Source: Providencia rettgeri (lineage in GTDB: Bacteria > Pseudomonadota > Gammaproteobacteria > Enterobacterales > Enterobacteriaceae). From it: DNA of 64,000 bases. This document shows, piece by piece, positions 1 to 64,000 of the stretch. The stretch lies in the NCBI RefSeq assembly GCF_013255915.1, contig NZ_CP053896.1:1488001-1552000 (forward strand), in the 5' to 3' direction. Both the position numbers and the translations under genes were made by a program. Numbering within the stretch: position 1 is the first letter of the stretch; every line of letters begins with the position of its first letter. Under the pieces are notes generated by a model. The model was not told the origin of the DNA, did no database searches, and saw nothing but the letters and a program-made list of their open reading frames with translations.

Positions 1-2
1 AT

Positions 3-389
3 GGCTATGGTGCGTTTCGGACAGCACTCAGCCCTGATGAGGTCATACTTCAAACAGAAAGCCGTGCTATCACAAGATGGAAAGTGATTGTCACATTATT
101 TGCCGTCACTTGGCTGAATCCTCATGTTTATTTAGACACTTTCGTTGTATTGGGTAGTGTGGGAGGCCAATTAGAAAGCCAGCTGAGACCTTGGTTTACG
201 GTTGGAGCATTAACGGCTTCTTTTGTGTGGTTTTTTGCGTTAGCGATACTTGCTGCTTGGTTTTCACCTGTGTTAAATAAACCGCGTTCACAGCGCATTA
301 TTAACATTTTTGTGGGGAGTGTGATGTGGTTTATTGCATTTCAACTTGCAATACAAGGGCTTAAGGGACTCGGTTTGATTTCTCAATAA
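3..389 (+). CDS. argO: Arginine exporter ArgO, 3' part (5' end outside window)
   Basis: C-terminal part of a LysE-family inner-membrane exporter of L-arginine. The open frame runs from the window edge, and the in-frame GTG at 84 is only an internal codon. The fragment contains the family-typical [20 protein letters not shown] stretch and three hydrophobic segments. It lies upstream of yggE with argP nearby, the standard enterobacterial arrangement, and ArgP is the known activator of argO. About 128 residues are visible, so roughly the first third to 40% of the gene is missing. The promoter and ArgP operator lie outside the window. Confidence 0.93.
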
Positions 390-481
390 CAATATATCTT
401 CAACAGACAAGCAATAACGTTTAATTTCTCATTATTCTGACTGTACTTTTTGTTTCATGTGTTACTGTTAAATTGAGCTCA

Positions 482-512
482 GGGATAGTTTATTACCAAT
501 TATCCCTTTTTT
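482..512 (+). terminator. Probable terminator of argO
   Basis: Inverted repeat GGGATA / TATCCC (482-487 and 501-506) with a 13-nt AT-rich loop, followed by six T residues. It lies between the argO stop and the yggE ribosome binding site. The stem is short, so it is probably a modest terminator. Confidence 0.5.
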
Positions 513-541
513 AGCGATAAATAATTGCCTTGGGAGGTTCT

Positions 542-1276
542 GTGAAATTAAAATCTTTAGTTTTAGCTGCGATGGTAGCAGGTGCTGCGGTTCCTACCAT
601 GTCATTGGCTGACCCGTTACCTAATGGTCCACACATTACGACTTCGGGTAATGCAATAGTGAAAGCGGCACCTGATATGGCGACGCTGAATATTCAGGTG
701 GAAGTGACTGCTAAAGATGCGGCGGCTGCGAAAGCTGGGGTCGATAAGCGAGTAGCGGAGTATTTTGAGTTTCTTAAGAAAAACGGTATTGAAAAAGAAG
801 ATATTAATGCAGCAAATGTGCGAACTCAGCCTAAATATGATTACAGTAGTGTGAAACAAAAATCAACCATCGAAGGCTACACGGCAACACGTTCTGTTGA
901 AGTGAAAGTGAAGAAACTAGACCAACTTAATGTCTTGTTAGATGGTGCTTTAGCCGCAGGTCTCAATGAAATCAACTCAGTACAGTTTGGTGTGGCTAAT
1001 CCGCAACAGTATCGTGATGAAGCACGGTCTCAAGCGATTAAAAATGCGACAGAACAAGCTAATCTCTTAGCGAAAGGCTTTAATGTTCAGTTAGGCCCAG
1101 TGTATAGCATTAACTATAATGCGCCAGCTGCGGTGCCATATCCAATGGCAACAAGAAATTATGGTGGGGCGATGAAAGCCTCTGTTGCTCAAGACCTCAA
1201 GATTGATGAGACTTATGAACAACAGAGTATTGATTTTAATGACCAAGTTGATGTGGTATTTGAATTAAAACGCTAG
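542..1276 (+). CDS. yggE: SIMPL-domain protein YggE (oxidative stress defence)
   Basis: Exported SIMPL-domain (DUF541) protein of 244 residues. The E. coli orthologue is a periplasmic protein linked to lower intracellular reactive oxygen; its biochemistry is unknown. A Sec signal peptide is visible ([15 protein letters not shown], then an AxA-like site near residue 25), followed by the SIMPL fold with the typical [17 protein letters not shown] opening. I chose GTG at 542 because GGGAGG lies 4 bases upstream; an upstream in-frame TTG at 530 overlaps that ribosome site. It converges on argP, and the two stop codons overlap inside one CTAG. Confidence 0.92.
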
Positions 1277-2184
1277 TCTTTTGCGGGTTCATCTTCTTGT
1301 TTTAACATCTGGCGCCCAGTTTTTAATAGGGCGTCAGTCACTTTTTTCATTGTACGGCTTTCAGGTGCGAAGCGGTGCCAATAAAGCATGCGTCGCTGAC
1401 ATAGCCCTGGCGTTAAATCAACCAACTCACCATTCGCTAATTCACTTGCTATCTGCAAATGTGGGATCATACAGCAGGTAGAACCTTGTTTCGCTAACTG
1501 TACAAAGGCCTCTGAGGAGTTCACGATATGGCATGGAACACTGCCGGGCGACAACCCAAAGTTTTGTTGCACAAACGCTTGGTGCATATCGTCTAAATGG
1601 TCGAAAGCAACCGCAGGCGCTTTTAATAACGAAGAGCGAGTCACCCCATCGGGGAAATATTTCGCTGCAAAGCCAGGTGACGCGACAAAAATATAGTCTA
1701 GTGCGCCAAGTTTATCGACCAAGCAACCCGGTAAGGCTTGGGGTTGAATACTGATAGCGCCTACCACTTCACCACGTCTTAAACGTTCTTGAGTTCGAGT
1801 TTCATCTTCTACCTGAATATTTAGCCGAATAGGGCTGTTGCCTAATACAGGGTTTAGGGCTGGAAGAAACCAAGTTGCCAAGCTGTCGGCGTTGACGGCA
1901 AGTGAGAGCAATAAAGGGGTGGAGCCACTATTTTCATCACCTAACCATTGTTCTTCTAACAATTCGACTTGATGAAGCAATGCTAGCAGTTTTTGCCCTT
2001 GTTCAGTTGGGTGTGGCGGAACGGTACGCACAAGTAGTGGCTGCCCAAATAGGTTTTCTAACTGCTTTATACGTTGTGACACAGCAGATTGCGTGATGCA
2101 GAGCTTTTGAGCTGCGCGCTCAAAGCCGCGTTCACGGATAACGGCATCCAGTGCTTGTAATGCGCGATAGTCAGGGCGCTTCAT
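1273..2184 (-). CDS. argP: LysR-family transcriptional regulator ArgP (IciA)
   Basis: LysR-type regulator of 303 residues that senses lysine and arginine. In E. coli it activates argO, lysine-related genes and gdhA, and was formerly called IciA for binding oriC in vitro. The N-terminal winged helix-turn-helix ([20 protein letters not shown]) is intact and is followed by the periplasmic-binding-protein-like effector domain, with near E. coli identity throughout. Start is ATG at 2184, preceded by GGAGA; the in-frame TTG one codon upstream is less likely. It is transcribed away from rpiA across a 203-bp divergent region, and its 3' end overlaps the yggE stop by four bases. Confidence 0.96.
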
Positions 2185-2387
2185 CAAAAAGATCTCCTTG
2201 TTGTTATTCTACCAAGCACTATGCCATATTTTTACAAATAACACTTAAAAATATTATTGTTGTGGCCTAAATCCCAAGAACCGTGACACAAATACAGCGA
2301 ACAAAGCTGCAACTTATTGGGTGTCCGGTATATACTAGTTATTAATAACCTTAATCACGACTCAATTAAATCTTAAAAGGCATGAGC

Positions 2388-3050
2388 ATGACTCAGGACG
2401 AATTAAAAAAAGCGGTAGGTTGGGCAGCACTTGATTACGTAAAACCGGGCACTATTGTTGGTGTTGGAACGGGCTCGACGGCTTCACACTTCATTGATGC
2501 ATTAGCAACAATGAAAGGTCAAATAGAAGGTGCGGTATCAAGTTCAGAAGCATCAACTCAAAAATTAAAATCATTGGGTATTACGGTATTTGATTGCAAT
2601 GAAGTGGATTCCTTAGATGTTTATGTTGATGGTGCTGATGAAGTTGACCATCACCTGAATATGATCAAAGGCGGTGGTGCGGCTTTAACACGTGAAAAAA
2701 TTGTTTCTGCAATTGCAAAAACCTTTGTTTGTATCGTTGACGAATCTAAGTTAGTTGATGTGTTAGGTAAATTCCCTCTGCCTGTTGAAGTGATCCCAAT
2801 GGCGCGTAGCTATGTGGCACGTGAATTGGTTAAACTGGGTGGCACGCCAGAGTACCGTCAAAATGTGATTACAGATAACGGTAATGTGATTTTAGATGTC
2901 CATAATTTAAATATTATTGACCCAGTGGCATTAGAAAATACCATTAATGGGATTGCAGGTGTTGTGACCGTTGGGTTATTCGCGAATCGTGGTGCAGACG
3001 TCGTCTTGATGGGAACTGCAAACGAAGGCGTTAAAACCATCAAGTTATAA
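2388..3050 (+). CDS. rpiA: Ribose-5-phosphate isomerase A
   Basis: Interconverts ribose 5-phosphate and ribulose 5-phosphate in the non-oxidative pentose phosphate pathway (cytosol). The 220-residue product has the substrate motif [12 protein letters not shown], the VDGADEVD loop carrying catalytic Asp residues, and the [11 protein letters not shown] lysine/glutamate motif, all as in E. coli RpiA. Two in-frame ATGs occur: 2382 lies only one base after AAAAGG, while 2388 lies seven bases after it and matches the E. coli start ([14 protein letters not shown]), so I use 2388. It has its own strong downstream terminator, so it appears monocistronic. Confidence 0.97.
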
Positions 3051-3078
3051 TCTATATCGTATTCAATTTTTTAATAAG

Positions 3079-3107
3079 CCAGTGGAGTTATACCCACTGG
3101 TTTTTTT
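3079..3107 (+). terminator. Rho-independent terminator of rpiA
   Basis: Perfect 7-bp stem CCAGTGG / CCACTGG (3079-3085 and 3094-3100) with an 8-nt loop, followed directly by seven T residues. Confidence 0.9.
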
Positions 3108-3494
3108 GTCTTACTGGTATTTTGTCATTAGTTTATGATTTGATAGAAGCTAAATTAATTAACCAGTTTTATTAATATCACCAATTTGAAATTTATTTTA
3201 TTTTTTTTAATATCTAGCTATTTTGGTGATATATCTCACACAAATAGGCATTGTGCAGGAAAAATCCTTATTTTGTGTTATCACCCCTGATTTTCTACCA
3301 TTTAACTTCTTTTTCTTCGCGCTTTTTAGCATCCATTAAGCAAACGGTTGTATTGCTACTGCGCTATTTTTTGCTATGTTGGTATACGCTTCATAGCTCA
3401 AGGTAGATGGATGTCATCTCTCTTGAGCTATGTTAGGCAAACACATATGTTCATCTGTTATAAATCTTAAGTACGTTCACGATAGGGTAGGGAA
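3108..3494. other. Intergenic region rpiA-serA (serA promoter region)
   Basis: 387 bp of AT-rich non-coding DNA. No convincing ORF or repeat is visible. It should hold the serA promoter(s); in E. coli serA is controlled by Lrp, for which the runs of A/T here would be compatible, but I cannot point to a specific operator. A partial dyad around AGCTCAAG/CTTGAGCT (about 3397-3428) is a possible leader hairpin. Confidence 0.4.
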
Positions 3495-4745
3495 ATGGTT
3501 AAGGTATCTTTGCAAAAAGACAAAATTAAATTTTTACTGCTAGAAGGTGTGCACCAAAGTGCGGTTGATAACTTAAAAGCTGCGGGCTACACCAATATTG
3601 AATATCACAAAAGTGCGTTATCCGACGAAGAATTAAAAGAAGCGATTAAAGATGCACGTTTTGTAGGTATCCGTTCCCGTACTCATCTTACTGAAGAAAT
3701 TTTTGCAGCAGCAGAAAAACTTGTTGCAGTGGGTTGCTTTTGTATCGGCACCAACCAAGTTGATTTAGATGCTGCGGCAAAACGTGGTATCCCTGTATTT
3801 AACGCACCATTTTCGAATACACGTTCCGTTGCAGAAATGGTATTAGGCCAATTATTACTTTTACTGCGTCGTATTCCTGAAGCGAATATGCAAGCCCACC
3901 GTGGTATTTGGGAAAAACAAGCGAAAGGCTGTTTTGAAGCACGCGGTAAGCGTCTTGGTATTGTTGGATATGGCCACATTGGTACTCAGTTAGGGATCTT
4001 AGCTGAGGGTATCGGTATGAATGTTTTCTTCTATGATATTGAAAACAAACTACCATTAGGTAATGCAACTCAAGTTCGTTCTTTAACTGAACTTCTGAAT
4101 ATGAGCGATGTGGTTAGCTTACATGTCCCTGAGACCCCAAGTACGAAGAATATGTTTGCTAAAGAACAATTCGACCGTATGAAGCCTGGTTCTATTTTCA
4201 TTAACGCATCACGTGGAACAGTTGTGGATATTCCTTCACTGGCAGCCGCGTTGGAAAGCAAGCATTTATCAGGTGCTGCGGTGGACGTATTCCCAAGTGA
4301 GCCAGCTGCAAATAATGACCCTAATGACCCATTTATCTCTGAATTAATTAAGTTCGATAATGTGATTTTAACGCCGCACATTGGGGGCTCTACAGAAGAA
4401 GCTCAAGAAAATATTGGGTTAGAAGTGGCTAGTAAGTTGGCGAAATACTCAGATAATGGTTCAACACTATCTGCGGTTAACTTCCCTGAAGTTTCCCTGC
4501 CTGTCCATACTGAAGATACCAACCGTTTCTTGCATATTCATGAAAACCGTCCAGGTATTTTGAACAGCATCAACCAAGTATTTACTGAAAATAACATTAA
4601 CGTTGTTGGCCAGTATTTACGTACATCAGGCAACGTAGGTTATGTGGTTATTGATGTATTAATGCAAACGCCAAACCAAACAGATGAAGCACTCCAGAAA
4701 TTAAAAGATTTGCCTGGAACCATTCGTGCGCGTTTACTGTTCTAA
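3495..4745 (+). CDS. serA: D-3-phosphoglycerate dehydrogenase
   Basis: First enzyme of serine biosynthesis: oxidises 3-phosphoglycerate to 3-phosphohydroxypyruvate with NAD. The 416-residue protein (E. coli 410) has the substrate-binding N-domain (GIRSRTHLT), the Rossmann motif GIVGYGHIGTQ, the catalytic Arg (NASRGTVVD), Glu and the His of TPHIGGST, and a C-terminal ACT domain (HIHENRPGILNSIN) that binds serine for feedback inhibition. Small insertions relative to E. coli lie near SLPVHTEDTNRF and NDPNDPF. ATG at 3495 is preceded by a purine-rich AGGG. The gene is monocistronic and convergent with fau. Confidence 0.97.
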   Translation: MVKVSLQKDKIKFLLLEGVHQSAVDNLKAAGYTNIEYHKSALSDEELKEAIKDARFVGIRSRTHLTEEIFAAAEKLVAVGCFCIGTNQVDLDAAAKRGIPVFNAPFSNTRSVAEMVLGQLLLLLRRIPEANMQAHRGIWEKQAKGCFEARGKRLGIVGYGHIGTQLGILAEGIGMNVFFYDIENKLPLGNATQVRSLTELLNMSDVVSLHVPETPSTKNMFAKEQFDRMKPGSIFINASRGTVVDIPSLAAALESKHLSGAAVDVFPSEPAANNDPNDPFISELIKFDNVILTPHIGGSTEEAQENIGLEVASKLAKYSDNGSTLSAVNFPEVSLPVHTEDTNRFLHIHENRPGILNSINQVFTENNINVVGQYLRTSGNVGYVVIDVLMQTPNQTDEALQKLKDLPGTIRARLLF

Positions 4746-4770
4746 GTTACGCTAAAAATTGTGTGAAATG

Positions 4771-4806
4771 ATGGCGCGGGTATTTATGACCAGCGCCATA
4801 CTTTTT
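4771..4806 (+). terminator. Terminator between serA and fau
   Basis: Stem ATGGCGC (4771-4777) / GCGCCAT (4793-4799) followed by ACTTTTT. It ends serA transcription and physically overlaps the last codons of the convergent fau gene. Confidence 0.7.
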
Positions 4807-5377
4807 GCGGCGTAATAATTTCGGGTAAAGGAACATCCCAGTGTGCGATGGGGAGTTTTTCTACTTGCTGGCAATTATGGGCAAGGCCAATTGGATAAAA
4901 ACCGGTTTTTTGCCAATTTGCTAGAGTCCTATCATAGAACCCACCTCCCATACCTAACCGTTGCCCTTGAGTATCAAATGCCACTAATGGGATAAGCATG
5001 ATATCCAGTTTCTCAAGTGGTAGCACATCTCTAACATCAAGCGGTGGTTCATCAATATTAAATCGGTTTTTAACGAGTTGGCTATCGGGGCGATAGTGAA
5101 GAAATAATAAATGGTGACGACTAAAAGGATGTAAAACAGGGAGATAGACTTGTTTGCCTTCAGCCCAGAGCGCCTGAATAAGCGGTTTAGTATCAATTTC
5201 GCCATCAAAAGAAAGAAACAAAGCAATCGTGTTGGCTTGTGCTATTTTCGGGTGGTTTAATGCATTATGCATGAGTTGTTCCGCAGCGTCATATTGCTGC
5301 TGAGCGCTTAATTGACGACGTGCTTGGCGGATTGTTTGACGTACCTGCTGGCGTTGGGTCGAGAGGGAGTCTTGCAT
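4784..5377 (-). CDS. fau: 5-formyltetrahydrofolate cyclo-ligase
   Basis: ATP-dependent conversion of 5-formyl-THF to 5,10-methenyl-THF (YgfA, EC 6.3.3.2), salvaging the inhibitory folate formed as a side product of glycine and serine metabolism. The 197-residue protein shows the family's conserved LGMGGGFYDRTL loop near its C-terminus and the LFLSFDGEIDT segment. It lies directly downstream of the 6S RNA gene on the same strand, as in E. coli, where ssrS and ygfA are co-transcribed. Start is ATG at 5377 with a weak AGG upstream. Confidence 0.95.
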   Translation of the reverse strand: MQDSLSTQRQQVRQTIRQARRQLSAQQQYDAAEQLMHNALNHPKIAQANTIALFLSFDGEIDTKPLIQALWAEGKQVYLPVLHPFSRHHLLFLHYRPDSQLVKNRFNIDEPPLDVRDVLPLEKLDIMLIPLVAFDTQGQRLGMGGGFYDRTLANWQKTGFYPIGLAHNCQQVEKLPIAHWDVPLPEIITPQKVWRWS

Positions 5378-5497
5378 GTGATAACCTGTTATATATGCGA
5401 TAAAAAACAGTTAACCAAGAAAGTAAATTACTTAAAGTATATCGCAAGATGAAAGGTTATGTAGAAAACAAATGAAAAATAAGCAGGAACTTAATTG

Positions 5498-5679
5498 AGG
5501 GTCTCCAAGATGCCGTTGTAGGCTGTAACCCTTGAACCCTTGGTTCAAGGTGAACGCAGTTTAGCAACCTTTAGGCTTCCTGAGCGAATCAGGCATGCTC
5601 ACCAGCGCCATAACCACATTCTATTTAGTTGAAATATCGGCTCAGGGGACTCGCCCACTCACGCGCATCTCAGAGAAAT
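5498..5679 (-). ncRNA. ssrS: 6S RNA
   Basis: About 182 nt, against 183 in E. coli. 6S RNA mimics an open promoter and sequesters sigma-70 RNA polymerase in stationary phase. On the minus strand the 5' part carries ATTTCTCTGAGATG and CCCCTGAGCCGATATTTC, the middle carries GGTGAGCATGC, and the 3' part carries CACCTTGAACCAAGGGTTC and GGGTTACAGCC. All match the E. coli molecule closely; the terminal arms pair to form the closing stem. It sits between zapA and fau on the same strand, the conserved synteny. Ends are set by comparison with E. coli and may be off by a few bases. Confidence 0.95.
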
Positions 5680-5791
5680 TTGGTTTGAGAACTTATCGTT
5701 ACTCAGTGATTTCATTGTACGAAACTAGATTTAAAATGCAACCTTAATTTTGTATATTTTTTTTCTACTAGTGTCTGATTAATAAGCAGAT

Positions 5792-6121
5792 TTACTCTAA
5801 GGGCAATACCTGCCTCTCAGTAATTTTCACCTGATCGTGCAACGCTTGTTCGATTGTGTGCTGCAACATTTTTATTTTCTCTTCCATATTATAAGCATAA
5901 TCACGTGTTTTTGTCTTTTCTTGTGCTAATTCGTGACAGACGTTCAATGCTACGATAAAAATAAGTTGTTCCATATTGGTCACACCGCTTCTATCTTTCA
6001 GATTTTGCAAGCGTTGTTCTAATTCTTTAGCCGACTCAAGAAGGGCTTCTTTTTGTTCTGATGGGCAGTTAACTCGCATTGAACGCCCGAAAATCTGGAT
6101 GTCGACAGGTTGTGCGGACAT
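5792..6121 (-). CDS. zapA: Cell division protein ZapA
   Basis: FtsZ-ring associated protein that bundles and cross-links FtsZ protofilaments at midcell. The 109-residue product equals the E. coli length: an N-terminal beta-hairpin domain ([20 protein letters not shown]) and a C-terminal coiled coil for dimer/tetramer formation. The correct start is ATG at 6121, with GGAGGT just upstream; a 10-codon upstream extension to 6151 is open but lacks support. It is transcribed divergently from ygfB and is followed by ssrS and fau on the same strand. Confidence 0.95.
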
Positions 6122-6260
6122 GATACCTCCATACTGAATAATACTCGCCATAAATACATCATATTTGGCGCAATTAATAGATAAGACAAAAGCATACTGG
6201 TCTAGCGGCTATCCTTGATGGTAGCATATCACGAATCATAAGCTAACATGACGAATTCAG

Positions 6261-6845
6261 ATGTCTATACAAAAATCTTTACCAAACTATGAATCACTGG
6301 ACAAACTACTGCAACAGCACTCAATCGCACTTACTGCCGCGGAGATCCATGGTCTAATAACCGGGTTGATCTGTGGTGGGGGACGTGACCAAAGCTGGCA
6401 AACGTTAGTCCATGACCTTGCTAACGATGGTTTAGCTTTTCCACAAACCGTTTCACAGCCACTGCGAGAACTTTTTGATACCACGTTTGAAGCACTTGAT
6501 GATAGCGAGTTTGCATTTACTATGCTATTTCCTGACGAAGACGCTTCCGTTTTTGACCATGCTGATGCGCTAGCTGGCTGGGTAAATCACTTTTTATTAG
6601 GTGTTGGTGTTACACAACCGAAACTGGCTGATAAAAAAGAGATAAGCGAGGTTATCACAGATTTACGCAATATTGGTATGCTTGGTTATGATGAAGACGA
6701 AGACCAAGAAGAACTCGAGCAAGCGTTAGAAGAAGTGGTGGAGTATGTCAGGGTGGCGGTGCAATTATGTTACATTGCATTGATTGAGCCAACTAAAGGC
6801 CAAGGCCCAACCGCAGTAAAAAATGATAAGCCAGTTCTTCATTAG
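6261..6845 (+). CDS. ygfB: UPF0149 family protein YgfB
   Basis: YgfB/YecA-type protein of 194 residues with no enzymatic activity assigned; in Pseudomonas a YgfB homologue represses ampDh3 expression. The UPF0149 signature is clear: [10 protein letters not shown] near the N-terminus, [18 protein letters not shown] in the middle and the acidic [20 protein letters not shown] segment. No zinc-finger SecC tail is present. The ATG at 6261 has a poor Shine-Dalgarno sequence. It heads the ygfB-pepP-ubiH-ubiI gene row, with a 199-bp gap before pepP. Confidence 0.92.
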
Positions 6846-7044
6846 TTTCTTTTAACGTGTAACGTGAGTTTTCAAAGCCACTTAACTTTATCGGACGATA
6901 TTATATTATTGATAAAATTAAGTGCTTGAAAACGGGGTGTATCCAGTTTTAAGTCATTTCGCCAGTGTATGTTGCTATGTGATTGGTTAAACACAAGCAA
7001 TATATTCAGCAATCTAATTATTCTGATAATAAGGCAAAAACGGT

Positions 7045-8367
7045 ATGAATAAACAGGAATTTATTTCTCGTCGCAATGCATTATTGGCTCAAATGCAACC
7101 AGGCAGTGCAGCAATTATTTTCTCAGCGCCTCCTGCGCAGCGTAATGCGGATTGCGAATACCCGTACCGTCAACACAGTGATTTCCTTTATTTGACGGGG
7201 TTTAGCGAACCTGAAGCCGTATTAGTGTTGATTAAGAGCGATGAAAAACATAGCCATTCTGTTCTTTTTAACCGTGTTCGTGATTTAACTGCTGAAATTT
7301 GGTTTGGTCGCCGCCTTGGCCAAGACGCCGCACCTGAAAAGTTAGGTATCGACAAAGCGTTACCTTTCAATGAAATAGAAGAACAACTTTATCAATTACT
7401 GAACGGTCTCGATGTGGTTTATCATGCACAGGGGGAGTTTGCCTATGCCGATAAATTAGTATTTGATGCTTTAGATATTTTACGTAAAGGCAGCCGCCGT
7501 CACTTACGAGCGCCACAAACATTGGTAGATTGGCGGCCGATTGTCCATGAAATGCGCTTATTTAAGTCAGAAGAAGAAATTAATACTCTGCGTATGGCTG
7601 GGCGAATTTCTGCTCTCGCACACGTTAGAGCCATGGAAACTTGCCGACCTAACATGTATGAATACCAACTTTGTGGTGAGTTAGAACACGAATTTACTCG
7701 CCATGGTGCACGTTTCCCTTCGTACAACTCCATTGTGGGTAGTGGTGAAAATGCCTGTATTTTGCATTACACCGAAAATGAAAGCCTAATGAAGGATGGC
7801 GAATTAGTCTTGATTGATGCGGGGGCAGAATTTGAAGGCTATGCAGGGGATATCACGCGTACTTTCCCAGTAAATGGCAAATTTAGCCAAGCGCAACGTG
7901 AAATTTACGATATCGTCCTTAAAGCGTTAAATACCGCGTTAGAGCTATACCGTCCGGGAACCAGTATCCATGAGGTGACTCGTGAAATTGTTCGTATCAA
8001 AACAGAAGGTCTCGTCGCACTTGGAATTTTACAAGGCGATGTGGATCAATTGATCGAAAACAAAGCATATCAGCCATTCTTTATGCATGGTTTAAGTCAT
8101 TGGTTAGGGTTAGATGTACATGATGTAGGTTTTTATGGCACAGACCGCGACCGTACACTTGAGGTGGGGATGGTATTAACTGTTGAGCCTGGTTTATATA
8201 TTGCTCCAGATGCCGATGTGCCACCACAATATCGCGGTATTGGTGTACGTATCGAAGATGATATTGTTATCACCGAAAACGGAAATGAAAACTTAACAGA
8301 TTTAGTCGTGAAAGACCCTGATGAAATTGAAGCTCTAATGGCGGCAGCAACGCACAATTTAGGGTAG
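7045..8367 (+). CDS. pepP: Xaa-Pro aminopeptidase P
   Basis: Dinuclear manganese aminopeptidase that removes the N-terminal residue when proline is second. The 440-residue protein has an N-terminal creatinase-like domain and a C-terminal pita-bread domain. All metal ligands expected from E. coli PepP are present: Asp258, Asp269, His352, Glu381 and Glu404, in LIDAGAEFEGYAGD, HGLSHWLGLDVHD, VLTVEPGLY and GVRIEDDIVI. It is followed after 34 bp by ubiH, the usual pepP-ubiH-ubiI operon. Confidence 0.97.
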   Translation: MNKQEFISRRNALLAQMQPGSAAIIFSAPPAQRNADCEYPYRQHSDFLYLTGFSEPEAVLVLIKSDEKHSHSVLFNRVRDLTAEIWFGRRLGQDAAPEKLGIDKALPFNEIEEQLYQLLNGLDVVYHAQGEFAYADKLVFDALDILRKGSRRHLRAPQTLVDWRPIVHEMRLFKSEEEINTLRMAGRISALAHVRAMETCRPNMYEYQLCGELEHEFTRHGARFPSYNSIVGSGENACILHYTENESLMKDGELVLIDAGAEFEGYAGDITRTFPVNGKFSQAQREIYDIVLKALNTALELYRPGTSIHEVTREIVRIKTEGLVALGILQGDVDQLIENKAYQPFFMHGLSHWLGLDVHDVGFYGTDRDRTLEVGMVLTVEPGLYIAPDADVPPQYRGIGVRIEDDIVITENGNENLTDLVVKDPDEIEALMAAATHNLG

Positions 8368-8401
8368 CTGTCAGTCATCATAGAAAGGTAATAAACAACG
8401 C

Positions 8402-9580
8402 ATGAATGTGATCATCGTGGGGGGCGGTATGGCGGGTGCAACATTAGCACTGGCGATATCATCCCTTAGCCAAGGAAAATTATCGGTTTCATTAATCGAG
8501 GCAGCTTTGCCTGATGGCAAACATCCGGGATTCGACGCACGTGCGATTGCGCTAGCTCACGGTACTTGCCAGTCGTTAGCAAAAATAGGCGTTTGGCCTG
8601 CTTTAGCGGATTGTGTGACCCCCATTAATCATGTTCATGTGTCTGATAGAGGCCATGCTGGTTTTGTGAATATCGCAGCCGATGATTATCATATCGATGC
8701 TCTAGGCAATGTTATTGAACTGCACGAAGCTGGTGCCCGCCTATTTTCATTGTTACGTAAAGCCCCCGGTGTAACCCTTTATTGCCCTGCAAAAGTAGAA
8801 AATGTTTATCGTGAACAAGAGATTGTGACGGTCACCTTGGATAATGGAGATAAGGTGACAGGGGAATTACTGATTGCTGCGGATGGCAGCCATTCCGCGA
8901 TTGGTAAAGCCTGCCATATGCAATGGCAACAGGACGATTATGGGCAAGTGGCTATTATCGCGAATGTGAAAACCGCCATAGACCCACAAGGCCAAGCCTT
9001 TGAACGCTTTACGGAATTTGGCCCATTAGCCTTGTTGCCAATGTCACAAGGCCGTAGTTCATTGGTTTGGTGTCATCAGCAAGAACAAGCTGACACAATC
9101 AGGTCTTGGGATGATGAGACATTCAAGGATAAATTACAGCAAGCATTCGGCTGGCGGCTAGGCGAAATCGTCATGGCCGGTAAGCGTCATTGTTATCCAT
9201 TGGTATTACGTAAGGCGCTTAACCCTGTTAGTCATCGAGTCGTGTTAGTGGGGAACGCTGCTCAGACCCTGCATCCTATTGCGGGGCAAGGCTTTAATTT
9301 AGGTATCCGTGATGTGATGCAACTGGCTCACATTGTGGTAGATGCAAACGCGAAAGGGCAAGACATTGGCCGTTATTCATTACTCAGCCAATACCAGCAA
9401 GCCAGAGCGTTAGATAGAGACAAAACGGTTACGATAACCGACGGTTTGGTTCGTTTATTTGCGAATCGCTGTTTACCGCTTATTGTCGGGCGTAACTTAG
9501 GTTTAATGGCAATGGAAATGTTACCGCCAGCTCGTGATGTTTTGGCTCGCCAAACATTGGGTTGGGTTGCACACCAATAA
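8402..9580 (+). CDS. ubiH: 2-octaprenyl-6-methoxyphenol hydroxylase UbiH
   Basis: FAD-dependent monooxygenase that hydroxylates C1 of the ubiquinone ring precursor during aerobic coenzyme Q synthesis. The 392-residue protein begins with the FAD dinucleotide motif IIVGGGMAGATLA, has the LLIAADGSHSAIG DG motif and the second FAD motif around VVLVGNAAQTLHPIAGQGFN. In that motif the family-typical GDAAH is here GNAAQ, which is also seen in UbiH proteins as opposed to UbiI. The start codon is ATG at 8402, after GGTAATAA. It is co-directional with pepP and ubiI, 26 bp upstream of the latter. Confidence 0.95.
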   Translation: MNVIIVGGGMAGATLALAISSLSQGKLSVSLIEAALPDGKHPGFDARAIALAHGTCQSLAKIGVWPALADCVTPINHVHVSDRGHAGFVNIAADDYHIDALGNVIELHEAGARLFSLLRKAPGVTLYCPAKVENVYREQEIVTVTLDNGDKVTGELLIAADGSHSAIGKACHMQWQQDDYGQVAIIANVKTAIDPQGQAFERFTEFGPLALLPMSQGRSSLVWCHQQEQADTIRSWDDETFKDKLQQAFGWRLGEIVMAGKRHCYPLVLRKALNPVSHRVVLVGNAAQTLHPIAGQGFNLGIRDVMQLAHIVVDANAKGQDIGRYSLLSQYQQARALDRDKTVTITDGLVRLFANRCLPLIVGRNLGLMAMEMLPPARDVLARQTLGWVAHQ

Positions 9581-9606
9581 CCACGAAATAAAGAGGAATA
9601 AAAAAT

Positions 9607-10836
9607 ATGCAATCATTTGATGTGGTTATCGCCGGTGGTGGTATGGTTGGGTTATCAGTCGCTTGTGGGCTTGAAGGGAGTGGGCTTCGTGTTGCGGTAA
9701 TTGAGACTCATCCACCCAAGGTACCATTTAGTGTAGCAGAGCCGCATGCATTAAGGGTATCTGCTATTAATGCGGCAAGTGAAAAGTTACTGACCCACTT
9801 AGGTGTATGGTCAACTATTAAAGGAATGCGAGCTTCTGCATATAATGGCATGGAAGTTTGGGATAACGATAGCTTTGGGCGTATTACTTTTACCGCTCAA
9901 GAACGTAACCTGACGCATTTAGGGCATATTGTTGAGAATAATGTCGTACGTGATGCTCTATGGCAAAAGGCGTCTCAGCTTCGCGATGTGACATTATTAG
10001 CCCCCGCAACAATTAAAAAAGTGGTGTGGGGAGAAAATGATGTTTTCATTACGTTAGATGATGAAAACATGTTAACGGCACGGTTGATTGTGGGGGCTGA
10101 TGGGGCAAACTCGTGGTTGCGTAGCCATGCTGATATCCCATTAACCTTTTGGGATTATGAACATACCGCATTAGTTGCTACCATCCGAACCGAAAAACCT
10201 CACGAAGGCGTTGCTCGACAAGCTTTTGATGGTGAAGGTATTTTAGCGTTTTTACCATTAAGTGACCCACATCTTTGTTCAATTGTGTGGTCTCAATCTG
10301 CCACTGAAGCAGTTAGGCGTCAATCTTTAGAACCTGCTGATTTTAATAAAGAACTGGCGGTTGCATTTGATGTTCGTCTGGGTCTTTGCCAAGTGGAAAG
10401 TGAGCGATTAACCATTCCTCTCACAGGTCGTTATGCAAGGCAATTTGCGGCGCAACGTTTAGCGTTGTTAGGGGATGCGGCTCATACCATCCATCCATTA
10501 GCGGGCCAAGGGGTTAACCTTGGTTTTATGGATGTCGCTATGCTGATTGGTGAAATTAAACGTTTGCACCGTGAAGGCAAAGACTTTGGTCAATATTTAT
10601 ACTTGCGTGACTATGAGCGTAGCCGTAAGCACAGTGCAGCGTTGATGTTAGCTGGTATGCAAGGCTTCCGTGAATTATTTGATGGCAATAACCCTGCGAA
10701 GAAATTACTTCGTGATATCGGGCTGGTTTTAGCGGACAGCTTACCGGGTGTTAAACCGCAATTATTGAACCATGCGATGGGGTTGTTTGATATGCCGAAG
10801 TGGCTGGAACAGTTACAAGTCGAAGACACTCTCTAA
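9607..10836 (+). CDS. ubiI: 2-octaprenylphenol hydroxylase UbiI (VisC)
   Basis: Flavoprotein monooxygenase that adds the C5 hydroxyl of the ubiquinone ring. The 409-residue protein shows the N-terminal FAD motif VIAGGGMVGLSVA, the LIVGADGANSWLR motif and the C-terminal ALLGDAAHTIHPLAGQGVNLGF signature. It is a paralogue of the adjacent ubiH and ends the pepP-ubiH-ubiI row. Just downstream, its terminator hairpin appears twice, flanking a small repeat element (see 10852-11040). Confidence 0.95.
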   Translation: MQSFDVVIAGGGMVGLSVACGLEGSGLRVAVIETHPPKVPFSVAEPHALRVSAINAASEKLLTHLGVWSTIKGMRASAYNGMEVWDNDSFGRITFTAQERNLTHLGHIVENNVVRDALWQKASQLRDVTLLAPATIKKVVWGENDVFITLDDENMLTARLIVGADGANSWLRSHADIPLTFWDYEHTALVATIRTEKPHEGVARQAFDGEGILAFLPLSDPHLCSIVWSQSATEAVRRQSLEPADFNKELAVAFDVRLGLCQVESERLTIPLTGRYARQFAAQRLALLGDAAHTIHPLAGQGVNLGFMDVAMLIGEIKRLHREGKDFGQYLYLRDYERSRKHSAALMLAGMQGFRELFDGNNPAKKLLRDIGLVLADSLPGVKPQLLNHAMGLFDMPKWLEQLQVEDTL

Positions 10837-10851
10837 ATCCCTTTCTGCGAG

Positions 10852-11045
10852 GGCACAATCTTATAAATTGTGCCTGAGGTTGTTGACAAAGTGGGATAAA
10901 AGCGTGGTTTTTCCCACTTTGTGTTATCAGCCGAAAATCAATAAATTGATTTTCCTAGTTTATTTTCAAAACCTATTCGACTTGCCGCCAAACATAATAT
11001 GTTTGTCAGCAGTCTGAGGCACAATCTTATAAATTGTGCCTTTTT
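10852..11045 (+). repeat. Miniature element (copy A) bracketed by duplicated ubiI terminator hairpins
   Basis: Two identical 23-bp hairpins (GGCACAAT...ATTGTGCC) lie at 10852-10874 and 11018-11040. Only the second is followed by a T-tract (11041-11045), making it the working terminator of ubiI. Between them is a 143-bp core (10875-11017) almost identical, in reverse orientation, to the core at 37257-37398. The core contains hairpin ACAAAGTGGG/CCCACTTTGT, palindrome GAAAATCAAT/ATTGATTTTC, palindrome CAAACATA/TATGTTTG, and imperfect terminal inverted repeats (TGAGGTTGTTGACAAA against TCAGACTGCTGACAAA, 12 of 16 by eye). It has no coding capacity. It resembles a MITE-like or REP-like mobile sequence. 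Confidence 0.75.
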
Positions 11046-11526
11046 CTTTTTTAATTTCAATATACAAAGTGTCATCACTGGTTTCTGTATACGAAATAAC
11101 CCTGCCGATCTTGTTTTAGTATGAATAGCAGACTTTTCTCTTTTTATCATGACTGAAAAAAACTAATTACATTCATTTTTCGCATTAGTTTTATTTATAT
11201 TGGTGTGATGAGTTTTATTGGCGAAGCTATCATTTAAATTCTTTAATTGATGATATTTTGAGCTTCTAGACGCTAAATGTAAGGGTTTTGAGTGATCATT
11301 CTCAATTATTTAACAAAAAGCACTGGCAAAATCAGAGCGCAATCAGTAATACAGATGGATGGTCGCCCTATTTTTTTTTATAGAATAGAACTGCAAACAG
11401 TGGTAGGTTTTTTTAAAAGTTATCGTTTGCGTCGGGTTAAAATTATCTCGCGACTTTGTTGCAGATGGATAATTTTCACTACGCAATCACCCTGTCATAT
11501 TAATTAATAATGTAAAGAGGGTATTC
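11046..11526. other. Intergenic region upstream of gcvT
   Basis: About 480 bp, AT-rich, with no credible gene; short open frames on both strands lack ribosome sites and homology. It should carry the gcvTHP promoter and, by analogy with E. coli, sites for GcvA, Lrp and PurR. I cannot assign specific boxes, and I do not see a glycine riboswitch. Confidence 0.4.
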
Positions 11527-12621
11527 ATGGTAAAGCAAACAACGCTATATGATGAACATATAGCCTGCGGTGCAAAAATGGTCGATTTTCATGGTTGGAT
11601 GATGCCGTTGCATTATGGTTCGCAGATCAATGAACATAATTTTGTCAGAACCGAAGCAGGGATGTTTGATGTTTCCCATATGACTATTGTCGATTTACAC
11701 GGGGAAGGCTGTCGCGATTTTCTCCGTTATCTTCTCGCCAACGATATCAATAAACTCACAGAGCAAGGCAAAGCTTTATATACAGGCATGCTGAATGCTT
11801 CCGGTGGTGTTATTGATGACCTGATTGTGTATTACCTCGCTGATGACTTTTATCGTCTCGTCGTCAACTCAGCAACGCGTGATAAAGACCTCGCTTGGAT
11901 TGAACAACATGCTAAAGGTTATGCCGTTGAAATTCGTGTTCGCGATGACTTAGCGTTATTAGCTGTCCAAGGGCCGCAAGCACCAGAAAAGGTTCATTCA
12001 TTACTGAGTTCGGAACAAAATAGCGCCATTGAAGGAATGAAACCATTTTATGGTATTCAAACTGGAGATTTGTTCATCGCAACCACGGGCTATACCGGCG
12101 AAAAAGGTTATGAAATTGCTATGCCTAAAGAGCAGGTCGTTGAATTTTGGCATAAACTGCTTAAGGCAGGGGTACACCCAGCGGGCTTAGGGGCGCGGGA
12201 TACTTTGCGCCTTGAAGCCGGTATGAACCTATATGGGCAAGATATGGATGAAACGATTTCACCATTAGCCGCGAATATGGGATGGACGATCTCTTGGAAA
12301 CCAGAAGATCGCCAATTTATTGGCCGTGAAGCATTGGAAAAATTACGCGAACAAGGTACTGAAAAACTTGTCGGTATTGTGATGCGTGAAAAAGGTATAC
12401 TGCGTGCAGGGCAAGTTGTTCGCTTTACTGATGAACTGGGGAAACTACAAGAAGGGGTAATAACCAGTGGCTCTTTCTCGCCAACCCTTGGCTTCAGTAT
12501 TGCGTTAGCGCGTGTCCCGAACGGAATTCAAGACAAAGCAATTGTTGAAATCAGACAAAGAGAAATGCCAGTTGAAGTTGTTAAACCGGGCTTTGTCCGT
12601 GAAGGTAACTGCTTAGTGTAA
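11527..12621 (+). CDS. gcvT: Glycine cleavage system T protein (aminomethyltransferase)
   Basis: Transfers the methylene group from the lipoyl arm of GcvH to tetrahydrofolate, releasing ammonia and 5,10-methylene-THF. The 364-residue protein matches E. coli GcvT, including [11 protein letters not shown], the MFDVSHMT motif, the folate-site [14 protein letters not shown] segment and [17 protein letters not shown] at 11527 follows AGAGGG at good spacing. It is the first gene of gcvT-gcvH-gcvP, with a 45-bp gap to gcvH. Confidence 0.97.
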
Positions 12622-12666
12622 TTTGGGCGAATCTGATTAATAAATTTAAAAATTGAGAGGCTAATG

Positions 12667-13059
12667 ATGAGCAATACACCTAAAGAATTAATGTACACCC
12701 GTGAACATGAGTGGCTGCGCGATGAAGGTAATGGTGAATTTACAGTTGGTATCACCGAACATGCGCAAGAAACGTTGGGTGACATGGTGTTTGTTGATTT
12801 ACCCGAAGTGGGAACGGCGGTAAGTGCAGGTGATGACGTTGCAGTCGTCGAATCAGTTAAAGCAGCATCTGATATTTACGCACCACTGAGTGGCGAAATT
12901 GTGGCGGTTAATAGTGAGTTGAATGACGCGCCAGAACTCGTAAATGAACAGCCGTATCAAGAAGGTTGGATTTTCCGCATTAAAGCATCCGATACCGCAG
13001 AGCTGGCGGATTTGATTGATGCGGCGGGTTATACCTCTATGATCGAAGCCGAAGAATAG
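12667..13059 (+). CDS. gcvH: Glycine cleavage system H protein (lipoyl carrier)
   Basis: Lipoyl-carrying shuttle of the glycine cleavage complex. The 130-residue protein contains the lipoylation site in [14 protein letters not shown], with Lys65 as the modified residue. Two adjacent ATGs occur at 12664 and 12667; the second has better spacing from GAGAGG (12655-12660) and aligns with the E. coli N-terminus MSNVPAEL, so it is used here. The 350-bp gap before gcvP is unusually long for this operon and holds two palindromic repeats. Confidence 0.96.
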
Positions 13060-13079
13060 TTTATTCGTCATATTTTGTG

Positions 13080-13274
13080 TTGTGGCGGTGTTGGCTTCGC
13101 TCTCTCGCCCTAGTCACATACTTATGTATGCTCCTAGGGTCTCATTTGCTTGCCGCCTAGCCACAACCTCGTCATATTTCATCTTGTGGCGGTGTTGGCT
13201 TCGCTCATTCGCCCTAGTCACATACTGGTGTATGCTCCTAGGGTCTCATTTGCTTGCCGCCTAGTCACAAGATG
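13080..13274. repeat. Tandem pair of palindromic intergenic repeats between gcvH and gcvP
   Basis: Two copies of a roughly 90-bp palindromic unit (13080-13166 and 13180-13274), offset by 104 bp. Each begins TTGTGGCGGTGTTGGCTTCG and ends with the pairing arm CCGCCTAG(C/T)CACAA, with an inner nested stem CCCTAG...CATAC/GTATG...CTAGGG. Variation between copies falls largely in loops or keeps pairing. The core sequence (GTTGGCTTCGCT...GCTCCTAGGG) is, from memory, a common enterobacterial intergenic repeat. Transcribed, each unit would fold into a long hairpin. A short open frame across it is an artefact of the repeat. Confidence 0.85.
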
Positions 13275-13409
13275 AACTATTTAGAGGGTTGAACAAATAT
13301 AATTAGTAAGAAACAACCGCAATATCATTGATTTTAAGCGTTATCTCGCAAGTTCCGTAATAACCGCCCTACAACTTATGCATAGCAGACAAAGGATGGG
13401 AACACAGAT

Positions 13410-16286
13410 ATGTCGATGTCACTGAGTCAATTAGAAAATCGTTCAGAATTCATTTCGCGCCACATTGGTTCATCAGAACAACAATTAAAAACCATGTTAG
13501 ACACCGTGGGTGCAACGTCATTAGATGCCTTGATGGGCAAAATTGTCCCCAAAGCCATTTTGCTTGCAGAGCCGCCAAGAGTGGGGGGGGGAGCAACTGA
13601 ACAAGAAGCTTTAGCGGAATTAAAAGCAATAGCGTCACTCAATAAACGCTACAAAAGTTATATTGGTATGGGCTATGCCCCTGCTGTGCTTCCGCCAGTT
13701 ATTTTGCGTAATTTATTAGAAAACCCGGGTTGGTATACCGCTTATACGCCATATCAACCGGAGGTGTCACAAGGCCGTTTAGAATCATTACTGAATTTTC
13801 AACAGTTAACTATCGACCTTACGGGGTTAGACCTCGCTTCTGCATCGTTATTGGACGAAGCCACCGCTGCGGCAGAAGCTATGGCGATGGCAAAACGGAT
13901 CAGCAAACTGAAAGATGCAGAACGTTTCTTTGTGGCGGATGATGTTCATCCGCAAACTCTGGATGTTGTTCGCACACGTGCGGGGACTTTTGGTTTTGAA
14001 GTGATCGTGGATAGCGCAGAGAAAGCACTGGAACACGAAGGTGTTTTTGGTGTGTTACTTCAACAGGTTGGCACGACAGGTAATGTCCATGACTACAGTT
14101 CGCTATTTGCCCAATTAAAAGAGCGTAAAATTGTCAGTTGCGTTGCAGCAGATATGATGGCGCTAGTATTGCTCACTGCACCGGGTAAGCAAGGGGCGGA
14201 TATTGTCTTCGGTTCAGCACAGCGTTTTGGCGTCCCGATGGGGTATGGTGGGCCACATGCGGCCTTCTTTGCTTGTCGTGACGAATTTAAACGGGCAATG
14301 CCTGGACGTATTATCGGTGTGTCACGGGATGCAGCAGGTAATACCGCACTGCGTATGGCGATGCAAACCCGTGAACAACATATTCGCCGTGAAAAAGCGA
14401 ACTCGAATATTTGTACATCCCAAGTGCTGTTAGCCAATATCGCAGCCATGTATGCGGTTTATCATGGGCCAAAAGGGCTGAAAATAATTGCAGAGCGTAT
14501 TCATCGCTTCAGCACTATTTTTGCCAAGGCATTAGCAGACGCAGGTTTTACATCACGCCATAAAACTTGGTTTGATACGTTATGTATTGAAGTCGCTGAC
14601 AAAACAGCGGTGCTAGCGCGTGCTGAAAAAGCCAAAGTGAATTTACGTACTGATATTCGTGGTGCAGTTGGCGTGACTTTTAGTGAAATCACGACTCGCC
14701 AAGATTTAAATGAATTGTTTGCGGTGATCACAGGTGTTGAAGCTAAGTTAGATTTTGAAAAACTAGACCAATCTGTTTCAGCGACAGAGCAAGCGATCCC
14801 AAGCTCTATGTTACGTGATGATGAAATTTTAGCTCATCCAAATTTTCATCGTTACCATAGTGAAACCGAAATGATGCGCTATATGCATAGTTTAGAGTGC
14901 AAAGATTTAGCCTTAAACCAAGCTATGATCCCTCTGGGTTCTTGTACGATGAAGCTTAATGCGGCTGCGGAAATGATCCCAATTACTTGGCCTGAATTTG
15001 GCGAGCTACACCCATTCTGCCCACCTGAGCAGACTCAAGGTTATCACCAAATGATAGAGCAACTTTCCCATTGGTTAGTACAATTGACCGGTTATGATGC
15101 TGTTTGTATGCAACCTAACTCAGGGGCTCAAGGTGAATATGCCGGTTTATTGGCTATTCGTCGCTATCATGAGAGTCGCAATGAAGGAGAGCGAAATATT
15201 TGTTTGATCCCGGCTTCTGCTCACGGTACCAATCCTGCCTCTGCGCATATGGCAGGTATGGAAGTGGTGGTAGTGCGTTGTGATGATGAAGGTAATATCG
15301 ATTTAACGGATTTACGTGAAAAAGCTCAGCAACATAGCGAAGCTCTTTCTTGTGTGATGGTAACTTACCCATCAACCCACGGGGTATATGAAGAAAGTAT
15401 TCGTGAAGTGTGTGAAATTATTCACCAATATGGTGGGCAAGTATATCTTGATGGCGCAAATATGAATGCTCAAGTTGGTTTAACAACACCGGGCTTTATT
15501 GGTGCGGATGTTTCTCACCTGAATTTGCATAAAACATTCTGTATCCCTCACGGCGGTGGCGGCCCAGGTATGGGGCCTATCGGTGTGAAAAAACACTTGG
15601 CACCGTTCGTACCGGGGCATTCTGTGGTTGAGCAAGAAATGTTAACTGACCAAGGTGCGGTATCTGCAGCCCCATTTGGCAGTGCATCAATTTTGCCAAT
15701 TAGCTGGATGTATATTCGGATGATGGGCTCTTATGGTCTACGTAAAGCTAGCCAAGTTGCTATTTTAAATGCGAATTATATTGCCAAGCGTCTTTCTGGC
15801 CGTTATGACATTTTATATACAGGGCAAGAAGGCTATGTTGCCCATGAATGTATTGTCGATTTACGCCCAATTAAAAGAGATACGGGTATCAGTGAGCTCG
15901 ATATTGCTAAGCGCTTAATTGATTATGGTTTCCATGCGCCAACCATGTCTTTCCCTGTAGCAGGGACATTAATGATTGAACCGACAGAGTCTGAAAGCAT
16001 AACTGAAATTGATCGGTTCATTGACGCCATGTTAGCGATACGCGATGAAATTGACCAAGTTGTGAAAGGGCAGTGGACACTAGAAGATAACCCTCTCGTG
16101 AATTCGCCTCATGTGCAAACGGAGCTAGCCGGGGAGTGGCCTCATAGTTATAGCCGTGAACTCGCAGCATTCCCAACAGCACAAACGAAAGCGAATAAAT
16201 ACTGGCCAGCAGTAAAACGGCTTGATGATGTGTATGGGGATCGTCATTTACACTGCTCATGTGTGCCGATTGAAGATTATATGTAG
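13410..16286 (+). CDS. gcvP: Glycine dehydrogenase (decarboxylating), P protein
   Basis: PLP enzyme that decarboxylates glycine and passes the aminomethyl group to lipoylated GcvH. The 958-residue homodimer-type protein (E. coli 957) carries both half-domains; the PLP lysine is Lys708 in [16 protein letters not shown], next to the [11 protein letters not shown] loop. Strong similarity to E. coli runs end to end (RHIG near the N-terminus, CSCVPIEDY at the C-terminus). ATG at 13410 follows AAAGGATGGGA. It is the last gene of gcvTHP, but because of the repeat-filled gap upstream its expression may be partly uncoupled from gcvTH. Confidence 0.97.
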
Positions 16287-16333
16287 GAATATATCGCACA
16301 CTTCTATTATATAATGTGAATTAAATACTCTTT

Positions 16334-16370
16334 AGGCTTGATTTCGGTGAGTTACTGAATTCAAGCCTTT
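16334..16370 (+). terminator. Probable terminator of gcvP
   Basis: Inverted repeat AGGCTTGA (16334-16341) / TCAAGCCT (16361-16368) with a 19-nt loop that can pair further (TTC/GAA), followed by a T-rich TTATTTATTTA tract. It separates gcvP from the convergent beta-propeller gene. Confidence 0.65.
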
Positions 16371-16387
16371 ATTTATTTAGGATTTAT

Positions 16388-17284
16388 TTAACCTAAATAT
16401 TGTGAGATACCCGTATAATTTTTACCTTGGTGTAGCTTTTCCACAGCACCTGTTTCTATAATGACTCGGTAAACCCCTCCATTAAGGTCAGCCACATACA
16501 TCAGTTGTGCAGGCTTATCATATGTGAGTCCAATAGCCTCTTTAAAACCACGGCTTATCACCTTGTAGTGGCTTAATCCATCAGCAGAAATATTGGCACA
16601 ATTTAAGCTATTACCATCGGGCTCAGCGCCTCTATCTGTCCAATATAAAATATGGTTTTCTTCATCAAGCAATAAATCAATAGGTTCGGGGAGGTCTTGA
16701 AGGAGCAATTGAATATCAGTTCGTTGATTGGCCGATTGTTGGATTTTAGGCGTTAATGGCACCCTAAAAATACGACCTAAATTACCTTTAGGGGTCCCTT
16801 TCTGAGTCCAGTAAATCCAATTATTTGTGACATCAACAGTAATGCCAACACATTGGTCTAATATATCTACTTTATTGTGTTTATCTCGGGGTCTTGCTAC
16901 ATGGACGAATAAATCAGAACCATCAATATTACATGATGAAACCATACCTCCTTCACGATCACACCAATATAATCGTTGATTTACTAAATCAAGATGCAAT
17001 TGTTTTGGCGTTCTTATCTTTCCGTTGCCCAATAGTATTTTTCTGCCAGTACCATCAAAATTCATCACATTAATGGAGCCATCGTCAGCCTCATAATCTT
17101 CACCCATATTACTCCAATAAATTAATCGGTTAGCAGGGTCAACGGCAATACCATCAGGGATTCCACCGAGTCCTTCGATAATTGGGATTGTTTGGTGTGT
17201 TGATTTATTGAATTGAATTATAGCGGGTGAATGGACATCTAGAAGTAAAAGGTAAGGATTTGAATATTCATTGAATTTTTCCAT
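16388..17284 (-). CDS. YWTD (LDL-receptor class B) beta-propeller protein
   Basis: 298-residue protein built of LDLR class-B repeats, which form a six-bladed propeller. The blade motifs are visible in order: RLIYWSN, RLYWCD, WIYWTQ and ILYWTD, each preceded by a PxGIAVD-like strand (IPDGIAVDPANR, CVGITVDVTNN, PIDLLLDEENH, AIGLTYDKPAQ). There is no signal peptide, so it is probably cytosolic. Start ATG at 17284 is preceded by AAGAGG; a 20-codon upstream extension lacks a ribosome site. Substrate is unknown; bacterial homologues are sometimes grouped with SMP-30/gluconolactonase-type propellers, but the acidic metal residues of that family are not evident. It is the only non-core gene in this stretch, which suggests an insertion. 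Confidence 0.8.
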   Translation of the reverse strand: MEKFNEYSNPYLLLLDVHSPAIIQFNKSTHQTIPIIEGLGGIPDGIAVDPANRLIYWSNMGEDYEADDGSINVMNFDGTGRKILLGNGKIRTPKQLHLDLVNQRLYWCDREGGMVSSCNIDGSDLFVHVARPRDKHNKVDILDQCVGITVDVTNNWIYWTQKGTPKGNLGRIFRVPLTPKIQQSANQRTDIQLLLQDLPEPIDLLLDEENHILYWTDRGAEPDGNSLNCANISADGLSHYKVISRGFKEAIGLTYDKPAQLMYVADLNGGVYRVIIETGAVEKLHQGKNYTGISQYLG

Positions 17285-17498
17285 TTTAAACCTCTTTGGC
17301 AAATGTTCAATGATAAAGATAGGAGCGATATTAATAATTGGCAAGTTATTAATATTGGTATTTCTATATAAGTCGAGATTAATAATTATTAAAAAATATA
17401 AAGTGGTTTATTATTTAAATCAAAATAATGAATTAGAGAAAAGTATATCTTGCTGTGGGTAATACACATTAGATTAGATGAGTGTAACACGTTAAATA

Positions 17499-17518
17499 AA
17501 GCGGCTTTGTAGCCGCTT
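17499..17518 (-). terminator. Terminator of the ygfZ-HD hydrolase operon
   Basis: Perfect 8-bp stem AAGCGGCT/AGCCGCTT with a 4-nt loop, followed on the minus strand by a T-rich TTATTTAA tract. It lies just past the stop of the HD-domain gene. Confidence 0.75.
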
Positions 17519-17528
17519 CTGACATAAA

Positions 17529-18149
17529 TTACAGTAACCAGCCTTTTTGCTGAGCGAGCTCCAATTGTAATTTAAGTTGTTGATAAAATTCAGGTAGGAT
17601 CTGCTGAATATAATCACATTTACTGAGGACTTGTTCCAGACGAATGTGGTTTTCGACCCAACTTTGGCCTTGATTATGCAGGTTCATCAGCATCGGCATC
17701 GCTCGGTCAATGGCATTCGCATACACAGATTCCGGGGTTTCTAATGCATCATATTCATTCCACAGAGCTAATAGCGTTTCATTTTGCGGGCTAGGCAGTA
17801 AGTTAAAAATACGCTTAGCCGCTTTAACTTCTTCTTCATGAATAGCATCACGAGCGGCATTATCAAATACCAATACATCGCCTGCATCAATTTCAACAAT
17901 GTCATGAACAAGGGCAAGTTTTATCGCATGTTCGATATTAATGCCTTGAACATAAGGTGCAAAACTCATTGCTGCAACGGCAAATTGCCAACTGTGTTCT
18001 GCTGTGTTTTCTTGGCGTTCACGGTTCAATAACTTATTTTTACGATAAACACTTTTGAGTTTATCTAATTCCATCAAAAATTGGACGACTTCGGTAAAAG
18101 CCCCAAAATTAACCACCTCTACGGGCTTGTTACCTAATGCAGATGACAT
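17529..18149 (-). CDS. HD-domain phosphohydrolase (5'-deoxynucleotidase-like)
   Basis: 206-residue metal-dependent phosphohydrolase of the HD superfamily, closest in layout to YfbR/HDDC2-type 5'-nucleotidases acting on (deoxy)nucleoside monophosphates. The metal and catalytic residues are seen as His52 (NTAEHSW), His82-Asp83 (LALVHDIVEID) and Asp149 (ANAIDRAMPM). It begins 11 bp after ygfZ on the same strand, so the two are probably co-transcribed and end at the hairpin 17499-17518. Its exact substrate cannot be read from the sequence, and E. coli has no orthologue at this location. Confidence 0.82.
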   Translation of the reverse strand: MSSALGNKPVEVVNFGAFTEVVQFLMELDKLKSVYRKNKLLNRERQENTAEHSWQFAVAAMSFAPYVQGINIEHAIKLALVHDIVEIDAGDVLVFDNAARDAIHEEEVKAAKRIFNLLPSPQNETLLALWNEYDALETPESVYANAIDRAMPMLMNLHNQGQSWVENHIRLEQVLSKCDYIQQILPEFYQQLKLQLELAQQKGWLL

Positions 18150-18160
18150 AAAAACTCCAA

Positions 18161-19144
18161 TTAATTCTCTTCTAATGAATAAGGTAATGGTGCGATAGTT
18201 AGATGACTTTGCTCATCCCCCATAACACGGAAAACGCTATCCGCTTCCATATCGTTATTCATAATGACTTGCACATAGATTTCGCCGCTACCTAAGCGAA
18301 TAGCAGCTAAAACAGTTCCTGTACGGCGCCATTTATCACCAAGCTGCCATTCCACACCTTCACCAACGACAGGAATAGTGGTACCTGTACCTTTTAAGGT
18401 GTACATCGCACGTTTATTTGCACCACGGAATTTTGCACGGGCAACCATTTCTTGACCGGTATAACAGCCTTTTTTAAAGCTAATACCATCAGGTAGGGCT
18501 TGTAAGTTGGTTGCTTGAGGTAAATGTTGGGCACTATTTTGTTGATCGATAATCGCAAAACCGGCTTCGATATCAAGGGCTAACCATTGTTCATCGTTGA
18601 CCTGAATAGCACCTAAGGTTTGGGCCATTTTTTGTGCCGTTTCTTCGTTCGTGATCACTAAAAAACGCTCTGTGGGTAATGCAAAATGTAATATTGTGGA
18701 GGCGTCGTCTGTAACCACTTGGTTTTGAGCGTCAGGTAATGCAGTAAATAATGTTGCCAGTGCTTCTCTAGCGCCTTTACCCGCGACTCCGACTAATTTC
18801 AGTTCTGGTTTTTTTTCAAAGGTGACTTTCGAAAAAACAGCATATTTTTTCAGTTCGGCGAGTTGTGAGTCGGCAACGCTGGTTCTTAATAAATATGAGT
18901 AGCCATCTAAATGATGGAATAAGCGGAGGTCGCTCCACATCTTACCTTTAGGATCACAATGTGCTGTTAATGCATGTGATTGCTTGAGTGTGGCGATATC
19001 TGCGGTTACTTGGCCTTGCAGGTATTTTTCTGCATCGGCGCCGTGGAGGTGAATAAGTTCCCAGTTTTCCAGTGAAATCAAAACGAGTGGTAAAGACTGA
19101 GATCCGAGAGGGAATTGCTGTGTACTATCAATTTGGTTAGTCAT
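18161..19144 (-). CDS. ygfZ: tRNA-modifying / Fe-S cluster maintenance protein YgfZ
   Basis: Folate-binding GcvT-like protein (327 residues; E. coli 326) needed for full activity of some [4Fe-4S] enzymes such as MiaB and for stress tolerance. The diagnostic motif KKGCYTGQE with its essential Cys is intact, followed by [13 protein letters not shown]. Start is ATG at 19144, preceded by AGGTGA; a 22-codon upstream extension has no support. It is divergent from sdhE (246-bp gap), as in E. coli, and followed by an HD hydrolase in a likely operon. Confidence 0.94.
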
Positions 19145-19391
19145 GATTTCACCTGTTGTTCTTTGATAGATAAAGGTGCCTAATGGTAAAATAGCTAGAT
19201 AACATTGCAAGTAGTTATTATGATGAAGCTGTATTATCTAATAGTTTTTTATCATCTGTTTGTAGAAAAACGGTATTTTACTACTAAAATTACAACAATG
19301 TAGTCTATAACATGTTTTCTTAGCGGATAATCTGTTAGAGTATGGAAAATAATCAATCTAATCAGTTAACTGCAAAAAAGGCCGTAGTAGA

Positions 19392-19658
19392 ATGGATATT
19401 GAGAATAAAGCGCGAATTCATTGGGCATGCCGCCGTGGTATGCGTGAATTAGATATTTCAATCATGCCGTTTTTTGAGTATGAATATGATGACCTAACAA
19501 CTCACGATAAGCAGGTATTTGTCCGTTTATTAGAATGTGCGGACCCTGATTTATTCAATTGGCTAATGAATCACGGTCGTCCAGATGATGACGAACTTTT
19601 TCGTATGATTAAACTGATTCAGGAAAAAAATAAAAATCGTGGTCCTGTGGAAATCTAA
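19392..19658 (+). CDS. sdhE: FAD assembly factor SdhE (CptB)
   Basis: 88-residue flavinylation factor that promotes covalent attachment of FAD to SdhA and FrdA. The RGxxE motif needed for function is present (CRRGMREL), with the family segments [10 protein letters not shown] and [14 protein letters not shown]. It has also been described as the antitoxin CptB for the neighbouring YgfX/CptA. Its last 20 bases overlap the start of ygfX, so the two genes are translationally coupled. Confidence 0.95.
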
Positions 19659-20049
19659 TCTCTCCATTTCATGGAAAACCCAACTGTTCTCAACCTGTGT
19701 TCATGGGGTCATTGGGATGTTTTTACTATTGGCTCCATGGTCCCCTGGTAACTCAATGATATGGTTGCCGCTATTAGTGGTTGTCGTTGCGAGTTGGGCA
19801 AAGAGCCAGAAAAATATCAGTAAAATAAAAGGGGTTGCTGTACTGGTTAATGGCAATAAGGTTCAGTGGAAGAAAAATGAATGGAGAATACTGAAAGCAC
19901 CTTGGCTTACCCGCTATGGTATATTACTGACACTAGAAGCGTTACAAGGTAAACCACAAAAGCTCCATTTGTGGGTTGCAAAAGACGCATTGTCGGAAGA
20001 GAATTGGCGTAATTTAAACCAATTATTGCTGCAATACCCTGATATTTAG
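19639..20049 (+). CDS. cptA: Inner-membrane protein YgfX (CptA)
   Basis: 136-residue membrane protein of the YgfX family, reported in E. coli as a toxin interfering with FtsZ and MreB, and elsewhere as a partner of SdhE-dependent flavinylation. Two transmembrane segments are visible (about residues 20-36 and 40-55), followed by a soluble domain with the conserved [17 protein letters not shown] region. The start is GTG at 19639 inside the end of sdhE, aligning with the E. coli start VVLW. The TAG stop lies in the left arm of the inverted repeat that follows. Confidence 0.9.
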
Positions 20050-20088
20050 GCTACCAAAATCATAGGTGATAAATCAAATTGGTAGCCT
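20048..20088. terminator. Inverted repeat between convergent ygfX and fldB
   Basis: Perfect 10-bp arms AGGCTACCAA/TTGGTAGCCT (20048-20057 and 20079-20088) with a 21-nt loop. No T-tract follows on either strand, so it may be a Rho-assisted or bidirectional terminator or an mRNA 3' stabiliser. A second weak dyad AACCC/GGGTT lies at about 20113-20131. Confidence 0.5.
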
Positions 20089-20148
20089 AGTGTAGGGTAG
20101 GTAACCCTCACTTTGGGGGTTCGATGAGCAAGTACATATAAACTTGCA

Positions 20149-20667
20149 TCATAACAGCGCTTCAATTTCCTGAAAAATCTGCACACACCACTGCGCAATA
20201 CGTTCATCGGTCTGTTCAAACTGGTGGACTTCATCTAATGCCAGCCCAACAAACATATCACCAGTTTCATTGAGTGGTTTAGGGCTATCAAAGGTATAGC
20301 CTTCAGTTGGCCAGAAACCGACAAATTTAGCGCCAGTTGGTTTTAGTTGATGATAGAGCATGCCAAGGGCATCAAGAAACCACTCGCCATAATCTATTTG
20401 GTCACCCAGTCCATACATCGCAATGATTTTATTTGCGAGGTTAAGATTGGGAAGCGCTTCCCAAATTTCAAGCCAATCTTCCTGTATTTCACCAAAATCC
20501 CACGTAGGTATTCCCAAAATAAGAACATCATACTGTTCCATTTCTGCTGGCGGTGTATCGTTAACGTTATGCAATGTGACTAAATCATCGCCGAGAATAT
20601 CACGTATTTTTTCTGCAACCATTTCGGTATAACAGGTACTAGAACCGTAAAAAAGACCTATTTTCAT
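20149..20667 (-). CDS. fldB: Flavodoxin FldB
   Basis: 172-residue long-chain flavodoxin, an FMN electron carrier induced by SoxRS in E. coli. The FMN phosphate loop [13 protein letters not shown], the [12 protein letters not shown] loop and the [19 protein letters not shown] loop are all present and match FldB rather than FldA. It is divergent from xerD, the conserved arrangement. Confidence 0.95.
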
Positions 20668-20784
20668 ATATATTATTACTATGTCCAGCTATGGTTTTCA
20701 TCACAAGAGAGATATTGTAACAGAAGCAGCCACATTCAGGCATAATAGAATCGTGTGGTATTATCTAAAGGAAGCTTATCTGTC

Positions 20785-21687
20785 GTGGAAACAAAACAAC
20801 TTAATCCATTAATTGAACAATTTCTTGATACAATTTGGCTTGAACAAGATCTAGCCGAAAATACATTGGCTTCTTATCGTAATGACCTTCAACTATTAGA
20901 TAAATGGCTTGATGCGCATCAGTTGCATTTAGAAAGTGTTCAATCAATTGACTTACAATCTTTTTTTGCAGAACGTATTGATTGTGGATATAAAGCAACC
21001 AGTTCAGCACGTTTATTAAGTGCGATGCGTAGGTTATTTCAATATTTGTATCGGGAGAAAATCCGTCTGGATGACCCTTCTGCGGTGATTGCTGCCCCCA
21101 AAATTCCGCAGCGTTTACCCAAAGATTTAAGTGAAAAACAAGTTGAAGATTTATTGAATGCCCCTGCTACCGAAGATGCTTTAGAACTACGTGATAAGGC
21201 CATGTTGGAAGTGCTATATGCTTGTGGTTTGCGTGTTTCTGAATTAATCGGCTTAACTTTTTCAGATATTAGCTTGCGGCAGGGGGTTATTCGCGTTGTT
21301 GGTAAAGGCGATAAAGAAAGATTGATTCCCTTGGGGGAAGAGGCAATATATTGGCTAGAGAAATATATTGATGAAGGTCGCCCAGATTTATTAAATGGCA
21401 AAACTAGCGATATTCTATTCCCGAGTAAGCGTGGCACGAAAATGACTCGGCAAACGTTTTGGCATCGAATAAAATATTATGCAGTACTTGCACATATTGA
21501 TAGCGAGCGACTCTCACCACATGTTCTTAGACACGCATTTGCAACCCATTTACTCAATCATGGGGCAGATTTACGCGTGGTACAAATGTTGTTAGGTCAT
21601 AGTGATCTTTCAACCACCCAAATTTATACTCATGTTGCTACTGAACGGTTACGAGTATTGCATGAGCAGCATCATCCAAGGGGGTGA
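20785..21687 (+). CDS. xerD: Tyrosine recombinase XerD
   Basis: Site-specific recombinase that with XerC resolves chromosome dimers at dif under FtsK control. The 300-residue protein (E. coli 298) has the SAM-like N-terminal domain and the catalytic domain with Arg150 (CGLRVSEL), the Lys of VGKGDKERL, HVLRH (His/Arg), LLGHSDLSTTQIYTH with the catalytic His and Tyr. Start is uncertain: GTG at 20785 fits the E. coli length, with AAGGA 12 bases upstream; GTG at 20755 would add ten residues. xerD, dsbC and recJ are tightly spaced and probably one operon. Confidence 0.96.
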   Translation: METKQLNPLIEQFLDTIWLEQDLAENTLASYRNDLQLLDKWLDAHQLHLESVQSIDLQSFFAERIDCGYKATSSARLLSAMRRLFQYLYREKIRLDDPSAVIAAPKIPQRLPKDLSEKQVEDLLNAPATEDALELRDKAMLEVLYACGLRVSELIGLTFSDISLRQGVIRVVGKGDKERLIPLGEEAIYWLEKYIDEGRPDLLNGKTSDILFPSKRGTKMTRQTFWHRIKYYAVLAHIDSERLSPHVLRHAFATHLLNHGADLRVVQMLLGHSDLSTTQIYTHVATERLRVLHEQHHPRG

Positions 21688-21708
21688 TGCATGATTAAAG
21701 GACTATCT

Positions 21709-22413
21709 ATGAAACGCAAATTGTTATTATTGGCTGCTGCATGTATTGCGACTGTGACTTCCACGGTCTATGGGGCAACAGAAGAAAAAGTTATCCGTGA
21801 TACTTTGGAAAAATACAACATGGTTGTTGAGGTAATTAAACCTTCGCCAATCGTTGGGCTGAATGTTGTTGAAACCACAACAGGGGTTGTTTATATCACT
21901 GATGATGGCAAATATTTATTGCAAGGGCCAATTTATGATATGAGCGGTAAAAACCCAGTCAATATCAGTAATCAGCCATTAATGAAAAAAGTAGAAGCGC
22001 TCAAAGATGAAATGATTATCTTCAAAGCCCCTCAGGAAAAGCATGTTGTGACAGTTTTTACCGATATTAGCTGTGGTTATTGTAAAAAATTACATGAATC
22101 TGTTGGTGAATTAAACAGCCAAGGTGTTACGGTGCGTTATCTGGCTTATCCACGCCAAGGTGCAGATAGCGACGTAGGAAAGAAAATGGCATCTATTTGG
22201 TGCAATGGTCTACAACAAAAAGCATTAACTCAAGCGTTTAAAGGTGAAGAAGTTGCCATGATTGAAGATTGCAAAATTGACCTAAGTAAACATATGAGTG
22301 TGGGTAATTTATTCAAAGTGACGGGAACACCAGCAATCATCCTACCGGATGGGCAATTACTGCCTGGCTACATGAAACCGGATGCCCTTGTTCAATTACT
22401 CAACGAAAAATAG
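21709..22413 (+). CDS. dsbC: Thiol:disulfide interchange protein DsbC
   Basis: Periplasmic V-shaped homodimeric disulfide isomerase, kept reduced by DsbD. The 234-residue precursor has a Sec signal (MKRKLLLLAAACIATV), an N-terminal dimerisation domain and a thioredoxin domain with the active site CGYC (Cys122 and Cys125) and the cis-proline loop GTPAI. The second Cys pair of the family is also present (WCNG, DCKI). I chose ATG at 21709, six bases after AAAGGA; an ATG at 21691 is an alternative that lengthens the signal n-region. Confidence 0.95.
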   Translation: MKRKLLLLAAACIATVTSTVYGATEEKVIRDTLEKYNMVVEVIKPSPIVGLNVVETTTGVVYITDDGKYLLQGPIYDMSGKNPVNISNQPLMKKVEALKDEMIIFKAPQEKHVVTVFTDISCGYCKKLHESVGELNSQGVTVRYLAYPRQGADSDVGKKMASIWCNGLQQKALTQAFKGEEVAMIEDCKIDLSKHMSVGNLFKVTGTPAIILPDGQLLPGYMKPDALVQLLNEK

Positions 22414-22422
22414 TTAATTATT

Positions 22423-24156
22423 GTGAATGTAGAAACACTCTTACAACAAAGACAGCAGCAAAGTTCTGCCGCTCAACTTCCTGGCTTGCCTGAGCTATTA
22501 CAACGAATTTACCAGCATCGGGGCATCACGGATATCACTCAGTTAGAGCGCAAAGCAGCTAATTTATTGGATTATCGGACATTATCGGGTGTTGATAAGG
22601 CATTGCCCCTACTTTATCGTGCGTTAAATGAACATGAAGCTATTACTATTGTTGGGGATTTCGATGCGGATGGAGCAACCAGTACGGCATTAGCTATTAG
22701 AGCTCTAAAATCAATGGGATATAGAAATATCAATTATATCGTTCCGAACCGTTTTGAAAATGGTTATGGATTAACGCCATTGGTTGTCGAAGAAGCCCGT
22801 AAACGCGGAACGAATCTCATTATTACCGTTGATAATGGCATCTCATCCCATGAAGGGGTTGCAGTAGCTAATCAATATGGAATGAATGTAATTATTACCG
22901 ATCACCATCTGCCGGGGGAAACTTTGCCTGCTGCGGATGCGATAATCAACCCGAACTTAAATGAATGTTGCTTTGCATCTAAATCATTAGCCGGGGTTGG
23001 TGTCACATTTTATTTAATGTCTGCCTTACGTGCATATCTACGTCAGCAAGGGTGGTTTGTGCAGCAAGGGCTAGCAGAACCTAATTTAGCCGAGTACCTT
23101 GATTTGGTTGCATTAGGAACTGTTGCAGACGTGGTTCCTCTTGATACAAATAACCGCATTTTAGTTCACCAAGGGCTAAATCGTGTTAGAGCTGGGCGCT
23201 GTTGCGCGGGTATTAAAGCCCTCATTGAGGTTTCCAAACGTGATTTACCAAGACTAGTGGCAAATGATTTTGGGTTTGCGCTTGGCCCTAGGCTAAATGC
23301 GGCAGGCAGATTAGATGATATGTCAGTGAGCATTGAATTATTACTGACAGACGATATGGCGTATGCAAGGGAACTGGCAAATGAGTTAGATGGGCTGAAT
23401 CAAACTCGCCGTGAGATTGAAGCGGGTATGCAGCAAGAAGCGCTCGTGCTTTTTAATCAATTCGAATACGGTGAAAGCCAGTTGCCAAATGGCTTAGCCA
23501 TTTATCATCCTGAATGGCATCAGGGGGTTGTCGGTATACTCGCCTCAAGGATCAAAGAACAATATCATCGTCCTGTTATCGCTTTTGCTCCTGCGGGTGA
23601 TGGTTTATTAAAAGGTTCTGGGCGTTCCATTCAGGGTGTCCATATGCGGGATGCATTAGAACGGTTAAATACATTACAACCCGGGATTATGCAAAAATTT
23701 GGTGGCCATGCAATGGCAGCAGGCTTAACTTTGCATGTTGAACAATTTGACGCTTTTAAACATCACTTTGAATTATTGATGGGTGAATTAGTTCAACCTG
23801 AGCAATTGGCTGGGATAATCTGGAGTGATGGCGAACTTTCACGCAATGAGTTTTGTTTAGAAACTGCTGAACTTATTCGAGAAAGTGGCCCATGGGGACA
23901 AGCATTTCCGGAACCTATATTTGATGGTGAATTCCAATTATTACAGCAAAGGCTTGTTGGTGAGCGCCATTTGAAACTTATGCTGGAACCCATAAATGGT
24001 GGGCCAATGTTAGATGCAATTATGTTTAATATTGATGTTCGTCGATGGCCAGATAACAGCATCAAAAAAGCGAAAATAGCCTTTAAATTAGATGTGAACG
24101 AATATCGTGGACAAAAAAACGTCCAGCTAATGATTGAGCATATTTGGCCTGATTAA
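22423..24156 (+). CDS. recJ: Single-stranded-DNA-specific exonuclease RecJ
   Basis: 5'-3' ssDNA exonuclease acting in RecF-pathway recombination, mismatch repair and base-excision repair. The 577-residue protein starts with GTG at 22423, nine bases after dsbC. DHH-family motifs are clear: VGDFDADGATSTA, TVDNGIS, ITDHHLPGE (the DHH signature), and the DHHA1-domain motif GRSIQGVHMRDAL followed by KFGGHAMAAGLTL. Length equals that of E. coli RecJ. The xerD-dsbC-recJ-prfB-lysS order is conserved in enterics. Confidence 0.96.
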   Translation: MNVETLLQQRQQQSSAAQLPGLPELLQRIYQHRGITDITQLERKAANLLDYRTLSGVDKALPLLYRALNEHEAITIVGDFDADGATSTALAIRALKSMGYRNINYIVPNRFENGYGLTPLVVEEARKRGTNLIITVDNGISSHEGVAVANQYGMNVIITDHHLPGETLPAADAIINPNLNECCFASKSLAGVGVTFYLMSALRAYLRQQGWFVQQGLAEPNLAEYLDLVALGTVADVVPLDTNNRILVHQGLNRVRAGRCCAGIKALIEVSKRDLPRLVANDFGFALGPRLNAAGRLDDMSVSIELLLTDDMAYARELANELDGLNQTRREIEAGMQQEALVLFNQFEYGESQLPNGLAIYHPEWHQGVVGILASRIKEQYHRPVIAFAPAGDGLLKGSGRSIQGVHMRDALERLNTLQPGIMQKFGGHAMAAGLTLHVEQFDAFKHHFELLMGELVQPEQLAGIIWSDGELSRNEFCLETAELIRESGPWGQAFPEPIFDGEFQLLQQRLVGERHLKLMLEPINGGPMLDAIMFNIDVRRWPDNSIKKAKIAFKLDVNEYRGQKNVQLMIEHIWPD

Positions 24157-24284
24157 GCCTATCATAAACGGCGGAATAACCAGCAAATAGCGTTTGATGG
24201 CGCTATAAACATGAGATAAATTCCGCTATACTAAGCGGTTTGTGAATAAAAAATTATTTTTGACTAACCATAAGATATTGAAAA

Positions 24285-25386
24285 ATGACGTTTGAAATAA
24301 ACCCAGTAAAAAATAAGATTCAGGACCTGTCTGAACGGACAGTGGTTCTGAGGGGGTATCTTTGACTATGATGCCAAGAAAGAACGCTTAGAAGAAGTCA
24401 ATGCTGAGCTTGAACAGCCTGATGTGTGGAATGAACCCGAGAGGGCGCAAGCCCTTGGTAAAGAACGCTCATCTCTTGAAGCAATTGTTGAAACGATTGA
24501 CCAGATGACGCAAGGCCTTGAAGATGTTGAGGGTTTATTAGAGCTTGCGGTTGAAGCTGATGACGAAGACACATTCAATGAAGCTGAAGCTGAACTAGAG
24601 CAATTAGAAGGCAAATTAGAGCAACTTGAATTTCGCCGTATGTTCTCTGGCGAATACGATAGTGCAGATTGCTACATTGATTTACAAGCGGGTTCTGGCG
24701 GTACTGAAGCTCAAGATTGGGCAAGTATGTTATTGCGTATGTACTTGCGTTGGGCTGAGTCAAAGGGCTTTAAAACCGAGATTATCGAAGAGTCTGATGG
24801 TGATGTTGCTGGGCTAAAATCGGCAACAGTCAAAATTATTGGTGACTATGCCTACGGATGGTTAAGAACGGAAACTGGTGTTCACCGTTTGGTGCGTAAG
24901 AGTCCGTTTGACTCAGGTGGGCGTCGCCATACTTCTTTTAGTTCTGCGTTTATTTATCCTGAAGTTGATGATGATATTGATATCGAAATCAATCCAGCGG
25001 ATTTGCGTATTGATGTATACCGTGCATCTGGTGCGGGTGGTCAGCACGTAAACAAAACGGAATCAGCGGTACGTATCACACATATTCCAACCAATATTGT
25101 GACGCAATGCCAGAATGACCGTTCGCAGCATAAAAATAAAGACCAAGCTATGCGCCAGTTAAAAGCGAAGCTATACGAACTGGAAATGCAAAAGAAAAAT
25201 GCAGACAAGCAAGCGATGGAAGAGAACAAATCTGATATTGGCTGGGGAAGCCAGATTCGTTCTTATGTCCTTGATGATGCAAGAATTAAAGATTTACGTA
25301 CTGGTGTGGAAACGCGTAACACGCAAGCCGTACTGGATGGTGATTTGGATAAATTCATTGAAGCTAGTTTAAAAGCTGGCCTGTGA
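24285..25386 (+). CDS. prfB: Peptide chain release factor 2 (programmed +1 frameshift)
   Basis: RF2 terminates translation at UGA and UAA. The gene is read as 24285-24362 then 24364-25386: codon 26 is CTT, followed by an in-frame TGA and then GAC in the +1 frame. The joined product is about 366 residues (E. coli 365). The stop-recognition SPF motif ([11 protein letters not shown]) and the catalytic GGQ ([10 protein letters not shown]) are intact. The residue four before GGQ is Ala, as in most bacteria, not the Thr of E. coli K-12. ATG at 24285 aligns with the E. coli start. It is followed after 7 bp by lysS. Confidence 0.97.
24351..24366 (+). promoter_or_regulatory. RF2 autoregulatory +1 frameshift site
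   Basis: AGGGGGTATCTTTGAC: an internal Shine-Dalgarno-like AGGGGG three bases before the slippery CTT, then UGA, then C. This is the classical RF2 feedback site, in which low RF2 slows termination at UGA and allows slippage from CUU to UUU. The sequence is identical to the E. coli site over this stretch. Confidence 0.97.
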
Positions 25387-25393
25387 GGAAAAA

Positions 25394-26911
25394 ATGTCTC
25401 AGGAACAACAAGGTGTTGAACAAGCACCTGATTTGAATAACGAACTTAAAGCACGTAAAGAAAAATTAGCGGCACTGCGTGAAAAGGGTATTCCATTTCC
25501 AAACGATTTTCGTCGTGAAGATATTTCCGATAAAATTCATGCGCAATATGATGATAAAACCTCAGAAGAGCTTGAAGACCTAAATATTGAAGTGTCGATT
25601 GCTGGCCGTATGATGACTCGTCGTATTATGGGTAAAGCTTCGTTTGCAACGTTACAGGACGTTGGCGGACGCATTCAAATTTATGTATCGCGTGATGATT
25701 TAGCGGAAGGCATCTATAACGAACAGTTTAAAAAATGGGACTTAGGCGATATTTTAGGTGCTAAAGGCCGTTTATTTAAAACCAAAACGGGTGAGTTAAC
25801 TGTTCATTGTCATGAAGTTCGTTTATTAACCAAAGCGTTGCGTCCATTGCCTGACAAATTCCACGGTTTATCAGACCAAGAAACACGTTATCGTCAGCGT
25901 TACCTTGACTTAATTGCGAATGATGAATCTCGTCATACTTTTATTGTTCGTTCTAAGATCCTAGCTGAAGTACGTAACTTTATGGTTAGCTACGGTTTTA
26001 TGGAAGTGGAAACACCAATGATGCAGGTCATCCCTGGTGGTGCTTCTGCGCGTCCATTTGTGACTCACCATAATGCATTAGATATCGATATGTACTTACG
26101 TATCGCACCTGAATTATACCTGAAACGCTTAGTTGTAGGTGGTTTCGAACGCGTATTTGAAATCAACCGTAACTTCCGTAATGAGGGGTTATCCCCACGT
26201 CATAATCCAGAGTTCACAATGATGGAACTCTATATGGCTTATGCGGATTACCGTGACTTAATCGCATTGACGGAAGATTTGTTCCGTACACTGACACAAA
26301 AAGTGTTAGGCAATACTGTTGTTCAGTATGGGGAACAAGAGTTCGATTTCGGTAAGCCATTTACTAAAATGACGATGAAAGAAGCTATTTGCAAATATCG
26401 TCCAGAAACGAATGTTGCTGATTTGGATGATATGGATAAAGCGGTGGCGATAGCTCAGTCTATCGGTATTAAGATTGAAAAGAGCTGGGGCTTAGGCCGC
26501 GTACAGTGTGAAATCTTCGAAGAAGTTGCAGAAAGCCACTTGATTCAGCCAACATTTATTACTGAGTACCCAGCTGAAGTTTCACCGTTAGCGCGTCGTA
26601 ATGATGACAACCCATTTATTACCGACCGTTTTGAATTCTTCATTGGTGGTCGTGAAATCGGTAACGGTTTCTCGGAATTAAATGACGCAGAAGATCAAGC
26701 TGAGCGTTTTGCTGAGCAAGTACGTCAAAAAGATGAAGGTGATGACGAAGCAATGTTCTATGATGAAGACTATGTCACCGCATTAGAACATGGTTTACCG
26801 CCAACAGCAGGTTTAGGCATCGGTATTGACCGTATGGTGATGTTATTCACTAACAGCCATACTATTCGCGATGTTATTTTATTCCCCGCTTTACGTCCTA
26901 GCAAAGCTTAA
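25394..26911 (+). CDS. lysS: Lysyl-tRNA synthetase, class II
   Basis: Charges tRNA-Lys. The 505-residue protein (E. coli LysS 505) has the N-terminal OB-fold anticodon-binding domain ([18 protein letters not shown]) and the class II catalytic core with motif 1 ([11 protein letters not shown]), motif 2 ([11 protein letters not shown] followed by [14 protein letters not shown]) and motif 3 ([13 protein letters not shown]). ATG at 25394 is preceded by GAGGAA, 7 bp after prfB. A strong hairpin follows the gene, ending the conserved block before the accessory region. Confidence 0.96.
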
Positions 26912-26919
26912 ATACCATT

Positions 26920-26941
26920 ATGCCCGGTTAATTCCGGGCAT
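26920..26941 (+). terminator. Terminator of lysS
   Basis: Stem ATGCCCGG/CCGGGCAT with a 6-nt loop (26920-26927 and 26934-26941), followed by the T-rich ATATTTACATTT. Confidence 0.8.
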
Positions 26942-27757
26942 ATATTTACATTTATAAGCAATCAATATTACTCTCCTCATGTTTTATTCAAATGCTTCAT
27001 TTTAGGTTAAAGATAAAACACCATTTACTAGACGTTAAATGAGTAACATGGAATAAAATCACTGAATAGTGTTTTTTGAGTGATTACGGCTATGTGAACG
27101 CTATATTTTTATTAAAAATAAATTTGAGTTACGAATCGTATCAATTTAATATAAGTAATTCCGACAGATAACTGCTATGCTTTATTACGTAGTTGGAAAT
27201 TATGTAGCTGAAATGCCGATAAATTCGCTTTTTTATAACTGGCTGATTTTGCTTGTAATTTTTAATTGCTGTTAGTTTTTGGAATTGAATTAAGCAGGTT
27301 ACCCATATTTTGAATGATGGCGGTTATTGCCATGTCACAGGTTTAAAGTGTGTCAGCAGCTTGATAAATGAAAAGTAGGTGTGTTTATTGTTAGCCATCA
27401 TTTTATTTGTTAACAATTGTTACAGGGACAGAACTAAAATGAGAATTTACTTGAAAGGTATCTAATTGTTAGCAAGGTTTATTGAGCAACCTAATCGTTA
27501 TCTGACATAAAATAATAAAAAATTCCGGTAAAGGTGTTAATTTGTCTCTTTATAAGGACTGCTAGCGGAAATTAGCTCATAAATTTAATAGAAATGTAGC
27601 AATAAAATAATTTTAAAACTAAAGTTAAGTTAATCTAAATTTATGAGATGACTCTATTTCTACATTCGGGCTTATAGAAAATAGCTAATTTTTAGCTTAC
27701 ACTAAGTTTTTTGGACATCATTATAATAGCGAAGAAAAGTGCTGGTAAGGTAACCAT
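26942..27757. other. Long AT-rich region upstream of the lipoprotein/coiled-coil operon
   Basis: 816 bp without a credible gene, strongly AT-rich and clearly lower in GC than the flanking core genes. It contains TTGTTAACAATTGTTACAGG at about 27409-27428, which includes a TTGTTAACAA palindrome, and several TATAAT-like hexamers near 27660-27730. It is far longer than a normal promoter region. It most probably holds the promoter and regulatory sites (H-NS-type silencing is plausible) of the operon starting at 27758; no specific regulator site is identified. Confidence 0.4.
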
Positions 27758-28312
27758 ATGTTTTTAAAAAATAAATTTCATGTTGCATTTTTGCTTATAG
27801 CAGGTACAGCTCTTCTTTCAGGTTGTACATTTGGTTCAGACACATACAATACAGCAACACCTAATACCCCAAGTAAACAAACAGTCGATACAAGTACCGC
27901 TCAGCCGGTAACACAATCGACTGTTGATACCAATCCAGGTCAGGTTGATAACTCTTATCCTGAATCTCAAAAAGTTTTAAACAGCGCAATTAACCGTACA
28001 CCAGTTGCTTCTACAACTTATGGTGAAGCGGGGGCTGACCAGCAAACATTTGCTCATTTGAATACGTGTGTTAAAGAATTAAACGCGCTCAAAACACTAT
28101 CACCAAAAGATTACAATCGCTTAGTAGGTTCATTTAAAGAAGTTAGCGAAATCAACCGTCTATATCGACAAGTTGAAGGGACTGCTAGCCCTGACACAAT
28201 TGAACTATTACAAATGGCAATAGAGTCTAAAACTAAAGTGTTGTGTGCAAAAGTTCGTTATAACTCAGTATTGTCTACCGAATCAACATTGAAGAAAATT
28301 AGTGGATTATGA
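27758..28312 (+). CDS. Small lipoprotein, partner of the giant coiled-coil protein
   Basis: 184-residue predicted lipoprotein of unknown function. A signal peptide II is clear: KNKFHVAFLLIAGTALLSGC with Cys23 as lipidation site; the +2 residue is Thr, not Asp, so outer-membrane sorting is expected. A Thr/Pro/Gln/Asn-rich linker (about residues 30-70) follows, then a helical domain (residues 95-184) containing two Cys (TCVKEL and VLCAK). Its stop codon overlaps the ATG of the next gene in ATGA, so the two are translationally coupled and likely form one complex or pathway. I do not recognise a named family. Confidence 0.85.
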   Translation: MFLKNKFHVAFLLIAGTALLSGCTFGSDTYNTATPNTPSKQTVDTSTAQPVTQSTVDTNPGQVDNSYPESQKVLNSAINRTPVASTTYGEAGADQQTFAHLNTCVKELNALKTLSPKDYNRLVGSFKEVSEINRLYRQVEGTASPDTIELLQMAIESKTKVLCAKVRYNSVLSTESTLKKISGL

Positions 28313-31300
28313 GAATAAACCTTAGGCTTTGTGTGTCACTGGCACTTGTTACGACTTTTTTTAGTCATGCTCCAAAAGCAGAGCGCTTTAACAATGTAAT
28401 TGATGATTTTGATACCTACCTTCAAATGGAAAAAGAAGGCAAAGTACAAGAGCAAAAACAACAATTGCCAGTTAATACACAAAACCAAGGTTATGATATC
28501 TTTTCTTCGCTATCTACCGTTCCTGCGCCAAAAGAGAAGCAAAAATCTGCGGCAGCGAATAAAGGAACTAAAGGCAAAACTACAGGGAAAAGTAAATCTG
28601 CTGCTACATCAACGAAGAAAGCAGATGTAGCGAAAGCAGACCCTGTAGAGCCAGAAAAAACGACTTTTCCTGAAGTGTGTGCGGTGGCGACAGAAAATGG
28701 CGTAGCGCCTATTTTATTGTCGTCTTACCCTTATTTTTTTCAAAGCAACCAATGGGATCCAGCTTATCTAGCAAAAGATTTTGCAAAGTATCAATTGGTT
28801 CTTGACCCACTCGGCTTATATTCATCTAAATTTGCTAAGCCAACAGGTATTAATACCTCTGCTTATCTTGAGCAACTGGCGCAATTAATTGAACGCCAGC
28901 AATTAACACATCTATATAAGTTTGGTATTGCTCAAGGAGTAGGCCAGCTTATTGCCTATAATCATTTACTCAATGATGACCAACTCGTTTCTGAACTTAT
29001 CAATCATAATAAGAGTATTGCGCAATTAACGCAGACAATTACCGAGAAACAATTTGAGATTGATAAACTAAACGATGAAGTTCTGAAGAGTAAAGAGCAT
29101 ATAGCCCAGCTACAGGCGGTTGTAAATTCATCAGATGATCAGTCTTTAATTGACACATTAAAGGCTAAATTGGCGGATGCACAAAAAACAATTGAGCAAA
29201 AGCAAAATAGTCTTGAGCAATTAAGTCAAGAAAATCAGCAAACCCAAGAAACGATTGCCCAGCTTGAGAAACAATTAAATGAAAGTGTTGTTGAACAAGC
29301 TCAACTTAAACAGCAATTAGCAGATAAAGAACAACAATTTGCTACCGCAAATTTGAAAATTGAGCAATTAACCGCTGATATTGCAAAATTGGAGTCAGAG
29401 GCTAAAAATCAACTGCAACTTGTTGGTAATACTGATGAACAAATGAAGTCAGTGACAGCTCAACTTTTACAGCAAAAAGAGTTGTTAAAACAGAAAGAAA
29501 ATGAATTAGCTACGGCTAAAAGTGAAAAAGATGATGTCCAATCTTCTTTGGTCGCTCAGCAAGAAAAAAGTAAATCATTAGAGTCACAAAACCAGCAACT
29601 ACAAGCCCAGTTAGTCGAAAAAGAACAATTAGCGAAAAGCATTCAAACTTCTCTGGCGGAAAAAACTGAACAAGCTGAGCAAAAAGTTGCATTAGAAAAT
29701 GCCTTAAAAGTTGCTCAAGAACAGCTGAATTCATATCAAAGTACGCAAAATACGTTAGAAAAACAGTTAGCTCAAAGTGAAAAACAGCAAGCTGAGTTGC
29801 AGGCGAAGCTCAACCAGCAAGAGCACGATTACGTTACGGCACAGGCGCAACTGAAACAAGCGAACGCAGATCTACAAAAGCTCCAAGGGGAGATGGAAAA
29901 ACAGACCGCCTTGATGAGCCAAGCCAGCGACCAACAAGTTAAAGCGTTGACCGCGGATTTAAACAAACAACTCGCTTTGTTGAAGCAAAAAGAAGACGGG
30001 TTGAAGAAAGCTGAAACGGAGAGCCAAACCACCCGTGAGGCGCTAGCCAAACAGCAAGCGGACGCAAAAGCGTTAGCGGAGAAAAACCAGCAGCTTGCTG
30101 CCGAATTGCAACAAAAAGCGCAACAAGCGGAAAAAATTCAAGCGTCCTTAGCCGAGCAGACGGCGAAGGCTGCCGAGAAGGTGGCGTTAGAAGCCGAACT
30201 GGCTGAGGCGAAAAAACAGTTAGCCGAGCACCAAACGGCGCAAAATGCGTTGTCTAAACAGTTTGCGAACAGTGAAAAACAGCAAGCCGAGTTGCAGGCG
30301 AAGCTCAACCAGCAAGAGCAAAATTACGTTACGGCACAGGCGCAACTGAAACAAGCGAACGCAGATCTACAAAAACTTCAAGGGGAGATGGAAAAACAGA
30401 CCACCTTGATGAGCCAAGCCAGCGACCAACAAGTTAAAGCGTTGACGGCGGATTTAAACAAACAACTCGCTTTGCTGAAGCAAAAAGAAGACGGGTTGAA
30501 GAAAGCTGAAACGGAGAGCCAAACCACCCGTGAGGCGCTCGCCAAACAGCAAGCGGAGGCAAAAGCCTTAGCCGAGAAAAACCAGCAGCTTGCTGCCGAA
30601 TTGCAACAAAAAGCACAACAAGCGGAAAAAATTCAAGCGTCCTTAGCCGAGCAGACGGCGAAGGCTGCCGAGAAGGTGGCGTTAGAAGCCGAACTGGCTG
30701 AGGCGAAAAAACAGTTAGCCGAGCACCAAACGGCGCAAAATGCGTTGTCCAAACAGTTTGCGAACAGTGATAAACAGCAAGCCGAGTTGCAGGCAAAACT
30801 CCGCCAGCAAGAGCACGATTACGTTACGGCACAGGCGCAACTGAAACAAGCGAACGCAGATCTACAAAAGCTCCAAGGGGAGATGGAAAAACAGACCGCC
30901 TTGATGAGCCAAGCCAGCGACCAACAAGTTAAAGCGCTGACCGCGGATTTAAACAAACAACTCGCTTTGTTGAAGCAAAAAGAAGACGGGTTGAAGAAAG
31001 CTGAAACGGAGAGCCAAACCACCCGTGAGGCGCTCGCCAAACAGCAAGTGGATGCAAAAGCCTTAGCGGAGAAAAACCAGCAGCTTGTTGCCGAATTGCA
31101 ACAAAAAGCGCAACAAGCGGAAAAAATTCAAGCGTCCTTAGCCGAGCAGACGGCGAAGGCTGCCGATAAGGTGGCGTTAGAAGCCGAACTGGCTGAGGCG
31201 AAAAAACAGTTAACCGAGCACCAAACGGCGCAAAATGCGTTGTCCAAACAGTTTGCGAACAGTGAAAAACAGCAAGCCGAGTTGCAGGCAAAACTCCGCC

Positions 31301-33819
31301 AGCAAGAGCACGATTACGTTACGGCACAGGCGCAACTGAAACAAGCGAACGCAGATCTACAAAAGCTCCAAGGGGAGATGGAAAAACAGACCGCCTTGAT
31401 GAGCCAAGCCAGCGACCAACAAGTTAAAGCGCTGACGGCGGATTTAAACAAACAACTCGCTTTGTTGAAGCAAAAAGAAGACGGGTTGAAGAAAGCTGAA
31501 ACGGAGAGCCAAACCACCCGTGAGGCGCTCGCCAAACAGCAAGCGGACGCAAAAGCGTTAGCCGAGAAAAACCAGCAGCTTGCTGCCGAATTGCAACAAA
31601 AAGCACAACAAGCGGAAAAAATTCAAGCGTCCTTAGCCGAGCAGACGGCGAAGGCTGCCGAGAAGGTGGCGTTAGAAGCCGAACTGGCTGAGGCGAAAAA
31701 ACAGTTAGCCGAGCACCAAACGGCGCAAAATGCGTTGTCCAAACAGTTTGCGAACAGTGAAAAACAGCAAGCCGAGTTGCAGGCGAAACTCCGCCAACAA
31801 GAGCAAAATTACGTTACGGCACAGGCGCAACTGAAACAAGCGAACGCAGATCTACAAAAGCTCCAAGGGGAGATGGAAAAACAGACCGCCTTGATGAGCC
31901 AAGCCAGCGACCAACAAGTTAAAGCACTGACGGCGGATTTAAACAAACAACTCGCTTTGTTGAAGCAAAAAGAAGACGGGTTGAAGAAAGCTGAAACGGA
32001 GAGCCAAACCACCCGTGAGGCGCTAGCCAAACAGCAAGCGGACGCAAAAGCCTTAGCGGAGAAAAACCAGCAGCTTGCTGCCGAATTGCAACAAAAAGCG
32101 CAACAAGCGGAAAAAATTCAAGCGTCCTTAGCCGAGCAGACGGCGAAGGCTGCCGAGAAGGTGGCGTTAGAAGCCGAACTGGCTGAGGCGAAAAAACAGT
32201 TAGCCGAGCACCAAACGGCGCAAAATGCGTTGTCCAAACAGTTTGCGAACAGTGAAAAACAGCAAGCCGAGTTGCAGGCGAAGCTCAACCAGCAAGAGCA
32301 AAATTACGTTACGGCACAGGCGCAACTGAAACAAGCGAACACGGATTTGCAGAAGCTGAAGAATGAAGTTGAAACAAAAACAGCTTTAATGAATCAAGCC
32401 AGCGACCAACAGATTAAAGCGCTGACGGCAGATTTAAACAAACAACTCGCTTTGCTGAAGCAAAAAGAAGACGGGTTGAAGAAAGCTGAAACGGAAAGTA
32501 AAGTAACTCGTGAGGCGCTCGCCAAACAGCAAGCAGATGCAAAAGCGTTAGCGGAGAAAAACCAGCAGCTTGTTACGCAACTGAAACAGAAAGCGCAGCA
32601 AGCAGATAAGATCCAAGCATCTTTAGCAGAGCAAACTGCCAAATTAGCACAAAAAATTACGTTAGAGTCTGAATTAGCAACAGCAAAAAAACAGTTGGCT
32701 GAGCAGCAAGCAGCACAGAATGTTTTATCAAAACAATATGTTGAGAGCCAAAAGCAACAGCAACAATTGCAAGAAAACTTAAAACAAAATGAACAAAATT
32801 TTGTTAATGCTCAAAAACAATTGGAACAGGCTAATGCAGAACTGCTGAAATTACAAAAAGATGTTGAAAAACAAACAGCGCTAGTAGGTCAAGCAAGTGA
32901 CAAGCAAGTTAAAGCGTTAACTGCGGACTTAAATAAACAAGTTACATTATTGAAAGAAAAAGAAAGCGCTATTGCCAAGTTAGAATCTGAGAAAAAATCA
33001 ATTAGTGACGCTCTTGCTGCCCAAGAAAGTGAGAAGAAAAAACTTGACCAGCAAAACCAGCAATTTACTAAGCAGACTAAGGCTCAAGAAGACAAAATCA
33101 GCAAACTTGAAAGTGATATTGCGGCTAAAACAAAGAAACAGTCTGAAATTGAGCAAAAACTGACAGACACGAATAAACTTCTTGGTGATTTAAAAGCGAA
33201 CTCTCAAAAAGAGTTGGCATTAGCACAAGAAAAATTGAAAAAACTACAAACGGAATTGGATTCAAGTAAATCCATTTCGAGTGATGAAGCTTTAAAATCA
33301 CAAATTATGGCGTTAAATCGACAGATAACTCAATTACAAAATGAAAATGATGCATTAAAAGCAAGAGGTGGTTCGAAATCGAGTACTGGTCTGGCTGGGC
33401 GAATTCCTCCTAGCAAAGATGCAAAAGTGATTGCCGCAGAAAATGCGAAGAAAAACCAAAAAATTATTGAGCAAATTACCGCTCAAAAATACAGTAAGCT
33501 CGATAGCAATACTTACTATAAAATCATTCAAGTTGGCTCACCGATAAAAGACGTGAAAAATAAAGACGTGACTTTTATTATGAGAGAGCAATTAACTGAC
33601 GGTAAGGTTACGGTGTTGTATACCGATCAAAACCCTGTCACATTACCTTATAATCAGTTACCTGCACCATTAAACTCCTTTGTCGAACGAGCAGGGGAAG
33701 GGGGAATGGTTAAAGTCTATATTAAACCTGAAGGTGGGTATGGCGTTGAAGGCATACCAGGTGAGGTACCACCAAACTCCATGTCAATTATTGATTTAAA
33801 AATAATCAAAGCGAAATAG
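28309..33819 (+). CDS. Giant exported coiled-coil repeat protein with C-terminal FKBP-like domain
   Basis: 1,836 residues. An N-terminal hydrophobic segment (LRLCVSLALVTTFFSHA) looks like a signal peptide or anchor. A Lys/Ala/Thr-rich low-complexity stretch (residues 80-118) and a globular domain of unknown type (about 120-235, with PILLSSYPYFFQ) follow. Residues about 240-1690 form a continuous Gln/Lys/Ala/Glu/Leu-rich coiled coil with seven or more 165-residue repeats. The last ~110 residues resemble a shortened FKBP fold (TYYKIIQVG, PVTLPYNQLPAP, GGMVKVYIKPEGGYG, PPNSMSIIDLKII). Start ATG overlaps the lipoprotein stop. Function unknown; an envelope-tethering or scaffolding role is inference. 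The PPIase active-site residues are not evident, so the FKBP-like domain may bind rather than isomerise. Confidence 0.88.
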   Translation: MRINLRLCVSLALVTTFFSHAPKAERFNNVIDDFDTYLQMEKEGKVQEQKQQLPVNTQNQGYDIFSSLSTVPAPKEKQKSAAANKGTKGKTTGKSKSAATSTKKADVAKADPVEPEKTTFPEVCAVATENGVAPILLSSYPYFFQSNQWDPAYLAKDFAKYQLVLDPLGLYSSKFAKPTGINTSAYLEQLAQLIERQQLTHLYKFGIAQGVGQLIAYNHLLNDDQLVSELINHNKSIAQLTQTITEKQFEIDKLNDEVLKSKEHIAQLQAVVNSSDDQSLIDTLKAKLADAQKTIEQKQNSLEQLSQENQQTQETIAQLEKQLNESVVEQAQLKQQLADKEQQFATANLKIEQLTADIAKLESEAKNQLQLVGNTDEQMKSVTAQLLQQKELLKQKENELATAKSEKDDVQSSLVAQQEKSKSLESQNQQLQAQLVEKEQLAKSIQTSLAEKTEQAEQKVALENALKVAQEQLNSYQSTQNTLEKQLAQSEKQQAELQAKLNQQEHDYVTAQAQLKQANADLQKLQGEMEKQTALMSQASDQQVKALTADLNKQLALLKQKEDGLKKAETESQTTREALAKQQADAKALAEKNQQLAAELQQKAQQAEKIQASLAEQTAKAAEKVALEAELAEAKKQLAEHQTAQNALSKQFANSEKQQAELQAKLNQQEQNYVTAQAQLKQANADLQKLQGEMEKQTTLMSQASDQQVKALTADLNKQLALLKQKEDGLKKAETESQTTREALAKQQAEAKALAEKNQQLAAELQQKAQQAEKIQASLAEQTAKAAEKVALEAELAEAKKQLAEHQTAQNALSKQFANSDKQQAELQAKLRQQEHDYVTAQAQLKQANADLQKLQGEMEKQTALMSQASDQQVKALTADLNKQLALLKQKEDGLKKAETESQTTREALAKQQVDAKALAEKNQQLVAELQQKAQQAEKIQASLAEQTAKAADKVALEAELAEAKKQLTEHQTAQNALSKQFANSEKQQAELQAKLRQQEHDYVTAQAQLKQANADLQKLQGEMEKQTALMSQASDQQVKALTADLNKQLALLKQKEDGLKKAETESQTTREALAKQQADAKALAEKNQQLAAELQQKAQQAEKIQASLAEQTAKAAEKVALEAELAEAKKQLAEHQTAQNALSKQFANSEKQQAELQAKLRQQEQNYVTAQAQLKQANADLQKLQGEMEKQTALMSQASDQQVKALTADLNKQLALLKQKEDGLKKAETESQTTREALAKQQADAKALAEKNQQLAAELQQKAQQAEKIQASLAEQTAKAAEKVALEAELAEAKKQLAEHQTAQNALSKQFANSEKQQAELQAKLNQQEQNYVTAQAQLKQANTDLQKLKNEVETKTALMNQASDQQIKALTADLNKQLALLKQKEDGLKKAETESKVTREALAKQQADAKALAEKNQQLVTQLKQKAQQADKIQASLAEQTAKLAQKITLESELATAKKQLAEQQAAQNVLSKQYVESQKQQQQLQENLKQNEQNFVNAQKQLEQANAELLKLQKDVEKQTALVGQASDKQVKALTADLNKQVTLLKEKESAIAKLESEKKSISDALAAQESEKKKLDQQNQQFTKQTKAQEDKISKLESDIAAKTKKQSEIEQKLTDTNKLLGDLKANSQKELALAQEKLKKLQTELDSSKSISSDEALKSQIMALNRQITQLQNENDALKARGGSKSSTGLAGRIPPSKDAKVIAAENAKKNQKIIEQITAQKYSKLDSNTYYKIIQVGSPIKDVKNKDVTFIMREQLTDGKVTVLYTDQNPVTLPYNQLPAPLNSFVERAGEGGMVKVYIKPEGGYGVEGIPGEVPPNSMSIIDLKIIKAK
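29776..32340 (+). repeat. Near-identical 495-bp in-frame tandem repeats in the coiled-coil gene
   Basis: Six units recur in exact 495-bp register, marked by YVTAQAQLKQAN with the preceding codon at 29827, 30322, 30817, 31312, 31807 and 32302; a diverged seventh (NFVNAQKQLEQAN) starts at 32797, still in register. From about 29776 to 32340 the copies differ at only scattered bases, while copies before and after have drifted. Known principle: this pattern points to homogenisation by recombination or recent amplification. It makes the locus prone to unit gain or loss by multiples of 165 residues, and hard for short-read assembly. Confidence 0.95.
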
Positions 33820-33844
33820 CATAGCTTTTATTTAAGGTTATCTT

Positions 33845-33882
33845 AAAGGTAATTTGTCACTGAAAGGCAAATTACCTTTTTT
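33845..33882 (+). terminator. Terminator of the lipoprotein/coiled-coil operon
   Basis: Perfect 12-bp stem AAAGGTAATTTG/CAAATTACCTTT (33845-33856 and 33868-33879) with an 11-nt loop, running into six T residues. Confidence 0.92.
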
Positions 33883-33900
33883 GTGATGTATCAATCTGAA

Positions 33901-33969
33901 AGAAGTATAAGAAGTATAAGAAGTATAAGAAGTATAAGAAGTATAAGAAGTATAAGAAGTATAAGAAGT
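33901..33969. repeat. 9-bp tandem repeat (VNTR)
   Basis: Seven perfect copies of AGAAGTATA (33901-33963) plus six bases of an eighth. It lies between the terminator of the coiled-coil operon and the 3' end of the convergent AraC-type gene, outside any ORF. A repeat of this kind is expected to vary in copy number by slippage. Position downstream of both genes makes an effect on transcription initiation unlikely. Confidence 0.95.
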
Positions 33970-34077
33970 GAATGTGAATATTTAAAGGAAGGATTTGATG
34001 TTTGCCTTTCTGCCAGATTATAGTGAAGTTTAAACTTCTATAACTGACAGGGCATGAGTTAGAGTCTTACTGAGCGG

Positions 34078-34896
34078 TTAAGCTGCTATTCTTGACCGAC
34101 TCGGTGTGTAGCCAAACCGTTTTCGATAAGTTTGGGTGAAGTAAGATTGACTTGAAAAGCCTGCTTCCATAGAAACCTCTACAATACTCATTGTAGTATT
34201 AATTAACAACTGGTGTGCATACATAATACGTTTTTCACTGATCCATGCGCGTGGTGACGTTGCATAAACGGTATTGAACAGTTCTTTAAATGTTGTTAAT
34301 CCCATACCAAAAGTACGTGCGAACTCACTTAATTTCCACTCTTTAAGATAATTATTTTCCATAAACATTTGTAGACGTTCTATTTGGCGACTACTTAGCT
34401 GTCTAAAATTAGATAGCAATAAAGCACCTTGTTCACTGTAGCTTAGTAATAACAGTAATTCACTAACTCGGAGTGAGAAAATGACGTCAGGGTATTCGTT
34501 ATTAACAAATGTATTTAAGCTTGATTTGATTTCTTCAATGAGAGGGGATGAATTAAATTTAATGATATCACAGGGTAAGCCTTCATTGCGGTCTATTTCG
34601 CTTAACTCAGTGCCATGATTGGCGATGAAACTACGCAAAAAGTTATCATCCAAGGATATCCAAAGTAATTTGCAACTTGTTGTTTCAGTGAGCTGTAATG
34701 AGTAAGCTCCCTGCTTGTGATATAAAATATCGCCTTCATTTAAAGATTGTGAGTTAGCTGGGGTTTCTAGTAACACAGAGCCTTGTTCTATGATTAAAAG
34801 CCCTTTAGTTTCTAAGTCAATAATGTTATGGGCCGCGTTACTATCAATGTTTATCTGTTTAATGAAGTGTCGATTTGGTGAGTTTATTGCTTGCAT
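34078..34896 (-). CDS. AraC-family regulator, ExsA/LcrF-like
   Basis: 272-residue transcription factor with an N-terminal cupin-like ligand/dimer domain and a C-terminal double helix-turn-helix (about residues 170-268). The C-terminal half (SPRAWISEKRIMYAHQLL, MSIVEVSMEAGFSSQSYFTQ, YRKRFGYTPSRSR) is strikingly like the type III secretion master regulators ExsA, LcrF and VirF. No type III secretion genes, chaperones or anti-activators lie in this window, so it is an orphan here. It converges on the coiled-coil operon and has a 730-bp AT-rich upstream region. Targets unknown. Confidence 0.85.
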   Translation of the reverse strand: MQAINSPNRHFIKQINIDSNAAHNIIDLETKGLLIIEQGSVLLETPANSQSLNEGDILYHKQGAYSLQLTETTSCKLLWISLDDNFLRSFIANHGTELSEIDRNEGLPCDIIKFNSSPLIEEIKSSLNTFVNNEYPDVIFSLRVSELLLLLSYSEQGALLLSNFRQLSSRQIERLQMFMENNYLKEWKLSEFARTFGMGLTTFKELFNTVYATSPRAWISEKRIMYAHQLLINTTMSIVEVSMEAGFSSQSYFTQTYRKRFGYTPSRSRIAA

Positions 34897-35628
34897 GACT
34901 ATACCTTTTTAATCGTATTTAAATATAAATTCAAAATAAAATATTCAACTATTCCTATCTGGTGATATAAAGCATGGATGTTATTAGTATGATTGAAATT
35001 ATATAAATCGATTAATTTTGTGTCACATTATAATTCTAAATATAAATAAATGTTTCTAAATATACTTTTTTCGAGTTGTTTTTGTGAATTGCTCGGTATT
35101 TTTTGTGTCATTGGTGGGGTAATTTAATTATTATACTTATAATTTTAATTAGTTTGGATTTTTAATCTGAATTGATAAAATTAGTCGTATGTTAATATGT
35201 TATCGTTTTTTACACCTAAACCGTGTTTTTTTTCTACTTTCTTCTTACTTATCATTTTTAGCATAGTAATATGAATTTTAGCTATGCTAATGATGATTCT
35301 AGATTTCGGCAAAACCATCATTTATTAATTTTATTAATGTAATTAATGGTTATTAATCTAAGTTATTTATTTTTTCAATCGATATGATTGATTTTGTTTG
35401 TTAAAATGTGAGGGGATTGCTGTTTATTTGTGACTTTAGTCTCATTTTTTAATTGATAGGTTTCTGTAATTGCTTTAATAGGTATTTTAAATATATATTT
35501 TTATAAATAGTTCCTTAGAGTTACTACTTGTTGTTCGCCATTTTTCAACATCTTTGTGCTTTATTATTTCTCCTCATGTTGTACTTTGCTTTAAATAGAG
35601 GGCTAAGCTTGAGCTATAGGCTCACTAA
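34897..35628. other. AT-rich intergenic region upstream of the AraC-type gene
   Basis: 732 bp of very AT-rich DNA with many T runs and no credible ORF, RNA or repeat. It contains the promoter of the minus-strand regulator gene and the 3' flank of ygbA. Composition fits H-NS-silenced or horizontally acquired DNA; this is inference. Confidence 0.4.
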
Positions 35629-35991
35629 TTATGGCTCTTGTTTCTGAGTTGCTCGCTTGCTTACTTTAGCTGGTAAATCAGGGACTGGTTTACGATCATC
35701 AAGTAAATGACGTATAGCGAGAATTGGGTGATGGATTAACATCTTCGGGCCAGCCCAGCGCATAACTAGCTTCATCTGCTCTCTCATTTTGGGTTGGTAA
35801 CAATGGATTGGACATTGTTTACATGCTGGTTTTTCTTCTCCATATCGGCATTTTTCTAATCTATTAACGGCATAGGAAAATAGTTTTTGATAAAAATCAG
35901 GTGATTCTGCTGGTGCTGGATAGGCTTTCTCATAGATTTTTATCATTTTTTCAATCGTTTTAATTTCACGGTGTATGCGTTTGCCAACCAT
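35629..35991 (-). CDS. ygbA: YgbA family protein (nitrosative-stress-linked)
   Basis: 120-residue protein of the YgbA_NO family ('nitrous oxide-stimulated promoter'). In enterics ygbA is repressed by NsrR and has been tied to growth under nitrosative stress; its biochemistry is unresolved. Conserved features are RIHREIKTIEKMI, the four-cysteine block KCRYGEEKPACKQCPIHCYQP (two CxxC-like pairs that could bind an Fe-S cluster or metal), and MRWAGPKMLIHHPILAIRHLLDD. Start ATG at 35991 aligns with E. coli; 14 further upstream codons are open. I could not identify a confident NsrR site upstream. Confidence 0.88.
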   Translation of the reverse strand: MVGKRIHREIKTIEKMIKIYEKAYPAPAESPDFYQKLFSYAVNRLEKCRYGEEKPACKQCPIHCYQPKMREQMKLVMRWAGPKMLIHHPILAIRHLLDDRKPVPDLPAKVSKRATQKQEP

Positions 35992-36113
35992 AGAAAATTC
36001 TCTATAAAAACAAAACATATATTTAATATACAATTTATGGCTGATTTATGATAATTTTTTTGTGTTTTTATTGATGGGACTCAATAAAATGGTGAGTTCT
36101 TCGACGTAATAAA

Positions 36114-36140
36114 AAGAGGGTAATAAAAAAATACCCTCTT
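36114..36140 (-). terminator. Terminator of the YdcH-like gene
   Basis: Perfect 9-bp stem AAGAGGGTA/TACCCTCTT with a 9-nt loop; on the minus strand it is followed by TTTTTATT (complement of 36106-36113). It lies 128 bp past the stop of the DUF465 gene. Confidence 0.85.
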
Positions 36141-36267
36141 ATATTAGTGTGAAACAACGCTAGCTAACATTAAATGATCGATAGAATATCATTATCTTTT
36201 AGGATGTTAGCCCAGTTTTTGAATTTCATTATTTGAGAAAAACAACTAATACTATTATCGTAATAAC

Positions 36268-36480
36268 CTATTGACTCGAGAGCATTATTTTTTGCATTTC
36301 ATCTTTAAGATGTAATTTTTCTTTTTTTAGCTTAGCGACATGCTCATTGTAACCAGCACCAGAAGGCCCTTCTAATTTACTGATTTCTTTGTCGAGTTGA
36401 TGATGTTTTTCATAAAGAGTTTGAAAACGGGGATGTGTAGAGATTAATTTTGAAACTAAATCTTGATCTGCTGATAACAT
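36268..36480 (-). CDS. YdcH family protein (DUF465)
   Basis: 70-residue helical protein of the DUF465/YdcH family: an N-terminal segment with FQTLYEKHHQLDKEISKLEG and a C-terminal VAKLKKEKLHLKDEMQKI helix, the hallmark of this family. Function is unknown; members are small, often stress- or stationary-phase-associated coiled coils. ATG at 36480 is preceded by GAGGTAG. It is transcribed alone, divergent from eco. Confidence 0.88.
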   Translation of the reverse strand: MLSADQDLVSKLISTHPRFQTLYEKHHQLDKEISKLEGPSGAGYNEHVAKLKKEKLHLKDEMQKIMLSSQ

Positions 36481-36747
36481 ACTACCTCCTCAGAATATAT
36501 TAAGCCTCAGTTTCAGTATAAACAGTGCATGCATTTTGTACATCCAAATAGCTTGTAATTTACATAATTTTTATTAGTTTTATGATCCTTCTACTAGAAT
36601 TAAGTAGTATTACATGGCTTTTACCTGAGTTATCTATATTTTTGTAATTAAGAATCATCTATAGTGATAATTACGGTGTAAATGACTTAACATGGATAAA
36701 AGACTGGTTTTAAAAATTGGTTTTGTGTTCTTAAATAGGAATAAATA

Positions 36748-37224
36748 ATGAAAAAAGCGATTTTATCTGTAATGGCGGCGGCACTAATTTCATCTTGTGC
36801 AGTAGCAACGGAAGATTTGGAAAAGATCGCGCCATACCCAAAAGCAGAATCGGGTATGACTCGTCATGTGATTGAATTAACCAAGCAACAAAATGAAAAT
36901 GACTTTATGATTGAGTTAGTTATTGGAAAAACGATCAAAGCAGATTGTAACCGCCAATGGTTTATGGGTGATCTAGACAGAAAGACGTTGGAAGGCTGGG
37001 GCTATGATTATTATAAACTCGACGAAGTAAAAGGCCCTGCATCTACTATGATGGGATGCTCTGAGCCTGCAAAAGACCGTTTTGTGACGACTCAATTAGG
37101 CGATGATGCATTTGTGCGTTATAACAGTAAATTACCGATTGTGGTTTATGCTCCGAAAGATATGCAAGTAAAATATCGTATCTGGTCTACAGACGATAAA
37201 TTAATTGATTCAGTTACAAAATAA
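36748..37224 (+). CDS. eco: Ecotin, periplasmic serine protease inhibitor
   Basis: Dimeric inhibitor of trypsin-fold serine proteases, including neutrophil elastase; it protects enteric bacteria from host proteases. The 158-residue precursor has the reactive loop STMMGC with P1 Met101, the Cys67-Cys104 disulfide, TLEGWGYDYYKLDEV, the secondary site RYNSKLPIVVY and the VKYRIW strand. The signal peptide (MKKAILSVMAAALISSCAVA) contains ISSC, which resembles a lipobox, so lipidation at Cys17 is possible although E. coli ecotin is soluble. Its terminator hairpin is duplicated around a repeat element downstream. Confidence 0.96.
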   Translation: MKKAILSVMAAALISSCAVATEDLEKIAPYPKAESGMTRHVIELTKQQNENDFMIELVIGKTIKADCNRQWFMGDLDRKTLEGWGYDYYKLDEVKGPASTMMGCSEPAKDRFVTTQLGDDAFVRYNSKLPIVVYAPKDMQVKYRIWSTDDKLIDSVTK

Positions 37225-37235
37225 ATATTAAAGAA

Positions 37236-37423
37236 AATGCCGCGTTTAGCGGCATTCAGACTGCTGACAAACATATTATGTTTGGCGGTAAGTCTAATAG
37301 GTTTTGAAAATAAATCAGGAAAATCAATTTATTGATTTTCGGCTGATAACACAAAGCGGGAAAAACCACGCTTTTATCCCGCTTTGTCAACAACCTCAAA
37401 TGCCGCATTTAGCGGCATTTTTT
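37236..37423 (-). repeat. Miniature element (copy B) bracketed by duplicated eco terminator hairpins
   Basis: Two near-identical hairpins AATGCCGC(G/A)TTTAGCGGCATT lie at 37236-37256 and 37399-37419; only the second has a T run. Between them is a 142-bp core (37257-37398) that is the reverse complement of copy A at 10875-11017. The few differences include a paired change: GTGGG/CCCAC in copy A against GCGGG/CCCGC here, so the hairpin is kept. The element sits between convergent eco and uspF, and is oriented opposite to copy A relative to the upstream gene. Confidence 0.75.
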
Positions 37424-37435
37424 ATAGAAACCAAT

Positions 37436-37873
37436 TTAGCGAATAACGAAGACAGATGTTTTCGCATGGCGCACGATTGCAGAGGCTGTTGAACCTAATA
37501 AATAGGTTGAAGTGCTTGGGTGATGGGAGCCAACAACAATGAGATCTGCGCTAATTTCTTGCGCATAATCTAAAATTTCATCTTTAGCTGAACCAATACC
37601 AATTTTGCAGTTAATCCGTTCATCAGCAACTTTGATATCTTTAATGACTTCTTCTAACGCACGCATTGCAAGGATTGAGCGTTCCGCAGAATCTTTGTTG
37701 CTTTCTGGTAATGCGGCAATTTCAATACCAAAAAATAACTCAAGGCTCGGAATAACGGATAGAAAATGAATTTCAGCTGAGCTTAGTTGCGCTAGTGCCT
37801 CAACGTGTTTGATGATCTCTTGGTTTAATTCATCTTCTAACAAATCAATAGGGACTAGGATTTTTTTATACAT
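37436..37873 (-). CDS. uspF: Universal stress protein, UspF-like
   Basis: 145-residue UspA-superfamily protein closest to E. coli UspF (144 residues): KKILVPIDLLEDELNQEIIKHVE at the N-terminus and the C-terminal VGSHHPSTSTYLLGSTASAIVRHAKTSV region, the nucleotide-binding loop of ATP-binding Usp proteins. UspF is linked to adhesion, fimbriation and stress survival in E. coli. Its stop lies 12 bp from the eco-side terminator, so the two genes share that hairpin as a bidirectional boundary. Confidence 0.88.
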   Translation of the reverse strand: MYKKILVPIDLLEDELNQEIIKHVEALAQLSSAEIHFLSVIPSLELFFGIEIAALPESNKDSAERSILAMRALEEVIKDIKVADERINCKIGIGSAKDEILDYAQEISADLIVVGSHHPSTSTYLLGSTASAIVRHAKTSVFVIR

Positions 37874-38172
37874 AGCTACCTCATTTTCGTATTATTTAAA
37901 ATTAATTACAAAAGGTTATCTACAATATACTATAAGTTAAATGAAAAGTAATAAATGCTATAACGTGCGCATTTATAGCGATAATCTAAAAATGACATAG
38001 CTTCTTCTTTGAAAAGAAAGAATAATTATTATCAACTCTCAGTGTTATTTACAAATCACACAGAGACTTTTAACAAAATATATGCGAAGATCGCGGTAAT
38101 TTGCTTAACTAATTGATTTAAATGTATTATTTGAATGATAATTGTTTTGTTTTTCATTAAAGAACCCATTTT

Positions 38173-39102
38173 ATGACTATGAATAATGCTTCAACACAGA
38201 AAAAAAGTGATTTTGAAATCCAACAAATAAAATTTAAAGCCGCAAAAAAAAGTACCTTAGTCAGTGTTGTCGTAAATATTTTCTTATCGATTTGGCAGAT
38301 AATTGTTGGTATTTTTTCTCATTCTTCCGGGTTAGTCGCTGACGGTATTCATACATTATCGGATTTGGTCGCTGATTTTGTGGTGCTGATAGCCAATAAG
38401 AAAAGCCACAAGAAGCCAGATGAAGACCATCCATATGGTCATTTTCGTTATGAAAATGGCGCTTCATTAATATTAGGTATTATTTTATTAATTGTGGGCG
38501 TGGGAATGGTTTGGTCAGCGATTGAAAAATTACTGAAACCTGAGTTAATTCCTGAAGTTCACTCAATTGCATTGATTGTTGCACTGATTGCTTTAGTCGC
38601 AAAAGAGGGGCTGTTTCGCTATATGTTGCATGTCGCGAAAAAAGTAAACTCCAGTATGTTAGTGGCGAATGCATGGCATGCTCGTTCCGATGCTGCTTCC
38701 TCCCTAGTGGTGGCCATTGGTATTGTTGGTAGCCTGTGTGGGTTTAAAATTTTTGACCCACTGGCCGCGTTGATTGTAGGGACATTTGTTTTTCGGATGG
38801 GGTTTAAATTCACCAATCAATCCATGCAAGATTTAATGGATAAAGGCGCAGACGAAGAAACTTTGCAGGAAATCCGTTCTGTTTTGGATAATATTAGTGA
38901 GTTATCGGGATATCATGATTTAAAAACACGTAAATCGGGTGACTTTTTATTGGTGGATGTGCATTTAGAGCTTGATGGAAATATGAGTATTACTGTTGGC
39001 CATGAAATTGCGGTAAATGTGCGTAAAAAATTGATGGAAAACCCATTAATTTTGGATGTTATGACCCACCTTGACCCGTATGACAAAGACGCTAAGCATT
39101 AA
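38173..39102 (+). CDS. Cation diffusion facilitator (CDF) metal efflux protein
   Basis: 309-residue CDF transporter exchanging a divalent metal (Zn, Fe, Mn or Cd) for protons across the inner membrane. Six transmembrane helices can be drawn between residues 25 and 215. The metal-binding pairs are present: HxxSD-type motif in ADGIHTLSDLVADF and HARSD in NAWHARSDAASS, plus DEDHPYGHFRYE. The cytoplasmic C-terminal domain (residues 222-305) has VDVHLELDG and VMTHLDP. It resembles MamB/FieF-type CDFs, but the metal cannot be assigned. It is monocistronic and ends at a strong terminator. Confidence 0.88.
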   Translation: MTMNNASTQKKSDFEIQQIKFKAAKKSTLVSVVVNIFLSIWQIIVGIFSHSSGLVADGIHTLSDLVADFVVLIANKKSHKKPDEDHPYGHFRYENGASLILGIILLIVGVGMVWSAIEKLLKPELIPEVHSIALIVALIALVAKEGLFRYMLHVAKKVNSSMLVANAWHARSDAASSLVVAIGIVGSLCGFKIFDPLAALIVGTFVFRMGFKFTNQSMQDLMDKGADEETLQEIRSVLDNISELSGYHDLKTRKSGDFLLVDVHLELDGNMSITVGHEIAVNVRKKLMENPLILDVMTHLDPYDKDAKH

Positions 39103-39127
39103 TCATACATTTATTTTATTTTTCGAT

Positions 39128-39160
39128 AAAAACCGAGCTTTAAAGTGGCTCGGTTTTTTA
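39128..39160 (+). terminator. Terminator of the CDF transporter gene
   Basis: Stem AACCGAGC/GCTCGGTT (39131-39138 and 39148-39155) with a 9-nt loop, flanked by A and T runs (TTTTTT). Confidence 0.92.
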
Positions 39161-39336
39161 TTGCAAGCTATTATGTAAAATCAACACATTAATTATTGCA
39201 CCTGATTGATAACAAGGCGAAAATTAATAAGCAGTTTCAAGATGGCACAATAAGGTATTTGTTTCAAAATATAGGGCAAATGTAGCAAACCCCAAAAAAT
39301 GCTCTCTATAGTGATTATTGAACGATTGAGGAAAAA

Positions 39337-40377
39337 ATGCGGTTAACTCAAGAACAATGTCAGACATTTCGCGCCCCAAAGGTTATTGCCCTTACTAATC
39401 AAAATGGTATGAAGGTTATTCTCAGTAGCCTAGGAGCTAGTTGGGTTAGCTGTATACTTCCGCTAGCAACAGGAAAACGAGATGTTGTTTTAGGTTCACC
39501 CAATATGGCTAAACAGATGGAACAAGGGGTATACCTTGGTTCAATCGTTGGGCGAGTTGCTAACCGCATAAACAATTCACAATTCACGCTAAATGAACAG
39601 CATTATCAACTTGCGAATAACCAAGGTGTACATTGCTTGAATGGTGGAAAACACAGTTTTAGCCATCGCATATGGGGTATTTTTCAACCAACACCTCAAA
39701 AAGCTGTTTTTTCTTTGACGTCGCCTGTTGGTGATCAAGGCTTTCCGGGGCAGTTAGACGTTGAAGTGAGCTATGAACTCACAGAAGATAATCAAGTCGT
39801 TATTCACCATACTTATCAATCGACAGAAGCTTGCCCTGTTAATCTTGCGAATCACATCTACTTTAACTTAGCGGGGGAGGACTCGGTCAGAACGGCTTTG
39901 GAACATGATTTATATATTGATGCAGACCAATATTTGCCGACAGATATGGACGGTATCCCAACGGGAGAGTGGTATAACGTTGCAGATACAAATTTTGATT
40001 TTCGCCAAAGTAAACGGATTGGCCGAGATTTCTTACAAGATGATGACCAACGTCGAGTTGGGGGGTATGACCATACGTTTATATTAAACAATACATTAAC
40101 TGATGGTCTGCAAACGGTAGCAACCCTCAGGGCACCAAGTGGTGATGTGCGGCTAAATATCGCAACCACGCAGCCTGCATTACATGTGTACAGTGGAAAT
40201 AACCTGCTTGCAACGTCGGGGAAAACACGAACGTATGTCCCTTATTCAGGGGTAGTGATAGCAACTCAGTTTCCAGCGGATGCAATCAATCACCCTGAGT
40301 GGGGAGAACAATACAGTTCGATTGCATTTCCTCAACAAATGTACCAAAACCAAACGCGTTACCAATTTGTTTTCTAA
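39337..40377 (+). CDS. Aldose 1-epimerase (GalM) homologue with altered active site
   Basis: 346-residue galactose mutarotase-fold protein, full length and clearly related to GalM (VGRVANRI, DQGFPGQL, NLANHIYFNLAG, GYDHTFIL, PALHVYSGN, INHPEW). Two catalytic positions look changed: the LHGG histidine is Asn102 (HCLNGG) and the LExQ glutamate is Ala309 (VIATQF). The second catalytic His173 and Asp245 remain. In characterised GalM the Glu is the general base and its replacement abolishes activity. So this copy may be inactive or act on another ligand. It stands alone, away from gal genes. Alignment was by eye against remembered E. coli GalM. Confidence 0.85.
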   Translation: MRLTQEQCQTFRAPKVIALTNQNGMKVILSSLGASWVSCILPLATGKRDVVLGSPNMAKQMEQGVYLGSIVGRVANRINNSQFTLNEQHYQLANNQGVHCLNGGKHSFSHRIWGIFQPTPQKAVFSLTSPVGDQGFPGQLDVEVSYELTEDNQVVIHHTYQSTEACPVNLANHIYFNLAGEDSVRTALEHDLYIDADQYLPTDMDGIPTGEWYNVADTNFDFRQSKRIGRDFLQDDDQRRVGGYDHTFILNNTLTDGLQTVATLRAPSGDVRLNIATTQPALHVYSGNNLLATSGKTRTYVPYSGVVIATQFPADAINHPEWGEQYSSIAFPQQMYQNQTRYQFVF

Positions 40378-40390
40378 TACAATAGTGAAT

Positions 40391-40420
40391 ATTCAGCGCC
40401 TCTATATTAAGGCGCTGAAT
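40391..40420. terminator. Inverted repeat between convergent galM-like and prpD genes
   Basis: Perfect 10-bp arms ATTCAGCGCC/GGCGCTGAAT with a 10-nt loop. No T-tract on either strand. Immediately after it, CTCGCCAGTTAAT is repeated in tandem (40424-40436 and 40438-40450). Confidence 0.6.
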
Positions 40421-40462
40421 TACTCGCCAGTTAATGCTCGCCAGTTAATAATTTCCTTAGTC

Positions 40463-41917
40463 TTAAATAACGAATAGATCCATATATTCATTGACGGGCA
40501 TTTTTTCTAGCATTGGCTTATCGAGAGAGGCTTTTAAAATTCGAATTTGTTGAGCCTCTGGGAATTGCCTTGCTAAATTAATTCTAAATTTATTTAATAA
40601 CAATGGCATCCCTTCTTTACGGCGGCGTTTATGGCCAACAGGATATTCGATAACAACTTCATCAAGCACTTGCCCATCCTTCAATGTAATGGTTAACCCA
40701 TTGCTAATCGAACGTTTTTCAGGGTCATGATAGTCTCGGGTAAACTGTGCATCTTCAGTGCAATGCATTTTTGCACGTAATGCATCAATACGCTCATCTT
40801 TGGCAATATTATCTTCATAATCAGCAGCCGTTAAACGACCAAAAATTAATGGGATAGCGACCATATATTGAATGCAATGGTCACGATCTGCTGGGTTATG
40901 TAATGGGCCTTTTTTATCAATGATACGAATACAAGCTTCATGAGTGCGTATGGCAATAGACTCAATATCTTGAGCCGTTTTTCCTGATTTTTCGAGGGTT
41001 TGGTGGAGTTGTAACGCTGCCTCTACTGCTGTTTGGGAATGAAACTCAGCAGGGAAAGAAATCTTAAACAACACATTTTCCATAACATAGGAGCCATAAG
41101 GGCGTTGAAAACACAGGGGTTGTCCATTAAATAAAACATCGTAGAAGCCCCAGGTTTTAGCCGTTAGCGCCGTTGGGTAGCCCATTTCCCCTTTTTGAGC
41201 CATTAAAGCCAGCCGTACAGCACGGGAGGTGGCATCACCTGCCGCCCATGACTTGCGAGACCCTGTATTGGGGCTGTGGCGGTAGGTACGTAAGCTGTGG
41301 CCATCAATCCACGCTTGGGAAACAGCATTGAGAATTTGTTCTCTTTCCAGCCCCAATAGATGAGAAACAACCGCAGTTGATGCCACTTTGACTAAAATAA
41401 CATGGTCGAGCCCGACTTGGTTAAAGGCATTTTCTAGTGCGATGCAGCCTTGAATTTCATGCGCTTTAATTAATGCAGTCAAAACATCTCTAATAACTAG
41501 CGGGGGCTTGCCTTTCGCAATGTTTTCACGAGAAAGCCAATCCGCAGTGGCTAAAATACCACCAAGGTTATCCGACGGGTGGCCCCATTCGGCAGCCAGC
41601 CAAGTGTCATTAAAGTCGAGCCAACGGCACATTGTGCCAAGATTAAATGCGCCTTGCACTGGGTCTAATTGAAATTGGGTGCCTGGGATTTTTGTGCCAT
41701 TTGGCACAATCGTACCTGGAACGATAGGCCCTAATAATTTTTTACATGCAGGGTATTCAAGGGATTCCATACCGCAACCAAGGGTATCGAGCAGGCAATG
41801 ATAAGCCGTATCATAGGCGAGGTCAGAAATAATTGGGTAATCCATTACATAATCAACAATATCGCTGATCACTTTATCAAATTCAATTTGTTGCGAACGC
41901 ACGGTTTGTGTTGTCAT
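40463..41917 (-). CDS. prpD: 2-methylcitrate dehydratase PrpD
   Basis: Cofactor-independent dehydratase that converts 2-methylcitrate to 2-methyl-cis-aconitate in the propionate-degrading methylcitrate cycle. The 484-residue protein (E. coli 483) belongs to the MmgE/PrpD family, with [69 protein letters not shown] and [15 protein letters not shown]. It is the last gene of prpBCD; no prpE follows, since the convergent galM homologue begins directly beyond. Confidence 0.97.
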
Positions 41918-41928
41918 TAGGTTACCTT

Positions 41929-43092
41929 TTAACGCTGTTCTATAGGAGTAAATAATTGATTTTCAGGACCAATATAGTTGGCTGAAGGACGAATAATTTT
42001 ATTATCTTGTCGTTGCTCAATAATATGTGCTGACCAGCCAGCGGTACGTGCCATAACAAATAATGGGGTAAACATGGCGGTGGGAATGCCCATAAGGTGA
42101 TAAGCCACAGCAGAAAACCAATCTAAATTTGGAAACATGTTTTTTTCACGTTTCATTACGGATTCAATTCGATCCGCAACGGTATAAAGATGTCGATTTA
42201 GGCTCTGTTCTGATAACTGTAAAGCGACAGACTTGATAATAGGGTGGCGGGGGTCTGCGAGGGTATAAACGGGGTGGCCAAACCCAATGATAACCTCACT
42301 ATTTTTAACGCGCGCTGTAATATCTTGTTCTGCTTCCTCCATTGAGGCATAACGTTGCTGAATTTCTAATGAAACTTCATTTGCCCCCCCGTGTTTTGGG
42401 CCACGCAAAGCGGCAATTGCACCTGTCATCGCAGAGTAAAAATCCGTGCCTGTTCCCGCAATAACCCTTGCTGCGAATGTCGATGCGTTAAATTCATGTT
42501 CTGCGTATAAAATTGCCGCAATATGCATAAATTTTTCCCATTGAGCAGGGGGCTTTTTACCGTGTAATAGATGCAAGAAATGCGCACCAATTGAATCATC
42601 ATCTGTTTGGGTTTCAATACGTCTTCCATGGTGGCTAAAGTGATACCAATACAACAACATCGAACCCAGTGACGCTAATAAGCGATCTGCTATATCCCTA
42701 GCACCGGAAAAAGGGTGAGATTCTTTTTCGGGTAACACGCAGCCCATCATTGATACGCCTGTGCGCATGACGTCCATTGGGTGCGCGTTCGCGGGTATGG
42801 ATTCTAACGTTTGTTTAACACTTGCCGGTAACCCTCGAAGAGATTGCAACTTTTCTTTATATGCAACGAGTTCGGTTGCTGTCGGCAGCCTTTCATGGAT
42901 GAGCAAATGCGCGATTTCTTCAAATTCACATTGTGTGGCTAAGTCGTGAATGTCAAACCCGCGATAATGCAGGTCATTACCATTACGCCCAACGGTACAA
43001 AGTGCGGTATTTCCGGCAGTAATACCTGAAAGTGCAACGGATTTTTTAGGTTTAAATTGAGGTGTTTCAGTACGACTAAGTTGTTCATTCAT
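41929..43092 (-). CDS. prpC: 2-methylcitrate synthase PrpC
   Basis: Condenses propionyl-CoA with oxaloacetate to 2-methylcitrate. The 387-residue citrate-synthase-fold protein carries [43 protein letters not shown] and [14 protein letters not shown] with the catalytic His and Asp residues, and the C-terminal [23 protein letters not shown] is doubled (43095 and 43092); 43092 has the better spacing to AAGGA. It lies 11 bp upstream of prpD and 61 bp downstream of prpB. Confidence 0.96.
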
Positions 43093-43153
43093 CATTTATT
43101 CCTTGTAGGGGACAGAGGCGATGCAACTTTTAGTAATGATAAGTGCTTAAAAA

Positions 43154-44041
43154 TTAGGATTTATTCTTGGAAAATAACGCATCCAGTTTTTGTTCATAAT
43201 CGTAATAATGAATACTTTGATACAGCTCTTCTCGAGTCTGCATAAGTGGAATGACACTTTTTTGAGTGCCCTCTTTGCGTAATGTTGTATAAACCTGTTC
43301 AGCGGCTTTATTCATGGCTCGAAACGCAGACAGTGGATATAGCGCAATGGCAATGTCAACACTGCGTAGTTCATCAAGAGTAAATAAAGGGGTTTGACCA
43401 AATTCAGTTAAATTGGCCAGTACGGGAGCAGAGGTATTACTTGTAAACTGTTGATACATAGAAAGCTCAGTAATTGCCTCTGGAAAAAGCATGTCCGCAC
43501 CGGCTTCTAAGTAGGCTTGTGCACGTTCCAGTGCGGCATCAATGCCTTCGACCGCTAATGCATCGGTTCGAGCCATAATGACAAAGCTGTCATCGGTTCG
43601 TGCATCAACAGCCGCCTTGATGCGGTCGACCATCTCTTGTGTCGAAACAATTTCTTTATTAGGGCGATGGCCACAACGTTTTGCACCCACTTGGTCTTCA
43701 ATATGCAACCCTGCCGCACCGGCTTTACAAAAGGATTTCACCGTGCGGGCGACATTAAAAGCAGAAGGGCCAAAGCCAATATCGGCATCGACCATAAGTG
43801 GTAAGTCACATACATCAGTAATGCGTCGAATATCAATTAAAACATCATCTAACGTTGAAATACCTAAGTCCGGCATGCCCAGTGACCCTGCAGCGACGCC
43901 ACCTCCAGATAAGTAAATAGCTTTATAGCCAGCTTGTTTTGCAAGGAGCGCATGGTTGGCATTGATAGTTCCAACGAGCTGCAATGGAGATTCTTGCTTG
44001 ATAGCCTCACGAAATTTTTGTCCTGCACTAAATGACGACAT
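43154..44041 (-). CDS. prpB: 2-methylisocitrate lyase PrpB
   Basis: Cleaves 2-methylisocitrate to pyruvate and succinate, the last step of the methylcitrate cycle. The 295-residue PEP-mutase/isocitrate-lyase superfamily protein has Cys123 in the catalytic loop [12 protein letters not shown], the metal ligands in VDADIGFG and GLHIEDQ, and [13 protein letters not shown] at 44041 follows GAGGCT. It is the first gene of the operon, with a sigma-54 promoter about 60 bp upstream. Confidence 0.97.
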
Positions 44042-44098
44042 AATAGCCTCATATGATGTTAATTAATTGTAATGAAATTGAGATAACTATAGTCATAT

Positions 44099-44114
44099 AG
44101 CAATTGACGTGCCA
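44099..44114 (-). promoter_or_regulatory. Sigma-54 promoter of prpBCD
   Basis: On the minus strand the site reads TGGCACGTCAATTGCT, matching the -24/-12 consensus TGGCACG-N4-TTGCW with the correct 10-nt spacing between GG and GC. The predicted transcription start is about 44088, giving a leader of some 46 nt before prpB. Established knowledge: prp operons of enterics are sigma-54 dependent and activated by PrpR. Confidence 0.93.
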
Positions 44115-44219
44115 ATCTGGCTCTAAATTACATGGGTATGCAAATGTGTTTAAAATCAAACTGATATTGTTTTTTTTGATTTGTGACGGGAAAAACAATT
44201 TTAAAATAATCGGTTGGTG

Positions 44220-44254
44220 TGTTTCGTTGAAACAAGATATTGTCAATTGAAACA
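44220..44254. promoter_or_regulatory. Candidate PrpR binding sites
   Basis: A perfect dyad TGTTTC-GTT-GAAACA (44220-44234) and an imperfect copy TGTCAATTGAAACA (44241-44254), with a further GAAACA at 44260-44265. They lie about 120-150 bp upstream of the sigma-54 promoter, a proper distance for an enhancer, and just upstream of prpR, which would allow autoregulation. Assignment to PrpR is by position and symmetry. Confidence 0.65.
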
Positions 44255-44283
44255 TAAATGAAACATGGTAAGAAGGTATGGCG

Positions 44284-45903
44284 ATGATGGAAAAACCGAT
44301 TATTTGGACTGTTTCAGTGTCTCGGTTATTTACACTGTTTCGAGATATCAGCCCTGAATTTAGTGAACAAGCGGAAATCACCCCACTAAACCTTGGTTTT
44401 GAGCAGGCGGTAGAGGCCGTGCATCAACGATTACAGGGTGGACATTGTGATGCCATCATTAGTGCAGGTTCAAATGGTGCTTATTTAAAAAGCCATGTTT
44501 CAGTTCCTGTTATTATCGTGAAAATTAGTGGGTTCGATGTCATGCAAGCATTGGCCAAAGCCCGAGAGATTAGCGATAAAGTCGGGATCATTAATTATAA
44601 AAAAACACTTTCCTCATTAGATGAATTTCAGCAACGTTTTGGTTTGCAAATTGAACAGCGTAGTTATGTCACCGCAGAAGATGCAAGATCTCAGCTTAAG
44701 GCATTAAAAGCAATGGGAATTTCTGTTGTTGTAGGGGCTGGACTCATCATGGATTTAGCTGATGAAATGGGGATGACAGGGGTTTTTGTCTATTCCACAC
44801 AAACCATACGACAAGCATTCTCAGACGCTATCGAATTAAGCCGAATGTCGAGGCGTGAAAACCATTCGCAAGACAAATATCTCCCTCCTAATCCCGCAAA
44901 AGTCCGTTATACCATTAATGACCTGATTGGTTCGTCATTACCGATGGAACGTGTTAGGCAAACTATTATGTTGTACGCACGTTCTGATGCAACAGTATTG
45001 ATTCAAGGTGCGAGTGGAACTGGGAAAGAGATGGTGGCGCAAGCGATTCATCACGAATATACCTTATTTAATCAACATAAGCGCAGTAAACAGCAAATGC
45101 CTTTTGTGGCCGTGAATTGCGGGGCGATCCCTGAAACATTATTAGAAGCCGAATTATTTGGCTATGAAGAAGGAGCCTTTACTGGCTCTCGCCGGGGTGG
45201 CCGAGCAGGGCTATTTGAACTGGCGAATGGGGGAACACTGTTCTTAGATGAAATTGGTGAAATGCCGATTGCATTACAAACAAAATTATTACGAGTGCTC
45301 GAAGAGCGTTCTGTCGTGCGTGTTGGGGGGTATAAACCGTTAAAAGTCAATGTACGAGTCATTTGTGCGACTCATTGCGATTTAGACCGTTGGGTAAGAG
45401 AAGGGCATTTTCGTGCCGATCTATTTTATCGGCTCGGGGTATTGAGAATGCGAGTTCCAGCACTCAATGAACGTGGCGATGATATTTTTGTATTAGCGGA
45501 GCGGTTACTTAAGTTAGCCTTTGCAGGCTTAATGCAGCCGTTGCCTTCTTTTCGTGTACAGCAGTTAATTGCGTGTAAACGCTTTTTTGTTGAGTATTCA
45601 TGGCCCGGTAATGTGCGAGAACTCAGAAACTTAATGGAGCGAGTTGCACTTTATTGTAGCGCATACCCCGAAAAGGCCATTAGTGAGGAAATGTTGGCGA
45701 GTCTATCTCCTGAGCGCAAATGGGATGCAACAAGCCATGAGGTTGTTATCGATAAAAGTAAGGAACCGCTTACTGACGTGATGAATAGGTTTGGTGGTGA
45801 TCGTAAAGCCGTAGCTCAGTACTTAGGTATTAGCAGAACAACCCTGTGGCGGCGTCTTTCTTTATTAGAGAAAGCAAATCAGGTAAATCACGATACTAAA
45901 TAA
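44284..45903 (+). CDS. prpR: Propionate catabolism sigma-54-dependent activator PrpR
   Basis: 539-residue enhancer-binding protein that activates prpBCD in response to 2-methylcitrate. It has the N-terminal PrpR_N sensor domain (residues 5-190), a central AAA+ domain with Walker A GASGTGKE, the sigma-54-contacting loop EGAFTGSRRGG, Walker B GTLFLDEIGEM and the second region of homology (YSWPGNVRELRNLMER), and a C-terminal Fis-type helix-turn-helix (RKAVAQYLGISRTTLWRRL). Of three close ATGs, 44284 is seven bases after AGAAGG; 44278 is too close to it. It is divergent from prpB. Confidence 0.95.
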   Translation: MMEKPIIWTVSVSRLFTLFRDISPEFSEQAEITPLNLGFEQAVEAVHQRLQGGHCDAIISAGSNGAYLKSHVSVPVIIVKISGFDVMQALAKAREISDKVGIINYKKTLSSLDEFQQRFGLQIEQRSYVTAEDARSQLKALKAMGISVVVGAGLIMDLADEMGMTGVFVYSTQTIRQAFSDAIELSRMSRRENHSQDKYLPPNPAKVRYTINDLIGSSLPMERVRQTIMLYARSDATVLIQGASGTGKEMVAQAIHHEYTLFNQHKRSKQQMPFVAVNCGAIPETLLEAELFGYEEGAFTGSRRGGRAGLFELANGGTLFLDEIGEMPIALQTKLLRVLEERSVVRVGGYKPLKVNVRVICATHCDLDRWVREGHFRADLFYRLGVLRMRVPALNERGDDIFVLAERLLKLAFAGLMQPLPSFRVQQLIACKRFFVEYSWPGNVRELRNLMERVALYCSAYPEKAISEEMLASLSPERKWDATSHEVVIDKSKEPLTDVMNRFGGDRKAVAQYLGISRTTLWRRLSLLEKANQVNHDTK

Positions 45904-46443
45904 TAATTAATTTGTATTCATTCAGGAGGGGGGGTGATTAAAAGGTAATGGATTAGTGAGAGTGCCATAAAGGAGATAATTAGGTTGTTTTTATTCATGG
46001 AATCATTGAATACTACTTGTTGAATTAAATTCATTCAGTCGTGTTTAGTGACAAATAAATTATTTTGTTATTAAGTGCTTTTAGGATTTTTTCCATATGA
46101 CTTAAGTTGTATCAAATCGTAACAAAAAACAGTGATGTTTATATTTATCTATTATTTTGATTTTTAAGTATTACTTTTGTTTTTCTTGTTGTTCTTTCAC
46201 TAAATTCACCATCGTAAAAAACGTGATTTTTCTCACATAAATTATTTTGCTAGTCACCATTAGATTTTCTCATTTTAACTTCATGATTGAACGTTCTATA
46301 TTGCGCTCAAATTAGTCCTATCTTTGTTTTTTTACTACTGCACTAATCGCCGAAATGTGTTCTTTCTTGAGAACACAATGTTGTCGTATTCAACGATGTA
46401 GTTGCAGCGCATATTATTTATTTTGTTAGTTGGAGAGTTGGGC
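45904..46443. other. Intergenic region prpR-MFS gene, with a palindrome
   Basis: 540 bp, AT-rich, with no credible ORF. A perfect 8-bp dyad TGTGTTCT/AGAACACA with a 6-nt centre lies at 46356-46377, about 65 bp upstream of the MFS start. It could be an operator or a leader hairpin. No clear terminator follows prpR. Confidence 0.45.
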
Positions 46444-47607
46444 GTGAATCAGTCCACTACTATCATGCGCAAACGCGACAATGCATTCGTTCCTGTTGCA
46501 GGGTTAACGATTTTTGCTATTGCATCGGGTTATTTAATGAGCTTAATCCCATTATCGATGGGAAGTTTTGGTATTGATACGCAATATGCGGGTTGGTTAG
46601 CGAGTGCGTATTATATTGGTTTATTAATTGGCTCAATGTTAATTGAACCAATTATTGCCAAAATAGGCCATCGTCTCGCCTTTATTGGCTTTTTATTGAT
46701 GCTTGCCGCGACAGTTATTGTACTGCCGTGGACCCCGACCATTGAAGCTTGGTTGCCAAACCGCTTAGTTGCAGGGGTTGCAGTGGCGGGGATTTTTGTG
46801 GTTGTCGAATCTTGGTTATTGATTGGCGATAATCCGAAAGAGCGTGCTAAACGTTTAAGTTTTTATATGACGTCATTGTATGGCGGAACCACTCTTGGCC
46901 AGCTTGCTATTGGTGTTATTGGAACCCATGGTGCTTATCCGTTTATGGTGGTATTAGGGTTATTATTATTAGCGGTAATGCCACCGTTATTAGTACGTCA
47001 AGGCCAGCCAGAAAGTGGTTCGCATCAAAAACTGTCATTGAAAAAAATTGCTCGTTTAAGTAAACCTGCAATTATCGGTTGTATGGTTTCTGGTATTACC
47101 ATGGGGACTATCTATGGGTTAATGCCGTTATCATTGAAAAAAGACCAATTCACCACCGACCAAGTCGGTGTGTTGATGGCTTCAATTATTCTTGGTGGGA
47201 TGTTAATACAGCCAGTTGTTAGCAAATTATCTGTTTTAATGAGTAAAACCTTATTACTTGCGATGGTTTCATTATTAGGTGTTTTTGCTATGGGTGTTAT
47301 TTATATTTCGAGTGACTACTTAGTTATGATTGTCGCTTTAGCGCTACTCGGTATGTCAACTTTTGCCCTATATCCTGTGGCGATAACGTTGGCGTGTGAT
47401 AACTTAGATTCCTCCTATATCGTCGCAGCAACACAAGTGATGCTGTTTAGTTACAGTATAGGTTCAGCAATGGGGCCTATCGCAGCAGGGACGTTTTTAG
47501 GCCAACATAATGGTTTAGTGAATTTCTTCTTTATTGTGCTGTTAGTGACTGCGATTTATATGTTAATTGCGAGCTTACGTCGTAAAGCCAGTGTGTTAGC
47601 AAATTAA
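46444..47607 (+). CDS. MFS transporter, YcaD-like
   Basis: 387-residue major facilitator with about twelve transmembrane helices. Its overall pattern resembles E. coli YcaD: SAYYIGLLIGSMLIEPIIAKIGHR (loop 2-3 motif A region), RLVAGVAVAGIFVVVESWLL, YGGTTLGQL, SGITMGTIYGLMPLSL and FALYPVAITLACD. Substrate unknown. Start GTG at 46444 is preceded by GGAG at seven bases; an in-frame ATG at 46402 lacks a ribosome site. It ends at a strong terminator shared with the convergent TupA-like gene. Confidence 0.85.
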   Translation: MNQSTTIMRKRDNAFVPVAGLTIFAIASGYLMSLIPLSMGSFGIDTQYAGWLASAYYIGLLIGSMLIEPIIAKIGHRLAFIGFLLMLAATVIVLPWTPTIEAWLPNRLVAGVAVAGIFVVVESWLLIGDNPKERAKRLSFYMTSLYGGTTLGQLAIGVIGTHGAYPFMVVLGLLLLAVMPPLLVRQGQPESGSHQKLSLKKIARLSKPAIIGCMVSGITMGTIYGLMPLSLKKDQFTTDQVGVLMASIILGGMLIQPVVSKLSVLMSKTLLLAMVSLLGVFAMGVIYISSDYLVMIVALALLGMSTFALYPVAITLACDNLDSSYIVAATQVMLFSYSIGSAMGPIAAGTFLGQHNGLVNFFFIVLLVTAIYMLIASLRRKASVLAN

Positions 47608-47635
47608 TTTTATCGACAAATAAAACTGCTAAATA

Positions 47636-47668
47636 AAAGGCTCTGTGAATTACTTACAGGGCCTTTTT
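47636..47668 (+). terminator. Terminator of the MFS gene
   Basis: Stem AAAGGC(T)CTGT / ACAGGGCCTTT around a 9-nt loop, followed by TTTTTG. It lies 10 bp before the convergent TupA-like stop, so it probably bounds both genes. Confidence 0.85.
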
Positions 47669-47678
47669 GTCGTTCTAA

Positions 47679-48638
47679 TTATTTCTTTTTATTGACGGTT
47701 GAAGGTGACAGTTGTGCTTCAATGGGTGAATGCTTTGTATTACGTACAATGCGTTGCTCCCAAAGCTCCCCTAATTTGAAATCCCATGATAGCGGTGATA
47801 TTTCTGTTCTACCTGCATTTGGGGCAAATGTAAGTTCGCTGAAATACAAGGTATTTTCATCAGACATCAAAAAATCCGCACGGCAATAATCAAAAGGTGT
47901 GACGAGTATTTCCGCTAACCGTAACATTTCTTTGAATAGTGGTGGCTCAGATACGGGTTCCAGCATGTTTGGATAACCAAAAGTCACGGGTTGTAACTGC
48001 CAGTTGATATCATAAATATTAATAAATTCATTGCCAAATTCGTCTGAGTAATCAATCTCTGCATAGGCAGGCTTACCAGAGAAGCAATGGATCCTGCATG
48101 TTTCTGGTACTAACTTCCGGTTTTTATTAGCGAATAAATCAATATATTCTTCACACATAATTTGTGCGGGAATAGTTTTATAATGACGTTCTCGAGTAAT
48201 ATAGTAAAGGTTTTTAGTTAAATGAAAATCTAATTTATTTTTAGCTTTTAGCCAGTCAAAGTGTGCTTTATCGCGACAAATAATGCTACTACCACTGTCG
48301 TGATTGCATTTTAAAACGAAACGCTCTGGCAGTTTGTTTAGATCAATTTCATCGACACTTTTATAAGTGGCGATGATAGGTACTAAATATTCATTTCCTA
48401 TTGTTCGTGAGATATATTCCCTTACCGCGAGTTTATCTGCAAATTGTGAATATAATGGATTTTTATCTCGCAACATTCTGAAATTTACTTTCTCATTAAA
48501 ACTTTTTGGGGCTTTAAAATCAGGGCGGTAATTGAGTTTTTTAGTAAATTTATTAGTGAGATATGTTTTGTCACTCACTATGAGTGTACGTAATTTTTTT
48601 ATAAAATACTCTGCTTTTTTCATGCGAGCACCAACCAT
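47679..48638 (-). CDS. TupA-like ATP-grasp protein (surface polysaccharide modification)
   Basis: 319-residue protein of the ATPgrasp_TupA family, which adds amino acids or similar groups to cell-surface glycans (named after teichuronopeptide synthesis in Bacillus). Family marks are visible: APKSFNEKVNFRMLRDKNPLY, DKLAVREYI, the nucleotide-binding FVLKCNHDSGSSI, MCEEYIDLF, and the metal/ATP segment FDYCRADFLMSDENTLYFSELTFAPNAG. ATG at 48638 is used; ATG at 48623 is an alternative. No glycosyltransferase or polysaccharide genes lie nearby, so it is an orphan, and its low GC suggests acquisition. Confidence 0.82.
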   Translation of the reverse strand: MVGARMKKAEYFIKKLRTLIVSDKTYLTNKFTKKLNYRPDFKAPKSFNEKVNFRMLRDKNPLYSQFADKLAVREYISRTIGNEYLVPIIATYKSVDEIDLNKLPERFVLKCNHDSGSSIICRDKAHFDWLKAKNKLDFHLTKNLYYITRERHYKTIPAQIMCEEYIDLFANKNRKLVPETCRIHCFSGKPAYAEIDYSDEFGNEFINIYDINWQLQPVTFGYPNMLEPVSEPPLFKEMLRLAEILVTPFDYCRADFLMSDENTLYFSELTFAPNAGRTEISPLSWDFKLGELWEQRIVRNTKHSPIEAQLSPSTVNKKK

Positions 48639-48996
48639 TCTAAAATTGTAGTGTGTAATTAAAATCTAATTTTTATTTGATTATATTTTTTATAACTTAA
48701 ATAAAGCATCAATAAATGTAACGGTCAATTTAATAATTTCTTAATAAATAAATATTAAACAAAAGATAAATAATGTTCATTTTGTTAATAATAGCCGGAT
48801 ATCCGTACACTTTTATATCAATAATTCAATCGATCGTTTTAATTATTCGTCATTAATAATAAGGGTATTGTTTATTTAAAGTGTAACAAAAGTAAAGAAG
48901 ATAGACCTTAAGGATTTATTTAGATAATGTCCCTCCTAAAATAAGGGAATAGAGGGGACATTTGAGAGAATTGTTATTTATAACTTACTAAGATAA
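48639..48996. other. AT-rich intergenic region with terminator-like inverted repeat
   Basis: 358 bp between the desaturase and TupA-like genes, both on the minus strand. An inverted repeat AATGTCCCTC (48926-48935) / GAGGGGACATT (48952-48962), pairing with one bulged G, lies 34 bp past the desaturase stop and probably terminates it. The rest is AT-rich and holds the TupA-like promoter. Confidence 0.5.
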
Positions 48997-50094
48997 CTAT
49001 TTTAATGGCGGCTGCCCCATCTTTTTTAGGAATCTTATTTGAGCCGCAACGAGTTGTTTGTAATCAATACAACGATATGGCATATCATATTGCTGCGCCA
49101 ATTGGGCTAAGATGCGAGCTAAAGCAGGGTAATGGCGGTGATGCCAATGAGGAAAAATATGATGTGTAAGATGGTAGTTTAGTCCCCCAGTTAAACGCCA
49201 TAAATAATGGGGGGTCGGTAGCCAGTCACAAGCCGTGACAAAATTATGATGGTACCAACCATGCTTGATCTGTTTATCTTCAGGCGCAGTGAAAAACTGC
49301 GTCTCTGCCCAATGTGTACCGAGTAATAAATAAATGACAAAAATGGATGCAATCATTTGGCTCAATAAGTAAGTGATAAGTATTGTTGTTAAGCTGATCC
49401 CATGGCTGTGAGCCACTAGCAGTGGGGTGCCAATCATTAATATTAAGTGACATACTTTGCTACCTAAAAATAGCGTCCAACCCAGTTTACCCTGTAAAAC
49501 TTTCTGTGTTTTTAAGCGTGTTTTCCCTGTTCTGTCCGACCAATCAAAAACCAGTGCAATCCATGTGAGTGATAATGATGCAACGAAAGGCCAATAAATA
49601 TGTTGATATTTCATGAAAGGCCGCCAGCGTTGAAATGGCGTTTGGCGGAATATACCATTTTCTTCAGTATCTAAATCATAATGCTCAATGTTGGCATAGT
49701 GATGGTGATAATGAACATGGCGTGTACGCCAAAACTCTGGCTCTAAACCTAAAGGTAATGTCACTAAACGGCCAAATAACCGATTTTTCCAGCTTGATTT
49801 AAATAAGGTATTATGACAGGCATCGTGCTGGCCAATCACATTCAATAGCATGATGAGTAAAACAAATACAAAATAGGATAATATGTAAATTGAGGTAGAT
49901 GTTGTTATGAGTGTTGGCAGGTAACTCAGAAGAGCAAAAATAAACAAGATAGCAATTGCAGTAAGATCATATCGGCTGGCAAATACGTGATCTTGCTTAG
50001 TTTGCAGATATTCTTGACTAGCTTGTTTTAATGCAGCATGAAATTGTTGTTCGTTAGCATTTGCGAACGTGAGTTCGAAGTCAGTGTGATGCAT
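48997..50094 (-). CDS. Membrane fatty acid desaturase
   Basis: 365-residue di-iron membrane desaturase that introduces a cis double bond into lipid acyl chains. The three histidine boxes are intact: HDACH (His90-His94), HVHYHHH (residues 126-132) and HLTHHIFPHWHH near residue 310. Four to six hydrophobic segments surround them. It resembles the linoleoyl-CoA/DesA3-type front-end group, but regioselectivity cannot be read. E. coli lacks such a gene and makes unsaturated fatty acids anaerobically, so this is an added oxygen-dependent route. It is flanked by AT-rich spacers, with no redox partner gene nearby. Confidence 0.87.
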   Translation of the reverse strand: MHHTDFELTFANANEQQFHAALKQASQEYLQTKQDHVFASRYDLTAIAILFIFALLSYLPTLITTSTSIYILSYFVFVLLIMLLNVIGQHDACHNTLFKSSWKNRLFGRLVTLPLGLEPEFWRTRHVHYHHHYANIEHYDLDTEENGIFRQTPFQRWRPFMKYQHIYWPFVASLSLTWIALVFDWSDRTGKTRLKTQKVLQGKLGWTLFLGSKVCHLILMIGTPLLVAHSHGISLTTILITYLLSQMIASIFVIYLLLGTHWAETQFFTAPEDKQIKHGWYHHNFVTACDWLPTPHYLWRLTGGLNYHLTHHIFPHWHHRHYPALARILAQLAQQYDMPYRCIDYKQLVAAQIRFLKKMGQPPLK

Positions 50095-50650
50095 GCTACT
50101 CTCATTTGAGGTTATCTTCTTTTAATTAAAGAGTATATCTTCACTAAGTAAAGCGTCGCAAAATAAATATGAAGGGGGAGAAATATTTCGACTTATTCTG
50201 AATCAATTTTTATCAAGAATAATAATTTTTGGTATTTTGGATGAATATTTTTGAGAAATATCGATATAAATTGAGGATTTGTGCAAAGTAAACAATTAAA
50301 TACGAGTTAACCATTAATTAAACTGATATATATTCTATAAAGTATTTGGTCAAAACACGTACTTATTAATTTTCTGAAATATAAAAACTAGCTACATCCT
50401 TGTAGAGTGATCCTTTAATATTAAGGTATCAGGGAAAAATGTGTCTGTCTGTAATAAATTATGTGAAAAAAATACTCAATCTAATTTAAGTTGTTAATAA
50501 TAAAATATAGTTATCATTTTAGATGGGTTTGTTTTAATTATCCATTATATTTGTTTTACTTAAGCTAAATTAGGAGCTTGCCTATATGAATAATGCGTCA
50601 ACATGATGAAATAGCCACAGATAAATTATTTTTCGAATAAGGAATGTTAT
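50095..50650. other. AT-rich intergenic region
   Basis: 556 bp between divergent desaturase and DUF1090 genes. I see no ORF, RNA gene or repeat. It should contain both promoters, but no specific operator could be assigned. Confidence 0.4.
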
Positions 50651-50977
50651 ATGAAAAAAATACTGTTAATAATTTTATCAACACTGATTATTCCTGTGTC
50701 CGCTCAAGCAGGTTATCAATATTATGGTTGTGATAAAAAAATCTATCAACTAGAGAAACAGCTAAAATACGCCAAAATGCATGGTAACCGAAATAGAGTT
50801 GCGGGGTTAGAGCGCGCTATTTCAAATGTACAAAATAACTGTTACGACCATTATTCGGGGGCGACTGGGCCAACAAAATTAAATCATCGTTATAGCTTTA
50901 CTGAAGCAGATCGTTTAGAGCAGCAGATAGAAGCATTACAAGATGAAATAGAACGCTTAAAAGCGGCTAAAAATTAA
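50651..50977 (+). CDS. DUF1090 family periplasmic protein (YqjC-like)
   Basis: 108-residue exported protein of the DUF1090 family, like E. coli YqjC. Signal peptide MKKILLIILSTLIIPVSAQA is followed by GYQYYGCDKKIYQLEKQLKYAKMHGNRNRVAGLERAISNV, whose Cys pair (Cys27 and Cys64) and HGNxxRVAGLExAL block define the family, then a short C-terminal coiled coil. Function is unknown. Start ATG at 50651 follows AAGGAATG. Confidence 0.88.
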   Translation: MKKILLIILSTLIIPVSAQAGYQYYGCDKKIYQLEKQLKYAKMHGNRNRVAGLERAISNVQNNCYDHYSGATGPTKLNHRYSFTEADRLEQQIEALQDEIERLKAAKN

Positions 50978-51164
50978 CTCAATACGTAATATTAAAATCA
51001 AATATTATTTATAAGCTAAAAACCGTGTTGGATGAATTTAGCGCTATAGCTGCTTGTCGTAATTATTGTCATATTCACTTTAATTGTTGTCTAGCTATAG
51101 CGCATTGAATTAATCAGTGAAATAATAAGTTAACGTCGTTTTTTAACATTGTATACTTTTTATT

Positions 51165-52082
51165 ATGGTTATTCGTCCTCATCAACACTGGTTTTTTCGG
51201 TTATTCGACTGGCATGGCTCTGTACTGTCAAAAATAACATTTCGGCTTTCTCTAAATATAATGATATCAATCGTAGCAGTACTAAGTTTCCAATGGTACG
51301 AGCGATTAGGTATACATTTAACAATAGCCCCCTTTAGCTTACTAGGGATTGCCATCGCAATATTCCTAGGTTTTCGCAATAATGCATGTTACAGCCGCTT
51401 GATTGAGGCTCGCACACTCTGGGCTTCGTTATTAATTAACCAAAGAAATATTCTAAGAAATATTAAAGGGTTATTACCTAATGATCAGGCCGCCCAAAAG
51501 GAATTTGCTAATTTGCTGATTGCTTTTGGTTGGAGCCTTAAACATGAATTAAGGAAAACCAGCCCAATCATTGATATGTATAGGTTATTACCCCGTACTA
51601 TTTTTGATGAGGTTATCCGAAGTCCGTTTCCCACTAGCCGAATATTATTGCAGATTGGCCTAAAGGTGGGGGAATTACGCGATAAAAAAGTCATCAGTGA
51701 TGTACTCTTTCAAGCTATTAATAAAGATATTAATGCTCTATCGGAAGTTCTTGGCGGCTGCGAACGTATTGCGAACACGCCGATCCCGTTTGCTTATACA
51801 CTAATTTTGCAGCGAACTGTTTACTTATTTTGTTCGTTACTTCCATTTGCATTGGTTGTTGACCTACATTATATGACGCCATTTGTTTCTGTTTTTATTT
51901 CTTACACTTTTTTAGCGTGGGATGCACTAGCCGAGGAACTTGAAGATCCTTTTGGGACTGCTGCAAATGATTTACCGCTGAATGCCATTTGTAATAGTAT
52001 TGAACGCAATGCATTGGATATGTTAGATATTCAACCACTTCCCCCTCAGTACCAGCCAGATAAATATTTTAACTTGTTGTAG
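51165..52082 (+). CDS. yneE: Bestrophin-like channel protein YneE
   Basis: 305-residue bestrophin/UPF0187 membrane protein; a Klebsiella homologue forms a pentameric sodium channel. Strong similarity to E. coli YneE: HWFFRLFDWHGSVLSKI, GIAIAIFLGFRNNACYSRLIEAR, GGCERIANTPIPFAYTLILQRTVYLFC, LPFALVVDLHYMTPFVS and the acidic AEELEDPFGTAANDLPL motif near the C-terminus that corresponds to the calcium-clasp region of animal bestrophins. The Shine-Dalgarno sequence before 51165 is weak. It is co-directional with frmRAB but separated by an operator region. Confidence 0.92.
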   Translation: MVIRPHQHWFFRLFDWHGSVLSKITFRLSLNIMISIVAVLSFQWYERLGIHLTIAPFSLLGIAIAIFLGFRNNACYSRLIEARTLWASLLINQRNILRNIKGLLPNDQAAQKEFANLLIAFGWSLKHELRKTSPIIDMYRLLPRTIFDEVIRSPFPTSRILLQIGLKVGELRDKKVISDVLFQAINKDINALSEVLGGCERIANTPIPFAYTLILQRTVYLFCSLLPFALVVDLHYMTPFVSVFISYTFLAWDALAEELEDPFGTAANDLPLNAICNSIERNALDMLDIQPLPPQYQPDKYFNLL

Positions 52083-52236
52083 TGCTAATCTATTCATTCT
52101 TGAAGACAGTAAAGCGTGATATTCACGTTTTACTGTTTCTCCTTATTTCTCTTTCCTCTTTTTTCTTTTCTATCGAATATTATTTTGTCTTTTTGGGTCA
52201 TACAAATCAGGAATTCTGTACAGATAATCTTATCAA

Positions 52237-52260
52237 TACTATACTCCCCCTATGTATACT
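52237..52260. promoter_or_regulatory. Candidate FrmR operator
   Basis: ATACTATACTCCCCCTATGT followed by ATACT: a C5 tract flanked by AT-rich inverted arms (ATAC/GTAT), the form expected for RcnR/FrmR-family operators, placed just upstream of frmR. Known: FrmR represses frmRAB until formaldehyde modifies it. Confidence 0.75.
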
Positions 52261-52274
52261 AAAGGGGCTTAAAT

Positions 52275-53677
<1,403 letters not shown>

Positions 53678-53687
53678 GGAGTCTTTG

Positions 53688-54524
53688 ATGGAGAGAATTG
53701 AACGCTATGCGTGTTTTGGGGGCTGGCAGGATGTTTATCAACATCAATCCACCGTGCTCGGCTGTGAAATGAAGTTCGCAGCTTTTCTACCACCACAAGC
53801 GAAAACAACCGTCTGCCCAGTGATTTATTGGTTATCAGGGTTAACCTGTAATGAACAAAATTTTATTACTAAGGCGGGAGCCCAACAATTTGCGGCAGAA
53901 CATGGCGTGGTTATAATCGCAACAGATACTAGCCCTCGCGGTACTGAGGTTGCTGATGACGAGGCTTATGATTTAGGACAAGGCGCAGGTTTTTATGTGA
54001 ATGCTCTGCAAGCTCCGTGGAGTCATCATTACAGAATGTATGATTATATTGTGTCTGAACTACCTGATTTAATCGAAACACATTTGCCTGTATCTGATAA
54101 ACGTTCTATTTTTGGCCATTCTATGGGTGGACACGGGGCTTTAATGATTGGCTTACGAAATGCAGGCCGATATTCTAGTTTATCTGCATTTTCTCCTATT
54201 GTTGCTCCAACCCAAGTTCCTTGGGGGCGCAAAGCCTTTATGGCTTATCTGGGGGAAGAAACAGCTAGCTGGTCTCAATATGACACTGTTGAATTAATCG
54301 GAAAAGCGGAGGCTATTCCACCTATTTTAGTGGATGTAGGCACTGCGGATCCTTTCTATCAAGAACAATTAAAACCCGAGTTATTTGCAGATATTTGTGA
54401 CAAAAAGCAATTTGAATATCGTTTGAATTTACGTGATGGATATGACCACAGTTACTATTTTATTAGTAGCTTTATTGGTGAACATATTGAATTTCATGCA
54501 CGCTATTTAAACGATAATAGCTGA
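53688..54524 (+). CDS. frmB: S-formylglutathione hydrolase
   Basis: Esterase-D-family alpha/beta hydrolase completing formaldehyde detoxification to formate and glutathione. The 278-residue protein has the oxyanion region YWLSGLTCNEQNF, nucleophile Ser in FGHSMGGHGAL, the Asp in VDVGTADPF and the His in DGYDHSYYF. Start is ATG at 53688 preceded by AAGGAG; upstream in-frame codons overlap frmA and are not used. It could equally be called YeiG-type, but the operon context supports frmB. Confidence 0.95.
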   Translation: MERIERYACFGGWQDVYQHQSTVLGCEMKFAAFLPPQAKTTVCPVIYWLSGLTCNEQNFITKAGAQQFAAEHGVVIIATDTSPRGTEVADDEAYDLGQGAGFYVNALQAPWSHHYRMYDYIVSELPDLIETHLPVSDKRSIFGHSMGGHGALMIGLRNAGRYSSLSAFSPIVAPTQVPWGRKAFMAYLGEETASWSQYDTVELIGKAEAIPPILVDVGTADPFYQEQLKPELFADICDKKQFEYRLNLRDGYDHSYYFISSFIGEHIEFHARYLNDNS

Positions 54525-54530
54525 GTATGG

Positions 54531-54592
54531 TAGTGTTAGGTATATTGTAGTGTTAGATATATTGTAGGGTGAGGCCAATAGTTGGTTTCACC
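54531..54592 (+). terminator. 17-bp tandem repeat and terminator-like hairpin after frmB
   Basis: TAGTGTTAG(G/A)TATATTG occurs twice in tandem (54531-54547 and 54548-54564). A hairpin follows at 54568-54592, with arms GGTGA..CCAA / TTGG..TCACC, ending in TTGCTATTCC. The hairpin lies between frmB and the convergent HEAT-repeat gene. Confidence 0.55.
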
Positions 54593-54628
54593 TTGCTATT
54601 CCTTAACGTTTTAATCATGCCTAAATCG

Positions 54629-54847
54629 CTACTCTAACCCTCCATGGGAGAGCTTGCTGATTGCTTTAATCGCACTGATTGCGACATCTTTATTTGGGTC
54701 ATTACATAATTCAAGTAGTCGATTAATCGTATTATGTTGTTTCAGTCGTATTTTACAATCACCTAAAGCGGATATGGCAGCTATTTTTACATCATCATTT
54801 TTTCTTTTCGTTAAATCAAGTAATGTATTTATGACTTTGTTATCCAT
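54629..54847 (-). CDS. Mini HEAT-repeat protein 1
   Basis: 72-residue protein consisting almost wholly of two HEAT-like helical hairpins: NDDVKIAAISALGD and NKDVAISAIKAISKLS show the DVRxxAxxALG signature. It has no signal peptide and no other domain. ATG at 54847 follows AGGA at six bases. It is about 70% identical (hand alignment, 49 of 68) to the gene at 55113-55325, so the two arose by tandem duplication. HEAT repeats bind proteins or nucleic acids; the partner is unknown. Confidence 0.78.
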   Translation of the reverse strand: MDNKVINTLLDLTKRKNDDVKIAAISALGDCKIRLKQHNTINRLLELCNDPNKDVAISAIKAISKLSHGGLE

Positions 54848-55112
54848 CTTTTATCCTAATCAGGGTATTAAGAAATAAAGTTAATTAAAATCCATTTGTT
54901 TCAAAATATTAATTTCAATGTAGAGATGCTACTAAATGAAAGAATTTGTTAATATCAAAAAACACAACTAATATGGATATAGTATGATTAGGTTTGTGTA
55001 TGAATAGGTAGCAAAAATCATACCTATTCATATATAGGGATTAGAAAGATTAAATAAGATTAATTAAAAAACCTGTGCTTTAACGGATTGATAAAAAAAT
55101 ATTATTTGTATA

Positions 55113-55325
55113 CTAAAAATGGTGGGAGAGTTTACTCAGTGCCTTTATTGCAGACACCGCAACATCCTTATTGGGATCTCTACAGAGTTCAATTAAACGG
55201 TTGATCGCATTTTGTTGTTCAACGGTCGCTTTATAATCACCTAATGCGGAAATAGCTGCAATTTTAACATCATCATTTCCACGATGTGTTAATTCAATTA
55301 ATGTTTCAATTATGTTATTTTCCAT
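55113..55325 (-). CDS. Mini HEAT-repeat protein 2 (paralogue)
   Basis: 70-residue paralogue of the downstream gene, again with two HEAT hairpins (NDDVKIAAISALGD, NKDVAVSAIKALSKLS). ATG at 55325 follows AAAGGG at five bases. The two genes point the same way but are 265 bp apart, so they may have separate promoters. The most conserved residues are in the inner helices, while surface residues around KATVEQQNA differ, which suggests diverged partners. Not part of the hmu operon, which terminates upstream. Confidence 0.78.
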   Translation of the reverse strand: MENNIIETLIELTHRGNDDVKIAAISALGDYKATVEQQNAINRLIELCRDPNKDVAVSAIKALSKLSHHF

Positions 55326-55579
55326 GTAAACCCTTTGAAATACCTATGCGATACCAAGGTATTCTAAGTGAATTTACTTGAGATTTATTTTTGAAATTTA
55401 ATGCTTTATTAATACATTATATAGATTTTACGCATTTTCAGGCTATTAACTATCTTATTAACTAGAGTGCATTAAGAGAGTAAGGATTATTGATATAAAA
55501 AATTTAAAATATTAAAAGACATTAGTTATCTATTAAAATAGATATGACTAAATAATTTTTTATTAAGGTAAAAATAATA

Positions 55580-55617
55580 AAGCACTTTACCTTTAAAATG
55601 AGTTAAATAAAGTGCTT
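55580..55617 (-). terminator. Terminator of the hmu operon
   Basis: Stem AAGCACTTT/AAAGTGCTT (55580-55588 and 55609-55617), extendable with AATA/TATT; on the minus strand it is followed by the T-rich TTATTATTTTT. It lies 13 bp after the hmuV stop. Confidence 0.8.
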
Positions 55618-55629
55618 ATTAAGCCTGAG

Positions 55630-56418
55630 TTAGTGACGTAAATAAACGTGAGGCGTGTTATTTTCAGGGTGTTGAGTAACACCTAAGTCAGCTTGATACC
55701 AACGAGTTAAGTTTTCAGTCGTTAAAACATCGGTAGGGGAACCTTGAGCGACAAGCTTTCCATTATGAATTAATAACACTTTATCTGCATATAATGCGGT
55801 TAGATTAAGGTCATGTAATACACAGCAAACACCTAACGGTCGTTGACGTGTAAGTTGATGTAGTAACCGTAAGCTATGCTGTTGATGATATAGATCAAGC
55901 GCAGAAGTGGGTTCATCGAGAAACAAGCATGCGGGTTGAGCTGTCGGTTGCCATAATTGTGCTAATACTCGAGCTAATTGAACGCGTTGCTGCTCACCCC
56001 CTGAAAGTTGGCGGTAATCCCGCTGCCGCAATGATTGGCAACTGGTTTGTGCTAACGCTTCATTGATGGCGGTGTGTTTATATTCTGAACCATAGGGGGT
56101 TCTGCCCATTGCAACCACATCTTCAACAGTAAAAGCAAATTGCAAATGGCTATTCTGTTTCATCACAGCACGTTTTCGGGCTAACGCATTATGGTCCCAG
56201 TCAGTCATTGCTCGGCCTTCAATAAAGCATGTGCCATGAGTCGGGGTATTATAGCCTGTTAGTAATTTTAATAGACTGGATTTCCCTGCGCCATTTGGCC
56301 CAATGATCACCACAAATTCCCCTTGATCAATCGATAAACTCACATTATCTATAAGCGTCTTTTCACTGATTTTATATGATAAATTTTGTGCTTCTAACAA
56401 GAGCGATTTTGTTTGCAT
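55630..56418 (-). CDS. hmuV: Haemin ABC transporter ATP-binding protein HmuV
   Basis: 262-residue ATPase driving haem import through HmuU. Walker [11 protein letters not shown]-loop region, signature [12 protein letters not shown], Walker [13 protein letters not shown] and H-loop VLHDLN are intact. The start is ATG at 56418, with GGAGGATC upstream inside the end of hmuU; the longer frame to 56457 overlaps hmuU and is not used. It is the last gene of hmuRSTUV. Confidence 0.95.
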
Positions 56419-56420
56419 TT

Positions 56421-57422
56421 TTAGATCCTCCCCGAAGGCTGCCGTAAAATTAGCCATAAGAAGTAGGGGCCACCAATTAACCCTGTCAGTAAACCAACAG
56501 GAATTTCAGCAGGTGCAACCGCAGTCCTTGCTACAGTATCGGCAATAAGTAATAAGCCCGCACCTACGATAGCGGAACCAGGAATTAACCAACGATGGTC
56601 TGGCCCGAGAGTCATGCGAATGAGATGGGGAACAACGAGACCGACAAAACCAATAACACCGCTCATGGCAACCGCACAACCAACTAACATGGCGCTGAGG
56701 AATAATAAAATAAACTTGGTACGCTCAACATTGAGCCCAAGGTAATGGGCGTCTTCGTCCCCTAATTGTAGGATATTAAGCTTACTTCCTTGTGTTAAAC
56801 AGATAATACAAATAGGAAGAATAACTGAAGCGGCGATGGCCAATGATGCCCAGTCAACATTACCGAGCGTGCCCATCATCCATAAGCTAAATGTTCTGAG
56901 TTGTTGGTCATTACTGATATAACTAAGAACACCGATGAATGACATACACAGCGCATTGATAGCGATACCCGCGAGAAGTAGTTTTGCGAGGTTACCATTT
57001 GATGAACGATTTAAGCTAAAAATAATAAAAGATACGGCTAGGCTACCAATAAAAGCAGCAGCGACATGGCCATAACCTTGCATCACGGTGGGTAATGAAA
57101 CAGAGAAAACAATAAATGCGGCAACGGATAAAGCCGCGCCACTACTGATACCGAGTAAGCTAGGATCAGCGAGGGGGTTACGGAATAACCCTTGCATAAT
57201 GGCGCCAGATACTGCTAAGGCAAGGCCAACTAAGATGGCAATTAACACGCGAGGAAGGCGGATATTCAGCCATATCTGCCAATCCGAGTCTGTGGCAGAT
57301 GCCTGCCACAGTGCTTTTAATGAGAAGTTCATTGCGCCGGCATTCGACGCGATGAGAACTAAACCGCCAAGTGCTAACAATAATACGATAATCACCAAAA
57401 ATGGGTTTTTAAAGCGACTCAT
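56421..57422 (-). CDS. hmuU: Haemin ABC transporter permease HmuU
   Basis: 333-residue FecCD-family permease with about ten transmembrane helices. Family motifs: [62 protein letters not shown] and [18 protein letters not shown]. It overlaps hmuT by four bases (ATGA) and is followed by hmuV after two bases, implying tight translational coupling. Confidence 0.96.
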
Positions 57423-58240
57423 TGGGATTTTTCTAATGCCTCACGTAGTTGTTGCATGACTTTAGGCGTACCTAAACTGAAAGTGAGCATACCGACGTCA
57501 TCGACAACCAGAAGCGCTTTATTTTTCCCTGCGGGGGTCATTGACATTCCTTGTAATTTCCACACTTTTTCTATTCCACCTAATGATTTAATACCTTCTT
57601 TGGTAAAAATGATTAAGTCAGGTTGGCTTGACAGCAAGCCTTCTTGGGATAGAGGACGATAGCTGTCGAAGCTGCTCATGGCATTTTTTGCCCCTACCGC
57701 GTTAATGACACTGTCTGCCGCAGTGTGCCGTCCTGCTGCTAAAGGCATAACACCACCGTGACTCATGATAAATAAGACTTTTTTGTCAATAGGAGCCGTA
57801 TTTACTTGGCTGAGCTGTTGGTTAAATTGATTAACTAATTGCTTCCCTTGCTCTGTTTTACCGACCACATTAGCGATGGTGGTAATTTTTTCTGGAATGG
57901 CTTCTAAACTCGGTTTCCCTGTCACCTTAATAATTTTTACGCCGCTTTTTTCGATTTGCGAAAGAGCCATTGAGGGTTTAGCTAACTCACTCGCAAGTAC
58001 TAAAGTCGGGCGCATTGACAACACGCCTTCTGCGTTAAGCATACGCATATAGCCCACATCTGGGAGCTTGGTGGCTTGCTCTGGATGAAGGCTGGTGCTG
58101 TCACGGGCGACGAGCTGTTCCTGTGCTCCAAGTTCATACACAATTTCAGTCACATCACCCCCTAAGGTGACGATGCGTTCTGTTGCATAAGAACAAAAAG
58201 AGATAAACAGCGTTGATAAGATTAGAAGCCATTGTTTCAT
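57419..58240 (-). CDS. hmuT: Periplasmic haemin-binding protein HmuT
   Basis: 273-residue substrate-binding protein of the haem ABC importer. Signal peptide MKQWLLILSTLFISFCSYA; then RIVTLGGDVTEIVYELGAQ, ARDSTSLHPEQATKLPDVGYMR, where the conserved Tyr is the expected haem ligand, and GRHTAADSVINAVGA. The ISFC in the signal could mimic a lipobox, but cleavage after SYA is typical for HmuT. It lies 16 bp downstream of hmuS. Confidence 0.95.
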   Translation of the reverse strand: MKQWLLILSTLFISFCSYATERIVTLGGDVTEIVYELGAQEQLVARDSTSLHPEQATKLPDVGYMRMLNAEGVLSMRPTLVLASELAKPSMALSQIEKSGVKIIKVTGKPSLEAIPEKITTIANVVGKTEQGKQLVNQFNQQLSQVNTAPIDKKVLFIMSHGGVMPLAAGRHTAADSVINAVGAKNAMSSFDSYRPLSQEGLLSSQPDLIIFTKEGIKSLGGIEKVWKLQGMSMTPAGKNKALLVVDDVGMLTFSLGTPKVMQQLREALEKSQ

Positions 58241-58256
58241 AATAAGTTACCTAGTT

Positions 58257-59306
58257 TTAAATGCGTGGTAATGCGGTGACTTGTTGGCGCCATTGCTCTT
58301 GCTCTGGAGTCCCTTCCGTACGCTGCCCATACATTTGTGCGATTTGATTTCCTTGGTTATCGAAGACTTCAAGGCTAGTCACATGGCCATCTTGTGTTGG
58401 CTTGCGTGTGACCCAGCATTCGGCAATACCATTTTCAATCATGTGCAAGGTGAAATCAGGATTGAAAATATTTAGCCACTTTAAGTCTGAACCTTCACTT
58501 TGATATGGCATGATTTTTTTGATTTCACCAGTAAAAATTTGCACACATCCGCGGTTGCCCACAAAAATCATAATTTCGTTTTGATCTTTGAACGCAGTGT
58601 TAATCAGCTGATTGAAGGAATCATTAGGCACTTTCCAAGCCAAATCATCGCTAACCGCAGAGAAAACTTGCTGGCGGCTGAGGTTGTTTTTCTTGAGTAG
58701 AACAAAAAATTGGTGAACGTCTGTCATGTTGCGCCATTCTTGTTCTAATTGTTGTTTTAGCTCTTCACTAACGGGCTGATTGGTAAATGCAGTTGCTGTT
58801 TCATGGATGAGCTCCGGGTTATCTTGGGTGGCATATTTTTCAATCAATGCCTGCCATGCCGCCATATCTGTTTCATCGGTGGTGTAAACTTTATGTAGTG
58901 CGTCACCTTGTTTATCAAAAAATTGGATACTATGACGCTCACCGTGTTTGCTGTCTTCCGTCAAAGCAAAGATAGCGTCCCAATGGCTGAAAAACATCCG
59001 TAAATCAAGGGCGCGAGGGTTTAAAATTAACCCACCGTGTGGGCTAAAGGTTGCATTGTCATAACGACCAACTTGCTCATGAACCACATATTCGTTACGG
59101 GTAATCGCTTTCACTTTCCCAACAGTGGCTAATTCTGTCAACAAAGTGGGGGCATCGACATTTAAACGAACAGCTTTGTCGTGACCAACACGACTATGCA
59201 GTAGCTGAGCTTCAGATACATTTAAATAGGCGGCGAGATCGCGAGCGTATTTGGCTTTGTTATCTGTTTTTGCTTGTTGGTAACGCTCGTAAAGTGCTGA
59301 ATTCAC
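58257..59306 (-). CDS. hmuS: Haem-degrading/trafficking factor HmuS (HemS)
   Basis: 349-residue cytosolic haem-binding protein of the HemS/ChuS/HmuS family, made of two similar halves; it stores or degrades imported haem. Both halves are seen (LATVGKVKAITRNEYVVHEQVGRYD and QIFTGEIKKIMPYQSEGSDLKWLNIFNPDF), plus MTDVHQFFVLLKKNNLSRQ. The true start is GTG at 59306, four bases after AGGAGAT; the longer open frame reaching into hmuR is spurious. Confidence 0.94.
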   Translation of the reverse strand: MNSALYERYQQAKTDNKAKYARDLAAYLNVSEAQLLHSRVGHDKAVRLNVDAPTLLTELATVGKVKAITRNEYVVHEQVGRYDNATFSPHGGLILNPRALDLRMFFSHWDAIFALTEDSKHGERHSIQFFDKQGDALHKVYTTDETDMAAWQALIEKYATQDNPELIHETATAFTNQPVSEELKQQLEQEWRNMTDVHQFFVLLKKNNLSRQQVFSAVSDDLAWKVPNDSFNQLINTAFKDQNEIMIFVGNRGCVQIFTGEIKKIMPYQSEGSDLKWLNIFNPDFTLHMIENGIAECWVTRKPTQDGHVTSLEVFDNQGNQIAQMYGQRTEGTPEQEQWRQQVTALPRI

Positions 59307-59331
59307 GTTTATCTCCTTAATATTGTGTGAA

Positions 59332-61347
59332 TTACCATTGGAAGCTGACAAGCAGCTTGGCATTACGTCCATCTTGAGGAATACCTTGTGATGAGTAGTA
59401 TTCTTTATCAAATGCATTGCCTAACACGACACTGGTTCCTAACCCTTTGAGTTGTCCTTCACCTTGATAACTCACATAGAAGTCATGTACGGCATAGCCG
59501 GCTTGTTGTTCTGCTTTAGAGGCTTTATTGAATTCTGTATGGCGCGTAAACTCCCCTAGCCAGCCCACTGAAAAACCGCTGTCTGCAATAGGTACGGCCA
59601 GATTACTGGTGACAGAATCAGGTTTAATTGATGTTATTGATTTTCCATTAGATTCATCTTTTCCTTCAGTATGGTTATAAGCCAAACTCCAATTGAAATA
59701 GTCTGTTTTATAATCCATTGAGGCATCCCATCCCCAAATTTTGGCACGTTTAGTATTGATTGATGTGGTGTAGTTATTTTGAGGATTTCTAAAATCAGGG
59801 GTTGTTACGTAAGTATTGATATAGTCTTTAGCTTTGGTATCAAAATAGCTGGCTTTAAATTGTAGGTTATCTCTTTCCATCAATAGGTCATCGAAACGCA
59901 GACCAAAACCATATTCTGCAGTGCGGGTTGATTCAGGTTTCAGATTAGGGTTTGGTTTCCATCTATTAACGATTGGCCCCATTTGGAAGTGGACCTCGTC
60001 GTTATACATTTCCATCATAGAAGGGGCTCGGAAGGCTTCTGAATATGACGCAAATAGCATTGACCACTCTGTTGGTGTGATGCTAACGGCACCTTTAGAT
60101 GACCATTTACCTTTTTTCACATCTTCATTGCCATCAGATGTCGCTTTATAGTGGTCATAGCGCGTACCGACAATAAAGGAAACAGGCAAATCTTTTAGGC
60201 TAATTTCATCTTGTAAAAAGCCGGATGCAAAGGTGATGTCCGCATCGGGGAATTGGGTGGTATTTGCATAAGGAGTTTGTTTTTGCTTATAAGCTTCACT
60301 GCCGTAAGTCAGGTTATGTGACGCTAATGGCAAGTCATAAAAGTTAGAGCGGTTATCAGCTTTTATGCCATAAGTTTTTTGTGTACGACCTTCATAGGGG
60401 GTTCCTTGGCCTTTTGCCGTGATATTAATATCGGAGTAATAAGGCGTGACTTTAAAATTTAGCCATTCCTGTGAGCCCGGTTTAATTTGATAAGTTATCT
60501 GTGCATCACGTTGGCGAGTGGTACGGTTAACTTTTAGATTGTCACTCCCTACATTAATTTCTTGCGGGTTTTTCGGCTCATTGGCATCATTATTATAATA
60601 ACGCACTTGGCCAGAAAGCTTTTGTGCATCATCGATTTGCCATGTTCCTTTTGCCAGCAGGTTACCAATGGTTTCCTTGTTTTTCATGTCATCGCCATTA
60701 CTCATGCGGACATTACCGGTTTCTTTCGTGACAAAGCTGAATAGCCCATCAAGGTTATCACTACGGCCAAACGCAGTGCCGCCGAAACCGAAGCTATGAT
60801 CGCCAGTAGCGGCTTCGGTAAAGACACGGAAACCGTGGTCTTGGCCTTCACGTAATAAGTCTTTGGCATCAACGGTTTCCCAAGCAATCACACCGCCCAT
60901 GGCACCACTGCCGTAGAGTAGGGCAGAAGGGCCACGGATAATTTCAACTTGCTTAATCAGAGCAGGGTCGATAAAGGTGCCATTGACATGGCCTGTATCT
61001 GTGCCTTGGCGAATACCATCCACTAAGGTCAAAATGCCGCGTCGATCAAACCCGCGCATATAAATATCTTGCCCATTTGCACGGCTAGTACCGGTGACAC
61101 CAATCCCGGGAACTTTGCGTAAAATGTCATTGACGGTGCTGGCTGTTTGCGTTTCAGGTGAATTATTTTTGATCACCGTGACCATCATCGGGGTTTCGAA
61201 GCTGTCACGTTCGCTACCTGTCGCATAGACAGTCATCACATCATGATGATTTTTTTTTGGTGTTGGTTCTGTTGTTTGTGCTTGAGCACTTGCTATCACG
61301 CCTAAGATGGCACTGGTTAGGACTGACATTCGCAAAACAGGGGACAT
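59332..61347 (-). CDS. hmuR: TonB-dependent haem receptor HmuR (HemR)
   Basis: 671-residue outer-membrane receptor for haem or haemoproteins. Signal MSPVLRMSVLTSAILGVIASAQAQ, TonB box DVMTVYATG, plug domain (VNDILRKVPGIGVTGTSR, GALLYGSGAMGGVIAWET) and a 22-strand barrel with the FRAPSMMEMY and NPNLKPESTRTAEYG motifs seen in haem receptors, ending in the barrel-assembly residue W (LLVSFQW). Start ATG at 61347 is preceded by GGAG. It lies 25 bp upstream of hmuS and 449 bp downstream of hemP. Confidence 0.95.
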   Translation of the reverse strand: MSPVLRMSVLTSAILGVIASAQAQTTEPTPKKNHHDVMTVYATGSERDSFETPMMVTVIKNNSPETQTASTVNDILRKVPGIGVTGTSRANGQDIYMRGFDRRGILTLVDGIRQGTDTGHVNGTFIDPALIKQVEIIRGPSALLYGSGAMGGVIAWETVDAKDLLREGQDHGFRVFTEAATGDHSFGFGGTAFGRSDNLDGLFSFVTKETGNVRMSNGDDMKNKETIGNLLAKGTWQIDDAQKLSGQVRYYNNDANEPKNPQEINVGSDNLKVNRTTRQRDAQITYQIKPGSQEWLNFKVTPYYSDINITAKGQGTPYEGRTQKTYGIKADNRSNFYDLPLASHNLTYGSEAYKQKQTPYANTTQFPDADITFASGFLQDEISLKDLPVSFIVGTRYDHYKATSDGNEDVKKGKWSSKGAVSITPTEWSMLFASYSEAFRAPSMMEMYNDEVHFQMGPIVNRWKPNPNLKPESTRTAEYGFGLRFDDLLMERDNLQFKASYFDTKAKDYINTYVTTPDFRNPQNNYTTSINTKRAKIWGWDASMDYKTDYFNWSLAYNHTEGKDESNGKSITSIKPDSVTSNLAVPIADSGFSVGWLGEFTRHTEFNKASKAEQQAGYAVHDFYVSYQGEGQLKGLGTSVVLGNAFDKEYYSSQGIPQDGRNAKLLVSFQW

Positions 61348-61796
61348 AATTGTGATACTCCATATAGTTTTTATCTGTATTAAGCAGAGTGAATTCGTAT
61401 TAATTGATAGCGATGTATTGGATTGATAGCGATGTATTGGTCTGGAGGACCTGAATTCGGTATGACACAGGAAAAATTGCATGTAAGCGGTGTCTGAACA
61501 TAGCAAGAGGAGTAAACAACTAATGAAGGTATAAAGCTGAGGTAATAGTCAGTAACTGGTTGGTGTTCAGCAGGACTATTTGGGATGTGGCACATTAACG
61601 CTACCGCTGCGCGATAGTCAGGTATCGAGTGGCTATCCTTGCTGATCCGATATTTAGTGGCACAAATGTGAAATACAGACGTCAGTTTAAACTCCATAAG
61701 AAACCTTTTCCTATGTTTAGATTAAGCTGGCTGCCTGGATAATTAACCTAGGTGGCTTGCGAATTAAGTTTTGGTACGACTTACTTTGGGTATGGC
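61348..61796. other. hemP-hmuR spacer with 19-bp tandem repeat
   Basis: 449 bp without a convincing gene. ATTGATAGCGATGTATTGG is repeated perfectly in tandem at 61402-61420 and 61421-61439, about 55 bp upstream of the hmuR start. An open frame of 105 codons on the minus strand has no ribosome site or recognisable family. No Fur box is evident directly before hmuR, so the receptor may depend on read-through from hemP or on an unrecognised promoter here. Confidence 0.5.
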
Positions 61797-61982
61797 TTAC
61801 TTAGTTAAGATCAACTTACCTGTACGAGTTTGTCTCAATTGATAAAGCTCGCCATTATGTTGAATTGAGACCTTACCGGCAGGGCCCAATAATTGTTGGC
61901 TTTCTATCACGTCAGTTTTAACGGGTTGTTTCGCCGTTTCGACGGTATTTTCTGCAACTGGGGCTGTCATATTATTTACCAT
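61797..61982 (-). CDS. hemP: Haemin uptake protein HemP
   Basis: 61-residue HemP-family protein. The conserved C-terminal core is present: LLGPAGKVSIQHNGELYQLRQTRTGKLILTK contains the family-defining S-x-L/I-x-x-x-G and YxLRxTRxGKLILTK. In other bacteria HemP/HmuP is needed for haem receptor expression, probably as a regulator. Two starts are possible, ATG 61982 and ATG 61970; neither has a strong ribosome site. A Fur box lies directly upstream. Confidence 0.92.
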   Translation of the reverse strand: MVNNMTAPVAENTVETAKQPVKTDVIESQQLLGPAGKVSIQHNGELYQLRQTRTGKLILTK

Positions 61983-62006
61983 ACTAAGTTTGTTGATAAT
62001 CGAAAT

Positions 62007-62025
62007 GATATTGAGAATGATTATC
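62007..62025. promoter_or_regulatory. Fur box upstream of hemP
   Basis: GATATTGAGAATGATTATC matches the 19-bp Fur consensus GATAATGATAATCATTATC at 16 positions. It lies 25 bp upstream of the hemP start and would place the haem operon under iron repression. Confidence 0.9.
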
Positions 62026-62179
62026 TTTAGAATGATTGCCAATATCAAGTAATTTTCACAATCAAACAACAAAAGAGCCACAAAAAACTAAGTTCGTACG
62101 AAAAAACAGCATTAATCTAGTGGTTCCCCACTTACAAGGCTATAATTGAGTTTCTCTATTCATTGCATGGGTGAATAAA

Positions 62180-62809
62180 ATGAAAATATTACTGTTAGGA
62201 GCGACAGGGCTTGTGGGAAGTCATGTTTTATCATTGGCACTTGCAGACTCTCGTGTGACTCAGGTGATAGCGCCAACACGACATGCATTAGCAGAACATG
62301 AGAAATTACAAGCACCTATTGTTGATTTTAACCATTTACCTGACGAGGCTGCGTTATGGGAAGTCGATGCTGTGATTTGCGCGCTCGGCTCAACCCTCAA
62401 AGCCGCTGGTTCAAAGGCGGCATTTCGTCAAGTGGACTACACCTATCCTTTAACCTGTGCAAGGCTAGCCAAAAAATGGGGTTGCTCGACATTTGTATTG
62501 ACTTCTGCTTTGGGGTCAAACGCTAAGTCACCTTTTTTTTATAGCCGAGTAAAAGGGCAGCTTGAACAAGATTTAAGATTACTGGGTTTTGATTCTTTAA
62601 CTTTAGTTCGCCCGAATGTGATTCATGGTGACCGCCAAAAAGTGCGTTTGGGTGAAGTTGTTGTGATTCGTATTATTTCCTGTCTATCATCTATATTGCC
62701 CGCGAGCTGCCAAGTTAGCCCCGCAACAAATATTGCGAAGGCATTATTTGAGGCTGCAATAAATCCCACGAAAGGGGTTCGTGTTATTTCATCTAAACAG
62801 CTTATATAA
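62180..62809 (+). CDS. Atypical SDR / NAD(P)-binding protein (HTATIP2-like)
   Basis: 209-residue Rossmann-fold protein of the atypical short-chain dehydrogenase group. Seen: the nucleotide motif LLLGATGLVGSHV, CALGSTLKAAGSKAAFRQVDYTYP, TSALGSNAKSPFFYSRVKGQLE with YxxxK, and VRPNVIHGDRQ. This layout is that of HTATIP2/Tip30-like oxidoreductases. The substrate is unknown. ATG at 62180 is favoured by GGTGA upstream; GTG at 62171 adds three residues. Confidence 0.85.
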   Translation: MKILLLGATGLVGSHVLSLALADSRVTQVIAPTRHALAEHEKLQAPIVDFNHLPDEAALWEVDAVICALGSTLKAAGSKAAFRQVDYTYPLTCARLAKKWGCSTFVLTSALGSNAKSPFFYSRVKGQLEQDLRLLGFDSLTLVRPNVIHGDRQKVRLGEVVVIRIISCLSSILPASCQVSPATNIAKALFEAAINPTKGVRVISSKQLI

Positions 62810-62935
62810 CACTGGCTAGTTCATTTTTGTTGGTTATGTTGTTTTTTGTGTTTCACACACAAAAGCTTCAATTTTATGATGCCTGAAATGCTAACCGATT
62901 TAGGAATTACAAAAGTTAATATAGGGTTGGTAAAC

Positions 62936-62975
62936 ATACTGATTGATGACAAACATATTATGTTTGTCATCAACC
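62936..62975 (-). repeat. Internally deleted derivative of the miniature element, with 31-bp palindrome
   Basis: A perfect 31-bp palindrome (62943-62973, 15-bp arms around one central T) contains GACAAACATA/TATGTTTGTC. Read on the minus strand, AGGTTGATGACAAA matches the left end of the miniature element (AGGTTGTTGACAAA) and the following CATAATATGTTTGTCATCA matches its right end, so about 100 bp of the interior is missing. It abuts the terminator 62977-62999. Confidence 0.65.
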
Positions 62976-62976
62976 T

Positions 62977-62999
62977 AAAGCCCACAAATGTGGGCTTTT
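62977..62999. terminator. Bidirectional terminator between SDR and DUF1177 genes
   Basis: Stem AAAGCCCAC/GTGGGCTTT with a 4-nt loop, followed by T on the plus strand and preceded by A-rich sequence. It lies 13 bp from the convergent DUF1177 stop. Confidence 0.85.
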
Positions 63000-63011
63000 A
63001 CTCTTCGAAGG

Positions 63012-63956
63012 TTACCCCTGAATCTGTGCTAATGAACCGTATAAATCATAAAGTGTTTCATATTCATCTTGCTGATAAAATCGAATTTTATCCCAACAAA
63101 ATTGCTTAGCGACTTCCACGGTAAAGCGTGTTGCATCGATTAACTCACTTTCATAACTTGCACCTGTTTCACTACCGGGGACAATCGATTTAGCCGTAAT
63201 GGCAAGGCCAACAACAGGTGCCTGTGTTGCAATATGCGGTTGCATTATAGAATTAAAGTGATAAACACCGTTATCATAAGGAGAAATGTCTTGTGTGGTG
63301 ATAGGAAACGTCTTTGCCACATCTCCTGTTGCATACTCCAGTAAGCGAACTAAATCAGGTGCGACGCGTAAAATATAGCCTTGCATAGCCGTGGGAGAAA
63401 TCGCAATCCCTCGGTGCTTAATGATGCTGTTTCCCTTTGATGTATCGATGGATAAAATAGCATCCATCTGTTTATCGACTTCATATTGGTTCATGGTATT
63501 AGATGAAACTGGCATCCCCATAAAATCGACAGGGTCATGAGGAGTAATCGAAACATGCGTGGCGATATGAGAGCTAATTATTACGTCCCCTTTTAGGCTC
63601 TGTCCCTTTGCCGCCATATCCAACAACTTCATCGCGCTGGCAAAAGCGACAATTGACCCATCAGCATCAGAAACTATTCCAATACGATTCGGTTGTGCCT
63701 GTTGTGCACCTAAACGACCGATAATGCCTAAAGTCGGGTAAGTGCCTCCTCGGTGTTTGCCCTCAGAGCCTGGGATTAATACTTTTATAAAATGGCATAA
63801 CTGACTTGTATCCTCTGGGGATTCATAAGGAATAGAAGTAACAGTGATGATGGCATCATTTGAGCCAACAGAATGAAGTAGCGCTGCCATTTTTTCGCCA
63901 TCAACATCAGGGGTGTCTAATAAGTCATAAACTTGGCTTAGATAATTCAAAGACAT
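63012..63956 (-). CDS. DUF1177 family protein
   Basis: 314-residue protein that I assign to the DUF1177 family from its overall pattern (LNYLSQVYDLLDTPDVDGEKMAALL, HFIKVLIPGSEGKHRGGTYPTLGIIGRLG, SDADGSIVAFASAMKLLDMA, GDVIISSHIATHVSITPHDPVDFMGMPV). Such genes often sit beside AroM-type proteins and OPT or peptide transporters, whose genes would lie beyond the window edge. The Asp, His and Glu-rich motifs resemble a metal-dependent amidohydrolase or peptidase site, but no activity is established. ATG at 63956 follows AAAGGAG. The 44 bp beyond hold only its upstream region. Confidence 0.75.
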   Translation of the reverse strand: MSLNYLSQVYDLLDTPDVDGEKMAALLHSVGSNDAIITVTSIPYESPEDTSQLCHFIKVLIPGSEGKHRGGTYPTLGIIGRLGAQQAQPNRIGIVSDADGSIVAFASAMKLLDMAAKGQSLKGDVIISSHIATHVSITPHDPVDFMGMPVSSNTMNQYEVDKQMDAILSIDTSKGNSIIKHRGIAISPTAMQGYILRVAPDLVRLLEYATGDVAKTFPITTQDISPYDNGVYHFNSIMQPHIATQAPVVGLAITAKSIVPGSETGASYESELIDATRFTVEVAKQFCWDKIRFYQQDEYETLYDLYGSLAQIQG

Positions 63957-64000
63957 TATTGCACTCCTTTAATAATATTTAATTTGAATGGCTTGTTGGT

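What the first reader, a model, noticed from the sequence alone, without database searches (positions are those of the whole stretch)
27758..33819. Two-gene envelope system: lipoprotein plus 1,836-residue coiled-coil protein with FKBP-like tail
The genes overlap as ATGA, are preceded by an 816-bp AT-rich leader and end at a strong terminator, so they form one unit. The large protein has an export signal, an unassigned N-domain, about 1,450 residues of unbroken coiled coil and a degenerate FKBP-like C-terminal domain. A single helix of that length would span about 200 nm, far more than the periplasm, so it must lie along the envelope, fold back or leave the cell. I know no named system with this layout.
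Basis: partly seen in the sequence, partly recalled or inferred. Interest (0 to 1): 0.78.

Follow-up and report, generated by a model that had tools for sequence, protein, structure and literature searches.

The report
Lipoprotein plus giant coiled-coil pseudo-FKBP
Two neighbouring Providencia genes make a lipoprotein and an exported, rope-like protein that ends in a prolyl-isomerase fold without its active site; the pair belongs to a wider enterobacterial gene family that often sits near genes for surface fibres and whose function is unknown.

Summary
In Providencia a 184-aa lipoprotein gene and a 1,836-aa exported coiled-coil gene overlap as ATGA, in 23 of 23 congeneric genomes. The conserved promoter-like block is proximal, so most of the AT-rich gap is probably not a leader.

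The C-terminal domain descends from FkpA (99.1%). FKBP pocket residues Y26, F36 and D37 are kept in 0 of 60 family members, and all 60 have Pro at position 56, unlike 5 of 5 ordinary FKBPs.

The lipoprotein represents a family with no Pfam or NCBIfam match above cut-off and three invariant cysteines (37 of 37). Of 40 sampled loci, 29 hold an FKBP coiled-coil partner (0 of 40 controls); chaperone-usher or invasin genes lie near 14 (3 controls), LuxR genes near 11 (0). Some plasmid relatives lie inside fimbrial operons.

Best reading: an outer-membrane lipoprotein tethers an elongated pseudo-FkpA that binds, and does not isomerise, surface-bound proteins. Anatomy is shown; location and function are inferred.

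The parts
27640..27757 (+). conserved promoter-like block: inverted repeat CTATTTCTA..TAGAAAATAG at 27654-27684, TATAAT at 27722-27727
   Evidence: near-invariant in the alignment of 23 Providencia loci; the inverted repeat occurs once in the genome at up to 3 mismatches. Promoter function inferred.
27758..28312 (+). lipoprotein, 184 aa: lipobox C23, variable linker (about 27-95), helical domain with C104 and C163 (about 96-184)
   Evidence: AF2 helices 93-114, 116-139, 145-182, block pLDDT 65-76, whole model 57.6; domain dN/dS 0.00-0.08 in 5 comparisons
28309..33819 (+). exported coiled-coil pseudo-FKBP, 1,836 aa
28378..28434 (+). residues 24-42, conserved short motif after the signal-like segment (FNNVIDDFDTYLQ), candidate docking site for the lipoprotein
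   Evidence: conserved in 22 aligned Providencia sequences; similar short motifs in distant partners judged by eye; binding inferred
28750..29013 (+). residues 148-235, conserved helical N-domain without known relatives
   Evidence: no FKBP_N match; AF2 pLDDT 38
28984..33378 (+). coiled-coil stalk, residues 226-1690
29761..32633 (+). tandem array, 495-bp (165-aa) unit, 5.8 copies
   Evidence: lag-165 residue identity 0.95
33421..33816 (+). residues 1705-1836, end of an FkpA-like linker helix and pseudo-FKBP domain
33845..33879 (+). terminator-like hairpin, 14 pairs plus T run
34078..34896 (-). convergent AraC-type regulator gene with ExsA_N domain; conserved neighbour and candidate regulator, not shown to act here
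   Evidence: present next to the pair in 21 of 23 Providencia loci, the other 2 ending at contig ends, and in L202 and L223

Best explanation
SHOWN: the two genes are one conserved unit and the Providencia form of a wider two-gene family. One gene encodes a lipoprotein with a two-cysteine helical domain (helices predicted). The other encodes an exported protein with a short N-terminal motif, a variable linker, a coiled-coil stalk of very variable length, and a C-terminal domain that descends from FkpA and has lost the prolyl-isomerase pocket but is still under purifying selection. INFERRED: the lipoprotein lies in the outer membrane (no Asp after the lipidated Cys), and its helical domain holds the N-terminal motif of the big protein. 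The big protein then reaches through or along the periplasm as a paired coil with pseudo-FKBP heads at the far end. The heads bind or hold proteins bound for the cell surface (fimbrial subunits, adhesins) and do not isomerise them. In Providencia the stalk was lengthened by tandem duplication and is kept uniform by recombination, so reach can change without touching the two ends.
For: Pair with -4 overlap in 23 of 23 Providencia loci. FKBP partner in 29 of 40 lipoprotein loci against 0 of 40 control stretches; directly downstream in 26, 16 of these with -4. Y26, F36, D37 kept in 0 of 60, Pro56 in 60 of 60. dN/dS 0.064 and 0.024 for the FKBP domain in the two of four comparisons where dS was not saturated. 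No Asp after the lipidated Cys in 37 of 37 (the +2 rule is recalled). Chaperone-usher or invasin genes near 14 of 40 against 3 of 40, p 0.0026; LuxR near 11 against 0. Fimbrial operons contain the FKBP gene in E. albertii and E. coli plasmids; the E. albertii one also has the lipoprotein. Arrays 0.85-0.99 identical within, 0.59-0.94 between species.
Against: No location, binding or function was tested. The Providencia locus has no fimbrial gene beside it. 26 of 40 loci had no chaperone-usher or invasin hit. The context queries came from loci of this same family. Some lipoproteins have no FKBP partner (L138, L140, L144, L145, L147, L152) and some FKBP genes no lipoprotein seen beside them (L094; L266, L268). 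A stalk of about 215 nm is far longer than a periplasmic bridge needs. The Providencia form lacks the FKBP_N dimer domain, so pairing of its heads is not assured. The motif resemblance was judged by eye.
Confidence: 0.42

Rival explanations
1. Surface fibre or adhesin: the lipoprotein is displayed outside and holds a long coiled-coil fibre whose FKBP-fold head binds a ligand. It shares loci with fimbriae because both are surface fibres under common regulation.
For: Stalk length varies by tandem repeats and far exceeds the periplasm; loci shared with fimbriae, invasins and LuxR genes.
Against: Pfam finds no translocator domain in the big protein, and no usher-like partner is in the unit. The head is among the more conserved parts, where an exposed adhesin head is often variable (general knowledge).
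Confidence: 0.25
2. Structural periplasmic scaffold: an outer-membrane-tethered filament that lies along the envelope and affects stiffness, spacing or shape, with the head as an end cap or wall-binding module.
For: Coiled coil of about 215 nm would have to lie along the envelope; its length varies widely between species while both ends are conserved.
Against: Distant partners are as short as 301-435 aa, too short for a filament of that kind; association with fimbriae is not explained.
Confidence: 0.18
3. An active FKBP isomerase with a long tether.
For: Clear FkpA homology; relatives are annotated as FKBP-type isomerases.
Against: Pocket residues lost in 60 of 60; the same genome keeps two ordinary FKBPs with Y26, F36, D37 and W59 (L052, L053).
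Confidence: 0.04

Closest known systems
FkpA / Mip / FKBP22 (FKBP_N + FKBP_C isomerase-chaperones)
   Same: C-terminal domain and the end of the linker helix are homologous; distant partners also carry FKBP_N; exported
   Different: Isomerase pocket lost, stalk of hundreds to over a thousand residues, partner lipoprotein; the Providencia form has no detectable FKBP_N
Chaperone-usher fimbrial operons
   Same: Some relatives lie inside or beside such operons (11 of 40 loci have a chaperone hit)
   Different: The pair is neither usher, chaperone nor pilin; the Providencia locus has no fimbrial neighbour
Tandem-repeat coiled-coil surface proteins such as streptococcal M protein (recalled, not tested)
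   Same: Elongated helical protein whose length varies by tandem repeats
   Different: Known from Gram-positive surfaces; no sequence comparison was made; here a separate lipoprotein and an FKBP head
Inverse autotransporters (intimin/invasin)
   Same: In other genomes the same lipoprotein family lies before such a gene (L147; IAT hits in L213, L214, L216)
   Different: The big protein here has no autotransporter domain

Membership tests
FkpA/Mip-type FKBP | FKBP_C fold homology | tested here: met
   1q6h E 1.5e-8; hhalign 99.1%, E 9.8e-19; Pfam 19.2 bits, under the cut-off of 21.1, and 23.5 bits, over it,
FkpA/Mip-type FKBP | isomerase pocket (Y26, F36, D37, W59, F99; FKBP12 numbering recalled) | tested here: not met
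   M, T, V, L/M, I in 19 of 19 Providencia rows
FkpA/Mip-type FKBP | FKBP_N dimerisation domain | tested here: not met
   no Pfam FKBP_N at E up to 1, hhalign 0.3%; met in relatives L088, L090, L091, L094
FkpA/Mip-type FKBP | isomerase activity | not testable with these tools
   needs purified protein
Outer-membrane lipoprotein | lipobox and no Asp after the Cys | tested here: met
   37 of 37 rows of A8; the rule is recalled, lipidation and sorting not tested
Coiled coil | heptad periodicity above chance | tested here: met
   z 15.6 against 100 shuffles; spectral peak at 3.51
Chaperone-usher accessory gene | gene within a fimbrial operon | tested here: not met
   not in the Providencia locus; met in E. 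albertii and E. coli plasmid relatives
Autotransporter | translocator domain | tested here: not met
   only FKBP_C found by Pfam at E up to 1
SMC proteins | NCBIfam SMC score above cut-off | tested here: not met
   82.1 bits against 567; coiled-coil similarity only

The most novel reading that the evidence does not exclude
An undescribed, widespread enterobacterial envelope device: an outer-membrane lipoprotein holds one end of a coiled-coil tether whose other end carries a catalytically dead FkpA head, dedicated to assembling or holding surface appendages and adhesins. Its reach is tuned by tandem-repeat recombination, from roughly 15 nm in the shortest relatives to over 200 nm in Providencia (lengths estimated from residue counts).
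Probability: 0.33. Interest if true: 0.82.

Novelty: new variant of a known kind. Interest (0 to 1): 0.62.

Why it matters
A conserved pseudo-enzyme and a lipoprotein family without a Pfam or NCBIfam match above cut-off recur across many enterobacterial genera and on conjugative plasmids, often near fimbriae, yet are annotated as isomerase and hypothetical protein. If the pair serves appendage biogenesis, it adds a component to well-studied chaperone-usher systems. The Providencia form raises a physical question: where does a helix of about 215 nm fit in an envelope some 25 nm deep (recalled width)?

Tried and rejected
N-domain as an FKBP_N moved to the front: suspected by eye (YxxGxxxGxxI), but hhalign gave 0.3%; rejected. 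AF2 of the N-domain (pLDDT 38) is not used. Foldseek with the lipoprotein model gave nothing at E up to 0.001. PDB sequence searches with A1 and A2 gave only weak hits (best E 0.036 and 0.36). Rfam: nothing in 26800-36800 at gathering or 26900-27800 at E up to 0.1. Phages: no match to the big protein. The G354 hit looked by its own sequence like an unrelated lipoprotein and was dropped. Weak hits (E near 1e-4) may rest on the signal peptide, so 137 of 372 genomes and 67 of 154 genera are upper figures; the domain-only profile A5 gave 17 of 394 genomes and 13 of 115 genera in an order-wide sample. My regular expression for the inverted repeat was too narrow to find even the known site, so that call says nothing about other copies; one search does.

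Literature: ten searches of the held library. I saw listings only, plus passages of PMC4792353 and PMC10652904; the FKBPs there are a 26.9-kDa protein and FklB, not this one. None of the listings described the pair. Most subscription papers are not held, so this does not show that it is unpublished.

Rows dropped: L042 (stops in the stretch) and L036 from the C-terminal alignment; L032 and L033 have no C-terminus (contig ends); L043 from A1. The dN/dS test used five relatives that I named (four for the FKBP domain). The neighbourhood test used 40 loci from 38 genomes (32 genera) that I picked by eye from its list for low E-value and spread over genera. I had not seen their surroundings, except that L184 is the Moellerella contig already met as L110. 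Four of the 40 stretches were 8.5-9.4 kb and one 10.4 kb at contig ends, the rest 16 kb. The 40 control stretches (fixed positions in 14 of those genomes, chosen before fetching) were all used.
Full report
What is there. The window lies in a Providencia genome: 23 of 23 congeneric genomes hold the N-terminal part of the big protein and 0 of 37 others in that search, and 11 of 12 named contigs found with the lipoprotein are Providencia, the twelfth Moellerella. The pair is at 27758-28312 and 28309-33819 with an ATGA overlap, after lysS and before a convergent AraC-type gene. In all 23 Providencia loci the genes overlap by 4 bp; lysS was found upstream in 22 and the AraC gene downstream in 21, the other two ending at contig ends. 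In 16 of 23 loci the big frame reads from start to FKBP tail, 1,058 to 1,903 aa. Two loci end at contig ends, L034 has unknown bases, and L027, L036, L042 and L043 have an early stop or frame change, which may be real or a sequencing error in repeats.

Stalk. TRF finds a 495-bp unit, 5.8 copies, 95% match. Of the 22 other loci, 12 have a 495-bp unit (2.0-6.1 copies), 5 a 306-bp unit (1.9-6.9), L034 a 267-bp unit, and L032, L033 (contig ends), L037 and L042 none at that threshold. Units of one array are 0.85-0.99 identical to each other, but 0.59-0.94 to units of other species in the eight arrays compared; the comparison is ungapped, so distant values may be low. This points to homogenisation after species split. 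Units of 165 and 102 residues equal 7n+4, which keeps heptads with one stutter per unit; the 89-residue unit is 7n+5. The measured period 3.51 fits 165/47. A simple heptad model scores 15.6 sd above shuffles, with Leu commonest at a and d. Residues 226-1690 would span about 215 nm as one straight helix.

C-terminal domain. It matches FkpA (1q6h) with the end of its linker helix and a profile of 13 partners and 3 FkpA at 99.1%. Pocket residues (FKBP12 numbering, recalled) were read in 60 family members: 28 from the new loci, 13 found earlier, 19 Providencia. Y26, F36 and D37 are kept in 0, W59 in 1, F99 in 1, Y82 in 55; position 56 is Pro in 60. Five ordinary FKBPs (three from other genomes, two from the own genome) keep Y26, F36, D37, I56, W59, Y82 and F99 in 5 of 5; F46 and V55 each differ in one. 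The domain is still selected: dN/dS 0.064 and 0.024 in two of four comparisons; in the other two dS was saturated.

Lipoprotein. C23, C104 and C163 are invariant in 37 of 37 aligned members and the residue after C23 is Asp in none, which by the recalled +2 rule predicts the outer membrane. AF2 gives three helices with block pLDDT 65-76, whole model 57.6, and no solved fold matches at E up to 0.001. Pfam and NCBIfam give no family above cut-off for it or for five distant relatives. In five comparisons dN/dS is 0.00-0.08 for the domain and 0.15-0.55 for the linker.

The wider family. Profile searches reach distant pairs. L088, L089, L090 and L091 have the -4 overlap, as do L092, L139, L141, L143, L146 and L149; the gap is +2 in L142, -1 in L151 and +123 in L150. 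In the relatives scanned (L088, L090, L091, L094) the stalk precedes FKBP_N, with FKBP_C after it in L088, L090 and L091. Weak hits to the BamJ family also appear in the FKBP part of L090 and L091 (28-29 bits, cut-off 100). L191, L202 and L223, from two further unnamed genera, have the Providencia-like N-motif and no FKBP_N stretch in the match; L202 also has lysS and the AraC gene, and L223 the AraC gene, so that layout appears older than Providencia. Not all lipoproteins have this partner. L147 lies before an inverse autotransporter gene, and L148 before a long gene with a similar start that I did not scan. L144 lies before type IVb pilus genes. L138, L140, L145 and L152 have no FKBP partner in view. 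L050 heads a coiled coil without FKBP, while the FKBP gene of that genome, L094, has no lipoprotein beside it. L137 heads a coiled coil with unknown bases and was not counted.

Neighbourhood test. Of 40 loci, 29 hold an FKBP partner and 0 of 40 control stretches do; it is directly downstream in 26, 16 of them at -4, and in three it is a split frame (L191, L199) or lies about 1 kb upstream (L210). Loci with a hit, against controls: chaperone 11 and 2, usher 10 and 3, fimbrial subunit 11 and 2, LuxR 11 and 0, invasin 3 and 0; one-sided Fisher p 0.0065, 0.033, 0.0065, 0.0002 and 0.12. Any chaperone-usher or invasin gene: 14 and 3, p 0.0026. No pilin, CofB or secretin hit was reported. The queries came from loci of this family, which favours their relatives, and the loci are not independent of descent. 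Named plasmids agree in part. The pair follows an HTH regulator between two fimbrial operons in Serratia entomophila. The FKBP gene lies inside a chaperone-usher operon in E. albertii, with the lipoprotein two genes on, and inside such an operon in E. coli without a detected lipoprotein. A Salmonella copy is broken. The S. marcescens pair lies beside mrf-type fimbriae. Against this, the Klebsiella example lies beside speE and speD with no fimbriae and no lipoprotein in the stretch held, and the Providencia locus has no fimbrial neighbour.

Promoter. Alignment of 160 bp upstream of 23 loci shows a near-invariant block with an inverted repeat at 27654-27684 and TATAAT at 27722-27727. The inverted repeat occurs once in the genome at up to three mismatches. 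Of seven species compared, the two most distant have 0.54-0.57 identity over 600 bp of the gap while the lipoprotein gene keeps 0.68-0.72; nearer ones have 0.66-0.89. So most of the gap is probably upstream DNA. Whether the AraC protein acts on the repeat is unknown.

How it likely works. Shown: unit, family, lost pocket, selection, repeat evolution, and association with surface-fibre genes in relatives. Inferred: outer-membrane tether by docking of the N-terminal motif (judged by eye), a paired coil, and heads that bind client proteins. A periplasmic tether is preferred to a surface fibre because no translocator was found and the head is conserved; the choice is not secure, and a structural scaffold remains possible.

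Known or new. The parts are known kinds (FKBP fold, coiled coil, lipoprotein). I found no description of the pair in ten searches of the held library (Tried and rejected). It fails the pocket and FKBP_N tests, so I do not file it as an FkpA; it is an FkpA-derived pseudo-enzyme with a partner.

Noticed in passing
window 33900-33969: Nine-base tandem repeat AAGAAGTAT, 7.8 copies, 100% match, between the terminator and the AraC gene; L027 has a 9-bp array of 7.3 copies after its gene. Possible variable tract.
   Followed up: no
window 34078-34896: AraC-type gene with an ExsA_N domain (E 1e-25), convergent with the pair and kept beside it in 21 of 23 Providencia loci and in L202 and L223; candidate regulator.
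   Followed up: partly
L147 3882-4262 and 4602-10001; L213, L214, L216: The same lipoprotein family lies before or near inverse-autotransporter (invasin-like) genes, so it may serve several kinds of surface protein.
   Followed up: partly
L144 3880-4236: A family lipoprotein lies before TcpA-like and CofB-like type IVb pilus genes.
   Followed up: no
L027, L036, L042, L043: Interrupted copies of the big gene in some Providencia genomes; may be loss of the protein or sequencing errors in repeats.
   Followed up: no
L050 8602-10830 and L094 4928-8950: In one genome outside the family-level group the lipoprotein heads a coiled coil without FKBP, while a 1,340-aa FKBP coiled coil lies alone on another contig.
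   Followed up: partly
window 40463-45903: Genes with MmgE/PrpD, citrate synthase and PEP-mutase domains beside a PrpR-like activator: a propionate (prp) type cluster (cluster name recalled).
   Followed up: no
window 47679-48638: Gene with a TupA-like ATP-grasp domain after an MFS transporter.
   Followed up: no
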